This document shows, piece by piece, positions 1 through 64,000 of a stretch of DNA of 64,000 nt. Position numbers and translations under genes: made by a program. This DNA is from a virus. Positions within the stretch are counted from its first letter, which is position 1. Each line of letters begins with the position of its first letter. The stretch spans positions 1 through 64,000 of IMG/VR virus record IMGVR_UViG_3300042883_000874. The stretch is one strand, 5' to 3'. Under the pieces are notes generated by a model. The model did no database searches and was not told the origin of the DNA. It saw only the letters and a program-made list of their open reading frames with translations.

Positions 1-1346
1 CTGGTATGATTACAACAGGTACATTTATTGCAGCAGGTTCAGTGGGTGATCTTGATCAATGTGATCCATTAAGAAAGATGATCTTACATCCAGAAGCTAA
101 TGATATATTTTATGTAGAGTCTAACTTGCTTGATGCTAAAGATACTTTTGGTAGATCTGGCTTATTTATTCCTGAGCAATGGTCAATGCCACCATGTGTG
201 GATGAGTTTGGTAATTCTCAAGTAGAGGAAGCTTTAAAAATGCTAGATGAATACTTTGATAGAAAGAAAAAAGATTTAGCTCCGGAAGAATATCAATTAG
301 AGTTGTCTCAGCATCCTAGAAATATTGAAGAGGCTTTTGCTACAAGAACTGTATCCATATTTCCTAGTCATCTGGTTGCTGCTCAGAAGAGAAGAATTGA
401 GGAAAAAGAATATGTAACTGAATTCCTAGAACTTAACAAGAATGCTGATGGAACTTTTGTTGCAGAAAAAAGTAGAAAGATTCCTATTACTGAATTCCCT
501 ATCACTAAGAATACTGAAGATAAAACAGGTGTGATTGTAGTTTATGAGAGGCCTATTAAAGATGCTAAATGGGGAACTTATTATGCTTCTATTGACCCGG
601 TGGCTCAAGGTAAGACTACTAGTTCAGACTCTTTGTGTTCTATTTATGTATATAAGATTCCTGTTGAAGTAACTAGAAAAGATGCTGCTGAAGTAACCAC
701 TCATATAGAACAAGATAAAATTGTAGCTTCCTGGTGTGGAAGGTTTGATGATGTTAATAAGACACATGAGAGGTTAGAACATATCATTGAGTGGTATAAT
801 GCTTGGACATTAGTTGAAAGCAATGTTCCTGGATTTATCACTCATATGGTTAAGCAGAGAAAACAGAAGTATCTGGTTCCTAAAGACCAGATGACCTTTA
901 GAAAAGATATAGAGTATGTTAATTCTACATACCAAGAATATGGTTGGAGAAATACAGGTAGTATATTTAAAGCTCACATGCTTCCTTATCTTGTAGATTT
1001 CTGTAGAGAAGAACTAGATACTGAAGTTGGAGAAGATGGAAAGATATATAAAACTATTTATGGCATTGAAAGAATTCCTGATATAATGGCTATGGTAGAG
1101 ATGCAACATTATAGAGATGGTCTCAATGTGGATAGGTTAATTGCACTAGGAGCATTAATTGCTTTTGCAAAAGTGCAAGAGGCAAACAGAGGAGTAATGA
1201 AAAGATTTGAAGATACAGGTAAAAAAAGCTTGGATAATTCAAAAAATTTGTATAAATTTACTAACAGCCCTTTCAGACATATGGGAAAGAATTCTGGAGG
1301 AACTGATAGAAGACCACCAAGAACACCATTTAAAAATTTAAAATAA
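1..1346 (+). CDS. terL: Terminase large subunit, C-terminal part (5' truncated by window edge)
   Basis: This is the motor ATPase and headful nuclease that packages phage DNA through the portal. The frame is open from base 3, so the ATG at base 6 is internal and most of the N-terminal ATPase domain lies outside the window. Counting from that internal Met, residues 2-15 (ITTGTFIAAGSVGD) look like the ATPase coupling region. The RNase H-like nuclease domain follows, with acidic residues at the expected places: D197 in SIDPVA, E271 in LVESN and D376 in NVDRLIALGAL. It sits directly upstream of the portal gene (6-base gap), the usual head-gene order. The overall sequence is of the type seen in crAss-like phages. 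Assignment as TerL is confident; the missing N-terminus is only a window effect. Confidence 0.93.
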   Translation, partial: GMITTGTFIAAGSVGDLDQCDPLRKMILHPEANDIFYVESNLLDAKDTFGRSGLFIPEQWSMPPCVDEFGNSQVEEALKMLDEYFDRKKKDLAPEEYQLELSQHPRNIEEAFATRTVSIFPSHLVAAQKRRIEEKEYVTEFLELNKNADGTFVAEKSRKIPITEFPITKNTEDKTGVIVVYERPIKDAKWGTYYASIDPVAQGKTTSSDSLCSIYVYKIPVEVTRKDAAEVTTHIEQDKIVASWCGRFDDVNKTHERLEHIIEWYNAWTLVESNVPGFITHMVKQRKQKYLVPKDQMTFRKDIEYVNSTYQEYGWRNTGSIFKAHMLPYLVDFCREELDTEVGEDGKIYKTIYGIERIPDIMAMVEMQHYRDGLNVDRLIALGALIAFAKVQEANRGVMKRFEDTGKKSLDNSKNLYKFTNSPFRHMGKNSGGTDRRPPRTPFKNLK

Positions 1347-1352
1347 AAAAAT

Positions 1353-4121
1353 ATGCAAGTTCTTAATGCAATGCAGATGAAGTCAGGCAAGAAAGCCGAG
1401 TATAATAGAATGGGTTCTATTACACAGCCTCTGCAGTTTTTATCAAAGAAAGATAAAAATCCTGAGTGGACAGCCTGGAATCTTGACTGGTTAGAGTGGA
1501 ATGGACTTAAACAGATCAGAAGAAATGCTAGAAGGTTAATGAAAAACTACAAACTAGCTAAAGGTACTATTGATAAAACTGATTATCTTGTAGAAGCTGA
1601 CAATGAGATGAGAGACATAGTTGACTCTTTAGCTCAAGAAGATGCTAGTGCTTTAGAGCTTAAGTTCTATCCTATTATCCCAAATGTGGTTAATGTACTA
1701 GTTGCTGAGTTTGCTAAAAGAAATACTAAGATCACCTTCCGTGGTGTAGATGAGTACTCTCATAATGAGATGCTTGAAGAAAAGAGATCACAAATTGAAC
1801 AAGTCTTAATGCAAAAAGCTGAACAAAAGCTTATGGCTAAGATGATAGATCAAGGTATGGATCCTGAAGATCCTGAAGTTCAAGAACAAATGCAACAACA
1901 AACTTCTCCAGAAGCTCTTAAATCTTTACCAGAAATACAAAACTTTTTTGATAAAAGTTATAAAAGCTTATGTGAACAATGGGCTACTCATCAGTTTAAG
2001 ATTGATGAAGATAGATTTAGAATGGATGAACTTGAGGAAAGAGGCTTTAGAGATATGCTTATTACTGACCGTGAGTTCTGGCACATGAAGATGAATGAAG
2101 ATGATTATGATATTGAGTTATGGAATCCTGTAACTACATTCTATCATAAGTCACCTGATGCAAGATATATATCTCAAGGAAACTGGGTAGGTAAAATTGA
2201 AATGTTAACTATTGCAGATGTTATTGATAAGTATGGTTACTTAATGACACAAGAACAATTAGAGTCAATAGAAGCAATTTATCCTGTAAGATCTGCAGGT
2301 TACCCATTACAAGGTTACCAAAATGATGGATCTTATTATGATGCTACTAAGTCTCATGAGTTTAATACTAACATGCCGGGCTTAGCCTACAGACAATTTG
2401 TATCTATGTATGATAACTTTATCTACAATGGTGGAGATATTGTTAACTGGATCATGTCAGAGAATGAAGATTATGCTCCTATGGGTGCAGCCTTTTTATT
2501 AAGAGCAACTACAGCATATTGGAAATCTCAAAGAAAAGTTGGACACTTAACTAAAATTAATGAAGAAGGTGAAGTAATAACTGACATCATTGGAGAAGAA
2601 TATAAGATCACTGATAAACCTATTTATGATACTACATTAATCAAGAATAAAACTAAAGATAACTTAATCTTTGGTGAGCATATTGATTGGGTATGGATTA
2701 ATCAAGTTTGGGGTGGTGTAAAAATTGGACCTAATCATCCATCTTTCTGGGGTATGAACAACCCAGGTGGTATTAATCCTATGTACTTAGGTGTTGATAG
2801 AAATACTATTGGGCCATTAAAGTTCCAATTTAAAGGAGATAATACTCTTTATGGTTGTAAACTTCCTGTAGAAGGAGCTGTATTTAATGATAGAAATACT
2901 AGATCTACTTCTATGGTAGATTTAATGAAGCCTTTTCAAATTGGATACAACATTGTTAATAATCAAATTGCAGATATTCTAGTAGATGAATTAGGTACTG
3001 TAATCATGTTAGATCAAAATGCATTACCTCAACATTCATTAGGTGAAGACTGGGGTAAGAACAACTTGGCCAAAGCTTATGTTGCAATGAAGAACTTCCA
3101 AATGTTACCTTTAGATACTAGTATAACCAATACAGAGAATGCTTTAAACTTTCAACATTTTCAAGTAATGAACTTAGAACAAACTCAAAGGATGTTATCT
3201 AGGATTCAAATGGCTAACTATTTTAAACAACAATGCTTTGAAGTGATAGGGATTACTCCTCAGAGACTTGGACAACAAATGGGTCAAACTGATACAGCTA
3301 AAGGAGTAGAACAAGCTATGGCCGGTTCTTATGCTCAAACAGAAGTATACTTTATGCAGCATTCAGATTACCTAATGCCAAGAGTACACCAAATGAGAAC
3401 TGACTTAGCTCAATACTATCATTCAAAGAAACCATCATTAAGACTTCAATATATGAGCTCTACTGATGAGAAGGTTAACTTTGAGATGAATGGTACTGAC
3501 TTGTTACTTAGAGACATAAACATTTATTGTACAACCAAAGCTAATCAAAGAGCTATCTTAGAGCAAATGAAACAATTAGCTGTATCTAATAACACAGCTG
3601 GTGCTTCTATCTATGATCTTGGTAATATCATGCAAACTGAATCTTTAGGAGAGCTTACAAACTCATTAAAAGCTATTGAGAGAAAAGCTACAGAACAAAG
3701 ACAAGAACAAATGCAGCATGAGCAAGAAATGCAACAGCAAGAAATGCAAACTAGAATTCAAGAAAAACAACTTGAACTTGATTCTAAAATGCAAGAGGCT
3801 GAGAAAGATAGAAGAAAAGATATCCTTGTTGCTGAGATTAAGTCTGCAGGCTTTGGTGCTATGCAAGATATTAATGAAAACAAGCAATCTGATTACATGG
3901 ATTCTCTTGCTCAAATTCAAAAGTCTGAACAATTTCAAGATACTATGAACTTACAAAGCTCTAAAGAGTCTAATAGAATGACTAATGATAGAGAGAAAGC
4001 TCAAATTGAAAGAGAAAAAATGCAAGCAGATATGAGAATGAAGCAAATGGATATGGATATAGCCAGAGAAAATAAGAACAAATTTGATGTAAAAAGCAAA
4101 AGTGATAAAAAGAAAAAATAG
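1353..4121 (+). CDS. Portal protein with long C-terminal coiled coil
   Basis: Twelve copies of the portal form the DNA entry and exit ring at one capsid vertex and nucleate head assembly. The protein is 922 residues, as large as the portals of crAss-like phages and larger than most others. The first 770 residues look globular. From about residue 770 to the end it is almost entirely Gln, Glu, Met, Lys and Arg in a heptad-like pattern, suggesting a long coiled coil that ends in a KKKK tail. It lies between TerL and an acidic scaffold-like gene, the canonical position. The start at 1353 is the first ATG after the TerL stop; further in-frame ATGs at 1371 and 1377 are possible alternatives. The stop is TAG, followed by a hairpin. 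The portal call rests on position, size and family resemblance. Confidence 0.85.
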   Translation: MQVLNAMQMKSGKKAEYNRMGSITQPLQFLSKKDKNPEWTAWNLDWLEWNGLKQIRRNARRLMKNYKLAKGTIDKTDYLVEADNEMRDIVDSLAQEDASALELKFYPIIPNVVNVLVAEFAKRNTKITFRGVDEYSHNEMLEEKRSQIEQVLMQKAEQKLMAKMIDQGMDPEDPEVQEQMQQQTSPEALKSLPEIQNFFDKSYKSLCEQWATHQFKIDEDRFRMDELEERGFRDMLITDREFWHMKMNEDDYDIELWNPVTTFYHKSPDARYISQGNWVGKIEMLTIADVIDKYGYLMTQEQLESIEAIYPVRSAGYPLQGYQNDGSYYDATKSHEFNTNMPGLAYRQFVSMYDNFIYNGGDIVNWIMSENEDYAPMGAAFLLRATTAYWKSQRKVGHLTKINEEGEVITDIIGEEYKITDKPIYDTTLIKNKTKDNLIFGEHIDWVWINQVWGGVKIGPNHPSFWGMNNPGGINPMYLGVDRNTIGPLKFQFKGDNTLYGCKLPVEGAVFNDRNTRSTSMVDLMKPFQIGYNIVNNQIADILVDELGTVIMLDQNALPQHSLGEDWGKNNLAKAYVAMKNFQMLPLDTSITNTENALNFQHFQVMNLEQTQRMLSRIQMANYFKQQCFEVIGITPQRLGQQMGQTDTAKGVEQAMAGSYAQTEVYFMQHSDYLMPRVHQMRTDLAQYYHSKKPSLRLQYMSSTDEKVNFEMNGTDLLLRDINIYCTTKANQRAILEQMKQLAVSNNTAGASIYDLGNIMQTESLGELTNSLKAIERKATEQRQEQMQHEQEMQQQEMQTRIQEKQLELDSKMQEAEKDRRKDILVAEIKSAGFGAMQDINENKQSDYMDSLAQIQKSEQFQDTMNLQSSKESNRMTNDREKAQIEREKMQADMRMKQMDMDIARENKNKFDVKSKSDKKKK

Positions 4122-4131
4122 GGGATAGCCA

Positions 4132-4162
4132 TATACTGCCAATTATTTTAATAGGCAGTGTA
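4132..4162 (+). terminator. Hairpin after portal gene (possible weak terminator)
   Basis: A 9-bp stem pairs 4132-4140 with 4154-4162 (one G-T pair, core ACTGCC/GGCAGT) around a 13-base loop. No clean T-run follows, only a mixed A/T tract, so it may be an mRNA 3'-end stabiliser or a partial terminator. A promoter-like box lies about 30 bases downstream, which fits a transcription-unit border. Confidence 0.45.
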
Positions 4163-4193
4163 GAAAAATCTTAATTTTTAAAGTTTATTTCTG

Positions 4194-4201
4194 TAAATTT
4201 G
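4194..4201 (+). promoter_or_regulatory. Promoter-like -7 box TAAATTTG before scaffold gene
   Basis: TAAATTTG matches the Bacteroidota -7 consensus TAnnTTTG and lies 30 bases before the ATG at 4231. No good TTTG -33 element is seen upstream. It resembles the four better sites in this window (15118, 22732, 32924, 38854) but has TCTG instead of TTTG immediately upstream. Confidence 0.4.
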
Positions 4202-4230
4202 CTTATATTATAATATTAAACCAACCCAAT

Positions 4231-5508
4231 ATGACAAACAAAGATAACACAACAGTTAATGAAGTAGATATTAATCTTGATGAGCTGTTAGGTACACCGG
4301 GTGCTGAAAACATCACTGTGCCACAAACTAAAACTGAACAAAAGCCTAACCTCTTTTCTAGGAAGGAGAATGTAGACTTATCGTTCCTTGACAATAATGA
4401 TGATGATGATGATGAAAATACATCTGACACCAGCTCAAAAGCTGAAGATGAAGGAAATGCTTCTACTTCAGGAGAGACTAATAAGCCTAAAGAAAAAATC
4501 AGCAAAGAAGAGTTTGAAAGTATTCTTGATGATGGGTCTGAAGAGTCTACAGAAACTACTAAAAAAGGTGGTAGACATAATGGCCTAGTAGAGTTAACTA
4601 ACAAGTTAATTGAAAAAGGGTTATTAACTCCCTTTGAAGGTGAAGAAGATGTAACTAAATATAATCTTAAAGATTTTGAAGAGTTATTTGAAGCTAATAC
4701 AAATGATAAAACTATAAAAACTAAAGAAGATGTATCTGCTGAGTTCTTTGAATCTTTACCTAATGAACTTCAAGTAGCTGCTCACTATGTAGCTAATGGT
4801 GGTACTGATCTAAAAAGTTTATTTAGATCTTTAGCAGCAGTAGAAGAAATTAGAGAGTTAGATACTAAAGATGAAACTAGCCAAGAACAAATTGTTAGAA
4901 GCTATTTACATGCTACTAATTTTGGTGATGCTGATGAAATTGAAGAAGAGATTGAAGCTTGGAAAGATAGAGATGAGTTAGAAGCTAAAGCTAATAAATT
5001 CAAACCTAAGTTAGATGCTATGCAGGAGCAAATTGTTGCTAGACAATTACAGCAACAAGAGCAAATGAGAAAACAACAACAAGCTCAGGCTCAGAAGTAT
5101 ACAGATAATATTTATAAAGCTCTTGCACCAGGTGAATTAAATGGATTGAAACTTGATAAGAAAACTCAGAATACTTTATTTGCTGGTTTAACTCAAGCTA
5201 ACTATCCATCAATGTCTGGTAGAGCTACAAATTTATTAGGTCATCTACTAGAAAAATACCAATATGCAGAACCAAATCATGAATTGATTAGTGAAGCTCT
5301 TTGGTTATTATCTGATCCTGATGGATACAGAAGTAAAGTAAAAGAAGGTGGGAAAAAAGAAGCTGTAGAAAAAACAGTAAGACAACTTAAAACTGAGCAA
5401 AGTAATAAAATTACTTCAGGTGTAGGAAGTGAAGATCATGATTCTCAAGAAAAAAGAAAAACAACAGGAGTTGCAAGACCTACAGGTGGCAGCTTCTTTA
5501 AAAGATAA
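4231..5508 (+). CDS. Probable scaffolding / head morphogenesis protein
   Basis: This 425-residue protein sits between portal and capsid genes, where tailed phages usually encode the scaffold that templates capsid assembly. The N-terminal third is strongly acidic and looks disordered, including an Asp run near residue 55 encoded by a GAT repeat. The middle (about 225-300) is Gln/Glu/Lys-rich and likely helical or coiled. The end is basic (RPTGGSFFKR), as expected for a scaffold that docks on capsid subunits. No enzyme motif is visible. A promoter-like box and an A-rich leader precede the start. The scaffold role is inferred from position and composition; it could instead be another conserved head protein of crAss-like phages. 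Confidence 0.6.
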   Translation: MTNKDNTTVNEVDINLDELLGTPGAENITVPQTKTEQKPNLFSRKENVDLSFLDNNDDDDDENTSDTSSKAEDEGNASTSGETNKPKEKISKEEFESILDDGSEESTETTKKGGRHNGLVELTNKLIEKGLLTPFEGEEDVTKYNLKDFEELFEANTNDKTIKTKEDVSAEFFESLPNELQVAAHYVANGGTDLKSLFRSLAAVEEIRELDTKDETSQEQIVRSYLHATNFGDADEIEEEIEAWKDRDELEAKANKFKPKLDAMQEQIVARQLQQQEQMRKQQQAQAQKYTDNIYKALAPGELNGLKLDKKTQNTLFAGLTQANYPSMSGRATNLLGHLLEKYQYAEPNHELISEALWLLSDPDGYRSKVKEGGKKEAVEKTVRQLKTEQSNKITSGVGSEDHDSQEKRKTTGVARPTGGSFFKR

Positions 5509-5529
5509 ACAAACAAATAAATTAATAAG

Positions 5530-5558
5530 TATAAACTAAAAACAAAAAAACAAAAAAA
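5530..5558 (+). promoter_or_regulatory. A-rich leader of the capsid gene (TATAAACTAAAA type)
   Basis: The leader contains TATAAACTAAAA followed by A-rich sequence with scattered C, directly up to the ATG. Nearly identical leaders precede the genes at 7320 and 13444, at similar distances from the ATG (29, 26 and 23 bases from the first T). There is no Shine-Dalgarno sequence; A-rich leaders are the usual translation-enhancing context in Bacteroidota. Confidence 0.5.
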
Positions 5559-7184
5559 ATGTCAACTCCAGTATTAAACAATGGTATATTCCTACGTGAT
5601 ACAAACTACCAAGCTAGTTCTCATGTGGATTCTTACCACTTAGTAAACATGTTAAAAGATGCAGAACCAATGGATTTAGGTCCAGTGGACATTTGGGCTA
5701 TGTCTCAAAAAGTAGAGATGCCTCTTTACCAATTATCATCTTTTGGTGGTAAGAACATCATCAATGTAGATAATGCACGTGGTGAGTACAAATGGCAAAC
5801 TCCAGTATCTCAAGATTTACCATATATCATGGAAGATATTGAGTCAGGAAATGCTACTAAAGGTATTGATGGTACAACCTTCAAAATCAAAATCAACAAG
5901 AGAGAATTTGGACATGGTGATATCATCACTTATGACAAATACAATGGTGTTGAGATGTACATTACAGCTGATGATATCTTACCAATGGGTGATGGTTTTA
6001 TCTACACTGTACAATTAGTAAACAATGATAACTACAAGTTTTTAGAGAACAAGTATTTAGTTCCTCAAACTAAGTTATTTAGAAAAGGTTCTGCTAGAGG
6101 TGAGTATGGAGAAAGATTCTCTGATATTCAAACTAGATCAGGGTTCCGTGAATTCTATAACTTTGTAGGTGGTGCTGAAGCTCATGTACATTATTCAATC
6201 TCTTCAAGAGCTGACTTAATGTTAAAAGGTGGAATGAATGCAGATGGTACAGTTCCTGTAACTGAGATCTGGAGAAACTTTGATAAGAATGTAGATCCTT
6301 CTATTTCTAAAATTGAAGATGTTGCATCTAAGATGGGTAAAGACTACATGAAGCGTGCAGTAGGAAATGGTACTTTAACAAGAACTTTCTTAACTAGCAT
6401 GGAATCTGCTCACTTAACTAAAATTGCTACTGACATTGAAACTTACTTAATGTGGGGTCATGGTGGTAGAATTAAGCAAGATGGTCCAGATGATATGAGA
6501 TTATCTGTAGGTTTATGGAAACAGTTAGATAACTCTTACAAAAGAGTATATAACAAATCTAGTTTCAGCTTAGAGTTGTTCAGAAGTGAATTATATAACT
6601 TCTATGCAGGTCGTGTTGAATTCCAAGGTCCAGATCCTAAGAGACAATTAATTGTTCAAACAGGTATGGGTGGTATGAGATTAGTAAATGAGGCTATCAA
6701 GCGTGAAGCTGTTAACTCTGGTTTAGTAATCCAAGCTGCAAGCAACAATGGTATTGGTGCTATCTCTGGTCAAGGAATGGACTTAAACTTTGGATTTGCT
6801 TTCACATCTTATGTGATTCCATTCTTAGCAAATGTGAAGTTTGTATTAAATCCAGCATTTGATAACTTACATACTAATGATATTGAGAACCCAATTATTG
6901 ATGGTAACCCATTAAGTTCTTACTCATTTGTTATATTTGATATCACTGATACAGGAAATGATAACATCTTCATGTTAAAATTATCTTGGGATAACCAATT
7001 AAAATGGTTCTACCAAAATGGTACTATGGATTACATGGGAAGAACTCAAGGGTTCCAATCAAATGGTAACTTCAATGGATACCGTGTAATGATGACACAA
7101 ACAATGCCAGCTATTTGGGTTAAAGATCCAACTAAGGTGTTAAAGATTGTAATGAGAAACCCAATCACTGGAGGATCATTCTAG
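5559..7184 (+). CDS. Major capsid protein (HK97-fold expected)
   Basis: This 541-residue protein forms the icosahedral head shell. It follows the portal and scaffold-like genes, has the size of crAss-like capsid proteins, and its sequence is of that type (for example the region NVDNARGEYKWQTP near residue 70). It has few cysteines and an even mix of beta and helix-forming residues. Codon use is tidier (more GGT, CGT, AAC and TTC) than in neighbouring genes, consistent with very high expression. The leader is the A-rich TATAAACTAAAA type. The gene ends in TAG and is followed by a structured element; the frame after the TAG stays open for 35 more codons, which I do not regard as coding without further evidence. 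The HK97 fold is inferred from family membership. Confidence 0.86.
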   Translation: MSTPVLNNGIFLRDTNYQASSHVDSYHLVNMLKDAEPMDLGPVDIWAMSQKVEMPLYQLSSFGGKNIINVDNARGEYKWQTPVSQDLPYIMEDIESGNATKGIDGTTFKIKINKREFGHGDIITYDKYNGVEMYITADDILPMGDGFIYTVQLVNNDNYKFLENKYLVPQTKLFRKGSARGEYGERFSDIQTRSGFREFYNFVGGAEAHVHYSISSRADLMLKGGMNADGTVPVTEIWRNFDKNVDPSISKIEDVASKMGKDYMKRAVGNGTLTRTFLTSMESAHLTKIATDIETYLMWGHGGRIKQDGPDDMRLSVGLWKQLDNSYKRVYNKSSFSLELFRSELYNFYAGRVEFQGPDPKRQLIVQTGMGGMRLVNEAIKREAVNSGLVIQAASNNGIGAISGQGMDLNFGFAFTSYVIPFLANVKFVLNPAFDNLHTNDIENPIIDGNPLSSYSFVIFDITDTGNDNIFMLKLSWDNQLKWFYQNGTMDYMGRTQGFQSNGNFNGYRVMMTQTMPAIWVKDPTKVLKIVMRNPITGGSF

Positions 7185-7189
7185 TCAAA

Positions 7190-7285
7190 CTTGTACAAGG
7201 CCAGGGTTATAAACATCCTGGCCACATGTACTTCCTCCCATATTAAGTGTAAGACTTTTGTTGAGCTCGCAACTCATATATGGGA
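7190..7285 (+). ncRNA. Structured, GC-richer intergenic RNA element after the capsid gene
   Basis: This stretch is visibly richer in G and C than its surroundings and holds several inverted repeats. There is a 10-base palindrome CTTGTACAAG (7190-7199), which shares one base with a 7-bp stem GGCCAGG/CCTGGCC (7199-7205 with 7217-7223, 11-base loop). An 8-bp stem TCCCATAT/ATATGGGA (7236-7243 with 7278-7285) encloses a small GTTG/CAAC hairpin (7260-7263 with 7270-7273). No T-run follows, so it does not look like a simple rho-independent terminator. It could be an mRNA stability or processing element that uncouples capsid expression from downstream genes, or a small structured RNA. Confidence 0.5.
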
Positions 7286-7293
7286 CAAATAAA

Positions 7294-7319
7294 TATAAAC
7301 TAAAACTAAAATTAAAACA
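7294..7319 (+). promoter_or_regulatory. A-rich leader of the 7320 gene (TATAAACTAAAA type)
   Basis: The same TATAAACTAAAA sequence as before the capsid gene, followed by A-rich DNA up to the ATG. It lies just downstream of the structured element. Confidence 0.45.
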
Positions 7320-7904
7320 ATGAATATTCCTTTATTAACTGCTACAAAAAATAGAATTTTCAATACACTAATTGGTGCAAATAAATTAGCAACTTTAGAA
7401 GATATTAATAATGTAACTCAGTATATTAATAATACTGTAGCTTATGTTAACTATGCTTATTTAATAACTAATCCTGGTGGAGAACAAGGTGGTCCATACA
7501 TAACTTCTCATCTTTATGGAGATGGTTGTGATACAACTTGTACTTGTCCTAAAATGCCTGCTGATATTGGTTGTGATTGTACACATAAAGCAGGCTGTAA
7601 TGATAATAAACAGTCACCTTTTATAATAAAAAGTTTTACAGAAGGAGCTCCTGGTATTTATCAACTTGTTATTGGAACTAAATATATATCAGCAAATGGA
7701 ATAGGAGTATTTTTTTCAAACCCTAAACATGGTAAATATTCTGTAGGTTGTAATTTAAATGAAATTGTTAGAGTAGGTCTTTATGATGAATATAGTTATA
7801 CAATTACTACTTGGAATAGTTTAACACAATCTTTAGATGCTACAGTTATTGATAACATGTATATTAACTTACAAATTTATACTGGTCAAGATAAACTAAT
7901 TTAG
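7320..7904 (+). CDS. Virion protein of unknown role with a cysteine cluster (head decoration or fibre candidate)
   Basis: I do not recognise this 194-residue protein. The N-terminal 45 residues look helical. A glycine-rich linker is followed by a cysteine cluster (C70, C74, C76, C85, C87, C93) with spacing suited to a metal site or disulfide knot. The rest is rich in beta-forming residues, like small virion decoration proteins. Its place just after the capsid gene, with the same A-rich leader, suggests an abundant head protein such as a head fibre or decoration protein; that is inference. The stop is TAG immediately followed by an in-frame TAA. Confidence 0.6.
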   Translation: MNIPLLTATKNRIFNTLIGANKLATLEDINNVTQYINNTVAYVNYAYLITNPGGEQGGPYITSHLYGDGCDTTCTCPKMPADIGCDCTHKAGCNDNKQSPFIIKSFTEGAPGIYQLVIGTKYISANGIGVFFSNPKHGKYSVGCNLNEIVRVGLYDEYSYTITTWNSLTQSLDATVIDNMYINLQIYTGQDKLI

Positions 7905-7971
7905 TAAATTTTTACTTTATCCAAATAAATTATTACCTTTACATAAACATAAACCAACAAAAAACCAACAC

Positions 7972-8988
7972 ATGAGTTATTCAATTGTATCATTAGCTGA
8001 AACAGCAAAAACTGGCAGTATATCTGTTAAACCGTTCTTTGACCCTAACAAATCTAATCTAGGCCTTGAAAAATATGGCATGGCTTTGTTTGATGGGGTA
8101 TTTCATGAAGAACAATTAGCATGTATAGAAAGAAATGGGATTAAGAGATACTTAACAGGATTAAATGAATTTGCTCCTGAAGTAAAATTAATTAAAGATC
8201 CAGAAGAGAGAGAAGCAAAAATTAAAGAGATTAGAAAAGTTGTATCAGAACTTGAAAGAGAGTTAGCTGCAAATATGGTTAATCCTGAAGATCCTGATTT
8301 CTGGAATAAAGTTGTTTTGTTACAACCTAACAATGATGATTTTTGGAGTAAGCTAACTATCAGATGTGGTAATGAACCATTATACTTAGATCCTACTAAA
8401 GATGCATTAGATCTTATTAAGATTTATGCAATTGAAAATGGTGGTTTCTCTTTAATCTCAAAAAGTTTTGATGATGCAAGAAGTAGATCAGTAGCTCCTA
8501 AGTTTTATTTAGATAAATTTGTTGATACAGTTTCTACTAAAACTGAAGTTAGTAAATTAAGAAACAAAGCTGTCTCTGAACTTACTAAGTTATTTGATAA
8601 GAATCAAAACAAGTTATTCTATGTAGCAAAAGCTGTAGATGCTAATAGTGTTCAATATAAGAAATCTACTCCTAATGATGTTGTTTATGATAACATGGAT
8701 AAGTATATCAGAGGAGAAGGTGTTGAATCAAATATCAAGAGAGCTGCACAACAGTTTATTGATGCTTGTAATTTAGATATGGAAACATTGAAAATTAAAG
8801 CTTTAGTTAAAGATTCAACTTATTACAAATTCATTATTGCCAAGTCTGATGGTTTTATTTACCATACTGAGACAAGTGCACTAATGGGAAGAACTGCAGC
8901 TGACTGTATAGAGTTTTTAAAGAATCCTTTAAATGACAGTATTCTATTACAGTTAACTAAAACAGTTGAGAGATATTGGAATGCATAA
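7972..8988 (+). CDS. Conserved head-region structural protein, function unknown
   Basis: This 338-residue protein is mostly hydrophilic, with a charged, probably helical segment at about residues 65-105 and no signal peptide, membrane segment or known catalytic motif. Its place after the capsid gene and before the small basic proteins suggests a conserved late gene of crAss-like phages. It may be a minor head or head-completion protein. The start at 7972 follows an A/C-rich leader without Shine-Dalgarno. Confidence 0.6.
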   Translation: MSYSIVSLAETAKTGSISVKPFFDPNKSNLGLEKYGMALFDGVFHEEQLACIERNGIKRYLTGLNEFAPEVKLIKDPEEREAKIKEIRKVVSELERELAANMVNPEDPDFWNKVVLLQPNNDDFWSKLTIRCGNEPLYLDPTKDALDLIKIYAIENGGFSLISKSFDDARSRSVAPKFYLDKFVDTVSTKTEVSKLRNKAVSELTKLFDKNQNKLFYVAKAVDANSVQYKKSTPNDVVYDNMDKYIRGEGVESNIKRAAQQFIDACNLDMETLKIKALVKDSTYYKFIIAKSDGFIYHTETSALMGRTAADCIEFLKNPLNDSILLQLTKTVERYWNA

Positions 8989-9019
8989 TATTAATAATTA
9001 AAACTAAAAAATAAATATC

Positions 9020-9190
9020 ATGGCTGGACAAATGAAAACCGCAAACACTTTTCCTGTAGTAGTAACAACTCCTACAAGATACAAAGGAGGTATGAATGCA
9101 TACCCTATAGTAGTAACTAATCCAACAAGATACACTGGAGGCATGAACATTGCTGCATGTGATGTACCTAATGGTAAATTAAAAAAATAA
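9020..9190 (+). CDS. Small basic protein with internal duplication (56 residues)
   Basis: A short frame with a good start and a TAA stop, six bases before the next gene. The protein contains two copies of a 17-residue unit: residues 11-27 (FPVVVTTPTRYKGGMNA) and 28-44 (YPIVVTNPTRYTGGMNI). It ends in KLKK. Its first residues, MAGQMKTAN, resemble those of the next gene (MAGTMKSAN), so the two are probably paralogous. It is the first of the small basic cassette; no function is known. Confidence 0.6.
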   Translation: MAGQMKTANTFPVVVTTPTRYKGGMNAYPIVVTNPTRYTGGMNIAACDVPNGKLKK

Positions 9191-9196
9191 GAAAAC

Positions 9197-9394
9197 ATGG
9201 CTGGAACAATGAAATCTGCAAATCCTAAAGCTACTGCAGCTTCTAAAGCTACAGGTAAGCAAGGTGGTACTAATGGCACTGCTAAAGTACAAACTAGTAT
9301 TAAACCTAAATCTTCTGGTGGTGTTAATACACCTCCAAAAGGAGCTGTACCTATGAAGATGAAAATGGGTGGTTCTAAAAAATCTAAGTGTTAA
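9197..9394 (+). CDS. Small lysine-rich protein (65 residues)
   Basis: The protein is rich in Lys, Gly, Ala, Ser and Thr and is probably disordered. It ends in MKMGGSKKSKC. The N-terminus matches that of the gene before it. The tail motif GGS-K-K recurs in the next genes (KMGGSTKKK, FGGSPKP...KKK), pointing to a family of related basic tails. DNA binding or packaging in the head is a plausible but unproven role. Confidence 0.6.
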   Translation: MAGTMKSANPKATAASKATGKQGGTNGTAKVQTSIKPKSSGGVNTPPKGAVPMKMKMGGSKKSKC

Positions 9395-9412
9395 TCTATA
9401 AAAAATAAAAAC

Positions 9413-9829
9413 ATGGCAAAGAAAGTAGTAAAAAAATTAGTTAAAAAAAATTATGGAGGTGTTGATTCAACTCCAGCTAACACTATAAAAGCTAAGCAAA
9501 TAGATATGGATGTAGCACAAAATCCTAACTACAGAAAAACTAGTATTACAAATCCTGCAGGTGAGGCTGTGTATACTCGTAAATCAGGTTATGCTGGTCC
9601 ATCAAAAGCTGTTAAAGGAACTTCTGGTCCAAGTGGAACTTATGCTCCAGATGCTGTTTCAAAAAAGGCTGTTATTCCAACTGCAACTTATAGTAATAGA
9701 CCTGTGGCAAAAAAAGGTGGAGCAACTTCTAAGTTTGCTAAGTTAGCACCTCCTTATAATAAAGTAACATTTGCAGATAAAATTGCAGGTGCTAAGAAAA
9801 AAATGGGTGGTTCAACTAAAAAGAAATAA
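9413..9829 (+). CDS. Basic, low-complexity protein (138 residues)
   Basis: It starts MAKKVVKKLVKK and ends KKKMGGSTKKK, with a Gly, Ser, Thr, Pro and Ala-rich middle that looks disordered. The strong positive charge at both ends suits nucleic-acid binding. The gene is packed between other small basic genes and its stop is two bases before the next start. It may be an internal head protein that neutralises packaged DNA; there is no direct evidence. Confidence 0.65.
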   Translation: MAKKVVKKLVKKNYGGVDSTPANTIKAKQIDMDVAQNPNYRKTSITNPAGEAVYTRKSGYAGPSKAVKGTSGPSGTYAPDAVSKKAVIPTATYSNRPVAKKGGATSKFAKLAPPYNKVTFADKIAGAKKKMGGSTKKK

Positions 9830-9831
9830 TC

Positions 9832-10032
9832 ATGGCAAAAATTAAAGTAGCCTTAAGTGGCCCTGACAGACAATGGGAAATTGAAGATGCAATGAGAACT
9901 CTTCAAAGAGCTGAAGCTATCCGTAAAGATAAAGCTTTAATGGGAGGTGTTAAAAAATCTATGGACTCATTAAACAAAATGATGTTTGGTGGATCACCTA
10001 AACCTACAGTTAAAACAACTAAAAAGAAATAG
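9832..10032 (+). CDS. Small basic helical protein (66 residues)
   Basis: Residues 12-48 are likely alpha-helical (WEIEDAMRTLQRAEAIRKDK), and the C-terminal tail is FGGSPKPTVKTTKKK. The tail resembles those of its neighbours. The stop is TAG followed at once by TAA, and the A of that TAA is followed by TG, so the next start overlaps the second stop. This type of short helical protein is common near head genes of environmental phages; its function is unknown. Confidence 0.65.
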   Translation: MAKIKVALSGPDRQWEIEDAMRTLQRAEAIRKDKALMGGVKKSMDSLNKMMFGGSPKPTVKTTKKK

Positions 10033-10034
10033 TA

Positions 10035-10187
10035 ATGCCTGCTGAAAAGAAAGACAAGAAGTGGATTCAAAAAGCAGTTAATCCTGCTCATAAGGGTTAT
10101 TGTACTCCAATGACTAAAGCTACTTGTACACCAAAGAGAAAAGCTTTGGCAATTACTTTTAAAAAAATGGCTAAAGCTAAAAAATAA
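10035..10187 (+). CDS. Small basic protein with KKWIQKA motif (50 residues)
   Basis: A short frame of 50 codons that starts at the ATG overlapping the TAA after the previous gene. The product contains DKKWIQKAVNPAHKGYC and then a Lys/Arg-rich helix ending AKAKK. Proteins with a KKWIQ-A start, two cysteines and a basic helix occur widely in environmental phages next to structural genes, from my memory of such genomes. No function is established; DNA binding is plausible. Confidence 0.6.
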   Translation: MPAEKKDKKWIQKAVNPAHKGYCTPMTKATCTPKRKALAITFKKMAKAKK

Positions 10188-10191
10188 AACT

Positions 10192-10839
10192 ATGAAAAAC
10201 TTAATATTTTTAATATTTGCAAGCAGCTTAATAATTAGTTGCAGTACTGAATCAACTAAGCTTCCTGAAAGAAGTGTACTAAGAATTCATAAAAGCAAAT
10301 TTGCATTTTGTGGAGCATCTGGTGCAGTACCAACAGGTAAGAAAATAATGATACAAGGTGTAGAGTATAATGAAGGTTGTGCTATTTGTCCTGTATTAGA
10401 AGGTCCTTCAATCTCTAACTTGGCTATGTATGGTTCAGGTGGAACATGGGGAGATTTTAATATTGAAAATAATTTTCAAACTCCTGATGGAACTAACACT
10501 ACAGTTTGGTCTTTGTTTTGGTATTATGATTCAACTACAGTAATTCCACAGTTTAACCCTGAATCAAAATCTTGGGAATTATTATCACCAGTAAACCGTA
10601 AGTTTACTATTGACATGAGTCATCCTGAAACTAGTGAAAGTAATATGTTTGGAATGCCTGGAATTATATTTGATACAACTTCAACAGGTATCATTCTTGC
10701 TAAAGTATATGGTCCATTAAATGAAGATGCTCTTCCATTAAGAATTGCTATCCCAGTTAAAAATGGAGAAACTTCAATTACTGCAGCTAAGAAAGGTGCA
10801 CCCTATCCTGTAGGAACACCAATACCAACAAAAAACTAA
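10192..10839 (+). CDS. Phage-encoded lipoprotein
   Basis: The N-terminus is a typical lipoprotein signal: a short charged start (MKN), a hydrophobic core (LIFLIFASSLIIS) and a Cys at residue 17 preceded by L-I-I-S, which fits a signal peptidase II lipobox. The mature 199 residues are soluble, rich in Gly, Ser, Thr and Pro, with two further Cys pairs and no recognised domain. It is therefore expected on the host membrane rather than in the virion. Such a gene inside a head cassette resembles lysogeny-independent moron or superinfection-exclusion lipoproteins of other phages, but that role is only a guess. It is tightly packed between basic-protein genes (4 and 6 bases). Confidence 0.7.
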   Translation: MKNLIFLIFASSLIISCSTESTKLPERSVLRIHKSKFAFCGASGAVPTGKKIMIQGVEYNEGCAICPVLEGPSISNLAMYGSGGTWGDFNIENNFQTPDGTNTTVWSLFWYYDSTTVIPQFNPESKSWELLSPVNRKFTIDMSHPETSESNMFGMPGIIFDTTSTGIILAKVYGPLNEDALPLRIAIPVKNGETSITAAKKGAPYPVGTPIPTKN

Positions 10840-10845
10840 GAAACA

Positions 10846-10995
10846 ATGGCTAAGCAAATGATCAAAAGAAAAGATGGTAGTACTTCACAAAGAGGTTTGT
10901 GGGATAATATCAGAGCTAATAAAGGATCAGGAAAAGCTCCTAGTAAGGAGATGCTTAAACAAGAAAAAAAGATTAAATCTAAAACTAAGAAATAA
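10846..10995 (+). CDS. Small basic protein, RGLWDNIRA type (49 residues)
   Basis: The short frame begins MAKQMIKRKDG and contains SQRGLWDNIRANKGSGKAP and a lysine-rich helical tail ending KTKK. This pattern (R/A-G-L-W-D-N-I followed by a GSGK-A-P segment) is one I recognise from small proteins beside structural genes in other environmental phages; its function is unknown. Its last base is the first base of the next start codon (TAATG), so the two genes are translationally coupled. Confidence 0.65.
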   Translation: MAKQMIKRKDGSTSQRGLWDNIRANKGSGKAPSKEMLKQEKKIKSKTKK

Positions 10996-11246
10996 TGGCA
11001 AAGAGTCCAGCTTGGCAAAGAAAAGAAGGTAAGGCTCCTAGTGGAGGTCTTAATGCAAAAGGAAGAGCTTCTTATAATAAAGCTAATCCAGGATCAAACC
11101 TTAAAGCTCCTCAACCAGAAGGAGGTTCTAGAAAAGATTCTTTTTGTGCAAGGATGAAAGGTATGAAGAAAAAATTAACTAGTGCAAAGACTGCTAATGA
11201 TCCTGATTCAAGAATCAATAAGTCTTTGAGAAAATGGAAATGTTAA
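10995..11246 (+). CDS. Small basic protein, AWQRKEGK-PSGGLNAKGRASY family (likely DUF6321)
   Basis: The 83-residue product starts MAKSPAWQRKEGKAPSGGLN and then has AKGRASYNKANPG, a well-conserved signature of small phage proteins that I believe is Pfam DUF6321. It has a Cys in a basic context (SFCARMKGMKKK) and ends with RKWKC. Members of this family are repeatedly found near head and tail genes, but no role is known. It overlaps the upstream gene by one base. The family number should be checked by a domain search. Confidence 0.75.
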   Translation: MAKSPAWQRKEGKAPSGGLNAKGRASYNKANPGSNLKAPQPEGGSRKDSFCARMKGMKKKLTSAKTANDPDSRINKSLRKWKC

Positions 11247-11256
11247 AATAAAAACT

Positions 11257-11427
11257 ATGAAAAAATCAGCAAGTGTAAAAGGAAAGTCTGTCTTATCTAC
11301 TGATAAGAAGATGATTGGCATCTACAATAAAAATGTAGAAGACAATAATAAAAAAAAGAAACAACCTAGAGTTGAAGTAATGCAAGAATTTTTTAACCCA
11401 AAAGCTAAGGCTAAAAAGAAAAAATAA
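11257..11427 (+). CDS. Small lysine-rich protein (56 residues)
   Basis: A short frame from ATG at 11257 to TAA. The product is strongly basic, with a central asparagine/lysine stretch and a lysine tail, KAKAKKKK. The stop is one base before the next ATG. It belongs to the small basic cassette by position, size and composition; nothing more can be said about function. Confidence 0.6.
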   Translation: MKKSASVKGKSVLSTDKKMIGIYNKNVEDNNKKKKQPRVEVMQEFFNPKAKAKKKK

Positions 11428-11428
11428 C

Positions 11429-11689
11429 ATGAAAAAGAAATTAGCAAAAAAACAAATAGGTGGTCCTACAAAAGATAGTACAGCTATTTATAGAAAAGAA
11501 ATGAGTGATGCTTATACATCTGCAGCAATGAATATGACTAATCCAAAACAAAGAGATTCTGCATTTGCAAGAGCTGAAAAAGCAGGTAAAGATATGGATA
11601 GACAATCAAAAAAAGGTAAACCAGGTTATGATGCTACAGGATTTCCTAAAAAGAAAACAGGTGGTGCAATAAAAACTAAGAAAAAATAA
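11429..11689 (+). CDS. Small basic protein (86 residues)
   Basis: It begins MKKKLAKKQIGG, has a helical middle (YRKEMSDAYTSAAMNM and following) and ends FPKKKTGGAIKTKKK. The GG-plus-Lys tail resembles the tails of the earlier genes in this cassette. The gene stops with TAA, then TAG, seven bases before the invading endonuclease gene. Probably a small DNA-binding or head-internal protein; no direct evidence. Confidence 0.62.
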   Translation: MKKKLAKKQIGGPTKDSTAIYRKEMSDAYTSAAMNMTNPKQRDSAFARAEKAGKDMDRQSKKGKPGYDATGFPKKKTGGAIKTKKK

Positions 11690-11695
11690 TAGTAA

Positions 11696-11719
11696 ATGTT
11701 AAATTCAACTATTCTCATA
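11696..11719 (+). repeat. Duplicated gene start, copy 1 (MLNSTILI codons)
   Basis: These 24 bases encode the same eight residues as 12195-12218. The copies differ at 6 of 24 bases and all six differences are synonymous. It marks the likely insertion point of the endonuclease gene. Confidence 0.75.
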
Positions 11720-12202
11720 AGTGATAAAATACAAACTGCTCCTAAAAAAAGCAGATCTTTGGAATGGTATCATAAAAATAAAGAGAAAGTTGCTGCTTAT
11801 AAAAAAGCTCATTATAAAGCTAATATAAGTATATATAAAGAAAGAGCTGTGAAGTTTGGTAAAAGTGAAACCAGAAAACAATATTTAATTGATAATAAAG
11901 AAAAGACAAGAGATTATAATAAAGAAAGATGGTTAAAACTAAAAGAAACTAAGCCTCATTTAAAAGCAATATATAACATAACATTAGAAAAATATAATGA
12001 AATGTTTATAAAACAAAAAGAATGTTGTTTAGGTTGTAACCAACATAGATCTTTATTAAAAAGAGATTTATGTGTAGACCATTGTCATGTAACAGGAAAA
12101 ATAAGAGGCTTGCTTTGTGATAGCTGTAATAAAGCTTTAGGATTAATTAAAGATGATAAAAATATATTATTAAACCTTATAACTTATTTAAACAATGCTT
12201 AA
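11696..12202 (+). CDS. Endonuclease VII-type (His-Me finger) homing endonuclease
   Basis: This 168-residue nuclease carries the full endonuclease VII pattern: zinc ligands C111 and C114, the catalytic DHCH at 128-131, and the second zinc pair C141 and C144. Residues 20-80 are Lys/Tyr-rich and probably contact DNA. T4 endonuclease VII resolves branched DNA, but stand-alone genes like this, placed between structural genes, behave as mobile homing endonucleases. The first eight residues (MLNSTILI) are identical to those of the next gene, and its end overlaps that gene's start by eight bases. This suggests insertion right at the start of the connector gene, with a recoded copy of its 5' end. Confidence 0.88.
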   Translation: MLNSTILISDKIQTAPKKSRSLEWYHKNKEKVAAYKKAHYKANISIYKERAVKFGKSETRKQYLIDNKEKTRDYNKERWLKLKETKPHLKAIYNITLEKYNEMFIKQKECCLGCNQHRSLLKRDLCVDHCHVTGKIRGLLCDSCNKALGLIKDDKNILLNLITYLNNA

Positions 12203-12218
12203 TTCAACCATATTAATA
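12195..12218 (+). repeat. Duplicated gene start, copy 2 (MLNSTILI codons)
   Basis: Start of the connector gene, encoding the same eight residues as 11696-11719 with different codons. Similar sequence may continue for about ten bases (ATAA, then GTGA and A-rich) with a small offset. Confidence 0.75.
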
Positions 12219-12899
12219 AAAGTGAAACAGAGGTTGAACAAGTTGGCCTCAAACGATTATGACAACATAGAAGCTTGGCAAATTATTGAAGCTTTTAATA
12301 AGGGTCAAGTTGATTGGTGCCGGAGAAATCTTCATGGTACTAATATAACTAAAGAAGGTGATGAACAGTCTACTAGAAGAATAGATGATTTGCAAATATT
12401 ATTGGGTTCAACATTGTTAACTCTTAACAACAAGCAAACCTATTATGAGAGTACTAACTTTCCTACTAATTACTTACAGTGGAAAAGAGTCTCTGTTAAA
12501 GCTGCTCAAAACTGTTGTCCTACTCCAAAAATTATGGTTGTATATCTAGGTGAAGTTGCCAATGTGGATGAACTTCTTAGAGATAAGAATAAGCAACCAA
12601 GCTATGAGTGGGGTGAAACTTTTGCAACTGTTTCTAATAATCAAGTTCAGTTATATACTAATAACTTATTTGACATAACTGAATCAAGATTGCATTACTA
12701 CAGACAACCAACTTATATTCAAATTGCAGGAGTAGCTAATCCTTATACAGGAATAACTTCTACTGTTGATGTACCATCTGAATTTAAAGATGATTTAGTG
12801 GAACTATTTGTAGATGAAGCAGTTAAGATATTAGCTGGAGATATTGAATCTATGAACCAGTATCAAAGAATGACTCAAGCAGTAGAAAATAATAATTAA
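12195..12899 (+). CDS. Head-tail connector / ring (adaptor) protein of crAss-like type
   Basis: A 234-residue protein that begins with helices (VKQRLNKLASNDYDN, AWQIIEAFNKGQVDWCRR) and continues as mixed beta/helix, a layout like the adaptor ring below the portal in crAss-like phages. The end (EFKDDLVELFVDEAVKILAGDIESMNQYQRMTQ) is a long helix typical of connector proteins. The gene starts inside the last codons of the endonuclease gene, so it now depends on re-initiation or on its own start context. The endonuclease has probably targeted this conserved gene. The connector role is inferred from family resemblance and location. Confidence 0.68.
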   Translation: MLNSTILIKVKQRLNKLASNDYDNIEAWQIIEAFNKGQVDWCRRNLHGTNITKEGDEQSTRRIDDLQILLGSTLLTLNNKQTYYESTNFPTNYLQWKRVSVKAAQNCCPTPKIMVVYLGEVANVDELLRDKNKQPSYEWGETFATVSNNQVQLYTNNLFDITESRLHYYRQPTYIQIAGVANPYTGITSTVDVPSEFKDDLVELFVDEAVKILAGDIESMNQYQRMTQAVENNN

Positions 12900-12916
12900 A
12901 ATATAAAAAAGAAATA

Positions 12917-13372
12917 ATGGAAGAGAAATCAAGATTTTTAAAAAGAGAAAGTGGGCCAGCTACAAAAAGCTACAGTGCACCTTCTACAGGATCATTAGAT
13001 TCTATGGTATCAGCTTGTGTATCTGAGTTAATGAATGCTGGAACAGCTATTCATAAGTTACACTTAAAGATAACAGGATCAGGATCTTATGCTGCTCACA
13101 AAGCACTTAATGAATTGTATGATGCATTACCTGGACATGCTGATGATTTAGCTGAAGGATTCCAAGGAGCTTCAGAAAAGTTACTTAGTTATACTGAAGT
13201 AGCACCTAAAACATTAAACAGTGTAGCAGAAGCAATTGATTATTTAAAAGACATGACTAAGATGGTAGATGGCTTACAAGCTAAAATGCCTTATTCTGAA
13301 ATTGTAAATGACTTAGATACTATCAAGTCTACAATAAACTCAGGTAAGTATAAATTACTTTTCTTAAAATAA
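12917..13372 (+). CDS. Dps/ferritin-like protein with near-complete ferroxidase site
   Basis: This 151-residue, mostly helical protein has a Dps-type motif: H49, H61, D76 and E80. The spacings (12, 15 and 4) are exactly those of H51, H63, D78 and E82 in E. coli Dps; the fifth ligand, D67, corresponds to N65 here. The core LHLKITGSGSYAAHKALNEL aligns with the Dps core, including the Gly and aromatic positions. It is also similar to the phage family DUF5856, as far as I recall. Dps proteins oxidise and store iron and protect DNA. The location between a connector gene and a major structural gene suggests either a virion protein built on this fold or a late DNA-protecting enzyme. Fold confidence is good; activity is untested. 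Confidence 0.72.
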   Translation: MEEKSRFLKRESGPATKSYSAPSTGSLDSMVSACVSELMNAGTAIHKLHLKITGSGSYAAHKALNELYDALPGHADDLAEGFQGASEKLLSYTEVAPKTLNSVAEAIDYLKDMTKMVDGLQAKMPYSEIVNDLDTIKSTINSGKYKLLFLK

Positions 13373-13420
13373 ATTTGTATAATCAAAAATAATTACATAT
13401 ATTAGTATCATCTATTTATT

Positions 13421-13443
13421 TATAAACTTAAAACAAAAACAAA
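13421..13443 (+). promoter_or_regulatory. A-rich leader of the 13444 gene (TATAAACTTAAAA type)
   Basis: TATAAACTTAAAACAAAAAC directly precedes the ATG, matching the leaders of the capsid gene and the 7320 gene. The 71-base gap before it shows no hairpin. Confidence 0.45.
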
Positions 13444-15063
13444 ATGGCTTATTTTAATCACGCGTTTACCAAGATGTTCTTAGGAACAGGTACAACAAGA
13501 ACTGCTCCCTCTACAGGAGCTCCAATTAGTGTTACAAATCCTGCTTCAACAGGTGGATTTATCACTACAACAGGTACAACTACAGCTACATTATCAACAT
13601 TAGCTCCGGGGTACTTTGGATTTTTTGATAAGAACTATCAATCAATTAACCCAACTTTAACTACTTATGGATGTTGTCCATTAATCTTAGCTAGTTCTTC
13701 TTTATTAGCTAATGACAAAATTGGTCCTTTTCATGGTGGTTACAAAGAGACTAACAAGTCTAAAACAATTAACCCTAAGTATGTACAACGTGCATACAAA
13801 GTAACTACTTGTGTACCTCAACAAACTGTAGTTTCTGTAGGTAACACTCCACAAACTGGTTCTGGTACTGCTAGTATTGGTACTTTTGTTGCAGGTACTG
13901 CCGCTTCATGGCCTATCACAGGTTCTATTTATACAATTATAGTTCCTGTTACAGGTGGTACTGGAGCTGGAGCAATGTTATCAGTAACTGTTAGTGCTTT
14001 AGGTACTGCAACAGCAGCTGTTCTTTCTCAAGCTGGTACTGGTTACACTATCGGTGATATATTAACTGCTGTAGGTGGTGCTGCTGATACAACTGTAACT
14101 GTAGTAACTGTTGCTGTAACAAATTCTAATAATTTCCAAGGTGGTACAACTGATGCAACTTGTTGTTTTGAATTTTTATGTGGTGAAACTTACTACTTAA
14201 GAATTGATGTTAAAGGTTCTCCAGTATTACGTGTACTTAACCATAATGCTTACCAAACATTATCTGCTTATACAGGATGTTGTTCAGGTGTAGTTCCGAC
14301 TGCAGTTGATTCAACTTTAGTAATGATTGAATGGGCTAAAGCTTTAGTAATCAACAACTACTTAAATGGATTTGTTGCTCCAGTTGTATTTGATGAATTA
14401 GGTGTTGCTTGGTATGCTCCAGGAACTACTGTATCATTAGATGGTCTTTCAACTCCAGTTCTTTCTACTCAATGGTGGGATGCTTATATATCTCCAGGTC
14501 ATGGAGTAGGTTTATGTGCAGGTTTACGTTTATTTGGTGCTTTTGTAGAGACTAAATTTGGTAACTGTTCTTTCCAAGTAACTGACTTCTTTGAAAAAGA
14601 ACCAATTAAGGTTTATGCTTCAATGGTTGATTACACAGGAGATCCATGTGTATTTGAAGGAATTTGTGTTTACACAGATTGTTTAGGATTACAAGGAATG
14701 GGCTTTGGTGAGCAAGTAGTAAGAGATTTAATTAAAGCTGAATCTTACTTACAAAACTTCTTCCACTCTGATATCAGAATTAGAGAGATCACTCAAGGTT
14801 TTGACATCTTGAACTCTGTTAACAGAAATGCATTATATACAAGATACTTCTTGTTACATAGTGTACCAAGATTTAACAACCCAACAGGTGTATTTGACAA
14901 TGACCGTTACTTACTAGAGATAGTAGTACCAGAAGCTAATCCATTAGTTCCAGTAGGAAATACTGCTTTAGATTCTTTCTTAGGTTACTGGTTAGATTCT
15001 TGTGTTGATTGTGTTACATTAGAAACTGAAGGCTGTACTTATTGTACTGTTGTTCCTGATTAA
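13444..15063 (+). CDS. Abundant structural protein with an inserted glycine-rich beta domain
   Basis: This 539-residue protein is followed by the clearest terminator in the window and preceded by the same A-rich leader as the capsid gene, so it is probably made in large amounts. Residues about 127-229 form a Gly, Thr, Ala and Val-rich insert (with TGYTIGDILTA), like the small beta domains that decorate surface-exposed virion proteins. The flanking parts look like one domain split by this insert; the C-terminal part has a charged helical stretch (EQVVRDLIKAESYLQNFF) and paired cysteines. Possible roles are a tail-tube, collar or capsid-associated protein. I cannot assign one from sequence alone. 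Confidence 0.6.
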   Translation: MAYFNHAFTKMFLGTGTTRTAPSTGAPISVTNPASTGGFITTTGTTTATLSTLAPGYFGFFDKNYQSINPTLTTYGCCPLILASSSLLANDKIGPFHGGYKETNKSKTINPKYVQRAYKVTTCVPQQTVVSVGNTPQTGSGTASIGTFVAGTAASWPITGSIYTIIVPVTGGTGAGAMLSVTVSALGTATAAVLSQAGTGYTIGDILTAVGGAADTTVTVVTVAVTNSNNFQGGTTDATCCFEFLCGETYYLRIDVKGSPVLRVLNHNAYQTLSAYTGCCSGVVPTAVDSTLVMIEWAKALVINNYLNGFVAPVVFDELGVAWYAPGTTVSLDGLSTPVLSTQWWDAYISPGHGVGLCAGLRLFGAFVETKFGNCSFQVTDFFEKEPIKVYASMVDYTGDPCVFEGICVYTDCLGLQGMGFGEQVVRDLIKAESYLQNFFHSDIRIREITQGFDILNSVNRNALYTRYFLLHSVPRFNNPTGVFDNDRYLLEIVVPEANPLVPVGNTALDSFLGYWLDSCVDCVTLETEGCTYCTVVPD

Positions 15064-15081
15064 TAATTAACTTTTAATAAA

Positions 15082-15116
15082 AGAGGGAAGGAGATTAACT
15101 TCTTCCCTTTTTTTTT
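15082..15116 (+). terminator. Rho-independent terminator
   Basis: A stem GGGAAG/CTTCCC (15085-15090 with 15102-15107, extended by A-T and G-T pairs outward) encloses an 11-base loop and is followed by a run of nine T. It ends the unit containing the abundant structural protein. A promoter-like box follows within two bases of the T-run. Confidence 0.88.
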
Positions 15117-15117
15117 G

Positions 15118-15125
15118 TATATTTG
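15118..15125 (+). promoter_or_regulatory. Promoter-like box TATATTTG
   Basis: TATATTTG matches the Bacteroidota -7 element TAnnTTTG and lies 15 bases before the ATG at 15140. The 12-mer TTTTGTATATTT that contains it recurs before three other genes (near 22732, 32924 and 38854). It sits between a terminator and the first gene of the adhesin block. The -33 region is occupied by the terminator. Confidence 0.6.
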
Positions 15126-15139
15126 TAATATAAAAAATT

Positions 15140-15703
15140 ATGTCAAAACATATTCTAAGTTTAGAAATACCTGATACAATGAACAAATGTATACTAAGAG
15201 TAGTAGACACAAGTGTCTATGCTACTGGTATTCCTGTTACATGTCCACTATTACAAATTACAGCTCCAGGATTTATGCATCCTGTGAATTTTTCTACACC
15301 TTCGGTAGCTCCTGGGTTTAGCTTAAATATAACTGCTTGTGATTTAGAATTACAAACATCTGATTGTGGTACAACTTTTTATAATGTTCCTGATGGAATA
15401 TATATTATAAAATACAGTGTTGAGCCTAAGGATCTTGTATATGTTGAATATAATCACTTGCGTATTACTTGTGCTAATGATAAAGTTAAGGCTATTTATT
15501 GTGACTTACAGCTAGGAGCATGTGATCCTCCAGCAAATATTAAAGATAAATTAAATCAAATAAGATTAATACAACAGTACTTATTAGCTGCTAAAGCTTA
15601 TGTAGAAGATTGTAGAGATCCAAATAGAGGAATGGAATTATATAGATATGCTGTCAAATTATTAGATAAGATGTCTTGTGGTTCTTCCTGTAAAACCTGT
15701 TAA
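15140..15703 (+). CDS. Structural protein with beta N-terminus and cysteine-rich helical tail
   Basis: The first 120 of 187 residues look like an immunoglobulin-like beta sandwich (alternating hydrophobic strands, a VPDGIYIIKYSV strand). The last 60 residues are a helical hairpin ending in a cysteine-rich tail, CGSSCKTC. I recognise the pattern from predicted structural proteins of environmental Bacteroidota phages, but no function is known. It opens the cysteine-rich block and is probably a virion surface or tail-fibre assembly protein. Confidence 0.6.
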   Translation: MSKHILSLEIPDTMNKCILRVVDTSVYATGIPVTCPLLQITAPGFMHPVNFSTPSVAPGFSLNITACDLELQTSDCGTTFYNVPDGIYIIKYSVEPKDLVYVEYNHLRITCANDKVKAIYCDLQLGACDPPANIKDKLNQIRLIQQYLLAAKAYVEDCRDPNRGMELYRYAVKLLDKMSCGSSCKTC

Positions 15704-15721
15704 ACTAAAAATAAACCAACT

Positions 15722-15907
15722 ATGAACTGTTTAAATTGTGGAAATAAATTATCATGTGGCTGTCAAAAAAGAGTAGCTACTGATGGTAAAAATACATGCA
15801 GCACTTGTTTAGCTGCATATGAAATTAAATTAAAAGCTGCTAAGTTAGCAGGGACTACTGTACCTAATGCAATACCAAATAAAAATATAATATATCAAAA
15901 GCCATAG
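15722..15907 (+). CDS. Small zinc-ribbon-like protein (61 residues)
   Basis: Cysteine pairs near the N-terminus (MNCLNCGNKLSCGCQ) and at CSTC resemble a zinc ribbon or a small disulfide-linked module. The rest is a short helix and a disordered tail. It lies between structural cysteine-rich genes, so it may be an assembly factor for them or a minor virion part. The stop is TAG followed directly by TAA. Confidence 0.55.
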   Translation: MNCLNCGNKLSCGCQKRVATDGKNTCSTCLAAYEIKLKAAKLAGTTVPNAIPNKNIIYQKP

Positions 15908-15928
15908 TAACTACTAAAACATATACAA

Positions 15929-18900
15929 ATGCCCATTTATTATAAATTAACTGCATGTGCTCCTTCTACAAGTATATTGTATACAGATACTAATTTATCT
16001 ACAAGTGCTAGTATTATATTTTATAATGGGATATGTTGGAGTAGAGAACTGGTTCCTTCTCCCCTTTCACCAATAGTTACTATTGCATTACCTGTATTAG
16101 GTTGTAAAGGATGTTTAGCCCCCAATTTTTCTTGTTTTACTTTAACTAATTGTGATGCTACAATAAGTGTAAATGTAATAACTAATTTAATAACTTATAT
16201 TGGATCAACTATTTCAGTAACTGAATATCCTGGAGAATGCTTTACAGTAGTAGGTAATACAGATATTTTTTTATGCACTGATACAATTGAAGTTACTGGT
16301 ATGACACCATGTAGTTGTACACCAGGTTGTGGTTGTCCAGATGGTTATGTGTTATTACCTGATGGTGTAACTTGTCAACAAATATTAACTGTTGCAGCTA
16401 CAGCTACTCCTACTATATATCAAGTTGGGCCAGGGGAAGTTTCAGTATCAGCCGGAACTTATGGTGCTAATATATATGAAGATATAACAGCAAAAACTCT
16501 TCCTATTGCTCAAGTAGGTTCTGCTCTTTATGATAATAATGGTGCAGGAACAATACTTACTGCTACAAATCAGTTTCCATTTCCTAGTTTTTATCCTTTA
16601 TGGCAACAAAGATTAATTGATGTTGCTGTATGGACAACAGCTGGCGGTTGGGCTCCTTATAATCAATGGATAGGTTTTAGTGTTTGTGTGATAGTACCTG
16701 AAACAAAAACTTATTGTATAGGTCTTGCTGCTGATAACAGAATGAGATTTAGTGTTAATGGTGTATTAAATGTTACATTTGATGCAGGTACTTCTTTTTC
16801 ATTTACTGTATGGCATATTGTACCACTTACTTTAAATGCTGGAACAAACATAATAACTCTTGAAGGTTATAATGATGGTCTTTTTGCAGGATTTGGAGCA
16901 GAAATATATAATGCTACACCAACTGAAATACTAGCTGTTAATACTCAATTTGATTTACTACCTTATATTGTATTTAGTACTAAAAATTTATTACCACCTA
17001 ATCCTGTATCTTTCTTTGATGTAGGTCAAACAAGTGGTTATACATGTCCTCCAGGTTATTTATTGTCTACATGTGATGGTATTGTTTGTACACAAACTAC
17101 ACAAGTTCCAGGATTACCTTGTTGTTATTTATTAGAAGATTGTGAGTCAGGAGCAAATTATATTGTTAGTACAGATTTATCAGATTATATTGGTTTAACT
17201 GTAAACCTTAATGAAATACCAGGTTGTTTATTAGTAGTAGATGTATCTCTTAGCTGTGCTGGAGCTTTAGAAGTAACAGTAATTCAATCTTTTTCTAATT
17301 GTACAACATGTGCAGCTTCAGTACCTCCTTGTTATTTATTAACAGATGAGTGTACAGACAGTGGAATATCTTTTGTAGTAAGTAATGATTTAAGTTTATC
17401 ATTAGGTCAAATAATAAAAGTCTGTCCTAGTGACTTACCTGATCCTACCCCTACAGGTATTAACACAGGAGTACCAATTGATATAATAATTGGAGATCCT
17501 GGTATATCTCAATACAATCTTACAAACTGTTGTGATCCTTTAAATATTCTTATTGTAGCAAATACATTAGAAGCTTATATAGATCAAATAATTACTTTAC
17601 CTATATTAGGTAATAATTGTTGGACAGTTACAAAATTTACAACTGTTGGAACATCAATGGGTCTTCTTGACTTAACTGGTGGTTATGTTTATGATAACTG
17701 TGGACCATGTATGGATGTTTTTCCATGTGGTGTAATCATAATACCTGAATTACTAGACTGTGTATGTTTTACAATATCAGAAGCTACATCATGTGATGGA
17801 TCTATTGAACTTGTAACATTAGGTCCTATTACAGCAACATGTCTTACTTGTTTACCACCACCTCCAACATGTTATTTGTTAACTGACTGTCAAGATATAG
17901 TTGATCCATTTATTGTATGTGGTAATGATTTAGATATATATCTTGATTTAGTAATTAAGATTGAAGGCTGTGGAGACACATGTTGGTTGGTTACTTTATC
18001 TGATACTTGTGATAATAGTATCTGTCTTAATGGACTTATTACAGAATTTGAAACTTGTTTAGATTGTTTACCTGTACCACCAATTCCAGATCCTTTAGTT
18101 TTACATTCAAGAAGAATTAAACCAGGATACTTTAGTACTAACTCATGTCTTACTACTGAGTATATTGAAAGAGTAAACTGTACTTTTGCATTAGAAGTTT
18201 ATAATCAAATGATTATAAAAAGATATGGTGTTACTGTATGTTGTGATAATGATCTTGATCAATGGTCTATTAAAAAACAAGGTCTAGACTTTGAACTATT
18301 AACAGATCCGGCTTTATGTAAATCTACAATATGTACTTGTAAAAAACCTTGTTTAGTTAGTGCTACATTTATATTAGGTGCAACTTGTTATCCACCAATC
18401 ATTACTTCATCTTATATAGACTCGCTTTGTGGAGCTCCTGTATTTGTTAGTGGAGAAATAGTTGTTGAAGTAACTCCTGTTGACTGTAACTGTTATTCAG
18501 TAGCTGCACCAATATCTCCAATTACTATTGTTTATATAGATTGTTGTTGTAAATTACAAACAAGTACTATAACAGATGCAGTACAATTCTGTGCTTTATT
18601 TCCTCCTGTTAATTATGATGTAGAGCCTTTAGTAATTTCTGCTACTGGAACTTGTGGTGATGAAACTTGTGATCCTCCATTTCCTCCACCACCATTACCT
18701 ACACCTTGTTATTGTTATTCATTATATAATAATCAAGCAGCAACAGGAACATATTCAACATCAATTGACTGTTATGGAAATGCAATTAGAATTAGTCCAA
18801 TTCGTAATAGAACTTTGTACCTTCTTTGCTCTAGAACAATGCCTATTGTAAGTAACTTAAATATAGATGTTGCTCTTGTAGGAAACTGTGCTGATATACC

Positions 18901-19117
18901 ATGTATAAGTAATGTTGCTTGTAGATGTGTAAATATTGAATTAATAGGAGGTTCTGGAACATTTGACATTGCTTATAAAAATTGTAATGGAGATATAATT
19001 AATGTAACTGTTACAGATTTTGTAACTGTATGTGCAATTGGTACACCTTGGGCTACTAGTGTTGCTCCTTTTCCAATTTATTATACATTTAGCAGCAGTT
19101 GTGAATGTTTACCTTAA
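15929..19117 (+). CDS. Cysteine-rich repeat adhesin / tail-fibre-like protein
   Basis: A 1062-residue protein built from repeated modules of about 65-120 residues that start with C-[YF]-x-L-[TE]-[DN]-C: near residues 69 (CFTLTNC), 397 (CYLLEDC), 467 (CYLLTDEC) and 647 (CYLLTDC), with a variant at about 528 (YNLTNCC). Modules share the order D-L-x-x-Y-[IL], a C-[WFL]-x-V strand and a closing C-x-x-C. Residues about 190-330 form a different beta domain resembling PA14-like or carbohydrate-binding sandwiches (LAADNRMRFSVNG, LEGYNDGLFAGFG). Proline-rich linkers (PPPP) separate parts. This layout suits an extended, disulfide- or metal-stabilised surface fibre that binds host glycans. It precedes two other cysteine-rich genes in the same unit. 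The adhesin role is inferred. Confidence 0.68.
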   Translation: MPIYYKLTACAPSTSILYTDTNLSTSASIIFYNGICWSRELVPSPLSPIVTIALPVLGCKGCLAPNFSCFTLTNCDATISVNVITNLITYIGSTISVTEYPGECFTVVGNTDIFLCTDTIEVTGMTPCSCTPGCGCPDGYVLLPDGVTCQQILTVAATATPTIYQVGPGEVSVSAGTYGANIYEDITAKTLPIAQVGSALYDNNGAGTILTATNQFPFPSFYPLWQQRLIDVAVWTTAGGWAPYNQWIGFSVCVIVPETKTYCIGLAADNRMRFSVNGVLNVTFDAGTSFSFTVWHIVPLTLNAGTNIITLEGYNDGLFAGFGAEIYNATPTEILAVNTQFDLLPYIVFSTKNLLPPNPVSFFDVGQTSGYTCPPGYLLSTCDGIVCTQTTQVPGLPCCYLLEDCESGANYIVSTDLSDYIGLTVNLNEIPGCLLVVDVSLSCAGALEVTVIQSFSNCTTCAASVPPCYLLTDECTDSGISFVVSNDLSLSLGQIIKVCPSDLPDPTPTGINTGVPIDIIIGDPGISQYNLTNCCDPLNILIVANTLEAYIDQIITLPILGNNCWTVTKFTTVGTSMGLLDLTGGYVYDNCGPCMDVFPCGVIIIPELLDCVCFTISEATSCDGSIELVTLGPITATCLTCLPPPPTCYLLTDCQDIVDPFIVCGNDLDIYLDLVIKIEGCGDTCWLVTLSDTCDNSICLNGLITEFETCLDCLPVPPIPDPLVLHSRRIKPGYFSTNSCLTTEYIERVNCTFALEVYNQMIIKRYGVTVCCDNDLDQWSIKKQGLDFELLTDPALCKSTICTCKKPCLVSATFILGATCYPPIITSSYIDSLCGAPVFVSGEIVVEVTPVDCNCYSVAAPISPITIVYIDCCCKLQTSTITDAVQFCALFPPVNYDVEPLVISATGTCGDETCDPPFPPPPLPTPCYCYSLYNNQAATGTYSTSIDCYGNAIRISPIRNRTLYLLCSRTMPIVSNLNIDVALVGNCADIPCISNVACRCVNIELIGGSGTFDIAYKNCNGDIINVTVTDFVTVCAIGTPWATSVAPFPIYYTFSSSCECLP

Positions 19118-19167
19118 AAGATTGCAAATAAGAAATAATTTATGTATATTAACTATAAAATAACAAT

Positions 19168-20655
19168 ATGAAACCTTTAAATCTAGATAAATCAGGATGT
19201 ACTAATACATCATCAAATTGTGTTGTATGGCAAGGTCCAGACATTGCATGTATTTCTCTTTGTAAAGGAGACTCAATTACAGATGTAGTTTATAAAATGG
19301 CTACTGAACTTTGTACTGTAATGGATACATTTAACTTAGATAATTATGATCTTGGTTGTTTTGGTTCAGGCCCTTGTAATCCTGCAGACTTTAAAGCTTT
19401 AATGCAATTAGTAATAAACAAAATTTGTTTTATACAAAATTGTTCAGATTGTAAGGATGATTGTTATCCTTGTGCTACTACACCAGTTGTAGGAGCTGCC
19501 TTAACATCTTACAGTCTACCAGGGGACACTATAGTTCCTATTGCACCAGTATTTTATTATACTAATCAATTTGGTGACTTAGTTACTATGATGCCTCTTA
19601 CTGATTATGTAATAGCTATTGGTAATAAAGTAAACAGTTTGGTAACAACTATCACAGCTATTCAAGGTACTTTAATACAATACAATACTAGAATTACAGC
19701 ATTAGAACTTGCTCCAGCTCCAGTATTTGTAATACCTACTATAACTCCAGTATGTGTATTACCTCAAGTTAGTACAACTATAACTTTAGTATTAGCTTCT
19801 TTAGAACAACAATTTTGTCAATTAAGAACTGCTACAGGAACACCTAATCAAATATTTACTAGCTTAGGTCAACAACCTGCAGGTTTAGCAAATTCACCTT
19901 CATTAGCTAATCCTTTAACAGTAATGAGTGCTTTGCCTGGATTTGTTAGTACAGTTCAAAATGAATCTGACACTATTAGTAATATATGGGTTACTCTTTC
20001 TGATATGAGATTAGCAGTACAAAACATTGTAAATAATTATATCCCTAGTGTATGTTCAAGTATAGGTTTAACTATGTTTGGAACTTATGATTCAGGATCA
20101 AACTCAGTCACTGTATATGTTAATGGAACTATACCAATGGGCTTTGTAAATACTTATAATGCAGGAACTCCCTTTACAATTACAGATACTAATAATGCAT
20201 CAACAACAACTAACATTGATATACTTAGTATTATTAATACACAAGGTGGCTTTAATATTACTTTAGGTAATACTTTATTAAATGGATTAACAAATTTATC
20301 TATTCTTGCTCAACCTAACTTTACTAATACAGCAAGTGGTTCTCAATGTCAATCTGTATTATCTTATACTATTGTAAATCAAGGATCTTGTCCTGTAGTA
20401 ACTTATACACCAGCAGCAACTAATATAGCATTCTCATTTATTAGTGATGCAAATACTCAAACTTATACAGTTGAAATATGGGATGCTTTTGGTGTAGCTA
20501 TTATTTCAAGTCAATCCTTTATATCAGTTGGTGTAAATACTTATACTGGTTCATTTGTAGGATTGACTACAGCAACAACATACAAACTTAGAGTTACAAT
20601 AGATATAGCAAATGTAATAACTACATGTGCATTTACAGTAGAAACAACCCTTTAA
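19168..20655 (+). CDS. Tail-fibre-like protein with C-terminal FN3-like domain
   Basis: A 495-residue protein. The N-terminal 100 residues are cysteine-rich and include CVVWQGPDIACISLCKGDS, a module that reappears in the next gene. A helical or coiled stretch (about 155-180) and a Thr/Val-rich middle follow. The last 95 residues look like a fibronectin type III or similar Ig-like sandwich (TYTVEIWDAFG, TTATTYKLRVTI). This suggests a fibre: an N-terminal virion anchor, a shaft and a distal binding domain. No enzyme motif is visible. It probably acts with its neighbours in host attachment. Confidence 0.62.
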   Translation: MKPLNLDKSGCTNTSSNCVVWQGPDIACISLCKGDSITDVVYKMATELCTVMDTFNLDNYDLGCFGSGPCNPADFKALMQLVINKICFIQNCSDCKDDCYPCATTPVVGAALTSYSLPGDTIVPIAPVFYYTNQFGDLVTMMPLTDYVIAIGNKVNSLVTTITAIQGTLIQYNTRITALELAPAPVFVIPTITPVCVLPQVSTTITLVLASLEQQFCQLRTATGTPNQIFTSLGQQPAGLANSPSLANPLTVMSALPGFVSTVQNESDTISNIWVTLSDMRLAVQNIVNNYIPSVCSSIGLTMFGTYDSGSNSVTVYVNGTIPMGFVNTYNAGTPFTITDTNNASTTTNIDILSIINTQGGFNITLGNTLLNGLTNLSILAQPNFTNTASGSQCQSVLSYTIVNQGSCPVVTYTPAATNIAFSFISDANTQTYTVEIWDAFGVAIISSQSFISVGVNTYTGSFVGLTTATTYKLRVTIDIANVITTCAFTVETTL

Positions 20656-20666
20656 AAAATAAAAAT

Positions 20667-21881
20667 ATGAGCTGCACAAGTTGTACAAATAGTTGTGATG
20701 GAGATTGCGGATGTATTCCACAAGGTCTAACAACCCCAAATTATTGTTTTGCTGATTTACCATCATGTCCTGACCCAAGTCCATGTAATGAAACATTTGA
20801 TAGCAAATGTGTATATTATACTGGAGCTGAGATTGCATGTATGAATATTGAAAGTGGTCTGACTGTAGAAGAAGTTATTGAAAGCTTAGCTTTACAACTT
20901 ACTCCATTTTTATGTCTTGAATGTCCAAGCTTAGCTGTACCAGCAAATGCTGCTACAAATATTGCTTATGATCAAACTTTAACTTGGAACATGGTAGCCG
21001 GTGCAACATCTTATGATGTTTACTTTGGAACTAGTAGCATATCAATGCCTTTAGTTTCATTAGGTCAAATCTTAACTACTTATACTCCTCTTTATCCTTT
21101 ATTACCAAATACTACTTACTACTGGAAGATTGTTTCAAAGAATGCAGCAGGGGCTACAACTAATGTTTGTCCTACTTTTTCTTTTACAACAAAAGCAGAT
21201 ATATGTGTTAATCCTTTAACAAACTTTTTTGATAAAATAAACATTAATATTGAAGCACTTAGTCCTCCTACATCAGCTGGTATTATAACTATAATTGAAA
21301 CTGCTTTAGATAATGGTGAGTTTTTAACTAACTGTAATTTCTGTTGTCCAGATTGTACAACAACAAATAGATATGTTTTAGCATCTGCTTCAACTTATGC
21401 TTTATATTATACTTCAGTATACAGTTCAACTTGTACACCTCCATGTTGTATAGAAGTTGATGCTAGTATTATTGCTATGAGTACAACTCCTGATCCTTTA
21501 GTTCTTACATTAGCTGCTGCTTTTGCTGCTGTACCACCTATAACTAATTGTTGTGGTACTAACTTTAATGAGTGTATGCAACAAGTTAAAGATCAGTTTC
21601 CTACTCAAATAACTACTATATTAAATACAGCTGGTGTTGTAGAAGAATCTACTTTTACAGGCTTAACTGATATGTGTATAGTTTCTAACTTTTTAGATAA
21701 TTTACCAGCAATTTTAACAGAAGCCAATAAATCTGCTATATTAATAGCATTCTTAAATAAAGGTTTTGTAGTTCAATGCCGCCCAGAAGCTACTGTTATA
21801 TCTAGTGTAGATACTTATATTACTTTTTTAACAGCTGCACAGAGCGGATGTTTATGCTATGTACCTTGTTCACTAACTTAA
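20667..21881 (+). CDS. Tail-fibre-like protein with fibronectin type III domain
   Basis: The start at 20667 (MSCTSCTNSCDGDCGC) is preferred over an in-frame ATG at 20625 because the latter lies inside the preceding gene. The protein has 404 residues. The N-terminal part holds a cysteine-rich knot and then CVYYTGAEIACMNIESG, which matches the module of the previous gene. Residues about 90-185 are a clear FN3-type domain (TLTWNMVAGATSYDVYFG, PNTTYYWKIVSKN). The C-terminal half is helical and cysteine-bearing. FN3 domains are common in surface proteins of gut and environmental phages. It is likely a receptor-binding or accessory fibre. Confidence 0.65.
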   Translation: MSCTSCTNSCDGDCGCIPQGLTTPNYCFADLPSCPDPSPCNETFDSKCVYYTGAEIACMNIESGLTVEEVIESLALQLTPFLCLECPSLAVPANAATNIAYDQTLTWNMVAGATSYDVYFGTSSISMPLVSLGQILTTYTPLYPLLPNTTYYWKIVSKNAAGATTNVCPTFSFTTKADICVNPLTNFFDKININIEALSPPTSAGIITIIETALDNGEFLTNCNFCCPDCTTTNRYVLASASTYALYYTSVYSSTCTPPCCIEVDASIIAMSTTPDPLVLTLAAAFAAVPPITNCCGTNFNECMQQVKDQFPTQITTILNTAGVVEESTFTGLTDMCIVSNFLDNLPAILTEANKSAILIAFLNKGFVVQCRPEATVISSVDTYITFLTAAQSGCLCYVPCSLT

Positions 21882-21892
21882 AATAAAAAAAT

Positions 21893-22588
21893 ATGTTAAC
21901 ACCAGCAACAATAAATGTAGAATTTATAGCAAATTATGCAGGTCAACACAGAGTGTGTTGGAGAGTTCAAAATTTAATAACTCCAGGTACTTATGCTTGT
22001 ACTAACATAGTTACATGTGTAGGTGGAGGAAACATGTGTTCAACAATTGTTTCAGTAATGGTTGATCCAGAAAGTTGTGATCCTATAATTTTTGAAGGAT
22101 ACATTCAAGCTACATGTAATGTAGAAGGTAGTCTTGTTGATAGAGTTCCTTTTGAAGTTACTTATACACCAACACCAACTTGTACTGGTTATAGATTAAC
22201 TAATACAACAGACTTAGTTGCTGATTTATCTTCTGCTGATTTAGGTTTAAACTGTAATGGAACAGTAAGACCAGCTACACAACTAGTAGCCGGCCAAGTT
22301 ATTAACTTATGTGGTATATCTAACATGCCAGCAGGTATTGTAACTGACTATGATGTTACACCTACAAATCTTTGTTGTTATACTTGTAATACTTATAGAA
22401 TTACAGGTATAAATACAGGAATGATGCCTGTAGGTACATTATATTATATAAATTGTACAACAAGAGAATTTACTGTTTTACCTATAACAGATACAGATCT
22501 TCCATTAGATATATGTATGGTAAAAGATTCATTAACTTATGCTGTCAATAATCTTGTTCTTACTATTACTGATATAGGTTCTTGCTAA
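21893..22588 (+). CDS. Cysteine-rich beta-sandwich virion protein
   Basis: This 231-residue protein has beta-rich composition with paired cysteines throughout, and no helical stretch or enzyme motif. The N-terminal 100 residues resemble an FN3-like fold (IANYAGQHRVCWRVQN). The C-terminal 70 residues form a second unit that ends in LVLTITDIGSC. It is the last gene of the cysteine-rich block and is followed by two hairpins, the second a strong terminator. It probably forms part of the same fibre or adhesin complex. Confidence 0.58.
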   Translation: MLTPATINVEFIANYAGQHRVCWRVQNLITPGTYACTNIVTCVGGGNMCSTIVSVMVDPESCDPIIFEGYIQATCNVEGSLVDRVPFEVTYTPTPTCTGYRLTNTTDLVADLSSADLGLNCNGTVRPATQLVAGQVINLCGISNMPAGIVTDYDVTPTNLCCYTCNTYRITGINTGMMPVGTLYYINCTTREFTVLPITDTDLPLDICMVKDSLTYAVNNLVLTITDIGSC

Positions 22589-22600
22589 AAATATTGTAAT

Positions 22601-22627
22601 ATCACGGTTTGTTGGTTTAAACGTGAT
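22601..22627 (+). other. Hairpin upstream of terminator
   Basis: A 6-bp stem ATCACG/CGTGAT around a 15-base loop, between the stop of the fibre gene and the terminator. It could slow polymerase or protect the mRNA end. Confidence 0.5.
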
Positions 22628-22639
22628 CTAACAAGTGAG

Positions 22640-22669
22640 CCCCCAGTTAAATATATACTGGGGGTTTTT
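22640..22669 (+). terminator. Strong rho-independent terminator
   Basis: The stem CCCCCAG/CTGGGGG (22640-22646 with 22658-22664, plus one T-A pair inside) is followed by TTTTT. This is the most GC-rich hairpin in the window and ends the cysteine-rich fibre block. Confidence 0.92.
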
Positions 22670-22731
22670 ACTATATAGTAGTTGCATAACAGATAATAAA
22701 AGTTTATCTTTAAAATTTGAAAAATATTTTG

Positions 22732-22739
22732 TATATTTA
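22732..22739 (+). promoter_or_regulatory. Promoter-like box TATATTTA before IHF-like gene
   Basis: Part of the repeated 12-mer TTTTGTATATTT. It lies 8 bases before the ATG at 22748 and 14 before the alternative ATG at 22754. A TTTG lies upstream at 22716-22719. With a start a few bases downstream, the mRNA would have almost no leader if 22748 is used. Confidence 0.6.
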
Positions 22740-22747
22740 TAGGTGAT

Positions 22748-23344
22748 ATGATTATGAAAGAATTCAAGAAGCCTGATCTTAATGCACCAAGATGTAGAGA
22801 AAAGGTTCATACAGTGCTGAATAAAAAGTTTGTAGCTGAGTTTGTAGAAAAACATCCTCAATATAAAAACTTGGACATAGCTGATGTAAGAAAAATTCTT
22901 AATTCTTTTCATTCTAAATTATGGAATCATGCTATAAATAATAGAGATGGTGTTGAGTTACCTGAAAGTTTAGGTTTCTTATTTATTGGTACTTGTTTTA
23001 GCCCAAAGAAGTATAATACTGATTTTGGTGGTTCTATAAAAAATGATACTAGATTAAGACATAGAAACTTTGAATCAGATAATTTCCTAGCTAAAATCTT
23101 CTATACTAATTATGCTGCAAAATATAAGTTTAAACATAGAGATCTGTGGTCTTTCACTGGAGTAAGAGAATTTAAAAGAGGAGTAGCAAAAGTTTATCCT
23201 GAAAAGTGGAAGATTTTTATTCAAGTTGAGAATGGTAAACATATAACTAAGTATTTAAGAAATGCTCTTAAAAATGATTGGTTCAAAAACATAGCTGAAA
23301 ATTATGTGGTTGATTCTTTATATAATGAATTTGATTTAAATTAA
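22748..23344 (+). CDS. IHF/HU-like protein of the crAss-like tail module
   Basis: crAss-like phages carry a conserved gene annotated as an integration host factor-like subunit beside the tail genes, and this 198-residue protein fits that slot. Residues about 45-80 follow the HU/IHF pattern: a helix (VRKILNSFHSKLWNHAIN), then G-x-x-L-P and a hydrophobic G-F-L-F-I-G strand. The remainder is basic (FKHRDLW, REFKRGVAKVYPEKWKIF) and specific to phages. HU/IHF proteins bend DNA; here it might shape DNA at the portal end or be a virion protein on the same fold. The start may be 22748 or 22754 (both ATG, in frame). First gene of a new transcription unit. Confidence 0.65.
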   Translation: MIMKEFKKPDLNAPRCREKVHTVLNKKFVAEFVEKHPQYKNLDIADVRKILNSFHSKLWNHAINNRDGVELPESLGFLFIGTCFSPKKYNTDFGGSIKNDTRLRHRNFESDNFLAKIFYTNYAAKYKFKHRDLWSFTGVREFKRGVAKVYPEKWKIFIQVENGKHITKYLRNALKNDWFKNIAENYVVDSLYNEFDLN

Positions 23345-23350
23345 TACAAC

Positions 23351-24022
23351 ATGACTACAATTGGGGATACAGTATCAAGATTAAGAAACATTGTAAAGGG
23401 TGTCAAAGAAGATGCCTTTCTTACAGACAGGTTTCTATATTCTTTAGTATTAAAGTATGCAAAGTCTTTGATTAGAAGACAAGATAATGAAAACAAGATT
23501 ATGAGGTTTCAAAGTTTATTTGAAAAACTTCCTTGTGTTGAACTTATTGAGATAGATAAGATTGAAGCTTGCTGTGGTGGTATCAAGACTAACTGTACTA
23601 TCATGAGAACTAAAGATAAATTGCCAACAGTATTAGAAGGAGCTTATGGGCCCTTATTCAGAACTATCAGTTCTATTGATGGATCTATTCAGTGTTATAA
23701 AACTTACCCAAGTACTTATACAAATATGGCTAACTTACCATCTTATAAATACAATAAAAATTCATACTATTGGTATTTAGGTGGTTACTTATATTTTCCT
23801 AATATAGTTTGGGAAGCTGTTTCTATTGAAGGATTATGGGCTGAGAGTATTCAGATGTATTTATGTGATGGTGATGTTTGTATGCCAAGACAAGATAGTG
23901 ATACTCATATACCAGAATACTTATTTTCTGAAATAGAACAATTTGTAATGAAAGATTTAGGAATGCTAATGCAAGTACCTATTGAAAATAATGATGATAA
24001 TCAAAATCCACTTAGAACCTAA
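23351..24022 (+). CDS. Tail accessory / stabilisation protein (P22 gp4-like position)
   Basis: A 223-residue protein with an N-terminal helical segment (TIGDTVSRLRNIVKGVKED, FLYSLVLKYAKSLIRRQ) and a mixed beta middle, lying between the IHF-like and tail-ring genes. In crAss-like phages this position holds a gene compared to P22 tail accessory factor gp4, which joins the portal to the tail. The C-terminal acidic tail is probably flexible. It begins six bases after the previous stop and ends five bases before the next start. The assignment rests on gene order and the general helical adaptor layout. Confidence 0.6.
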   Translation: MTTIGDTVSRLRNIVKGVKEDAFLTDRFLYSLVLKYAKSLIRRQDNENKIMRFQSLFEKLPCVELIEIDKIEACCGGIKTNCTIMRTKDKLPTVLEGAYGPLFRTISSIDGSIQCYKTYPSTYTNMANLPSYKYNKNSYYWYLGGYLYFPNIVWEAVSIEGLWAESIQMYLCDGDVCMPRQDSDTHIPEYLFSEIEQFVMKDLGMLMQVPIENNDDNQNPLRT

Positions 24023-24027
24023 AAGTC

Positions 24028-25047
24028 ATGTCATATAATTATACTATAAAATATAGAACCTTTGATCAACTACTTGATGATGTTCAAGTTGATTTTCAAA
24101 ACTTGTCTTTACAGAACATGATTGAACCTCAACAACTTATCAAGGTTGCTAAGAGAGTTACTTATGATTTAGGTTTAAGAATCATGATGACTAAAGAAGT
24201 CATGCTTGATGTTAAAAAGAATAGAGTAAAATTACCAGATGATTTTTTTGTATTAAACTATGCATTAATTTGTGATGAAGTTACTATACATGAACCAGTT
24301 AGTCAAGGTACTCATATTGAGGAAGTTAGACTTACTCCAACATATAGACAAACACCTGATATAATTAGTCCTTGTACTGATGGATCAGTTAATTGTCAAA
24401 CTTGTGGAACTGCTTGTGGTGGATGTAATTGTGCATCAAGTCCTGCTGCATGTGTTAATCCTCCTGAGACTCAATACTGTGTTAAACCTAAAATACAAAT
24501 AAATTGTAAAGGTGATACTTATGAACTTGTTCAAGTAGTTAAATCTCAAGAAAGAACTTATAAAAGATTATGGCCATTAAGAATGATTAACAATGCTCAA
24601 AGTATTGATTGTGATTGTCCTAATTTATATGCTAGATCTGCAGAAGAAGCTTGGATCAGAGATGGTTTCTTATTTACTAATTTTGAAAATGGTAAAGTAT
24701 ATATTACTTATCAAGGACAATTAGAAGATGATAATGGTAACTTACTAGTGCCAGATCATCCAGAAATTAATGAGTATTATGAGTATGCAGTTAAGCAAAG
24801 AATACTTGAAAACTTATTAATGAATGATGAACCTGTTACAGCTAAATTAAATTTAGTTGAACAAAGATTAAAAGTTGCAAGAAATTATGCTAAAAGTATT
24901 GTAAATACTCCTAACTTTGCAGAGATGAAACAAGTGTGGGAAGCTAATAGAAAAGCAATGTATGCTAAATACTATGAACCATTTAAATCTTACCCTTGGA
25001 ATCAAGGTTATAATATTAATGTTAATAATCAAATGAATAGATTCTAA
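24028..25047 (+). CDS. Tail ring / tubular protein with inserted cysteine cluster
   Basis: This 339-residue protein has an N-terminal helical region, a beta domain and a C-terminal helix with regular charge (YEYAVKQRILENLLMN, LNLVEQRLKVARNYAKS). It follows the order expected for a tail-tubular or ring protein of crAss-like phages. A cysteine-rich loop (about residues 115-150, with CQTCGTACGGCNC) is inserted in the beta part and may be a surface knob stabilised by metal or disulfides. The stop overlaps the start of the large muzzle-like gene (TAATG). Confidence 0.62.
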   Translation: MSYNYTIKYRTFDQLLDDVQVDFQNLSLQNMIEPQQLIKVAKRVTYDLGLRIMMTKEVMLDVKKNRVKLPDDFFVLNYALICDEVTIHEPVSQGTHIEEVRLTPTYRQTPDIISPCTDGSVNCQTCGTACGGCNCASSPAACVNPPETQYCVKPKIQINCKGDTYELVQVVKSQERTYKRLWPLRMINNAQSIDCDCPNLYARSAEEAWIRDGFLFTNFENGKVYITYQGQLEDDNGNLLVPDHPEINEYYEYAVKQRILENLLMNDEPVTAKLNLVEQRLKVARNYAKSIVNTPNFAEMKQVWEANRKAMYAKYYEPFKSYPWNQGYNINVNNQMNRF

Positions 25048-28000
25048 TGGCACAAGAACAAGATACTACACCTAATTCACAACCAAGGACATTTGATAAA
25101 TCTTTAAATGAAGATGTCAATGACTTTCATTTGCCCTCAAATGAATGGACCCAGGCTAGAAATGCAATTAATAATTCTGTTACTGGTGACTTAGGTAAAC
25201 TAGGTAATGAACCAGCTAATTTAAAATGTGTAGATATAACAAATATTGTTATTGGAACTATACATATTATTACTGATAAGTGGGTGATATTTTCTACTGA
25301 TGGATATGGTAATTGTGAAATAGGTTTATTTAAAGAAGGAACTTGTAGATATGATCCTTTAGTAAGTGACCCTTGTCTTAGTTTTCAATTAGAGAATTTA
25401 GTAATTGGTGTATCAAGATCTTTAAGTACTTGTACTTATAATATATATTGGGATGATAGTATCAATCCTTCTAGGGTTATGGAAATCAATGTTGATTATA
25501 TTGATACTGATCCTACTAGTGTAGATTACTTTAATCCAAATCTTTTTGATTCTGAAGTAAATGGTCAATATACAAGTACTATTCCTTGGGTACAAACTTG
25601 TGTAGATAGTAATGGTACTGATCCTGGTGGTTGTATAATTTGTACAAACACTCCTGTATTAGATTGTGATAAATTAAGACTTGCTCAATATATATTACCT
25701 ATATGTCCAAGAGTAGAAAAAGGATTTAGTGGTGGTAACTTATTAAATGGATCATACATGGTTGCTATGGCCTATTCTGTAAATGGTCAAAAGATGAGTG
25801 ATTGGTATGTATCTAATACTCAAGGATTATTTGATCATAATAATAGTTCTTGTTCTTTAGATGTTTTTATTGATAACATAGATCAAACTTTTGATCAAAT
25901 CATAGTTGCTACAGTTGCTACTATTAATCAACAAACTGTTGTAAGACAAGCAGGGTTATATAGCACAAGACAAAGAAGATTAAGCTTTGATACAATTTTT
26001 GATACATGGCCAACTATTCCTGTTGAACAGTTACCTATCATGACTCCTATTGTTAATAAGACTGATGCTATGTATAGTGTGGGAGATTACTTAATAAGAG
26101 TTGGGCCTACATCAAAAGAGAATTTTAACTACCAACCATTAGCAAATCAAATTGTAACTAAGTGGCAATCAGTAGAATATCCTTCAGACTACTATCATAA
26201 AGGAGGTAACAAAACTGGTTACATGAGAGATGAGGTTTATGCTTTTTTTATTGAATGGATTTATGATACAGGTGATACATCTGCTTCATATCATATACCA
26301 GGAAGACCTCCTTTACTTTATACTATTCCTTATAGTATTCCATCTATTACAATATCTGAAATAGCTGATTGGAATTATATTCCCCCTCCTGGTAGTACTA
26401 ACAATGCTTTAGTTGGTGATACAATGGTATTTGAAACTTATAATACTGCAACATGGACAGGTGCTCCAGGAACTCCATTATCTGATGGTGGTGTTGTTAT
26501 TGCTGAAGGTTATATGGGTTATTGGCAATCTACTGAATACTATCCAGACAAGCATCCTGAGATTTGGAATGCTAGTTTTTATTGTTGGTCAACATTAAAT
26601 CCTATTTTTCCTTGTATTGGTACTGTTTTACCTCCTCCCTATGTAGGTACTCCTAATGATGACTATGATCTTTGTGGTAAACCTATAAGACATCATAAAT
26701 TTCCTGAAGATATTGTTTCAGGTGATCCTTCAGGAAGTGCTACATTATTTAATTCAGGTAGTGGAACTACTATAAGAGTAATGGGAGTTACTTTTGAAAA
26801 TATTAGAGCTCCAAGAACAAATGATGGGCAGTTAATTCCTGGTATTATTGGTTATAGAATATTAAGAGGTACAAGAAATGGTAATAAAACAGTTATTGCC
26901 AAAGGTATCATTAATAACATGAGAGAGTATAATATACCAGGATCTAGTAAGAATGGTTTAATGCCTAACTATCCTTACAATGATTTAAGAGCTGATGATT
27001 ATTTAAGTATGGGAGAAACAAAAACAGATGCTGTAAGTGGTTTTATTACAGGTTTTAATCCTATGCCTGGTGGGTTTATTGGAGAGTCAGCTTTTAATGA
27101 TAAACATTATACTTTTCATTCACCAGATACAAACTTTTCTAATCCTTTTTTAGCTGCTAAAGAATTTAGAGTATATACTAATATTTCAGGAAACACTATA
27201 GGTAAATTTGATTTATCTGAAAAACATCCTAAAGAAAAACTAGTAAGTAACTTATCATTTATTATAGCTGGAATTGGTGGTATTGGTATTGCATTAGTAG
27301 CAGCCAATGGTAAAAGACAAACACCTTATAAAAACCCTACTGTTGGATATTCTGGAGGATTATTAGGTGGATATGCTACAGGTAATTTACCTTCTTTACC
27401 TGATATAGCCCTTCTTGCTATAGGTGCTGCTACTAAAGGTGTTACTCAACCATTTAAAGGAGTTGTTGATGCTGGTGTATTAGGTTCAACTTTACTAGGT
27501 AAAAGTACTAATTTTTGGTATAAGTTTTTTCAAGATATTATTAATGCTGGATATACAGGTAATGCAGCTACTGTAACACAAGAAGTTGTTCAAACACCTG
27601 GATATTTAGATGATATAAGTATTTTCTCTGCTGGACCTTTAGGGCTTTTAACAGCTCCTCCTTTATTTTTAAATTACTTTAGTGATGGTACAGATAGTAT
27701 ATTAAGATTAATGAAAGCATTAATTAGATATAGAGATTTTGCTGTAAGATATCATTCATATGGTTACTATAATAATATTAATGCAAGAGGTTCTTTATTT
27801 AGAAGTTCACTTGTTAGTCAACAATATTTAAATCCTGAAATTTTAGATTTAAACAGTACCTATAAAATAAACAATTTATTCAGAAGTAGAACAGTACATT
27901 TTGAATCTATTTCAAGTTTTGGTTTTCCCCTTATAACAGATGACTCAAGATTTACAGGAGCAGAAGCTCAAACTGGATTACCTGCTGATAAAAAAACAAT

Positions 28001-30245
28001 TGATAATTTACTTAACACAGAATATGTTAGAACTTGTTCATCTTTATATGGAGCATTAAAAGTTAGAATAAAAAATCAATATAGCCAATTAAATAATATT
28101 GTTCAGTTACCTACTTCACCATGTTATACTAGAGTATATATTGATAATGATGGTAACTTTCTTGATTCTAATGGTGCTAATGCTACACTATATTCTTCTA
28201 CAGAAACATTATTTGGTGGAGATGTTTATATAAACAAGTATACTGAAAAAAATACATTTTTCTTTTTCTATGATTGGTTAGAAGGTCAACCAGATGGTGC
28301 ACAGTTAGATTATTCTCAACATGTAATGGTTCCTTATCCTCATTATTGGGCTAACTTTAATGAATTTCAAACAAGTGATTTTACTACAAGTATATTTACT
28401 GCAATTACTGGAGGTTCAGTTGGTGGTTCAGCTGGTTTAACATTACCTAGTAGTTACTATGCTTTAGATGGAGAAGCCTTTATTCAAAATTCATTAAGTG
28501 CATTTAATCCTGATATTTTTAGATTTGATAAAAGAGGTTGGTTTTATTTATTTAATTCTGGTGTAAGAAACTTTTTTGTAGAAAGTGAAATTAATGTAGC
28601 TTATAGAGATAGAGGAGAGTTAGATGTACAAAGATTTTATGATCCTTATTCTGGTAGTGATACTAAAACTTTATTTGATACAGCTATAATTAAAGCAGGT
28701 AACTATTACAAGTATGATATATCATTAAGTGTAACTAAGTTATTTAAAAATTACACTTCTTGGGCTAGTATGCAAGCTAGTACTTATAATCCTTATATAG
28801 CAGAAACTTGTTTTGTATATATACCTACTAGAGTTATCTATTCTTTACCAGCTCAGTATGAAGGTTTAAAAGATGCTTGGAAAGTATTCTTAGCAAATAA
28901 CTATTATGATTTTGATAATGTAGTTACTTGTATTAAACCTATAAATAAAAGTGGTGCTATTATATTCTTTGATGCAGCAAGCCCAGTTCAATTCCAAGGT
29001 ACTGATCAATTAGAAACAGGCTTAGGAACTAAACTTACTATTGGTGATGGTGGATTATTTTCACAACCTTTGCAAGCTCTTATTAATGTAGATTCTTCTC
29101 ATGAGTATGGATCTTGTCAAAACAGAATGAGTGTTATTAATACTCCTGCTGGTGTATATTGGATTAGTCAAAACCAAGGTAAGATATTTACTGTTGCAGG
29201 AGGTGGTATTAAAGAAGTATCTAATATAAATTTAAAATGGTGGTTTAACCAATATTTACCTTATCAGTTAATTGATGATTATCCAAATTTTCAATTATTA
29301 GATAATCCAGTTATTGGTCTTTCTTGTCAATCAGTATATGATAATGAAAATGGTTTATTATACTTTACTAAAAAAGATTATTCTTTAAAGAAAGATCTTG
29401 CATCAAAACCTGTTTATATAGGTGGTAATAAATTCTTAGTAGATGGTATGTTAAATATTCAATTAGGAAATCCTAATGATATTTACTGGCCATTATATTT
29501 TGATGAGGCATCATGGACTATAAGCTTTGACCCTAAAACTCAAGGTTGGTTAAGTTATCATGACTGGCATCCTAACTTCTGTCTTCCGGGTAAGAACACC
29601 TTTATGACTGTTAGTCCTTTAGATGGTAAAAGTATTTGGATTCATAATGAAAGATTTGATCTATATTGTAATTACTATGGAGAAGATAAACCTTTTGAAG
29701 TTGAGTTTCAAGTTACTACTGGTCAGGAAATAACTTCTCTAAGAAGTATCCAATATTACTTAGAGTGTTACAAGTATTCTCCTAATGGTTATGATAGATT
29801 TCATGTATTAGATTATAACTTTGATGAAGCTACAATTTATAACACTGAACAAACTTCAGGCTTATTAAAACTAATACTTAATCCTAAAGAAAATCCTACT
29901 GCTATATTAACTTATCCTATTATTAACCCTACTAATATAAATGTTCTATTCTCTAAGGAAGAAAACAAATATAGATTTAATCAGTTCTGGGATATTACAG
30001 AAGATAGAGGAGAATACTTTAATGCTTTGATTCCAGGATTTGCAGAAAGACCTATTTGGGATACTGCAAGTAATGGTTATATTAGAGTACTTAATTCTTT
30101 TAACTTAAACTATAATAAAGATCCTTTTCAAAGAAAGAAATTCAGACATTATAAAGTTACTGTGTTATTAAGAAAGTTAGTATCAGGAAATAGAAAAATG
30201 TTGGTAATGTTAGCAGAAACTAAAAACCTTTTATCCCCAAGATAA
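25047..30245 (+). CDS. Giant tail protein, muzzle / P22 gp10-like stabilisation type
   Basis: At 1732 residues this is the largest tail-module protein. The N-terminal region (FDKSLNEDVNDFHLPSNEW, ARNAINNSVTGDLGKLGNEP) is the type found in the tail stabilisation proteins of crAss-like phages, which form the distal muzzle below the ring stack; P22 gp10 is the distant comparator. The N-terminal 500 residues look like repeated beta strands, as in a propeller. Residues about 735-880 include a hydrophobic Gly/Ala-rich stretch (LSFIIAGIGGIGIALVAANG) that could insert in a membrane during ejection. The C-terminal 400 residues resume beta-rich sequence. It overlaps the previous gene by one base and its stop ends three bases before the next ATG. 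Confidence 0.68.
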   Translation: MAQEQDTTPNSQPRTFDKSLNEDVNDFHLPSNEWTQARNAINNSVTGDLGKLGNEPANLKCVDITNIVIGTIHIITDKWVIFSTDGYGNCEIGLFKEGTCRYDPLVSDPCLSFQLENLVIGVSRSLSTCTYNIYWDDSINPSRVMEINVDYIDTDPTSVDYFNPNLFDSEVNGQYTSTIPWVQTCVDSNGTDPGGCIICTNTPVLDCDKLRLAQYILPICPRVEKGFSGGNLLNGSYMVAMAYSVNGQKMSDWYVSNTQGLFDHNNSSCSLDVFIDNIDQTFDQIIVATVATINQQTVVRQAGLYSTRQRRLSFDTIFDTWPTIPVEQLPIMTPIVNKTDAMYSVGDYLIRVGPTSKENFNYQPLANQIVTKWQSVEYPSDYYHKGGNKTGYMRDEVYAFFIEWIYDTGDTSASYHIPGRPPLLYTIPYSIPSITISEIADWNYIPPPGSTNNALVGDTMVFETYNTATWTGAPGTPLSDGGVVIAEGYMGYWQSTEYYPDKHPEIWNASFYCWSTLNPIFPCIGTVLPPPYVGTPNDDYDLCGKPIRHHKFPEDIVSGDPSGSATLFNSGSGTTIRVMGVTFENIRAPRTNDGQLIPGIIGYRILRGTRNGNKTVIAKGIINNMREYNIPGSSKNGLMPNYPYNDLRADDYLSMGETKTDAVSGFITGFNPMPGGFIGESAFNDKHYTFHSPDTNFSNPFLAAKEFRVYTNISGNTIGKFDLSEKHPKEKLVSNLSFIIAGIGGIGIALVAANGKRQTPYKNPTVGYSGGLLGGYATGNLPSLPDIALLAIGAATKGVTQPFKGVVDAGVLGSTLLGKSTNFWYKFFQDIINAGYTGNAATVTQEVVQTPGYLDDISIFSAGPLGLLTAPPLFLNYFSDGTDSILRLMKALIRYRDFAVRYHSYGYYNNINARGSLFRSSLVSQQYLNPEILDLNSTYKINNLFRSRTVHFESISSFGFPLITDDSRFTGAEAQTGLPADKKTIDNLLNTEYVRTCSSLYGALKVRIKNQYSQLNNIVQLPTSPCYTRVYIDNDGNFLDSNGANATLYSSTETLFGGDVYINKYTEKNTFFFFYDWLEGQPDGAQLDYSQHVMVPYPHYWANFNEFQTSDFTTSIFTAITGGSVGGSAGLTLPSSYYALDGEAFIQNSLSAFNPDIFRFDKRGWFYLFNSGVRNFFVESEINVAYRDRGELDVQRFYDPYSGSDTKTLFDTAIIKAGNYYKYDISLSVTKLFKNYTSWASMQASTYNPYIAETCFVYIPTRVIYSLPAQYEGLKDAWKVFLANNYYDFDNVVTCIKPINKSGAIIFFDAASPVQFQGTDQLETGLGTKLTIGDGGLFSQPLQALINVDSSHEYGSCQNRMSVINTPAGVYWISQNQGKIFTVAGGGIKEVSNINLKWWFNQYLPYQLIDDYPNFQLLDNPVIGLSCQSVYDNENGLLYFTKKDYSLKKDLASKPVYIGGNKFLVDGMLNIQLGNPNDIYWPLYFDEASWTISFDPKTQGWLSYHDWHPNFCLPGKNTFMTVSPLDGKSIWIHNERFDLYCNYYGEDKPFEVEFQVTTGQEITSLRSIQYYLECYKYSPNGYDRFHVLDYNFDEATIYNTEQTSGLLKLILNPKENPTAILTYPIINPTNINVLFSKEENKYRFNQFWDITEDRGEYFNALIPGFAERPIWDTASNGYIRVLNSFNLNYNKDPFQRKKFRHYKVTVLLRKLVSGNRKMLVMLAETKNLLSPR

Positions 30246-30247
30246 TG

Positions 30248-32917
30248 AAGCAAAATAAGATACCTAGAAATGAGTACATCATAAAACCTAAAGGAAAAAC
30301 CAATCCTTATAAACATGATGTTGTATATACTAATCTTGGTCAGTGGAAATATCCGGGTCAGGTAACTAAGATTCCTAGTAACCAGATTACTATGCAAGGT
30401 GTAAACTATCCAGTACAAGGTATAGATGACACAGGTTACTCTCAAATGATGTATCCAGGTATGGACTATCAGTTTCCAGGTCAGTATGTTACAGAGTATC
30501 CTATGGCTCAAGATGGTAGACAAGTAAATGAATTTGAAGCTGATCTTATATCTAAAATTTTGATGAATAGAAACAAAGATAAAGACTTTGTTAAAAGAGC
30601 TTATGATGTAGGAGCTTATCCAGATTCTAATATGTTTACTAAATTAGATGATAATGAATTTGGTCAAAGAAATTCTCATTTAATGGGTTGGGAAGAAGAT
30701 GAGTCTGGACAAGCTTATATGTATCCAAGTGTAATGAATCCAACAAATGAATCTATAAAAGTACCTAATCAATATGCAGATTATATATCTTCTGAAGGAT
30801 ATAAAAAAGCTACAGGAATGATTCCTGAAAAACCTTTTGGTGGAATACATACTAAGACTAATACTCATATGGCAACAGGAGGTTGGTTAGATAGTTATCA
30901 AGATGGTGGAGATAATGAAAACAGTGTTATAAATATGCTAAGTAAAAACACTTTAGCTAAAGGAGAAAGATCTAATCAAGATAATACTAGAGTTTCTAAA
31001 GTTCCTATAAAAACATTACAGGCATTACAAGCACAAGCACAAGCTGAGAAAGCAGCTAGATATCAAGCTACAGAACAACCTGTATTATCTCAAGGTAAAA
31101 AACTTAATCCATCAGAACAAGCTTATAGTGATAAAGTAAAAGCAAGAATAGCTAATCCTTCTAATGACTTGGGAATAACTGCTGCTAACATGGCATCAGC
31201 ATTAACAAGATTTAGATATTTAAATCCTGAAGAAATTGCAGCTACTACAAATAATCCTAGTGCTACTGCTGGTTTAGCTTCAAATATTATGACTGAAGCT
31301 TTAGCTAATGAGATGGCTGGACCAGCTCTTGGAAAAGCTTTTAGTTCAGGATCTAAAAACTTAGCTAAGAAGAAATTAGAAGAACAAACTATTAATAATT
31401 TTCAACCACAACATTTTGATATACCACCACCACCATCATATGAACAATATGCTGCTAGTAACTTAGATCCAGTATCACAAAGAGTATGGCAACAACAACC
31501 TATAATTGATGATTTTATTATTACACCTGAAACTAGAGGTTTAATGAATTTTACTGATCCTGTAGATATAGCAAGAAATGCTTGGCACAACAATGATAGA
31601 TTTTTGACATATGCTGAAACACATCTTTTAGATAGAGAAGGTCTTGGAAATATAGAAGATTATTTAAGACCTAATGCACCTATTAATACAGGTTATACAG
31701 TACCTAATATTAATAGCCCTTCTTCTTGGACTAATTTTGAAACTTTACCTAATAAACCTGTAAATAGATCAGGCTTAACAAAAGAAGAAGCTTTAGAAAG
31801 ATTTGCTGGTACAGATAAAGAAGCTATTTCTAAGATGTCTGAAAAAGATTTTAAAGAAAGTGTTATGAAACCTACAGGTGAAATTGTACCATATAAATTA
31901 GGACCAGAAGTTAATCAAATGGCTTATAACACAGACTTAAGAAATATGCAATTAAAAGATGCAATTCCTATGAGCAATGAAGAATACTCTAGTGCTTTTA
32001 ATGAAAGACTTGATTTACTAAATGATATAATTGCAAAAAATAATAAATCAGGAGTTGAGTACAAAGTTACAGGATTAGATCCAGGAGGTAACTTAATATT
32101 TGAAACTCCTAAACAATTTATTAAGAAAGAATTAACAGGAAAACAAAAACAAAACTTAGACTTGTATCATAAAAATCCTCAAGATTGGTTAATTAAAAAA
32201 GCAGGTTTAAGAAAAGAAGGAGATGTATGGAAATTTAATAAAGATGTAAATGCTCCTACTTTTTCTGACAAACAAGCTGCTTTAAAGTATTTTGATGAAA
32301 AAGTTGTAAAGAATATGGCTAATCAAAAATTAGAAGGAAAATCAGTATGGTCAGTAGGAATTAATCCAGGACAATGGAGAGGTGAAGTTGAAGATATTGC
32401 TAATAGTGAATATTATAAAAGTATTCCAGGATTAGATATGAGAAATACATCAAGTAGTGTATTTGGAGATATGAAACCAAGAAGAGGTAGTGGTGCTTAT
32501 GAATCTATTAATGAATATCTTAAAGGATTAGATTTAGGTAGAGTAAAACCTGGTTTTAATTCTCAAACAAAATCTTCTAGAGAGCTTTGGGATAATAGTG
32601 TAAAAAAAGGAAAAGCTTTTGGTTTTTATAATGATCCAAATACTGTTTATGGTGCAATGAAAAGTGCATTACCTTATGTAGGAACTGGTGCATTAGGAGC
32701 AGCAGCTTTACAACAAGAAGAACTAGGAGGTTGGTTAGATGATGAATTTAGAAGAGGTGGTCAAAAAGGATTAAAGAAGTACACATCTAAAAATATTCAA
32801 TCTAGTGTTAATGATATAATGCTAAGAAATGAAACTTTATTTGGACCTGCTGGTAAGAAAAGATATAAACCAGGATTAAAGTATAAAGATGGTGGATGGC
32901 TTGATAATATGTATTAA
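30248..32917 (+). CDS. Large virion protein with GGWLD motifs, probably internal
   Basis: The given frame spans from an ATG at 30245 that overlaps the preceding TAA (TAATG pattern, ATAATG); translation gives 890 residues. Short glycine motifs recur: GGWLD near residues 212, 828 and 883, each with D/E and GG nearby (GGWLDSYQDGG). The central part (residues 250-400) is Gln/Ala/Asn-rich and probably helical or disordered. No catalytic motif is visible. Similar GG-L motifs appear in the next two genes, suggesting these proteins are handled together, for instance packed or processed in the virion. Exact start is 30245 if the overlap is counted. Function unknown. Confidence 0.55.
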   Translation, partial: KQNKIPRNEYIIKPKGKTNPYKHDVVYTNLGQWKYPGQVTKIPSNQITMQGVNYPVQGIDDTGYSQMMYPGMDYQFPGQYVTEYPMAQDGRQVNEFEADLISKILMNRNKDKDFVKRAYDVGAYPDSNMFTKLDDNEFGQRNSHLMGWEEDESGQAYMYPSVMNPTNESIKVPNQYADYISSEGYKKATGMIPEKPFGGIHTKTNTHMATGGWLDSYQDGGDNENSVINMLSKNTLAKGERSNQDNTRVSKVPIKTLQALQAQAQAEKAARYQATEQPVLSQGKKLNPSEQAYSDKVKARIANPSNDLGITAANMASALTRFRYLNPEEIAATTNNPSATAGLASNIMTEALANEMAGPALGKAFSSGSKNLAKKKLEEQTINNFQPQHFDIPPPPSYEQYAASNLDPVSQRVWQQQPIIDDFIITPETRGLMNFTDPVDIARNAWHNNDRFLTYAETHLLDREGLGNIEDYLRPNAPINTGYTVPNINSPSSWTNFETLPNKPVNRSGLTKEEALERFAGTDKEAISKMSEKDFKESVMKPTGEIVPYKLGPEVNQMAYNTDLRNMQLKDAIPMSNEEYSSAFNERLDLLNDIIAKNNKSGVEYKVTGLDPGGNLIFETPKQFIKKELTGKQKQNLDLYHKNPQDWLIKKAGLRKEGDVWKFNKDVNAPTFSDKQAALKYFDEKVVKNMANQKLEGKSVWSVGINPGQWRGEVEDIANSEYYKSIPGLDMRNTSSSVFGDMKPRRGSGAYESINEYLKGLDLGRVKPGFNSQTKSSRELWDNSVKKGKAFGFYNDPNTVYGAMKSALPYVGTGALGAAALQQEELGGWLDDEFRRGGQKGLKKYTSKNIQSSVNDIMLRNETLFGPAGKKRYKPGLKYKDGGWLDNMY

Positions 32918-32923
32918 TTTTTG

Positions 32924-32931
32924 TATATTTG
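32924..32931 (+). promoter_or_regulatory. Promoter-like box TATATTTG before the 32936 gene
   Basis: Best match in the window to a Bacteroidota promoter: TTG at 32901-32903, a 20-base spacer and TATATTTG. It belongs to the TTTTGTATATTT family. The expected transcription start, a few bases downstream, falls on or beside the ATG at 32936, implying a leaderless or nearly leaderless mRNA. It also decides the start codon, because an upstream in-frame TTG (32921) lies inside this box. Confidence 0.65.
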
Positions 32932-32935
32932 TATT

Positions 32936-35638
32936 ATGACTAAAGAAGAAATGTTAAATGGTATGTCTGAACAAGAGTTCTATGACATGTATCCAACCCA
33001 AGAAGATTGGGATAATGCCCAACAAATGAAACTTGGTGGCTTAAGTGGGGCACCTCATAATGGTCAACCTACTGCTGATGAGTTCTTTAGTTATGGATCT
33101 CATTACAATGACTCAGTAAATGTACCTATGGGTAATCCTTATTATGCTGCTGAAGGTGGTACACCTTATTATGGTGGACCTACTAGACCTTATGCATATG
33201 GTGGAGGTTTACCAAATGGTGCTAATGAATATGATATGCCTTGTATGAATTGTGGTGGTTATATGGAAGAAGGTGGATACATGGAAGATGGTGGTGGAGA
33301 TTATAATTCTCCTACTAACTATGGATCATTTAATGTACCTATGGCTTATGGTGGAGGTTTACCAAAAGCACAAAGAGGTAATAATCCTAATTATAAGTAT
33401 ACTCCTTTATCTAAAAGAGATAGTACTAATGTAATGAGACAATTAGAAAAACCTGAGTTTCAACCAGGTTATTCATATAGAGTTTCAAAAAATAGAAACA
33501 ATGTCTATCAAACTTCACCAAGTGGTCAAGAAAATGAATATAATGGATGGCAAAGTAATACTGCTAAACATGCTGCTTTACAAGAGTATATAGCAAGACA
33601 AGATTTAGCTGCTGGAAAAGTTCCCTCTCAACCTCCTGTATTTGCAGATACATATAACCAATATCGTGGTATGGTAAAAGAAGATGGTGGTGTACTAGAT
33701 GCTAGTAATAACATGTCTTATCCTACTTTTGAAGATGGAGGAAAATATAATTTATTGAACCTTATTAAGGCTGCTTCAAAGAAGATGAAGAAAGCTTATG
33801 GTGGAGATACTGTAACTCAAGGTGGTAATTCTGATAATTATCCTCAAGGTATTACTCAAGCTTTTAAAAATGGTATTAAGAATAATACTATGAATGCTTT
33901 AATGAATGAAGAACAAGAATCATTCAGTAATGAGATTAAACAAATGGGTGGTTATTCTGGTGGTTATAATCAACAACCTCAGTTTGATAGAAAAAATCAA
34001 GGCATGCAAAATATGTATCAACAAAGAATAGATGATACACAATCTAATTTAAAAAATGACTTTAGTAATTTTGGACAGTCTATGAAATACTTAGGAGCTA
34101 CTGCTAATCCTTATACTAAAACTTCTGTTTCTTATGCTGCTGAAGGAACTCAAACTGGTTCAAGAAACATGTCAGCAGAAGAATGGGAGTGGATGGATGA
34201 ACAAAGAAAGGCTAAACAAAATGAAGCTAACTATGCTAGGTATTTTGGTTCTCAAGGAACAAGAGGAATGAATTATATTCCTATGAACTATAGTCCTTTT
34301 AATAAGATTTCTAAAAAAGATGTAGGAATAATGAAGCAACTTGCAGATAATCCTTCAACTAATCTTAAAGAATTTAGTCATAGACACTTTGGTCCTTGGA
34401 GTAAAACTAAAATGACTTTTGGTTATAAAGATCAAGCTCCTTTTACTGAAAATAAACAAGATCCTATTCAAGTAGATTTAAAGAATAATACTACTCAACC
34501 TTCATTTGAAGAACAAGCTGCTCTTCCATTAGTTGGACCAAGAGTTGATAATACTTCAACAACAGATGCTATGCAAGGTTTTATACCTAAGCAAATTTTT
34601 ATGGATAGTCAATTAACACCTAAAAATAATTATTCTCAATCATCTGGTTCAAATAATTCTATTAATTCTATGCAAAATGCAATGGATAATTCAATTGAAG
34701 GAACAAATCAAACAATAATATATAATAAACAACAAAAATATGGTGGCTTATCAAAAGCTCAATATGGTAAAGATCATATGAGTACAAATGCTGCTGATGG
34801 TACTTATGATAATTTTGGTAATGCTACAGGCTTAAGTTCAGCTACTGGTAATATGGGATTAAGTTCTAATCCTATGACTAATCAAGGTTCTTTTACTCCA
34901 ATAGGTAATGCACCAGGAGCAGCTCCTTCAAATATTTCTTATCAAGGAACTCCTCAACCAGCTTTTTCTACACCTGAGTCAGTAGGTATACAACAAAAAA
35001 ATACCATAATGAATGGAATGGGGGTTGATAAAACAGCTACTATTACTCAAAAAGGAAGACCAGGATTTAGTGGGGAAGGAATGGCTAATGCTATGATTGC
35101 AGGAACCAATATGGCATCTAGTTTTTTAGAGGCTGGTCAAAATGCTAAGAATGAACAAAAATTAGGAGAACTAAGATTAGCAGATAATGCTTTTGTATCT
35201 ACTCCGGGTAATGCACAAAGTAGAGGTGACTATGATCCTAACTCAGGAATGTTTAGACCTGATGATATGGTACCTGTTCAATTTGCTGGATATGGTGCTT
35301 ATGGTGGATCTTTTCAAGATGGTGGTATGCAACAACAACAACAACCTGATCCTCAACAAGTTATGCAAGGTGTTGCTACAATGTTACAGCAAGGTGCAAA
35401 ACCAGAACAAGTTGCTAAACAATTAGTTGAAATGGGTATACCTCAAGAACAAGTAATACAAATCATACAAGCTGTAATGCAACAATTACAAGGTGGTCAA
35501 GAACCTCAACAACAACCAATGAGATATGGTGGTTATGCAACAGGTGGTGCAGCTGAAGAAGAATCTTATGAAGAAGATTTAAATGAAGATGAGATTGCTG
35601 AGTTAAGAGCACAAGGATATGATGTAGAATATATTTAA
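32936..35638 (+). CDS. Large virion protein with repeated YGG-L-KAQ motifs
   Basis: About 900 residues from the ATG at 32936 (MTKEEMLNGMSEQEFYDMYP). An in-frame TTG at 32921 would add five residues but overlaps the promoter. The protein is low complexity: Gly, Asn, Gln and Tyr-rich, with many GG motifs. YGGGLP occurs near residues 88 and 138 (the second as YGGGLPKAQRG), and KYGGLSKAQYG near 602; DGG and YGG units occur between. The C-terminal third contains Gln-rich helices (QQQQQPDPQQVMQGV) and an acidic end. The motif also occurs in the next gene. No enzyme signature. Position between tail and cargo genes suggests an internal or ejected virion protein. Confidence 0.6.
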   Translation: MTKEEMLNGMSEQEFYDMYPTQEDWDNAQQMKLGGLSGAPHNGQPTADEFFSYGSHYNDSVNVPMGNPYYAAEGGTPYYGGPTRPYAYGGGLPNGANEYDMPCMNCGGYMEEGGYMEDGGGDYNSPTNYGSFNVPMAYGGGLPKAQRGNNPNYKYTPLSKRDSTNVMRQLEKPEFQPGYSYRVSKNRNNVYQTSPSGQENEYNGWQSNTAKHAALQEYIARQDLAAGKVPSQPPVFADTYNQYRGMVKEDGGVLDASNNMSYPTFEDGGKYNLLNLIKAASKKMKKAYGGDTVTQGGNSDNYPQGITQAFKNGIKNNTMNALMNEEQESFSNEIKQMGGYSGGYNQQPQFDRKNQGMQNMYQQRIDDTQSNLKNDFSNFGQSMKYLGATANPYTKTSVSYAAEGTQTGSRNMSAEEWEWMDEQRKAKQNEANYARYFGSQGTRGMNYIPMNYSPFNKISKKDVGIMKQLADNPSTNLKEFSHRHFGPWSKTKMTFGYKDQAPFTENKQDPIQVDLKNNTTQPSFEEQAALPLVGPRVDNTSTTDAMQGFIPKQIFMDSQLTPKNNYSQSSGSNNSINSMQNAMDNSIEGTNQTIIYNKQQKYGGLSKAQYGKDHMSTNAADGTYDNFGNATGLSSATGNMGLSSNPMTNQGSFTPIGNAPGAAPSNISYQGTPQPAFSTPESVGIQQKNTIMNGMGVDKTATITQKGRPGFSGEGMANAMIAGTNMASSFLEAGQNAKNEQKLGELRLADNAFVSTPGNAQSRGDYDPNSGMFRPDDMVPVQFAGYGAYGGSFQDGGMQQQQQPDPQQVMQGVATMLQQGAKPEQVAKQLVEMGIPQEQVIQIIQAVMQQLQGGQEPQQQPMRYGGYATGGAAEEESYEEDLNEDEIAELRAQGYDVEYI

Positions 35639-35647
35639 ACAAATATT

Positions 35648-37495
35648 ATGGCAAGAGTTAGAATAACTAAAAGAGTACCAAAAGCATTATCAGGACTTGA
35701 AATGAAAATGAGTGCTGGTTTGTATGGTAAAGGTACAAATGGTAATAGCCAATTTAGAAAAAATGGCCACTTAGAAGCTGGAAAAATATCTCAACAACCT
35801 ACAGAAGTAAGAGATACTTTACAACCTGTAGCTAGAGATGGTGCAAACTTAGAAGCTGAAAGAGGTGAAACTGCAATGGTAAACATTGATGGTATTCCTG
35901 CTCATTTTAAAATTGGTGGTAAAAGACATAGTGAAGGTGGTACTCCATTAAACCTTCCTGATAACTCTTTCATCTTTAGTGACACAGCTAAGATGAAGAT
36001 TAAAGATCCTATCATGCTTGCACAATTTGGTATGGTACCAAAGAAGTCTGGATACACTCCAGCTGAGATTGCTAAGAAGTATGATATTAATAAATTTAGA
36101 CAAGTATTAGCTGATCCTAATTCTGAAGATGTTGATAGAAGCACAGCAGAGTTAATGATATCTAACTACAATATGAAGTTAGCTAAACTTGCTTTAGTGC
36201 AAGAATCATCTAAAGGATTTCCTCAAGGTATTCCAGTAGTAGCTATGCCTTATGTAATGGCTAGTGGTATGAATCCTGAAGAACTTTTACAAGTAGATAC
36301 ACAAGGTCAAGAAGAACAATCTGATGAAGATATGGGTGTATCTAGATATGGTGGAGGTTTAATGAGAGCTCAAGTAGGTGCAATTAATAAACCTGCACCA
36401 ACTGGTTCACTTACTGCAGCAACTTCTTATAATACTCCTTTACAAATTAATCAAGCTGATATGGAGTACACAAAAAATGGTGTATTAAATGATCTTGCTG
36501 ATTTTTCTTTAGGTGTATTAGAATTTCCACAAAGAGCTGCAATGTATGCAGGTACAGGAATGTTTGGTGATAAAGCTAGATATGAAATGCCATCAGAAGC
36601 TATTTTAAGAAATTATCCACAAGCATCTCCTGCATTAACTTTTGCTGCAGATTTAATAAGTCCAGGTTTAGTAGCTGGTGTTGTAAAATCAGCTTCAAGA
36701 ATAGGTGTTAAAACTATAGCTTCAGAGATTGCAAGACAAGCTGCTCAAGATGCTGCTAGGCATGTTGCAACAGAAGGTTTTAAAAAAGGAGCTAGTAAAT
36801 TAGTACTTAATAAACAAATGGCTGAAGAACTTTTAAAATCTTCAGGAAGAAAACTTACTGAAAGAAATTTTGCTATAGCTGAAAAAACATATAAGACAGC
36901 AGCTAATAAAGCTGTAGATTTGCTTATTAAAAAACCCATATTAAAAACACAACCAGCTAAACTTATTTCTAAAATAGATCCTGTAGCATTGAAAACTGCA
37001 AGTAAAACATCTGTAAAAGAAACAACAAAAATATTACCTGAAATGGTTGGTGAAAAAGTAACACAAGCTGCTAAATGGACTAATGAAAAAATTAGAAAAA
37101 TTGCACCTGTAGTAGCTGAAAAATTAGAAGATGCTGCAGACTTTACTAGAAAATATTCTCCAACAGTAGCTCCACTAAAAGCTCCTGTTGCAAAACAAAT
37201 ATTGACAAGAACTCAAAAAGATGATGGTTCTGATTTAATGCAAAATGTAGGATATGATAATGTTGCTAGAAAAGAGTTATATACACATTCTAAATATCCA
37301 GGTAAAACATTTTATTTAAATAAAGATATAGGTAGATATATATTAAATGAAGAAGCTAAACCTAAAGATATAAAGATTATTAAAGATAAACCTGCTGCAG
37401 CACCTAGTGCAACAGTAGCTCCTACAGCAACAGTAGCACCTACACAAACTACTACACCTGTTCAAGAAGATTATACACAAACATATAATTATTAA
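35648..37495 (+). CDS. crAss-like structural protein (probable internal virion protein)
   Basis: A 615-residue protein. Residues about 60-215 form a compact conserved-looking domain (ANLEAERGETAMVNIDGIPA, GGKRHSEGGTPLNLPDNSFI) of a type I recognise from crAss-like structural proteins without assigned function. RYGGGLMRAQVG at about 234 repeats the motif of the preceding gene. The second half is Ala/Lys-rich and helical (AARHVATEGFKKGASKLVL), ending in a Thr/Pro/Ala tail with APTATVAPTQTTTP. It may be a cargo or channel-forming protein. Next gene starts five bases after the stop and may once have been part of the same polypeptide. Confidence 0.6.
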   Translation: MARVRITKRVPKALSGLEMKMSAGLYGKGTNGNSQFRKNGHLEAGKISQQPTEVRDTLQPVARDGANLEAERGETAMVNIDGIPAHFKIGGKRHSEGGTPLNLPDNSFIFSDTAKMKIKDPIMLAQFGMVPKKSGYTPAEIAKKYDINKFRQVLADPNSEDVDRSTAELMISNYNMKLAKLALVQESSKGFPQGIPVVAMPYVMASGMNPEELLQVDTQGQEEQSDEDMGVSRYGGGLMRAQVGAINKPAPTGSLTAATSYNTPLQINQADMEYTKNGVLNDLADFSLGVLEFPQRAAMYAGTGMFGDKARYEMPSEAILRNYPQASPALTFAADLISPGLVAGVVKSASRIGVKTIASEIARQAAQDAARHVATEGFKKGASKLVLNKQMAEELLKSSGRKLTERNFAIAEKTYKTAANKAVDLLIKKPILKTQPAKLISKIDPVALKTASKTSVKETTKILPEMVGEKVTQAAKWTNEKIRKIAPVVAEKLEDAADFTRKYSPTVAPLKAPVAKQILTRTQKDDGSDLMQNVGYDNVARKELYTHSKYPGKTFYLNKDIGRYILNEEAKPKDIKIIKDKPAAAPSATVAPTATVAPTQTTTPVQEDYTQTYNY

Positions 37496-37500
37496 TAACT

Positions 37501-38805
37501 ATGGCAAATATAAAACCAGGATGGAATAAAGTAGGTAATGAATTTATTCTTTATGATAATAATCTTGTAGAAAAAAAAAGACGTTCTACTGATCCTAAAT
37601 TAGATCAAGGTGTTGATAAAACTGGAGCTGAAGGAAGACTTGCTAAAGCTGCAGCTGCTACAGGTGATGTTCCTTTATTAATAGAACCTTATGGGTATGG
37701 TAGTAATAAACTTCATCATTCAAAATATGATAAAGCTCAGTGGGAAAAATGGGCTGCAGAAACAGGGTTTAAACCTAAAAGCAGAACAGTAGCTGGTCAA
37801 AATAAAGAGTTTCAAAACTATTTACTTAATGATCCTAAATTTAAAGATAGAGTATTACAAATACATACAGATTTAGGAATGCCTTATGCTAATAGACCTG
37901 ATGATAATTTTCTTGGTGAAAGATGGGATAAGATTATGGAAAAACTTACAGCTCCAGAAGAAGATAAAGTTATTCCTCCTGCTGCTGAAAAACCTAAAGA
38001 TGCAGATAGAAAACCTATTGAACAACATACTCCTATTCCTTATGGTGAAAATCAAAATGCTCCTTGGTGGTTACAAGATACTATTAAAACATTTGGTGCT
38101 GTAGGAGATATGGCTAGACTTAAAAAGTATTTACCTTGGCAAGCTACTCCTCAAGTAAGATTACCAGAAGCAACATTCTATGATCCTACTAGAGAACTTG
38201 CTGCTAATACTGAAATGGCTAACATGGCTATGCAAAATTCTGCAGCATTTACTAATCCACAACAACAAGCTGCTGCTAATACAGTTGCTCAAGGTCAAAT
38301 GGCTAAAGCTGCTGCTGATACAATGGGAAAATATAATAACTTAAATGTTACTTTAGCTAATCAATTATCTCAACAAAATACAGGTATTATGAATCAAGCT
38401 TCTCAAAATAAAGCTAATCTTGATACACAATTATATGATAAATATACAGTAGCTAATCAACAGTTTGATAATTCTAAAGCACAAGCTAGACAAAATATAA
38501 GACAATCTTATATGGATGCTATTACTAATAGAGCTAATACAGCTAACTTAAATACATTGTATCCTCAGTATGCTGTTGATCCTTCTGGTGGAGGTTTTGC
38601 TTATTTTAGACCAGATCCTAATAAGATAGATCCTGCAACTAGATATGATCATTATGATGCTTTACAGAAAAAAGCACAACAGTATTCTAGTGATCCTACA
38701 ATACAAGCTAAGTATTTTAATATTATGTTAAATAAAGGAATTGATCCTAATGATCCTAATGATGAACTTAATCTGATTAATAATAGAGGTTATAGAAACA
38801 GTTAA
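37501..38805 (+). CDS. Internal virion / ejection protein (T7 gp14-like helical layout)
   Basis: 434 residues. The N-terminal half includes a module (about 85-145) with EFQNYLLNDPKFKDRVLQIH and NFLGERWDKIM that resembles peptidoglycan-binding or wall-processing parts of phage virion proteins; this is weak. Residues about 225-350 are Ala, Asn and Gln-rich with repeated N-x-x-N spacing (FTNPQQQAAANTVAQGQM, TQLYDKYTVANQQFDNSKA), the pattern of amphipathic ejection-protein helices such as T7 gp14. It precedes an intergenic promoter and a homing endonuclease gene. The role in DNA ejection is inferred from this pattern and position. Confidence 0.55.
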   Translation: MANIKPGWNKVGNEFILYDNNLVEKKRRSTDPKLDQGVDKTGAEGRLAKAAAATGDVPLLIEPYGYGSNKLHHSKYDKAQWEKWAAETGFKPKSRTVAGQNKEFQNYLLNDPKFKDRVLQIHTDLGMPYANRPDDNFLGERWDKIMEKLTAPEEDKVIPPAAEKPKDADRKPIEQHTPIPYGENQNAPWWLQDTIKTFGAVGDMARLKKYLPWQATPQVRLPEATFYDPTRELAANTEMANMAMQNSAAFTNPQQQAAANTVAQGQMAKAAADTMGKYNNLNVTLANQLSQQNTGIMNQASQNKANLDTQLYDKYTVANQQFDNSKAQARQNIRQSYMDAITNRANTANLNTLYPQYAVDPSGGGFAYFRPDPNKIDPATRYDHYDALQKKAQQYSSDPTIQAKYFNIMLNKGIDPNDPNDELNLINNRGYRNS

Positions 38806-38853
38806 TAAAGCAAATAAACTTTAAAAGTGTATTACAACCTCAAATAAATTTTG

Positions 38854-38861
38854 TATATTTA
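38854..38861 (+). promoter_or_regulatory. Promoter-like box TATATTTA before HNH-AP2 gene
   Basis: Part of the repeated 12-mer TTTTGTATATTT, 24 bases before the ATG at 38885. No clear -33 TTTG. It may drive the homing endonuclease and also the giant cargo genes downstream, which start two bases after the endonuclease stop. Confidence 0.55.
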
Positions 38862-38884
38862 AAACATAATATTTTACTAAAACT

Positions 38885-39376
38885 ATGAAACAATTAATGC
38901 TTACAAAAGGATACTATGCTCTAGTTGATGATGATGATTATTATTGGGTTAGTCAATTTAATTGGTGTGCTATAGAACTTGATGGTCAAGTATATGCTAG
39001 AAGAAGTAAAAAGAAAGGTATATTAAAAAGTAATGAACCTTATGAAATTTATTTACATAGAGTAGTAACTAGATGCACAGATAAAACAAAAGTAATTGAT
39101 CATATAGATCATAATGGGTTAAACTGTCAAAAAGATAATCTTAGAATATGTACACCCAGTGAAAATAAAAGAAATGTTAGAGCTTATACAACTAGTTCAT
39201 CTGTATTTTTAGGTGTAAGTTTTGATAAAATAAGAAATAAATGGGTAGCTCAATTAACACATAATAATAATAAAATTTTAAGTAAAAGATTTACTACAGA
39301 AAAAGAAGCAGCTACTGCTTATGATGCTGCAGCTAAAGTATATCACGGAGAATTTGCAAATTTAAATTTTAAATAA
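38885..39376 (+). CDS. HNH-AP2 homing endonuclease
   Basis: A 163-residue nuclease. Residues about 58-87 carry the HNH core: LHRVV, then VIDHIDHNGLNCQKDNLR, with the conserved His, Asn and His-Asn positions of the HNH_3 type. Residues about 105-162 form an AP2-like DNA-binding domain (FLGVSFDKIRNKWVAQL, AAKVYHGEFANLNF). HNH-AP2 proteins are mobile, free-standing homing endonucleases common in phages. It lies between two virion-protein genes, has its own promoter-like site, and its stop is followed by TATG of the next gene (TAATATG). It is probably a selfish insert. Confidence 0.9.
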   Translation: MKQLMLTKGYYALVDDDDYYWVSQFNWCAIELDGQVYARRSKKKGILKSNEPYEIYLHRVVTRCTDKTKVIDHIDHNGLNCQKDNLRICTPSENKRNVRAYTTSSSVFLGVSFDKIRNKWVAQLTHNNNKILSKRFTTEKEAATAYDAAAKVYHGEFANLNFK

Positions 39377-39377
39377 T

Positions 39378-42155
39378 ATGGCTACCTATCTTCAAAATGT
39401 CACCGACTATATCCCTCAGATACAACCATTCCGCCCAGATTATAACTTTTTGGGCAATGTTTTACAGACAAGACAAACTAAGTATGATGCTTCTAAGAAA
39501 CAAATAAGTGAGTTATATGGCTCCCTATTGAATGGACCATTAAGTAAAGAGACTAATATTAAAAGAAGAGATGAGTTCTTTAAGGTTATTGATAATGATA
39601 TTAAAAGAATATCAGGTTTAGATTTATCCTTACAACAAAATGTTGACCAAGCACAAAATGTATTTAAAGGTTTCTATGATGACAAGTACTTAGTAAGTGA
39701 TATGGTTAAAACTAAAAACCATATGAATGAACTAGAGAAAGGTGAAAATTCTAAATATTGTTATGACCAAGATAAATGTGGTGGTACATATAATGAAACA
39801 TCAATGAGAAAGCTTCAATATAAAATGGAAGAGTTCAAAGCTACTTCTGATGATGAAGCTTTAAATTTTGACATGGGTAGTTATGATGCTTACTATAACT
39901 GGCAAAAAGATGCTGCAAAAAATCTTAAAGATCAAGGTATGACTGTTACTCAAGACAGTGAATCTGGTCATTATATTGTAAGAGACAAAAATGGTGTATT
40001 AGTAGAGAATGCTTTATATAATATGTTTGATCAAATTTATAGTAATGACCCTAGAGTTGCTAATAATTATGATACTAAAGCTTATGTTTTTAGAAAAGAT
40101 TCAGTAAGAGGTTTAATGCCTCAATATAACAATGATGAAAAAGCTGCTGAAAAAGTTTTTATTGAACAAAATATGAACAAGGGTATTAAAGCTTTAAATA
40201 AAGATTTAACTATTGTAAATAACAACCACAACCAATTAAAAGGTAGACAGATTGAACTTGAGCGTAAAAAAGGAGCTTTAACTAGTAGAGAAAAACAAGA
40301 ATTAGAAGTTATTAAACAAAGAAGAGAAGCTGCTACTGTCACTAGAGATAACTTACAATCTAGATTAACTAGTATTCAAACAAACATGGATTCTGGTGAT
40401 ATGAGATCTTTAATCAACAAGTTTGATCAATCAAACTCTGCAGCATTCCAACATGAAGACTTAAGCAAGATGGCTAAGATAATGTCTATGCAAGGTGCAG
40501 AACATACAATAGTTAAAGAAACTGCTGCTTATGACTTAGCTCTTAAAAAAAATCTTGAAAAATATAAAAGTGATTTAAATATTTTTGAAAAAGTTATTCA
40601 AAGCAATATAGATAAAGAATTAGAAAAATATAAAAAAGATCTTGATAAAACAGCAGCTAATGAACAGGCTAATTCAACTACAGAATTATTTCCAGGAGCT
40701 GTTGGATCAAATGTACCTTTAAATTTAACAGAACATCCTGAAGGTGTATATATATTACAAGCTGCTGAAAGTTCTGATGTATTTAAAAAAGCTAATGATG
40801 GTTCTATGAATCTTTTATATACAACTTTTAAAGCTGCTAAAAAAGCTGCTCTTGCTGATCCTACAACAGGTGCTGGAGCCATTGATTATTTAGATAAAAC
40901 TTATGGTAAAGGTAAATGGCAAACTATGGAAACAGCTGAACAAGTTAAAGCTGCTATTAAAGATCAACCTTTACAGTCTTTAAAAAAAACACAAACTTAT
41001 ATAAAAGATAATCCAAACACTAGTTGGGGAAAAGAGGTATTAAAAAGTAATAGTGTTGCATTAGCACAAGTAAATATAGATGCTGCTGCAGGTGTTGCTC
41101 AATTAAATAATTTTAAAAAAGGAATTAAAACTACTGCTGAAAAAGTAGCTAATTCAGTAGATCCTGATTTTAAATTAGCAAAATATTTAGTGAATGAGTA
41201 TGGTGTTTTAGATCATGATGATAAACCAAATGCAAAGTTTATAACTGAATTTTTAAAAACAAGACCTAATGGTAGTAAAGGTGATATTGAAGATGCTTTC
41301 CAAAAAGCTAAGAGTCAGTTTTTATATCATTACAATAGACAACCTAAAATAGGCTTTGACCAAATGATTGATATTACTAAGAATGAAGGTTCTGGTATGA
41401 AGAGTAGTAATTCATTACTTTTTAATAGAGTAGATGCTTCACAAAATCCTGATATAAATAAACAGATATCTAACACATTAAGTCAAGCTTTTGCTAACCC
41501 AGGTAAATACAAAGCTTTAATAGGAGGTCTTGATGCAGAAAATTATGCAAGTAGTAAAGATAGTGATCCAGGAGCTGATGCATTTTTTAGACAGTTTCTT
41601 ATTGACATGAATAAGGCTGATAAAAAAGATGCCAAAAGACCTATTTATAGTGTTGTTGTTAATGGAACTGCTGCTGATGATTTAACTCAAAGTGGTTTTA
41701 CAATAAGACCTTCTCAAGCATATATTCAAGATTATATGACTAAAAATGAAAAAGATCCAGGGTTAGTAAGTCCTGATATTCTTACAAGAGGTATATCATT
41801 ATTTTATGATAACAGTACTATTAAAACAGATATTACTTCTAAATTAAAAGTTAATGCTATGGAGAAAATACTTTTAGAAAAAGGTTCTTATACAGTAAAT
41901 AACTTTTCAGAGACTTCTGGTAGAATAGAAATTGAGTATGATCCTGATACAAAGTTGACAACTATACAACCTTATTATATATCACATGATGGTGATAAAA
42001 TTATAGATCTTAAAGGTAATCCATATATTGTTGATGATATTAAAGCTGTAGATGAAACAGTTAATATATACATTAATGGATTAGCAAATGGTCAAAGAAC
42101 TAATGATTTAGTTGATGAAAGACAAAGATTAATAAATCAAAGTAAAAATAAATAA
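39378..42155 (+). CDS. Giant internal virion (cargo) protein, 925 residues
   Basis: A largely helical, charged protein (coiled-coil-like at about residues 260-330 and 390-425), with no signal peptide or obvious catalytic motif. The N-terminus (MATYLQNVTDYIPQIQPF, LGNVLQTRQTKYDASK) is a type I recognise from the cargo genes of crAss-like phages, which lie just before the RNA polymerase genes. Together with the following genes it forms the likely ejected block. It starts two bases after the homing endonuclease stop, in TAATATG context. Function inside the virion is unknown; a scaffold or channel for cargo is possible. Confidence 0.6.
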   Translation: MATYLQNVTDYIPQIQPFRPDYNFLGNVLQTRQTKYDASKKQISELYGSLLNGPLSKETNIKRRDEFFKVIDNDIKRISGLDLSLQQNVDQAQNVFKGFYDDKYLVSDMVKTKNHMNELEKGENSKYCYDQDKCGGTYNETSMRKLQYKMEEFKATSDDEALNFDMGSYDAYYNWQKDAAKNLKDQGMTVTQDSESGHYIVRDKNGVLVENALYNMFDQIYSNDPRVANNYDTKAYVFRKDSVRGLMPQYNNDEKAAEKVFIEQNMNKGIKALNKDLTIVNNNHNQLKGRQIELERKKGALTSREKQELEVIKQRREAATVTRDNLQSRLTSIQTNMDSGDMRSLINKFDQSNSAAFQHEDLSKMAKIMSMQGAEHTIVKETAAYDLALKKNLEKYKSDLNIFEKVIQSNIDKELEKYKKDLDKTAANEQANSTTELFPGAVGSNVPLNLTEHPEGVYILQAAESSDVFKKANDGSMNLLYTTFKAAKKAALADPTTGAGAIDYLDKTYGKGKWQTMETAEQVKAAIKDQPLQSLKKTQTYIKDNPNTSWGKEVLKSNSVALAQVNIDAAAGVAQLNNFKKGIKTTAEKVANSVDPDFKLAKYLVNEYGVLDHDDKPNAKFITEFLKTRPNGSKGDIEDAFQKAKSQFLYHYNRQPKIGFDQMIDITKNEGSGMKSSNSLLFNRVDASQNPDINKQISNTLSQAFANPGKYKALIGGLDAENYASSKDSDPGADAFFRQFLIDMNKADKKDAKRPIYSVVVNGTAADDLTQSGFTIRPSQAYIQDYMTKNEKDPGLVSPDILTRGISLFYDNSTIKTDITSKLKVNAMEKILLEKGSYTVNNFSETSGRIEIEYDPDTKLTTIQPYYISHDGDKIIDLKGNPYIVDDIKAVDETVNIYINGLANGQRTNDLVDERQRLINQSKNK

Positions 42156-42156
42156 G

Positions 42157-45100
42157 ATGGCAGAAGAATTAGCTAGTCAAGGACAAGAACAAGAACAACT
42201 TGCTCCTCAAGAAAGTGAATTAACTAATGGGGCTCCTGCTTTACAAGCTTTAAATAATTCTGCTGTTGATAGAATAAGACAAATTGAAGAATCTTTAAAT
42301 TTACCAGCTAGACCAAATAGTATTGATGCTTATAAAAATATAGCAGGTAATCCTATAACAGGATCTAATCCTTCAGCAAAAAATTCAAATAGCTCTGTTG
42401 ACTTTTTTACAAGCATGGATAAAGCTTTATCAGCTATGCCTAAAAAAGAAAGTGATATCTATGGAGCAATGAGACCATTTAGTTATAATGGTGATACTGA
42501 TGGAGCTAACTTTGAAAGATACCATTCTTCTGGTGATTTGTATAATAAAATTGGCTTTTCTCCTTATAGAGATAATGAATCTTTATATAATGATAAGATG
42601 ACATTTGGTGATGAGTTTGTAAGAGCTGCATCACAATGGGATAACTTAGTAGGTACAGGTTTTAGATCCGGAATTAGGTCTTGGAGTACTTTATTTACTG
42701 ATCCTTTAGCTCCAGATTTAGAAGGTGCTAGAGAAATGGAAAGAATAATGGCTGTTGGTTCATCTACAAAAGGTGGTATTGGTGGTTTTTTTATAAATAC
42801 TTTTTTAAACTCAGGATATACTATTGGTATTGGTGCAGATTTTTTAGCTGAAGAATTAGCTTTAATGGGATTAACTGCTGCTACTGGTGGACTAATGGGA
42901 GCAACTGGTGCTTCTATGATGGTAGGTAAAGGCTTAAATGCTGTTGAAAATGTTTTTCAAGGAGCTAAAACTGCTTTTGCTGGGTCAAAAAGAATGGAGA
43001 ATCTCCGTGCTATAAACAGTGTTCCTGAAATGAAAAGTCTTTGGACTAAGATGAGTCAAGGAACTAAAAGTGTTGTAAGAGAAACTGCTAATATTTTAAA
43101 TCCTTTAGACCAAACTGTTGATGCATTAAGAGCTACTGACTATGCAAGTAACTATGCTAAGATGACCAAAACTTTTGGAGCTTTTGCTGATGACATGTTG
43201 ATGATGAAAGGAGCTGTTTCTGAAGCTAAGCTTGAAGGTGGGATGGCTAAGATTAATATTACAGAAGATCTTGTTGCAAAATATAGATCTGAAAATGGTA
43301 AAGATCCTGATGGAGCAGAGATGCTAAAGATAGAAAAAATTGCTAATGATAAAGCTTATCAAGTTGCTTTTTGGAACTTACCTGCAATTACTACTAGTAA
43401 TAAGTTAATGTATGCTACAATGCTTGCTCCTTTAAGAAGTGTTATGGGAAGAGAAGGTGCTGTTAAATTAGTAGATGATTACTTGTTTAATGGTAAAACA
43501 TTCTCTGCTGTAGGTGAAGGATTCTTATCTAAAGGTAAAGCTGCATTACAATCTTTTACAAAACCTAAATTTTATGGTCAGTTTGGTATGAATTATCTTA
43601 AAGCAAACTTTGCTGAAGGTATTCAAGAAAACTTACAAGAAGCTATATCTAGTGGAGCTGCTAAACATGCAATGCAATTATATACAGATCCTATTAAAGC
43701 AGGTTATGAAGGTTATATGCCTCATTTTATGCAAGGTCTTGGTGAACAGTTTTCTGCACAAGGAGCTGAAACATTTGCTGGTGGTTTTGCTATGGGTATG
43801 TTTGCTCAACCTGTAATGGCTGCACCTTCTGTTGCTATAAGTAAGCTAGTTAAAGCTTGGGGTACTGAAAATTATGCTGCTGCTGAAAAATTAAACAAAG
43901 AATTTAAAGCTAAAAATGCACAATATTTAAATGACTTTTATGATAAAGCATTAATTACATTAGCTCCTGATATAGACAATTCTATAACAACAGGTAGATT
44001 AGCTGATGATATGTATACAGCTGCTAGAAATGGTAAAAAGAAAGAAGCTATTGATGCTATAGAAAACATTAAAGATAATAAAATACTAGTAGCCCTTCAA
44101 ACTGGTAAATTAGATATTATGATTAACAAAGTTGCTCAATATAAAAACTTAAGTAGAGCTGAAGTTGTTGAAGCATTTGGTAAATATGGTATTAAAGAAC
44201 AAGATGTAGACAGTGCTCTAGGTAAAATAGATGGTATTGTTGCAAGAGCTAATCAACTTAAAAAAGACTATGAAGATGTTGCCGAAAAATATCCTAATCC
44301 ATTTAATCCTAATAAATTTATATTGGGAACTTCTGAAAGAAAAGCTGCAGAAATTGCTTACAAAGCTTGGGAAACTGCTAAGTATAACTTAACATTTGCT
44401 AAAGCTACTTATACTTCTCACAGTAAAAGAGTAGCTGATGTAGCTAATATTTTCTCAAATATTTCTAATGACCTAGCTAAAGCTGATGCTCAAAACTTAA
44501 TGACATTGCTTAACCCTGCAACAACAAAAGGTGAGATCTTAGCACTAAGGCAAGAGCTTTCTGTTCTAGATGATAATGTTCCTGAACAAAAAAAGCTTAA
44601 AGCAGAAAAAACTAAACAGCTAGAAACTATAAATAATTTCTATGAAGCTGTTAAAGCTGTTAAAGAAGCAAAAACTCCTGAAGAAAAAGAAGCTAAAGAT
44701 GAAATAGCTAAGAAAGCTTTTATGGAGCATGTTAAATTCTTAGCTAAAAAGAATGATCATATTGTATTTAATGAAGATATAGAAAAAGCTTATAGTGTAG
44801 TTAAAGATCATATGAGTCTTAAAGATGATATGAAAGGTCTTGCTGAAAGTATTAATGTATTAATGGCTCCTCAAAACTTTTTTAAATTACACACTAGATT
44901 AAATGATGCTTATAGTGAAATTCTTAATAATAAAGAAGGTATTATTGAAGAAAATCAAAAGTTAATTAATAGATTAAACAGTATCAATGGTATATTAAAT
45001 TTAGTTACTGTAGACTCAGGTTTAAATATCCCTAATGAATTAATAGAAAAATATGTTGAAGCTTTAGATAATGATATAGAAATGCCAGTAGCTACATACT

Positions 45101-47628
45101 TTATGGATGCTCAAGGTAATAAAGTAACTGCAGGTCCTCAATTTGATATTGCTTTAAAATTATTCAGCAACTTTACAGCTATTGCTGCTAAAGAAAAAGA
45201 AGATGAGCTTAAAAATAGACCAGTAAAAACATTACAAAGTACTATTAATGACATAATAGCTAACAAAGATTTTATTAAACTATCTGAAGATGGTACACAT
45301 TATGTAAATACTAAAACTGGTAAAAAGTATGAGAGAGTTACTAACTACATTGCTGATGAAAAATCTAAAAATGATTTTAAAGATGGTATTGAAAAAGGTG
45401 AAGATATAGAAGATTACAAACAAAGATTAATTGGATTAAACTATAAAGGAAAACCTTTAACAAAAAAGCTTACAACAGCTTCTTCTCAGATTATTGGTAC
45501 AAAAATAGATGTTCTAGTAAGAGATTTCTTTAATGGAGAACTTAAAGATTTATCAACATATGATGTATCTTCTTTAGAAGAGGTTCAAGCCTTTGTAAAA
45601 GAGTTACAACAAATTAAAGATAAAATGGATGCTAGAGGTGAAAAAGTTCTAGCAAATGATATTTTATTATATGATGATAACTTAGGTGTTGCTGGTACTG
45701 TAGATTTACTTACCTATACTGAGAGTGGTGATATCCGTATATATGATATGAAATCCATGAGAGGTAATCAGTTTACTAATGTTTATTTTAGTGGTATAAA
45801 TGAAGGAAAAACAGTATATGATAATATTTTTGAAGAAGGTAAAGATTCTAATAAAGTAAAACATCAAAAACAATTATCATTATATAGAATTTTATTAAAT
45901 AATACTCACAACTTAAGAGCAAAAACTCTTGCTGTAATGCCTATTGAAGTAATATATCAACCAGGTGATGTTGTAACTAGTGAATTAAATCTATTACCTG
46001 GAGTAAGAGTAACTCCTTTAGATCAAATTAAAGATGCTAGATTACTTCCTTTAAGAGATCAAGGTGAAAAAATAATTTCTTCATTAAGTCCTACAAGAAA
46101 AGAAGCACCAAAGACTGAAGAAGAAGCTAAAGAACAAGCTATTGAAGCTGAGACTAAAAGATTGTTAATGCAACCTAGAGAGAGTCTTACTCCTGCTGAA
46201 GAAAAAGCTTTAAGATTTGGATTGCCGGGCTCTTCTACTTTACAGACTAGAAAAGAATTTATTGAAAAAAGAATAGAGTTACTAGAGAAAAAAGCTGAAG
46301 CTTTAGGTTTAGATGCTATTGAGATTAATGATACTCTTGCTTACTTAGATGGTATATTAGATACAAGTACTGAAAGTATTCAAAACAATCTTAAAAATAT
46401 AGATGATCAGATTAAAAGTTTAAATAATATTATTAAGTCTAAAAGCTCTAAGAAAACTGCAAAAGGTGTTAAAGTTCAAGAGAAGATAGCTGAACTTAAA
46501 GCTGCCCGTACAGCAGAGTTTCAGTTGTTAAATGCTATTACAGATAGAGTAAAAGAACTTGAAGAAGATTTATCTGATGTTGAAGCTGTACAACAAGACT
46601 TACAAAAACAAGCTCAATACTATTCTTCATTGATTAGTGACCCTACTCTTACTACTTATACAAGAGATGAGTTAATTGCTAGAAGAGATAAGATAAACTC
46701 TAAGATAAATACTATAGGTAAATTACTTATAGCTGTTAGAAAAGCTATTGCTGATTCAATAAGATATATTAAAGAACATGTTAGTTTGTTATTTCAAACT
46801 GATAAAAATCTTAAGACTTTTATATCAGATAATGAGTATGAAAATTTTCAATATCCTACAATAAAAAATAAGATTGAGAGTCTTCAAAATGAAGTATTAA
46901 ATAACATAAATTCAGCTGAGTTTCTTGAAGTAGTAAAAACTAAAGAGGAAGAAAGGCAAGCTCAATTACTAGCTGCTTTATTAAAATATCAAGATCAAGT
47001 AAGATACTTAAGTGAACTAATTGATAACTATAAAGAAAACAATATAGGAAATAAGTTTACTACTACTACAATGAATCTTAATGCTAAAGAAGTTGTTGCT
47101 AGTAAACAAAAAGAATATCCTGTTACTATCAGTAGAAAGAATGCTAGAATTCAATCAAGAATTAAAGAAGCTAAACTTGCAGCTAGAGATGTTGCTGAAG
47201 TTGAGACAGTTACAGTTCCAACAGGAGAAGTAGTTGTTTCAAAAGTAGGGCCAACAAAAGTAACTAGTCAACAGTTAAATGAGAATTTAAATTTAAAAAG
47301 TTTAAAGGTTGCTCAAACTAATAAATTTGAAGTTATTTATGATAATATTCAGTATAAAATTGAGAAAGTTGGAACAAATTCAGTAACTTTGAAAAGTGCA
47401 CTTGGTACAAAGGTAACAATAAATGAAGATGATCTAGTTAGAGATCTTAGAATTGTACAACCAGGTATTGAGGAATCAACTGTAGAGGAAAATGAAATTA
47501 TTAAAGCTAATGAAAAACTTATTTCTGAAGAGCCTAAAGAGTTTAAAAAAACCAAAGCTGCAGATAAAGAAGATTATGCAAAAAGATTAAAAACAGGAAA
47601 AACAAATCTTATAGAAAACCTTTGTTAA
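42157..47628 (+). CDS. Giant cargo protein with PD-(D/E)XK nuclease-like core and hydrophobic segments
   Basis: 1823 residues. Hydrophobic, Gly/Ala-rich stretches at about 208-255 (GLTAATGGLMGATGASMMVG) and 543-565 could insert into a membrane. The region 1095-1245 matches RecB/Cas4-type PD-(D/E)XK nucleases: a helix with IGTKIDVLVRDFF near 1114, GTVDLL with D1183, D1197-M-K1199 (the D-x-K of the core), and KQLSLYRI near 1238 as the Q-x-x-x-Y helix. The rest is mostly helical, with long coiled coils (1330-1560). The usual motif-I His is replaced by Asp. It ends ENLC and the next gene starts one base later. Likely delivered into the host and may cut host DNA or process phage DNA; the activity is not proven. 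Confidence 0.62.
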   Translation: MAEELASQGQEQEQLAPQESELTNGAPALQALNNSAVDRIRQIEESLNLPARPNSIDAYKNIAGNPITGSNPSAKNSNSSVDFFTSMDKALSAMPKKESDIYGAMRPFSYNGDTDGANFERYHSSGDLYNKIGFSPYRDNESLYNDKMTFGDEFVRAASQWDNLVGTGFRSGIRSWSTLFTDPLAPDLEGAREMERIMAVGSSTKGGIGGFFINTFLNSGYTIGIGADFLAEELALMGLTAATGGLMGATGASMMVGKGLNAVENVFQGAKTAFAGSKRMENLRAINSVPEMKSLWTKMSQGTKSVVRETANILNPLDQTVDALRATDYASNYAKMTKTFGAFADDMLMMKGAVSEAKLEGGMAKINITEDLVAKYRSENGKDPDGAEMLKIEKIANDKAYQVAFWNLPAITTSNKLMYATMLAPLRSVMGREGAVKLVDDYLFNGKTFSAVGEGFLSKGKAALQSFTKPKFYGQFGMNYLKANFAEGIQENLQEAISSGAAKHAMQLYTDPIKAGYEGYMPHFMQGLGEQFSAQGAETFAGGFAMGMFAQPVMAAPSVAISKLVKAWGTENYAAAEKLNKEFKAKNAQYLNDFYDKALITLAPDIDNSITTGRLADDMYTAARNGKKKEAIDAIENIKDNKILVALQTGKLDIMINKVAQYKNLSRAEVVEAFGKYGIKEQDVDSALGKIDGIVARANQLKKDYEDVAEKYPNPFNPNKFILGTSERKAAEIAYKAWETAKYNLTFAKATYTSHSKRVADVANIFSNISNDLAKADAQNLMTLLNPATTKGEILALRQELSVLDDNVPEQKKLKAEKTKQLETINNFYEAVKAVKEAKTPEEKEAKDEIAKKAFMEHVKFLAKKNDHIVFNEDIEKAYSVVKDHMSLKDDMKGLAESINVLMAPQNFFKLHTRLNDAYSEILNNKEGIIEENQKLINRLNSINGILNLVTVDSGLNIPNELIEKYVEALDNDIEMPVATYFMDAQGNKVTAGPQFDIALKLFSNFTAIAAKEKEDELKNRPVKTLQSTINDIIANKDFIKLSEDGTHYVNTKTGKKYERVTNYIADEKSKNDFKDGIEKGEDIEDYKQRLIGLNYKGKPLTKKLTTASSQIIGTKIDVLVRDFFNGELKDLSTYDVSSLEEVQAFVKELQQIKDKMDARGEKVLANDILLYDDNLGVAGTVDLLTYTESGDIRIYDMKSMRGNQFTNVYFSGINEGKTVYDNIFEEGKDSNKVKHQKQLSLYRILLNNTHNLRAKTLAVMPIEVIYQPGDVVTSELNLLPGVRVTPLDQIKDARLLPLRDQGEKIISSLSPTRKEAPKTEEEAKEQAIEAETKRLLMQPRESLTPAEEKALRFGLPGSSTLQTRKEFIEKRIELLEKKAEALGLDAIEINDTLAYLDGILDTSTESIQNNLKNIDDQIKSLNNIIKSKSSKKTAKGVKVQEKIAELKAARTAEFQLLNAITDRVKELEEDLSDVEAVQQDLQKQAQYYSSLISDPTLTTYTRDELIARRDKINSKINTIGKLLIAVRKAIADSIRYIKEHVSLLFQTDKNLKTFISDNEYENFQYPTIKNKIESLQNEVLNNINSAEFLEVVKTKEEERQAQLLAALLKYQDQVRYLSELIDNYKENNIGNKFTTTTMNLNAKEVVASKQKEYPVTISRKNARIQSRIKEAKLAARDVAEVETVTVPTGEVVVSKVGPTKVTSQQLNENLNLKSLKVAQTNKFEVIYDNIQYKIEKVGTNSVTLKSALGTKVTINEDDLVRDLRIVQPGIEESTVEENEIIKANEKLISEEPKEFKKTKAADKEDYAKRLKTGKTNLIENLC

Positions 47629-47629
47629 T

Positions 47630-50600
47630 ATGGTATGTGATTTAAGTAAAAATAATTTAAAAGAGAATCTTGAAAATTATGTAAACCTTTTAATTGAAGG
47701 GCAACTTTTAAATGAAGAAAAGTTTAATTATAAAGATATAATTGATACTATTCAAAAAGATATAGCAGCTGCAAAAAATGACATTCAACAATCATTAGGT
47801 GTTGCATATCATGTGCCTCAAATTATCTATGATACCATAAAGAATAATCCTGAACTTAGTGAAAAAGAACTTGTTAAAAGAGGTTATGATTCAACTCAGT
47901 TAATTAAAGACATAACTGCTTTAGAAGATGCTGAAGATAAAATGGCTGCTATCTCTACTTTATTAGGTATAGAGAATACAAGTATTGAAGAAATAGAAAA
48001 AGTAATAGCTCAGCAAGCTACAAATCCAGATAAGATTTATTTTAAAGTAGAAGGTTCAGAAGAGCTTGCAATAGATAATATTTTATCTGTTGATGGATAT
48101 AATTTAACAACTCAACAAACAGCTGAAGAAGAAAAAGTAAATGGTAAAACTATCCCTAGTAGAACAGCAAGAGATGCAGATAAAGCATTCTATCAAGATG
48201 GTTTAGCTAAGATTTTACTAGCTAGAACAAGTGCTGACCAAGATTTTACAGAACTTGAATATGATGGTAAAACTGGTTTTAGAGGAAAAGTAATGTATGA
48301 AAAAAACATTCCAGGAAAAAAAAGAGCTGGTAGAGAAGACTGGTTACCTAGAAATGTAGTTATGCTTGTTTTAACTGATAATCAAGGTAATATTATGTAC
48401 TTTGATGAAAATCATAAAATTGCTAATATTAATACAGGTAAACCTATTTACTTTGCATTAAAAACAGTAAGTGTTACTAATACTAAAAACATTAAAGCTA
48501 GTCTAGCTTCTAAATTTAAAAACATAACTCCTGAACAAGAGCAAGAAATTAATGAAAAAGTTAAAAAAGATGCTGAAGCTCTTAATAAACTTAAAAAGAA
48601 ATTAGAAGATACAGAATCAGTTTTAGTTAACTTAACTGGAGGGTCAGTTGGAGTTGCTCAAAAATTAGATATTTTAACAGAGAAAGAACAAAAAGAAGGA
48701 GGAGCTACCTTATCAGAATTTAATCAAGATTCTTTTGACCCAAATATAGTATTTGTTAGAGAGGTATTAAAAGGTGTTACAAGAACTTTACCAGCAGTTA
48801 AGTTTTATACTGCAGAAAATTTAATAACATTAAAGAATTCAACAACTCTTGGTAATCAGGATCCTGAACTAATGGATCATCTTATAACTGTTCTTACTGA
48901 AGATATTGGATTAACTGATGTAGAAAAAGAACAATATGTTAGTCAGTTTATAAATCTTTATAGAGATGCTGCTGAATCTGATGCAAAACTTTTACCTTAT
49001 GTTATTGGTATAAAAACTGATAATAATAAAAAGCTTTATATTAATCTTAATAATGTAAGTGTGCCTTTAGAAAATAAAGAGGTATCTAAGCAAATGCTTA
49101 AAGACTTCTTTACTAATAGTGTATATATTCATTTTAATAATAAACTTTATACAAAACAACAATACACTAAATACACTATTGAAGATACAGCTATTGGGTA
49201 TAAGATAGTTTCTAAAAATGAATTAGCTTATAAACCATTTATATTCAGCAAGTTTACACCTAGAGTTGTAAGAGATAAGAATACAGGTTTACCAATGGTT
49301 GTAAATGGTTATTTAAACTTTGAATCTGAGTTAACTCAAGCTGAAGTTAAACAACAAGTTGTTGAAACTAGAAATAATACTGTAGCTCAAAATATACCAA
49401 TAACCAATACTGAAGCAGAAGAAGACTTGGATGATTTAAAATCTTCTAAGTTAATACAAAACTCTGCTACAGCTAAACAAGATGCTAGAGCTGAAAACTG
49501 GTGGAGAAATGAATCAGCATTGGCTAAAGAAGTGGATAGTGCTGGAAAACCTCTTTTTAGTCTATCCCTATTAAGAAATGTTGTAAACTCTGATGCATGG
49601 GCAAATTTTAGTAATTCAACTATTACTTTATTTAAAGGAGCTAGTTTTACTCAAGTTTATCATGAGGCTTGGCATGCTTTTAGTCAAGTGTATTTAACTA
49701 AAGATGAAAGAACTGAGTTGTTATACAAACCTGTATCAAAACTTCCAGGCAGTTTTAATGTTGTTAAGAAATTTGTAGAACCAGGTGGTGGTGTTTCTTA
49801 TAGAATGGTTACTTTAAACTTTAAAGATCTTGATGTAAACAAGAGACAAGATAGATTATTAATAGAAGAATTTATAGCTGAAGAGTTTAGAAAGTATGCT
49901 ATGAATAATGGTAAGTTTAAAACTGACTCTAAAGCAAAGACTGCCTTAGGTAGAATCTTTGATAGAATATGGAAGGCTTTAAAAGCTCTAGTAGGAAATT
50001 CTGATGTATACTCTAACACAAGTTCAGAAGGTGTTTTAGGTGATATGTTTAATGCTTTATATTCAGCTAAGTCTCCTGAAGACTTATTACCATATTCAGC
50101 TAATCTAAAAAATGCTGAGTTTGGTTCATTAAATAGTGGAGGTATTGTAACAGACAATGCTGAAAATGACTTAAGTGTATCTGAAGCTTTACTATTAACT
50201 AGAACTATAGATGGTATATTATCAGAATATGTAAATGAACAAGTAGGAAAAGGTCACTTTAGTGCAGTAACAAAAGTATTTTCAAGTAGAAAGTCACTTA
50301 CTAATATTTATAATAGAGCAAAGAATAGACTTAATGATAAAATAATTCAGTTAACAGATGAGAGATCTAAGCTTGCACCTACTGATGAACAAGCATTAAC
50401 TATCATTAATGATAAGATTAACTTATTAACAAGAGCTGTTAGAGATGAAGTATTTGGAGATATTGGTAAAGCCTTAGCTGGTCAAACTGCTAATGTTTCA
50501 GTTGTTTCTTTTCATAAAAACAACAGTACATTTAAAGATTTATTATCTACATTCAAACCTATAGTAGATGAAAAAGATAGTGATGACTATGAAGAGACCA

Positions 50601-53600
50601 GTGACACTGCTCAACAAGAGTTAGCTACAAGTCTTGATGCTTCTAGTAATGATGTTGCTTCAGAAAAATTAGCTGATGACTTAGTATTATATGTAATAAA
50701 AAGTTTAAATAAACAAACTAAAGATGGAGAGCCTGAACTAAATGAATTAGGTTTTCCTGAACCAATTGAGTTCTTACCTTTTTGGAGAGTCTTAATGGAT
50801 AAAGCTTCTGGTGAAACTTCACCATTAGGTTTATATAACAACCTTAAAAATGCATCAAAAGTATCTCCTTTGTTTACACAATTGTTAGGTAAGATATACT
50901 CGCAACAAACAGAAGAAGGTGAATTACTTTCTCCATCTGACTCATTAACCAAAATGTTTAAAGAAGGTAGTGACATTGGAGCTTTGTGGATGAAGTTTGT
51001 ACAGTCTACAAACTTACATAAAGTTGATATAGTTTCTACTGTTGTTCAAGAATATTCTAATAAACCAACTGATATAAGAGTTGGTAAAACAACTGCAGAT
51101 TATTTAGGAATTGTAAATACTGATTGGCCTTTAGCTTTTCAACAAAAAGAAATTGATAGTTTTACATATAAAAAAGATCAACTTAACTATATAGATTTAG
51201 AAGCTGTAGTTAATAGATATCTTATTAAAGGTGTAAACAATGAAAATAAAAATGTTTACAGTGTTTCAAAAGAAAACTATATTCCTTTCTTAAATAGTAT
51301 TGGCTTATTCTTATCTGACATGTCAGAAATTAAAGATAGTCTTGTACCTAATGATATAGATTTTATTGCAGATGCTATTGGACAAACTCAAGATAGTAAT
51401 GATTTAGCTACAAAAGACAAGGATAAAGTAAATATTGATAACATTATTGTTTATTTAGGTAAAGCTAGAACATTAAGCAATGGTACAAAACTTCCTGCAA
51501 ATGCTTTTGCTGTAAACAAGTTAGCTGAAACAGAAGCTTCTTATTCTACTGAATATGCAAACTCTATGAGATTTAATGCTGCTAAAAAGTTAAAGTCTTT
51601 ATTTGCACTTAATAGTACTGATACTCAAAAAATAAATGGTCTTAAGAAAGCTAATGAACAAGGAGATTTATATTCAGATAATCCTGAACTTGTTCACATG
51701 AACTTTCTTAATCCTAAGAGTAATCCTTTGACAAAAGGTTCAATCATACTAAAATCTTTATTTTCTAGTGTTACTGGTATTAAGATTAAAGATAATGATA
51801 TTAACTACCGTGATCTTAGTGGTATTAGTTACATAGATGAAACTTATGCTAGTGATGGTGTTACAAGTGCTAAGATGGGCTTTTTAGATAAAGTGTTATC
51901 TGTATTTATTTCTACTCTTGGTGGAGGTTACATGGATGGAATTCAAGCTGGTGATAAAAGTTCAAACTTTGGAGTTAAGCTTAATGTTATTGATACCTAT
52001 GATGAAAAAATAAACAAAGGTTTATATGTAGACACTGTAGCTTTTATGAAAGATGCTTCAGGTAGATCTATAATGGGATATAACCCAATGCAAAAAATAT
52101 TAGATATGTTGTATCCTAAATTAGAGGGTGAGATAAGAAGAATTGCAATGGTTAAAGCTGATCCTGAATACTATAACAATATTACAGGATTTGAAAGAGG
52201 TACTGAATTTGATATTTTTGATGAGATACTTGATGGTTCTCCTGGTCTTAAAGAGGCTTTAAAGTCTGAAGAACTATTTGAAAGTTTAAATAAAGTAGGT
52301 GATTTATATATTGTATTAAATGATAATCCTGCATTAAAAAAACAACTTAATGATAATATTATTAAATTCTTTGATAAACTAGAAGAGAGTTATAATAAAG
52401 ATTTATTTGATCCAATTTTTGGAGTTGATCAACCTTTACCTGCAATATTAAAAGAACTTATATTAAAAGACTTAGTTAATAATACTAAAGAAAAAAATAA
52501 TATTTATGGGGCTACTCCTGAAGATGTAGATTTAAATATTAAAAAAGCAGCTATAAAGTCTTATATGTTTAATAACTTTATACATAAGACTGAAACTACT
52601 TTATTATTACAAGGAGATGGCTTCCAATTTGATCATACTAAAGATGATATGACTAAGAGAGGTCCTGGTTCTCAATCTGGTGGTACTATATTTCCTGTTG
52701 ATCTATTGACTAAGATCTTTATTGATGCTAAAGTAGGAAGACCTTATGAACAAAAACTTATAGCTGATAAGATTATTGCAGAAAAAGAAGTAAGAACTTA
52801 TGGGCCTACTCTTAATTCAGCAATTATACAAGAAAGTGAAGTTACTTCAGTTTACTTTAATATGTACAGAGATTTATTTAAAAGAGACTATATAGATAAA
52901 GGATTAACTGATGAAGATGAAATTAATGCAGCTTTATATGGTGTAGATCCTGACACAGGTGAGATAGGTAATGCTGAAGTTGATGCAGAAGGTAATTACA
53001 GTAATGTATTTAAAGGAGGTAAAATGAAAGCCTTTATTAACATTCAAGATGCGGATGGTCAAGCTTTAATTACTTTTGATACTTATAGAATACTTAGACA
53101 AGCTGAAGGTAATTGGTCAAATGAACAAGAAGCTTTGTACTTTAAAGTTATAAATGGAGAAACAATTACTGCTACTGAGTTAACTAACATGTTTCCTGTA
53201 TATAAATTACAATACGATGGACCACTTGCTACAGAAGTTGGTAGATTTCCTATACAAGCTTTTCATAAGTATTCATTATTCCCATTAATACCAAGTGTTA
53301 TTAAAGACTTCCCTGCTAATGATGTACATAAAGCAATGATTTCTCAAAACATTGACTATATTACATTTACATCTGGTTCTAAAAGATCATCTATTAAGTC
53401 TAGTCCTGAAAGTAAGGGAGATTCTATATATGAAGGAGATACAAGTAATCTTAAAGCTGACTTTACTTTTACACCTAATACTATTTATATTGCTTACTTA
53501 AAGAACCAAACCTCAGTTAATACTTACTTTAAACAACAATCTACATTCTCTACTCAGTTACGTAAGTTAATAACTAGTTTATTGTATGCTTATGGTGTAC

Positions 53601-56600
53601 CAACAGATTATATTAAAGCTAATAACTTTAACAGTCCTGAAGAGGCACAAACAGCTTGGGATAAAGTTAAATACAAAAGACTTGAAAGTAAATTTCATGA
53701 TTATACTGAAGAATTCAAGGAGAGTATTGATGATTATGTAAAGTTTAAGAAAGAAGAATTACTTGAAGAACTAGGCTGGACAGAAGATGATTTATATGCT
53801 GAAAAAGTAGATGATGCAAAAATTAAATCAATGCTTGTAGTTTTAAATAAAGAATTTAAAAGACAAGGCTTTAGTGCACATGAAAGAGAATTATTAGAAT
53901 CATCATCTAATATTGACAAGTTAGACTTAAGTGTTAGTCCTTTAGCAGCTAGATTTGAAAGAATGATTATGGCTATGGTTAATAACAGATTAGTTAAGAC
54001 CAAGTTAAAAGGTGAACCTTTAGTTGAGGTATCATCAGCTTTCATGCAAAATACTAAACTTAGAAATGCTACTGCAGAAGAAAAAGCTAAATATAAAGAT
54101 GATTTTGCAACTAATGGTTTAAAACCTTATGCTGTTGATGGTATAAATAACAGTATAGGCTTTATGTTCAAAAGAGCCTTAGGTAAGATGGATGAAAATT
54201 TATTTCAAACTGATTACTTTATTCTTAATGAAGCTGGTGAATATGTAAATTCAGGACAGCCTATTGCTATATATAAAGATGAAGATCAAGAAGAACTTGA
54301 CTTTGATGCTAGTTTCATTAGATTAAATGAAATGCTTAGAGTTGATGCCTGGAGAGCTAATGATGAGAATAATAAAAAGTTAAGACTTACAGGTGTAAGG
54401 ATTCCAGTACAAGGTCATAACTCTATGGAGTTTGGTGAAGTAGCTGAGTTCTTAAGACCAGAGGCTGGACCAATTATCATTATTCCTGCTGAGATTGTAG
54501 CTAAATCAGGTACTGACTTTGACGTTGATAAGATGACTACCTACATGCCATTTCTTACTAGAAGTGGTAAGTTAATGAGGAAGTATGATAAAGAAGGAAT
54601 TGAAGCAGAAAGAAAAGAGTTAGAACAAAAGTTTGAAGATTTAAAAATTACTAAAGGAGCTATTGAAATACTTAAAAATAAAAAACAAGCTCAATGGTTA
54701 GATATTAATCTTAAACTTAATGACTTTAGAAAAGCTGTTAGCATAAGAGCTAGAGGTTTAAATATTGATGCTGATTTATTAAATTCACTTACAAGTTCTA
54801 AAAGTAAAGAGATCATAAAAATTATGAGTGATCCAAATGTAGAAAATCTTGTAAAAGAATTCTTTCCTAAAGCTAGTCTTATTTACAACTACTCAATAAA
54901 AGGAATTACTTTAGAAGATGTTGATGCTGTTGATGGAGCTTTAAGATCATTATATAAAAATAAATCTGAACTTAGTAAAGTATATACTGAACTTTCTGAT
55001 CTTAATGATAATGAAAATAACTTAGGAGGTGGTCTTCAAAATAAACTAATTCAAGATATGGTTAATATTCTTGAGTTACCTGAACTAGCTGCTTCATTAA
55101 TGTCTCCAAATGATACTAACTTAGTTAAGCCTTATGCTGATAAGATAAAAGGTTATATACAAGAAGCTGATAATGAGACTGACTTTACCAAATCTCTAAT
55201 GACTGGTAATAAAATGTACAAGAAAGGAATCAGTACTACAAAAATATATACTGAAACTTATAATATTAAAAAGCATCAAGAAAACTTTAGTAGTAAAGAC
55301 TCATTAGGTATTGCTGCTGTAGATAACTACATCAATAACTTGCTTAATATGGCAGGAGCTAAGATGCAAAAATCTGTAAATGTTACAGCAAAAGTAGCTG
55401 AAACTAAAAGATCTTTCAATAAAAAAACAAATAAATGGGATACAAAAACTGTATGGGCTAATCAAGTTGTAGAAATTCCTTTAGATTTAAATCTTGCTCA
55501 TAACAAACTTGATGGTGCTATATCCTTATCTCACATCATGGATAAAGAAGGTAAGAATTCTATTGCTGATATTATCAATCAGATGATGAATGGTTTTGTG
55601 GATGCTGGTAAAGATGCTTGGGTTGCTTACTTACAAGGTAATCCTGAAGTTGTACCTAAGTTCTTATTCTTATTAGAGGCTGGTGTTCCTATTGAAACTA
55701 TAGCATACTTTGTATCTAATCCAATGACTAGACAGTATGTTAAAGACAAAGCTAAGGCTAAAGCTACTTTATCAAAGTTGTTTAATTTTGGTACTCAGTA
55801 TGATGTAGCTCCTAATATGTTAAAGACTATTTCAGAATATTTACCAGAAGCTGAAGCTGAAATTCTCTCTAAAAATGGTTATAAGGACTTGCCAAAAGAT
55901 AGTATTTATAATATTACAACAGCTTTAAACTATTTTAAGAAACCTGAAACTTTCACTAAAGAAACTCTTGAAGGATTAGTAAAATCAAAGTTAAACTATA
56001 AAGATCCTAATCAAATAGCTGCATTCTTAGAGTACTTGTATGTAGAAAAAATTATTGAGGATTATGATGCAATGAAAAAAGCAATGAATCCTGATACTAA
56101 ACCTAGTGGTGATCAATACTCAGCTCAAGCAAAAATTGAAGAAGTTGCTGGTCTTGCAAATACACCAACTTTAGATCCTGGTCCAATACAAAAACTATCT
56201 ACAGATAGTATTATATCTCCATATTTTATACAAGATTTTGCTAGAAGATTGTTTAGTAGATTATTTAAGTTAAGAGATGATGCTCAGTTAAATAACTTTC
56301 TTATTAAAACTTTTAAAAATAGAACTGCTATGTCTCAAGCAAAAAAAGCTACAGGATATGACAGTGAAACTTATATTACTAAGTTTAAAAACTTTATTTC
56401 TCAGTACATTTTTGCTAATGAGTTAAGAGTTTATAAATCTGGAGATACTGAATATAAAAATGAAGTTATTAATCCTAAGTTTTTAGAACAACTTAATCAG
56501 GATTTTGATGCTGGTTTATACTTAGCTACTAGTACTGATGAAAACTCTTATAAGAATAGAGGTTTAACTCCTATTAATGGTAAAGCATTTCCAAGATTAG

Positions 56601-58651
56601 TAAAAATGGGGAAAGATCAACAAATGTATTTTGTACCTAATGAAAAACTAAGAACTGATTTTATTGAGTTTGGGTTAGAGAGAGAATACTTAAGAAAGAG
56701 AACTACTCTTGCTGATGTTATTGATACAAATGAGTTTCTTACCAGAAGAAAAAGATTAAAAGATTCAGGTTCTTTAGAGTATAAACAAACAGATGAAGAA
56801 ACTAATGAAGAATATGTTAATAGATTAAATAATCTTACCTATGAAGATATGTTAGCTAATAAAGCTTTAACTAATACTTACAACATATGGCAGTTATTTA
56901 GATCTGGAGACAATACTATAGCTAGAGAGTTGATGGATATCATTACAAACTATCCTGAGATGAGTGATCTTACTAAATACTCTATGTTAAAACAGTTTAT
57001 GCCTCAAGGTATACCTAACATAGCTGCTTATAGAGATGTGTTAAACTTCCAATTAAAAAATTATGAGAATCTTGATGAAGGTTTAATTAGTGAATACTAT
57101 ACCCAATGGAATAATTTATCTAATGTTGGTGAACCTAAATTAACTAGTAAAAAATACAGTGATGGTAAAGCTAATGCTTACATAAGTAAGTTTTTTGAGA
57201 ATCTTCCTATCTATGCTTTCTTACAATCAGGTATGGATTCAAGTAAGTTCTCTTTATCTAGTATGATGCCTTATGAAAAGTATCAAGAAATAATGGAAAA
57301 AGCTTCTGAGAAGTTTCTTAAAAAGATTGAAACAACTGATCCTGATACAATTTTTGGTGGTTTAAAGAAACTGTTTGAAATGGAGAATAGTGCATCTCAA
57401 GGAAAATTAAGAAACAGAGGAGCTAATTTAAAAGTTGATATTTCTAACTTACCTGATGCTGAAAATAACATCTATGAACAACCATTCATTAAGCCAGTAA
57501 CAGGAGATACTGAAATTCCTACAGGAATATTTAATATAACTAGTACTTATGTTCAGAATGGTAGAGAGTATCCAGTTACTAAGGATAGGGTTGAAAAATT
57601 AATAAAAGCAAACCCTAATGTTATATTCTTACTTTCTCCAGCTGACTTACACAAGGTTGGTAAGGACTTAACTCCTGAAGAAATTAAAGCTGCTCAAAAA
57701 AATATTGATATTGCTATTGACAGAATATTAAGTCAAGGTAATGATGTAGTAATATTTGCTGAAGGCTTTGGAGATTCTCCTAAGAACTTCTTCAGTACTA
57801 GTACTGACATGAGTACTAAACCAGTAATTAGTCCAGTTGTAACTGAAAAGAGTACAACTACTCAACAATCTGCTGAAGAAAAAGAAGTTGATAGACTTAG
57901 AGCAAAAGAAAAAGCAGCGTATGCTGCTATGACTAACCCAGCAGATCAAGAAAAGAGAAAAGAAATTTATCTTAAGTATGATAAGTTACTTACTCCTTTA
58001 ATGAAAAAGATTGATGCTACTCAACCATCTAGTAGTGTTATACCTAAAGGTTTTAAACTTTCTATAGATAAAAAAGGTAAAGATCAAGGTAAAGCTAATT
58101 TAGCAAATGCTTTTATTTCTTATCCTAATTCTGGAACATCAAGTTATGCTTATTTACAAGATGCTAAAAAACAAGGTATTCCTGTTAATGATGAAATTAA
58201 AGTTGGCCCACAAGTAATAGCTTTTGTTTCTGTAAATGGTAATAATAAAGCTACAGATAAACAGATAGAAGATACTTATTTACAAGCTAGAGAAATAATT
58301 GAAGCAGGTGGTACTATTATAATGGACTCAACTTCTGATGCTAATAGATCATGGAATAAACAAGGAGAAGCTTTAGTACAAGCTGAATTAGGAGTTCCAA
58401 CAGGTCAAACTTCTAAAGGGTATAACTATTGGGGAATTAATCCTGAAAGTACTACTCAACCATCTACTGAAGCATTAGACTTTAAAACTATGCCTGAATT
58501 TACAATAGATAGAAAGAGAGAAATTTTAACTAACTTAGCAGCCAAACATGGTGTAACTCAACAAGAAGCTTATGAGTATATCAATGAAGCTTTGAATGAT
58601 AAAACTAAGAACCCTGTTACTATAATTAATAAACTAAAAGAATGTTACTAA
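47630..58651 (+). CDS. Virion RNA polymerase megaprotein with zincin-like domain
   Basis: 3673 residues, far longer than described crAss-like virion polymerases (for example about 2180 for the phi14:2 protein, from memory). HEAWH at 678-682 plus EEFIAEEF near 744 is a zincin metallopeptidase pattern, possibly for self-processing. DFDVD at 2296-2300, preceded by RIPVQGHNSMEFGE and GPIIIIPAEIV, matches the metal-binding DFDGD loop of multisubunit-type RNA polymerases in the form crAss-like phages use. KYSLFPLIPSVIK and SGSK near 1878-1915 fit the other catalytic barrel. Residues about 3290-3390 and 3470-3610 look like Rossmann-like or SLOG-type domains (EAGGTIIMDSTSDANRSW). In this group the polymerase is packaged, enters the cell and transcribes early genes. 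The polymerase call is solid; the flanking modules are inferred. Confidence 0.85.
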   Translation: MVCDLSKNNLKENLENYVNLLIEGQLLNEEKFNYKDIIDTIQKDIAAAKNDIQQSLGVAYHVPQIIYDTIKNNPELSEKELVKRGYDSTQLIKDITALEDAEDKMAAISTLLGIENTSIEEIEKVIAQQATNPDKIYFKVEGSEELAIDNILSVDGYNLTTQQTAEEEKVNGKTIPSRTARDADKAFYQDGLAKILLARTSADQDFTELEYDGKTGFRGKVMYEKNIPGKKRAGREDWLPRNVVMLVLTDNQGNIMYFDENHKIANINTGKPIYFALKTVSVTNTKNIKASLASKFKNITPEQEQEINEKVKKDAEALNKLKKKLEDTESVLVNLTGGSVGVAQKLDILTEKEQKEGGATLSEFNQDSFDPNIVFVREVLKGVTRTLPAVKFYTAENLITLKNSTTLGNQDPELMDHLITVLTEDIGLTDVEKEQYVSQFINLYRDAAESDAKLLPYVIGIKTDNNKKLYINLNNVSVPLENKEVSKQMLKDFFTNSVYIHFNNKLYTKQQYTKYTIEDTAIGYKIVSKNELAYKPFIFSKFTPRVVRDKNTGLPMVVNGYLNFESELTQAEVKQQVVETRNNTVAQNIPITNTEAEEDLDDLKSSKLIQNSATAKQDARAENWWRNESALAKEVDSAGKPLFSLSLLRNVVNSDAWANFSNSTITLFKGASFTQVYHEAWHAFSQVYLTKDERTELLYKPVSKLPGSFNVVKKFVEPGGGVSYRMVTLNFKDLDVNKRQDRLLIEEFIAEEFRKYAMNNGKFKTDSKAKTALGRIFDRIWKALKALVGNSDVYSNTSSEGVLGDMFNALYSAKSPEDLLPYSANLKNAEFGSLNSGGIVTDNAENDLSVSEALLLTRTIDGILSEYVNEQVGKGHFSAVTKVFSSRKSLTNIYNRAKNRLNDKIIQLTDERSKLAPTDEQALTIINDKINLLTRAVRDEVFGDIGKALAGQTANVSVVSFHKNNSTFKDLLSTFKPIVDEKDSDDYEETSDTAQQELATSLDASSNDVASEKLADDLVLYVIKSLNKQTKDGEPELNELGFPEPIEFLPFWRVLMDKASGETSPLGLYNNLKNASKVSPLFTQLLGKIYSQQTEEGELLSPSDSLTKMFKEGSDIGALWMKFVQSTNLHKVDIVSTVVQEYSNKPTDIRVGKTTADYLGIVNTDWPLAFQQKEIDSFTYKKDQLNYIDLEAVVNRYLIKGVNNENKNVYSVSKENYIPFLNSIGLFLSDMSEIKDSLVPNDIDFIADAIGQTQDSNDLATKDKDKVNIDNIIVYLGKARTLSNGTKLPANAFAVNKLAETEASYSTEYANSMRFNAAKKLKSLFALNSTDTQKINGLKKANEQGDLYSDNPELVHMNFLNPKSNPLTKGSIILKSLFSSVTGIKIKDNDINYRDLSGISYIDETYASDGVTSAKMGFLDKVLSVFISTLGGGYMDGIQAGDKSSNFGVKLNVIDTYDEKINKGLYVDTVAFMKDASGRSIMGYNPMQKILDMLYPKLEGEIRRIAMVKADPEYYNNITGFERGTEFDIFDEILDGSPGLKEALKSEELFESLNKVGDLYIVLNDNPALKKQLNDNIIKFFDKLEESYNKDLFDPIFGVDQPLPAILKELILKDLVNNTKEKNNIYGATPEDVDLNIKKAAIKSYMFNNFIHKTETTLLLQGDGFQFDHTKDDMTKRGPGSQSGGTIFPVDLLTKIFIDAKVGRPYEQKLIADKIIAEKEVRTYGPTLNSAIIQESEVTSVYFNMYRDLFKRDYIDKGLTDEDEINAALYGVDPDTGEIGNAEVDAEGNYSNVFKGGKMKAFINIQDADGQALITFDTYRILRQAEGNWSNEQEALYFKVINGETITATELTNMFPVYKLQYDGPLATEVGRFPIQAFHKYSLFPLIPSVIKDFPANDVHKAMISQNIDYITFTSGSKRSSIKSSPESKGDSIYEGDTSNLKADFTFTPNTIYIAYLKNQTSVNTYFKQQSTFSTQLRKLITSLLYAYGVPTDYIKANNFNSPEEAQTAWDKVKYKRLESKFHDYTEEFKESIDDYVKFKKEELLEELGWTEDDLYAEKVDDAKIKSMLVVLNKEFKRQGFSAHERELLESSSNIDKLDLSVSPLAARFERMIMAMVNNRLVKTKLKGEPLVEVSSAFMQNTKLRNATAEEKAKYKDDFATNGLKPYAVDGINNSIGFMFKRALGKMDENLFQTDYFILNEAGEYVNSGQPIAIYKDEDQEELDFDASFIRLNEMLRVDAWRANDENNKKLRLTGVRIPVQGHNSMEFGEVAEFLRPEAGPIIIIPAEIVAKSGTDFDVDKMTTYMPFLTRSGKLMRKYDKEGIEAERKELEQKFEDLKITKGAIEILKNKKQAQWLDINLKLNDFRKAVSIRARGLNIDADLLNSLTSSKSKEIIKIMSDPNVENLVKEFFPKASLIYNYSIKGITLEDVDAVDGALRSLYKNKSELSKVYTELSDLNDNENNLGGGLQNKLIQDMVNILELPELAASLMSPNDTNLVKPYADKIKGYIQEADNETDFTKSLMTGNKMYKKGISTTKIYTETYNIKKHQENFSSKDSLGIAAVDNYINNLLNMAGAKMQKSVNVTAKVAETKRSFNKKTNKWDTKTVWANQVVEIPLDLNLAHNKLDGAISLSHIMDKEGKNSIADIINQMMNGFVDAGKDAWVAYLQGNPEVVPKFLFLLEAGVPIETIAYFVSNPMTRQYVKDKAKAKATLSKLFNFGTQYDVAPNMLKTISEYLPEAEAEILSKNGYKDLPKDSIYNITTALNYFKKPETFTKETLEGLVKSKLNYKDPNQIAAFLEYLYVEKIIEDYDAMKKAMNPDTKPSGDQYSAQAKIEEVAGLANTPTLDPGPIQKLSTDSIISPYFIQDFARRLFSRLFKLRDDAQLNNFLIKTFKNRTAMSQAKKATGYDSETYITKFKNFISQYIFANELRVYKSGDTEYKNEVINPKFLEQLNQDFDAGLYLATSTDENSYKNRGLTPINGKAFPRLVKMGKDQQMYFVPNEKLRTDFIEFGLEREYLRKRTTLADVIDTNEFLTRRKRLKDSGSLEYKQTDEETNEEYVNRLNNLTYEDMLANKALTNTYNIWQLFRSGDNTIARELMDIITNYPEMSDLTKYSMLKQFMPQGIPNIAAYRDVLNFQLKNYENLDEGLISEYYTQWNNLSNVGEPKLTSKKYSDGKANAYISKFFENLPIYAFLQSGMDSSKFSLSSMMPYEKYQEIMEKASEKFLKKIETTDPDTIFGGLKKLFEMENSASQGKLRNRGANLKVDISNLPDAENNIYEQPFIKPVTGDTEIPTGIFNITSTYVQNGREYPVTKDRVEKLIKANPNVIFLLSPADLHKVGKDLTPEEIKAAQKNIDIAIDRILSQGNDVVIFAEGFGDSPKNFFSTSTDMSTKPVISPVVTEKSTTTQQSAEEKEVDRLRAKEKAAYAAMTNPADQEKRKEIYLKYDKLLTPLMKKIDATQPSSSVIPKGFKLSIDKKGKDQGKANLANAFISYPNSGTSSYAYLQDAKKQGIPVNDEIKVGPQVIAFVSVNGNNKATDKQIEDTYLQAREIIEAGGTIIMDSTSDANRSWNKQGEALVQAELGVPTGQTSKGYNYWGINPESTTQPSTEALDFKTMPEFTIDRKREILTNLAAKHGVTQQEAYEYINEALNDKTKNPVTIINKLKECY

Positions 58652-58652
58652 T

Positions 58653-61001
58653 ATGAGCTGTGTAAATCCCAATGATTCTTTATTTAAGATTTTACTTAAA
58701 AAAGTTAAAAATCCTTTATTAGCTGAGATTGAGTTTGATAAACAGTCTGAAGGTGAACCTGTAAATAAAGCTGAGGCTTCTTATGATAAAGCTCTTATTA
58801 AAAATGCTGGCAATGATGTATCTAAAATATTTGAAAACTATCTTGCTCAATTTGGTATCACTGTAAAAGATATCAATGAAGTAAAAGATAAGTTAAATAT
58901 TGATGAAGTAGGTTATGCTGACATTCTATCTAAGATTGCCTTTGTTAAAGACAGGAAAAACTTGCCAGAAATAGCTGGTGAATTCATTGCTTACATGATG
59001 AAACATAATGGTCTTGTAAAAGACATTATATTAGACTTTGCAAAGAATGATGCTAAACTAAAGATAAAAAAGAGTGCTATATACTATGTAGCATCAGGTT
59101 TAGGTAAAAGTGTTTTGGCTAAAAAAAATCCTAACAAGTTTGTTGATATGGATGATTTATTATTTAAAGCTGTTAAGAATATAACAGGTTTAGATATGAA
59201 TACTATGGATGCATCTATGGAGCTTAACAAAAATGAAGATGTTGGTAAAGAACTTGTAAAATTAATAGAAGCAGTAAGTGATACTAAAATTATATTAAGT
59301 CCTTTAAATGAGGCTAAAATTAAAAACTTAGGCTTAACATATAAGAAATTCTTTGTTCCTAGTGCAGAGAATATACCTAACATAATAAAAGGTATATCTG
59401 AAAGATCTACTAATCCTTATGATATTGATGAAGAGTTATATAATGAGTTGTATGTAGATAGAGTATCTAAAAATAAAAATGTTTTTCAAGTTAATAACTA
59501 TATTGAGAATGAGTTTGAAAATTTAAGTACTGATACTCAAAACTTAGAAGAATTCTTAGATAGAGGTGATTATGTTACTACTAATAATTATAGTGATTTA
59601 TTAAAAGATCAAGACTATTTTAAAAGAATAGGTATTCTAATTGCTAATGAACTACAAGGTAGATATGATATTTCAAATGATAAGTCATTAGTAAGTAAAA
59701 TCAAGAAGATTATTAGTAAGTTCTTTGGGTTATTTAAGAAATCTGATGTTACTACTATTAATAAAAACATTGGTATTATTGTAGATAATGTAGTTAAGCA
59801 AAATAAAAACTTTATTACAGCAAGTATATATAAACCAGGAGCTGAAGGTAAGATTACCAAACCTGTATCCATTAAACAAGCTTTATTAAAAGATGAGTTT
59901 GGTAAAAAAATTATATATAAGCTTTCACAAAAAGGTTTTATTCTTACAGGATCTACAGCTTTATCAGAACAGGGTACTATATTAAGACCAAATGAGAACC
60001 CTTTACATGATATTGATTGGGTAAGCCCTTTCTCTAGAGAAGAGACAGATAAAATTTTTAAAGAAGTGTATCCTGATGCTATTTTTGTCAGAGACATTCA
60101 AGATGTAAAAGGAGGCTATACTACTGATAGTTATTTAATAGCTCCAGAAGGTTATGAAATTAAAGGTTATGAGGCCAAAAAATATGGTGATAAAATTATT
60201 ATAGATTCTTATAGTGTTGTAGATAAAAAAACTGAGGAAACTGTAGGTACTTATGCTTTAGAGTTTGATGAGGTTAAGAATAAAATGGTTGAAAAGGAAA
60301 ATGGTGTAACTGGTAAAGTTATTGACTTTTTTAGCTATGAAGATTACCAAAAATCAAATAAAAATGAAGCCTTTGAATTTGTTACTTCTGATAAAGTTTC
60401 TATTAAATTAGCTAATTGGAAAGATATCTTTGCTGCTAAATTAAAATTTGCAAGATATAAAGACATATGGGATTATAACAGGTTTGTACCTAATGAGAAT
60501 ATTCAAGAGATAGATGAGGAGATAAATGATTATATTACTAAAAAAGTTATTAAAAACTTTGGAATAGCAATTCCTGGTAAAGATAGTGAGCCTCTTGTTC
60601 CTAAAGCAGAAACTGATAAGTTTAATAATGCTGTTATGATGAACAATAATATATTACCATCTGAGTTTTTTACAGGTATAAATAATGTTCATAATTGGAA
60701 ACTTAATAAGAAAAATCTATATAATTTAGTAGATAAAGACACTAAAGAAATATACTTAAGAGATGTAAACCTTAAAACAGGTTATATGGAAGAAGGAGAT
60801 GTTATAGTTACACCTATCAATGTTGCTGAACAAGCTGAGACAATAGATTCTGTAAACAATAGTATAGAAAAATATAGACTTGATGAAATTTTAGCTGAAA
60901 AAGGTTATGATGCAAATGATATTATTAGTAATTTAGAGGCTGCAACAACCCAAGAAGAATTAAATAAGATTATTAACAAATTATTAAAACTGATATGCTA
61001 G
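58653..61001 (+). CDS. Cargo protein with P-loop-like and nucleotidyltransferase-like motifs
   Basis: 782 residues, mostly charged helices. ASGLGKS at 147-153 followed by KFVDMDDLLFKAV is like the Walker A and second motif of kinases in phage cargo proteins, although the first Gly of the classic pattern is Val. Further on, FILTGSTALSEQG with G433-S434 and then LHDIDWV with D453 and D455 follows the GS...DxD scheme of MNT/AbiEii-type nucleotidyltransferases, with a longer spacer than usual. The N-terminus MSCVNPN and C-terminus KLLKLIC echo the neighbours' ends. The start is one base after the polymerase stop (TAATATG) and the end overlaps the next start. Probably delivered with the polymerase; substrates are unknown. 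Confidence 0.55.
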   Translation: MSCVNPNDSLFKILLKKVKNPLLAEIEFDKQSEGEPVNKAEASYDKALIKNAGNDVSKIFENYLAQFGITVKDINEVKDKLNIDEVGYADILSKIAFVKDRKNLPEIAGEFIAYMMKHNGLVKDIILDFAKNDAKLKIKKSAIYYVASGLGKSVLAKKNPNKFVDMDDLLFKAVKNITGLDMNTMDASMELNKNEDVGKELVKLIEAVSDTKIILSPLNEAKIKNLGLTYKKFFVPSAENIPNIIKGISERSTNPYDIDEELYNELYVDRVSKNKNVFQVNNYIENEFENLSTDTQNLEEFLDRGDYVTTNNYSDLLKDQDYFKRIGILIANELQGRYDISNDKSLVSKIKKIISKFFGLFKKSDVTTINKNIGIIVDNVVKQNKNFITASIYKPGAEGKITKPVSIKQALLKDEFGKKIIYKLSQKGFILTGSTALSEQGTILRPNENPLHDIDWVSPFSREETDKIFKEVYPDAIFVRDIQDVKGGYTTDSYLIAPEGYEIKGYEAKKYGDKIIIDSYSVVDKKTEETVGTYALEFDEVKNKMVEKENGVTGKVIDFFSYEDYQKSNKNEAFEFVTSDKVSIKLANWKDIFAAKLKFARYKDIWDYNRFVPNENIQEIDEEINDYITKKVIKNFGIAIPGKDSEPLVPKAETDKFNNAVMMNNNILPSEFFTGINNVHNWKLNKKNLYNLVDKDTKEIYLRDVNLKTGYMEEGDVIVTPINVAEQAETIDSVNNSIEKYRLDEILAEKGYDANDIISNLEAATTQEELNKIINKLLKLIC

Positions 61002-64000
61002 CCTGCCCAATTGAATCAAGTGATGAGTGGAAAAAGACATTAGCTGATGCTAATGGTGATAGAGATGCTGCACTTATAGAATGGAGAAAACCTGATGGTT
61101 TTGGTTCAAAAGATGAGTTTAACTTAGAAGTTGATGGAGAAACTTTTGAAACAGAAAGACCTGGGCCAACAGAACCTTTAGAGCCTGAAGTAAAACCTGA
61201 TAAGTTTTCTAAATTAATAGATGATATTAAAGTATATCTTACTACACAATACACTATCTTAACTAAAAAGAAGATTGCTGATCAACCTGAAAAGCAAGCT
61301 AGATTGCAAAAGGTTATTGATGACTTTGCAGCTCTTGAAGGAGTTGAGTCTATAACAATGTTTATTGATGATGCTTATAAAAAATCCCAACTTGCTAAAG
61401 ATAGATTTGCTAAGATTATTGCTAATGAAAAGAACTTAACAAGTAGAGAATTAATGCAAGAGTTATCTGCTATTAATGAATTTGCTAATGGTTATTCTAT
61501 TCTTGATGAGATTAATAAACAAGATATTTTTGATTTCTTTAGTGAAAAGGTAGATCCTTCTATTCCAGAAGCACTACTTACTCCTGCTCAAAAACTTACA
61601 AGAGCTATTGAAATAAAAAATAATATAAATCAACAATTTGTTGAAATTGGTAGACCTTTAATAGCTGAGTTTTTATTAGATTATAAATCAGAAAATATTG
61701 GAGAAGATATAATGCCTGAAGTAACTAAACTTCAAGAACAAATTAAAGCTATTGAAAATGATAGTTCTAAAAATGAAGCTGAAAAACTTAAAGCTATAGA
61801 ACCTTTACAAAAAAGACTTGATAAGTTTCAATCTTTTGTTCTTGATAAAGACTCAATGATAGAGCTTTTAAAAGAAGCTAGTTCTGATGAGAGTGTACTT
61901 TCTTACTTAATTGATCCTTTAATTAGTTCTAAAGATGCTGCTTTAGGTTTATTTGCTAAAGCTATAAAGAGTCAACTTACTTATGCTAATGTAAAGAATG
62001 TTGAAACTAAAAATGAATGGGCTAAATACTTTTTAGATTATGCAGATTCTACTTCAATAAGCAGAAACAATGTAGCAGAATTTAATGAAGGTATTTATGA
62101 GTATGTAGAAGAAAGTTATACAGATAGTGTAACAGGAGAAATTGTTACTAAAAGAATTCCTCATTTTGTACAAAAATATGACATGACTGCTTATAATAAA
62201 GCAGCAAAAGCTGAACAAAAAAGAAGAGGTTTAGCTCCTGTTTTAAGTGCAAATCCTACAGAATATGAGCAAAAGAAACTTGATAAGTATAATGAAGGAC
62301 TTGGTAAATGGTATTCTGAAAATAAACAATCTAAACCTATTGAAGAGATAGAAGCTATTATTGCTAGTAAGAAAAAAGAACTAGAAAAAAACTTAATTAG
62401 TCAAAAAGAATATGATGACTGGTATAGTTCTAGAGTTTTTAAAACTAAAAATGGTACTATTCAATATAGGTGGGAAATGACTCAGCCATCAGAAAAGTAT
62501 CTTAATCCAAAATGGTCAGCTCTTTATGATATAAATGGTAAACCTATTGGAGAAAAAGGAAAACTACATCAGTTTTATTTAAAAACTTACTTTGAAGCTC
62601 AAGAACTTCTTCCTGAATCACAAAAATTAGGATACAGATTACCTGATGTTCCTAAAGAAGATTATGAAAGAGTTTTATCTAATGGTCTTATTGATACAGT
62701 TACTGAGAACTTTAAAGATGCTACACAAATTAGAGCTCAAGATTCACAACAATATGGTACAGCTAATGCATCAAACTTAGGTGTTAAGTTTATACCTGTT
62801 CATTATACTCAAAAAAGTTTAGCTCCTGAAGATATAAGTCTTGATTTAGGTAAATCTGTATTATTATTTAGTGCAATGTCTAATAGATTTCATGCTTTAA
62901 ATGAAGTAAATGCTGAGATATCTTTGTTTAAAACAGTTGTTGGAGCTAGAACTGTTGCTGAAACTAACAGCAAAGGAGAGCCTATAATGAATCAAATTGC
63001 TAATAAGCAAAACATTGTAAGATTTCTTAAAAAAAATGGAGAAAGTTATTCTCAAAAACATGTTGATGACTTTATTGATATGATTGTATATGGAGAAACA
63101 CAAGCAGCTGAAGAGTTATTTGGTTTATCTATGAGTAAAATTACAAATACAGCCAGTGGTATATCTGCAGTAACATCTCTTTCATTAGATGCATTAAAGG
63201 GTATGGCCAATAACTTACAAGGTAATATCCAAATGATTATTGAAGCTAACTCTGGACAGTTTTTTGCTAAGTCTAATTTAGCTAATGGTAAAGGTTTTTA
63301 TTGGAAATCTGTACCTTCTATGCTTGCTGACTTTGGTCAACCAACTCCTACTAGTTTATTAGGACAACTTGCTGAATTTTATGATGCCATACAAGGAGAA
63401 TTTATTGATCAGTATGGTAAAAAAGTAACAGGAACTGCAGCTTTAAGATTAATGAGTATAGATACTATATTCTTTAACCAATCTTTTGCTGAACATGAAA
63501 TTCAAGTATCAGGTATGTGTGCTTTAATGGATGCTACAATGGTTACTGATAAAAATACAGGAGAAGTAATAAGTCTTTTACAAGCTCATATTCTCTATGG
63601 AGCATATGGTGTTGCAGAAAATACTAACTTCTCTGAGAAAAAAAGACAAAACTTTCAAAATACTTTACATGCTTTAAATAAAAGAATGCATGGTGTCTAT
63701 AATGAGTTTGATAAAGGTACATCTCAAAAATATTCTGTAAGTAGATTAGCTATAATGTATAGAAAGCATTTAGTACCAGGATACCGTAGAAGATTTAATG
63801 ACTTAGCAATGGATCAAGAACTTGGTACATTTACTGAAGGTTACTATAGAACTTTTTGGGATTTATTTTTCAAAGATTTAGTAACTTTTAAATGGAACAT
63901 GATTGAAGGGTGGTCTACATATACTCCTTTTCAAAAAGCTCAGATGAAAAGAGTTATAGCTGAACTTGCAACAATTGTAACTACTACAGCTTTAATAGCA
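60995..64000 (+). CDS. Giant cargo protein, N-terminal 1002 residues (truncated by window end)
   Basis: An open frame from ATG at 60995, inside the last codons of the previous gene, continues without stop to the final base of the window. The N-terminus MLACPIESSDEWKK resembles the start of the neighbouring cargo genes, with a Cys at residue 4. The first 450 residues are highly charged and helical (for example AEKLKAIEPLQKRLDKF). The region 600-1000 looks globular, with many aromatic and hydrophobic helices. No catalytic motif is visible so far. It could be another part of the polymerase complex or an ejection protein. Its end lies outside the window. Confidence 0.7.
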   Translation, partial: MLACPIESSDEWKKTLADANGDRDAALIEWRKPDGFGSKDEFNLEVDGETFETERPGPTEPLEPEVKPDKFSKLIDDIKVYLTTQYTILTKKKIADQPEKQARLQKVIDDFAALEGVESITMFIDDAYKKSQLAKDRFAKIIANEKNLTSRELMQELSAINEFANGYSILDEINKQDIFDFFSEKVDPSIPEALLTPAQKLTRAIEIKNNINQQFVEIGRPLIAEFLLDYKSENIGEDIMPEVTKLQEQIKAIENDSSKNEAEKLKAIEPLQKRLDKFQSFVLDKDSMIELLKEASSDESVLSYLIDPLISSKDAALGLFAKAIKSQLTYANVKNVETKNEWAKYFLDYADSTSISRNNVAEFNEGIYEYVEESYTDSVTGEIVTKRIPHFVQKYDMTAYNKAAKAEQKRRGLAPVLSANPTEYEQKKLDKYNEGLGKWYSENKQSKPIEEIEAIIASKKKELEKNLISQKEYDDWYSSRVFKTKNGTIQYRWEMTQPSEKYLNPKWSALYDINGKPIGEKGKLHQFYLKTYFEAQELLPESQKLGYRLPDVPKEDYERVLSNGLIDTVTENFKDATQIRAQDSQQYGTANASNLGVKFIPVHYTQKSLAPEDISLDLGKSVLLFSAMSNRFHALNEVNAEISLFKTVVGARTVAETNSKGEPIMNQIANKQNIVRFLKKNGESYSQKHVDDFIDMIVYGETQAAEELFGLSMSKITNTASGISAVTSLSLDALKGMANNLQGNIQMIIEANSGQFFAKSNLANGKGFYWKSVPSMLADFGQPTPTSLLGQLAEFYDAIQGEFIDQYGKKVTGTAALRLMSIDTIFFNQSFAEHEIQVSGMCALMDATMVTDKNTGEVISLLQAHILYGAYGVAENTNFSEKKRQNFQNTLHALNKRMHGVYNEFDKGTSQKYSVSRLAIMYRKHLVPGYRRRFNDLAMDQELGTFTEGYYRTFWDLFFKDLVTFKWNMIEGWSTYTPFQKAQMKRVIAELATIVTTTALIA

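What the first reader, a model, noticed from the sequence alone, without database searches (positions are those of the whole stretch)
47630..58651. Unusually long virion RNA polymerase with extra modules at both ends
The polymerase core (about residues 1700-2420) occupies only part of 3673 residues. A zincin-like part precedes it and two Rossmann-like parts follow. The length exceeds what I know for this family. The fused modules may be a takeover complex delivered as a single polypeptide.
Basis: partly seen in the sequence, partly recalled or inferred. Interest (0 to 1): 0.7.

Follow-up and report, generated by a model that had tools for sequence, protein, structure and literature searches.

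The report
Cysteine-capped chain of phage polymerase proteins
The long phage enzyme in this window belongs to a known family and is not unusually long, but it and its neighbours, and their counterparts in all the crAss-like phages examined, have cysteines almost only at the ends where one protein would meet the next, which suggests that these phages link their injected transcription proteins head to tail into one chain.

Summary
The ORF is real (47630-58651, 3673 aa). It is a divergent crAss-like virion RNA polymerase (vRNAP): DFDVD at residue 2296, RxPxQG at 2257, polymerase homology over about 1290-2705. An HExxH zincin-type part precedes it and two alpha/beta modules follow. The length claim fails: named Crassvirales have vRNAP polypeptides of 4070-5801 aa. 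The 'extra' zincin is the zincin at the end of the neighbouring protein in crAss001; the gene boundary has moved.

The surprise is cysteine. P0001 has two in 3673 residues, at 3 and 3672. The upstream cargo protein has one, its last residue. The next has residues 3 and 782 (last). The fourth starts MLAC. The same code holds in every named Crassvirales genome checked (24 of 24 unfused junctions, two needing a shifted start codon) and in a blind set of 50 IMG/VR contigs: 61 junctions with cysteine on both sides, 10 with neither, 4 discordant, all explained. Outer chain ends lack it. Where genes are fused the pair is gone; three fully fused proteins of 5220-5639 aa have no cysteine at all. Best explanation (inferred): disulfides link the ejected proteins head to tail. 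The pattern is shown; the bond is not. I found no report of it in the papers held.

The parts
42157..47628 (+). Link 1 (P0002, 1823 aa): first chain protein; only Cys is the last residue
   Evidence: nuclease region matches crAss001 gp47
45196..45939 (+). Exonuclease-like region of link 1 (residues 1014-1261)
   Evidence: phrog_298 E 5e-11; matches gp47 1741-1873, E 5e-10
47623..47625 (+). Junction 1, C-terminal Cys codon of link 1 (residue 1823)
47630..58651 (+). Link 2 (P0001, 3673 aa): vRNAP polypeptide; Cys only at 3 and 3672
47636..47638 (+). Junction 1, N-terminal Cys codon of link 2 (residue 3)
49661..49675 (+). HEAWH zincin motif (residues 678-682)
   Evidence: region 641-786 matches crAss001 gp47 2114-2225
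51497..55744 (+). Region homologous to crAss-like vRNAP (residues about 1290-2705)
   Evidence: hhalign E 2.8e-28
54398..54415 (+). RIPVQG motif (residue 2257)
54515..54529 (+). DFDVD catalytic motif (DxDxD, residues 2296-2300)
57482..57829 (+). Tail module A, alpha/beta (residues about 3285-3400)
   Evidence: conserved in G001 and G002
58037..58465 (+). Tail module B, alpha/beta, GFKLSIDKKGKDQGKA...GYNYWG (residues about 3470-3612)
   Evidence: recurrent in vRNAP tails of 7 other contigs
58457..58648 (+). Conserved 64-residue C-terminal tail of P0001 (3610-3673)
   Evidence: 87.5% identical in G001 although the module before it is replaced
58643..58645 (+). Junction 2, C-terminal Cys codon of link 2 (residue 3672)
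58653..61001 (+). Link 3 (P0003, 782 aa): inserted accessory link; Cys only at 3 and 782
   Evidence: L183 has a 754-aa protein here with no detectable homology and Cys 3 and 752
58659..58661 (+). Junction 2, N-terminal Cys codon of link 3
60996..60998 (+). Junction 3, C-terminal Cys codon of link 3 (overlaps the start codon of link 4)
60995..64000 (+). Link 4 (P0004, 1122 aa, runs past the window): last link; Cys 4 and 842, none at the C-terminus
   Evidence: homologous to the last-link family, E 2.7e-50
61004..61006 (+). Junction 3, N-terminal Cys codon of link 4 (residue 4)

Best explanation
P0001 is the vRNAP link of a four-protein cargo chain. Shown by sequence: at every boundary between consecutive chain proteins the upstream one ends in a cysteine (usually 0-2 residues from its C-terminus) and the downstream one has a cysteine at residue 3-6; the outer ends lack it, the interiors are nearly cysteine-free in most lineages, and where two links are fused into one gene the pair is absent. 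Inferred: in the virion each pair forms an intermolecular disulfide, so nuclease/zincin, polymerase, accessory and last proteins form one continuous chain that is threaded, partly unfolded, through the tail in a fixed order and 1:1 stoichiometry. The reducing host cytoplasm then opens the bonds and the parts refold and start early transcription. Gene fusion and cysteine pairing are two solutions to the same need for a continuous chain, so boundaries can move and new links with cysteines at both ends can be inserted.
For: Window and lineage: (7 of 7 further junctions in related contigs). Named Crassvirales, 24 of 24 unfused junctions (my count; cr110 and crAss002 need a start codon 14 and 32 codons further in). 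Blind set of 50 IMG/VR contigs: 61 both / 10 neither / 4 discordant (Fisher p 5e-9, but sequences are related); the discordances are two neighbours with no cargo homology (L168, L185), one Cys 17 residues from the end (L175) and one start-codon choice (L160). Cys enriched 92-fold and 67-fold in terminal windows, no other residue above 2-fold. Outer ends 0 of 25 and 1 of 26; the one is the C-terminal half of a split vRNAP. Fused states need 6 plus 3 changes on the tree. Fully fused L155, L159, L166 hold U-, R- and D-like parts in order (U part weak in L155) and 0 Cys. In crAss001, DAC15 and frurule the first gene lies on the opposite strand and keeps its C-terminal Cys. The pair follows moved boundaries. 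crAss001 virions contain gp47, gp49 and gp50, and disulfides form in its tail (PMC10172136).
Against: No disulfide between cargo proteins has been observed; most cargo was not resolved in the crAss001 reconstruction (PMC10172136). Capsids assemble in a reducing cytoplasm and many hosts are anaerobes, so when oxidation would occur is unclear. In fused proteins loss of terminal Cys is partly trivial. Gut lineages carry more internal cysteines (e.g. L167, 40), so pairing could be less exclusive there. L171 lacks a C-terminal Cys in its shortened vRNAP ORF and remains unexplained. phi14:2 vRNAP is reported active in vitro (PMC10136315), so the chain may not be needed for catalysis.
Confidence: 0.6

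Rival explanations
1. The terminal cysteines mark head-to-tail contacts but work without a disulfide, for example as paired ligands of a shared metal ion or as a contact used when the subunits reassemble in the host.
For: The pairing evidence fixes which ends belong together, not the chemistry. The chain carries a zincin, so metal is plausible.
Against: Each end offers only one thiol and no second Cys or strongly enriched His; no other residue is enriched more than 2-fold at the termini. Fully fused proteins keep no cysteine at the former junctions.
Confidence: 0.2
2. The cysteines are a generic terminal tag for packaging or processing of cargo proteins, not a link between neighbours.
For: Cargo proteins need some packaging signal; the tails can be conserved while the modules before them are swapped.
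Against: The outer ends lack the tag (0 of 25 first proteins, no true last protein), fully fused proteins have no Cys yet are presumably packaged, and other cargo proteins upstream carry no terminal Cys.
Confidence: 0.08
3. The cysteine codons are a by-product of gene-boundary DNA: TGT or TGC arises from stop/start overlap or initiation context.
For: Many boundaries are tight, and at junction 3 of the window the TGC codon overlaps the next ATG.
Against: Gaps run from -29 to over 50 bases; the first gene of crAss001, DAC15 and frurule is on the other strand and not followed by the vRNAP gene but keeps its C-terminal Cys; outer ends lack it; background ORFs show 7% and 11%.
Confidence: 0.02
4. 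P0001 is simply an ordinary crAss-like vRNAP with accessory domains, and the cysteine pattern only reflects cysteine avoidance in ejected proteins.
For: N4 vRNAP (3500 aa), gp51 and gp52 and T7 gp15 and gp16 have no Cys at all, so avoidance is a wider trait.
Against: Avoidance predicts no Cys at the ends either; here the ends are the places where it is kept (92-fold and 67-fold).
Confidence: 0.1

Closest known systems
Cellulophaga phage phi14:2 virion RNA polymerase (gp77 in KC821624, g066 in NC_021806; PDB 6VR4)
   Same: Same catalytic motifs and profile homology over about 1000 columns; same chain order; Cys at 3 and 2179 of 2180
   Different: 2180 aa; no HExxH zincin motif found in the vRNAP protein; no module A or B; three links instead of four; the window lineage gives no sequence-level PDB hit
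crAss001 cargo proteins gp47, gp50, gp49 (Steigviridae)
   Same: Nuclease, zincin, vRNAP and last protein in the same order; same terminal cysteines; present in virions by mass spectrometry (PMC10172136)
   Different: Boundary after the zincin instead of before it; gp47 on the opposite strand; no extra link
Fused vRNAPs of Suoliviridae and Intestiviridae (cr1_1, cr50_1, cr130_1, Carjivirus communis)
   Same: Same parts, fused at one of the two boundaries, with the Cys pair kept at the remaining boundary
   Different: 4070-5801 aa, longer than the window protein
Phage N4 vRNAP (gp50)
   Same: Giant ejected vRNAP with an HExxH domain and complete cysteine avoidance
   Different: T7-like single-subunit polymerase (PMC12633501), HExxH after the polymerase, no cysteine at all and no terminal pairs
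Polyvalent proteins (Iyer et al. 2017, PMC5512222)
   Same: Multidomain delivered effectors in which zincin-like peptidases are the commonest domain
   Different: That paper does not mention crAss phages; no terminal cysteine pairing is described in the passages read
Phage P23-45 tape-measure-fused vRNAP (PMC10770324)
   Same: vRNAP made covalently continuous with another virion protein
   Different: By gene fusion to the tape measure, not by cysteines

Membership tests
crAss-like virion RNA polymerase | DxDxD (DFDxD) metal-binding motif in one long polypeptide | tested here: met
   DFDVD at 2296; compared with crAss001, phi14:2, cr1, cr4, cr110
crAss-like virion RNA polymerase | Sequence/profile homology to phi14:2-type vRNAP | tested here: met
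   hhalign 98.6%, E 1.3e-15 (core) and 99.8%, E 2.8e-28 over 1012 columns
crAss-like virion RNA polymerase | Two double-psi beta-barrels in one chain, as in 6VR4 | not tested
   The polymerase core was not modelled; a sequence search with the lineage profile finds no PDB chain
crAss-like virion RNA polymerase | Packaged in the virion and ejected | not testable with these tools
   Known for crAss001 gp47, gp49, gp50 in virions (PMC10172136); inferred here
Order Crassvirales | Closest hits in annotated phages are Crassvirales and gene order is conserved | tested here: met
   All tblastn hits are crAss-like; terminase, portal, major head protein, then cargo block; chain order as in phi14:2; own lineage next to L183
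N4-type (Schitoviridae) vRNAP | T7-like single-subunit polymerase fold with HExxH domain after it | tested here: not met
   DxDxD-type motif and homology instead; HExxH lies about 1600 residues before the catalytic motif
Zincin metallopeptidase | HExxH plus downstream conserved Glu | tested here: met
   HEAWH at 678; invariant E residues of EE..AE.F in all aligned rows; matches crAss001 gp47 and cr1_1
Zincin metallopeptidase | Zincin fold | tested here: inconclusive
   Model too poor, mean pLDDT 48
SLOG/Rossmann-type tail modules | Recognisable SLOG or Rossmann fold | tested here: inconclusive
   Alpha/beta pattern, module B pLDDT about 85; no PDB match below E 0.001; no relevant Pfam or PHROG match

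The most novel reading that the evidence does not exclude
Crassvirales carry their transcription machinery as a disulfide-linked, head-to-tail multi-protein chain, a cysteine-coded equivalent of a polyprotein, which is threaded out of the virion in order and taken apart by reduction in the host.
Probability: 0.6. Interest if true: 0.92.

Novelty: new variant of a known kind. Interest (0 to 1): 0.85.

Why it matters
How phages with stubby tails push hundreds of kilodaltons of enzyme through a narrow tube, in order and in fixed ratio, is an open question. A cysteine code at the protein boundaries gives a concrete answer that one gel or one re-analysis of existing mass-spectrometry data can test. 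It would explain why vRNAP genes of crAss-like phages look fused, split and shifted without pattern: only the chain matters, not where it is cut. It would also make the links interchangeable, so accessory enzymes can be inserted, as P0003 and its apparently unrelated counterpart in L183 suggest. These phages are the most abundant in the human gut. The finding as handed over (long vRNAP with extra modules) is by itself ordinary.

Tried and rejected
Length as a novelty: rejected. Zincin as an acquired N-terminal extra: rejected, it is the crAss001 gp47 zincin with a moved boundary. Pfam, PHROG and PDB sequence searches of P0001: nothing useful. AlphaFold of the zincin region: too poor to use. 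AlphaFold of the tail plus Foldseek against PDB: no significant match. DNA-boundary artefact as cause of the cysteines: rejected. Packaging tag: disfavoured. A phage thioredoxin in this genome as the reducing partner: a simple motif scan found no convincing candidate. Papers: no mention of cargo cysteines found in held text; Drobysheva 2020 and Yutin 2018 are not held, so a remark there cannot be excluded. The first hhalign run on the fused proteins failed for a technical reason and was repeated in pieces.

Full report
WHAT IS THERE. The window lies in a 101,922-base IMG/VR virus record with terminase, portal and major head protein at its start and a block of very long forward genes at its end. 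The ORF 47630-58651 is intact and codes for 3673 aa. It holds DFDVD at 2296 and RIPVQG at 2257, and these correspond to the same motifs of crAss001, phi14:2 and other crAss-like vRNAPs. A profile of the window lineage matches phi14:2-type vRNAPs with 98.6% (core) and, over window residues 1290-2705, 99.8%, E 2.8e-28. All tblastn hits in 50,697 phage records are crAss-like. It is therefore a divergent Crassvirales vRNAP; in the core tree its lineage groups with L183 with strong support, and its place among the named families is weakly resolved.

IS IT UNUSUAL IN LENGTH OR MODULES? No for length. The polypeptide that carries the catalytic motif is 4070 aa in Carjivirus, 4245 in cr3 and crAss002, 4417 in cr110_1, 4491 in cr4_1, 4551 in cr1_1, 4774 in cr50_1 and 5801 in cr130_1 (cr4, cr113 and cr130 contain many in-frame stops under the standard code, consistent with the recoding known in such phages, PMC7886860). 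A review gives up to about 6000 aa (PMC10136315). The zincin-type part is not an addition: residues 641-786 match the end of crAss001 gp47 (2114-2225) and cr1_1 (1978-2099), and the nuclease region of the upstream protein P0002 matches gp47 1741-1873. The order nuclease, zincin, polymerase, last protein is kept; in this lineage the gene boundary lies before the zincin instead of after it. The tail is truly variable: G001 (65% identical) has an ASCH-like region (below cut-off) and a NADAR domain in place of module B; G002 (47%) has an ASCH-like region, an AlkB-type oxygenase and a fusion to part of P0003. Module B itself recurs in the vRNAP tails of seven other contigs. These fit the idea of injected counter-defence modules known from polyvalent proteins (PMC5512222) and phage NAD/ADP-ribose systems (PMC9503650), but their function here is inferred. 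No fold match was significant.

THE CYSTEINE PATTERN. While comparing termini I counted cysteines. P0002: one, its last residue (1823). P0001: two, residues 3 and 3672 of 3673. P0003: two, residues 3 and 782 (last). P0004, the homologue of the last chain protein (E 2.7e-50): residue 4 and an internal one. Codons were read directly. The relatives agree: G001 1584 of 1586 | 3 and 3855 of 3856 | 3 and 468 of 468 | 4; L183 1803 last | 4 and 3406 last | 3 and 752 of 754 | 5; seven more contigs of the lineage, each with the only Cys of the vRNAP fragment at its end and a Cys at 3 or 4 of the next protein. One of these next proteins is complete (L191, 655 aa) and has Cys 4 and 654, again a middle link.

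TEST ON NAMED GENOMES. I took annotated genes from 18 records: 17 Crassvirales in Steigviridae, Suoliviridae and Intestiviridae, plus Dulem virus 41. By my count of that table there are 24 unfused junctions for which both sides are held, and all 24 have Cys near the end of the upstream protein and Cys near the start of the downstream one; in cr110 and crAss002 the annotated start must be moved to an internal MSC. Examples: phi14:2 1797 last | 3 and 2179 of 2180 | 3; crAss001 2339 of 2341 | 5 and 2404 of 2412 | 5. First proteins have no N-terminal Cys and last proteins no C-terminal Cys.

BLIND TEST. With the rule in hand, I fetched 50 IMG/VR contigs by a DNA pattern for the catalytic motif and scored them automatically. 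Of 75 junctions, 61 have Cys on both sides, 10 on neither, 4 on one side. The four: L168 and L185, where the neighbour taken has no homology to cargo; L175, Cys 17 residues from the end; L160, Cys at 13 with the start chosen. The 'neither' cases are boundaries of fused or otherwise joined proteins with their outer neighbours. Outer ends: 0 of 25 first, 1 of 26 last, and that one (L141) is the C-terminal half of a vRNAP split in two ORFs. Terminal windows are enriched 92-fold and 67-fold in Cys and in no other residue above 2-fold. Background ORFs have 7% and 11%. Sequences are related, so the Fisher value (5e-9) is not a true probability; the repeated fusions are the better test.

FUSIONS AS NATURAL EXPERIMENTS. 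On a tree of 66 cores the state 'first fused to vRNAP' needs 6 changes (at least 5 forced by well-supported branches) and 'all fused' 3. Each time the pair at the fused boundary is gone. L155, L159 and L166 (5472, 5220, 5639 aa) contain first-, vRNAP- and last-like parts in that order (the first part of L155 is weak) and have not one cysteine. In crAss001, DAC15 and frurule the first gene is on the opposite strand and still ends in Cys, so the signal is in the proteins, not in the DNA of the boundary.

MECHANISM. Shown: the sequence code, its pairing, its loss on fusion, its movement with the boundary. Known from others: gp47, gp49 and gp50 are in crAss001 virions; cargo is thought to pass the tail partly unfolded, N-terminus first for gp45; disulfides do form in that virion's tail (PMC10172136). 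Inferred: interprotein disulfides make one chain of about 7400 aa here, ejected in order, opened in the host. Controls: N4 vRNAP, gp51 and gp52 and T7 gp15 and gp16 have no Cys, so ejected proteins may avoid cysteine in general, which makes its retention at the junctions more telling. Open: when oxidation happens, and whether metal or another chemistry is used instead.

NOVELTY. As a vRNAP it is a new member of a known family. The terminal-cysteine code is a feature of the whole order for which I found no report, so I class it as a new variant of a known kind (ejected virion RNA polymerase cargo); if the disulfide chain is shown, it would be a delivery arrangement without precedent known to me.

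LIMITS. Drobysheva 2020 and Yutin 2018 could not be read; the searches made found no report of the pattern. Start codons are predictions. L171 is unexplained. Contig fragments limit some junctions.

Noticed in passing
L001:14863-14866 (contig IMGVR 3300009170_000006): The 86%-identical relative has one in-frame TAA in the vRNAP ORF (after residue 1621), where the window reads a sense codon. It may be a sequencing error, a real break or read-through.
   Followed up: partly
window 15929-19117: A 1062-aa protein with 78 cysteines, next to other cysteine-rich proteins (19168-22588), in striking contrast to the nearly cysteine-free cargo block.
   Followed up: no
window 39378-42155: The 925-aa protein before the chain has exactly two cysteines (128, 134), kept in G001 and L001 and, in the 934-aa form, in G002; perhaps an internal pair.
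   Followed up: no
window 58653-61001: P0003 has a P-loop-like stretch and a GSTAL..HDIDW nucleotidyltransferase-like stretch by eye; its middle is replaced in G001 while both ends are kept.
   Followed up: partly
L196 and L197 (phages N4 and T7): Ejected proteins N4 vRNAP, gp51, gp52 and T7 gp15, gp16 contain no cysteine at all; T7 gp14 has one, at residue 2.
   Followed up: partly
L027:9984-17192 (cr126_1): A NADAR domain sits near the N-terminus of this vRNAP (residues 62-189, E 2e-13), so such modules can sit at either end.
   Followed up: no
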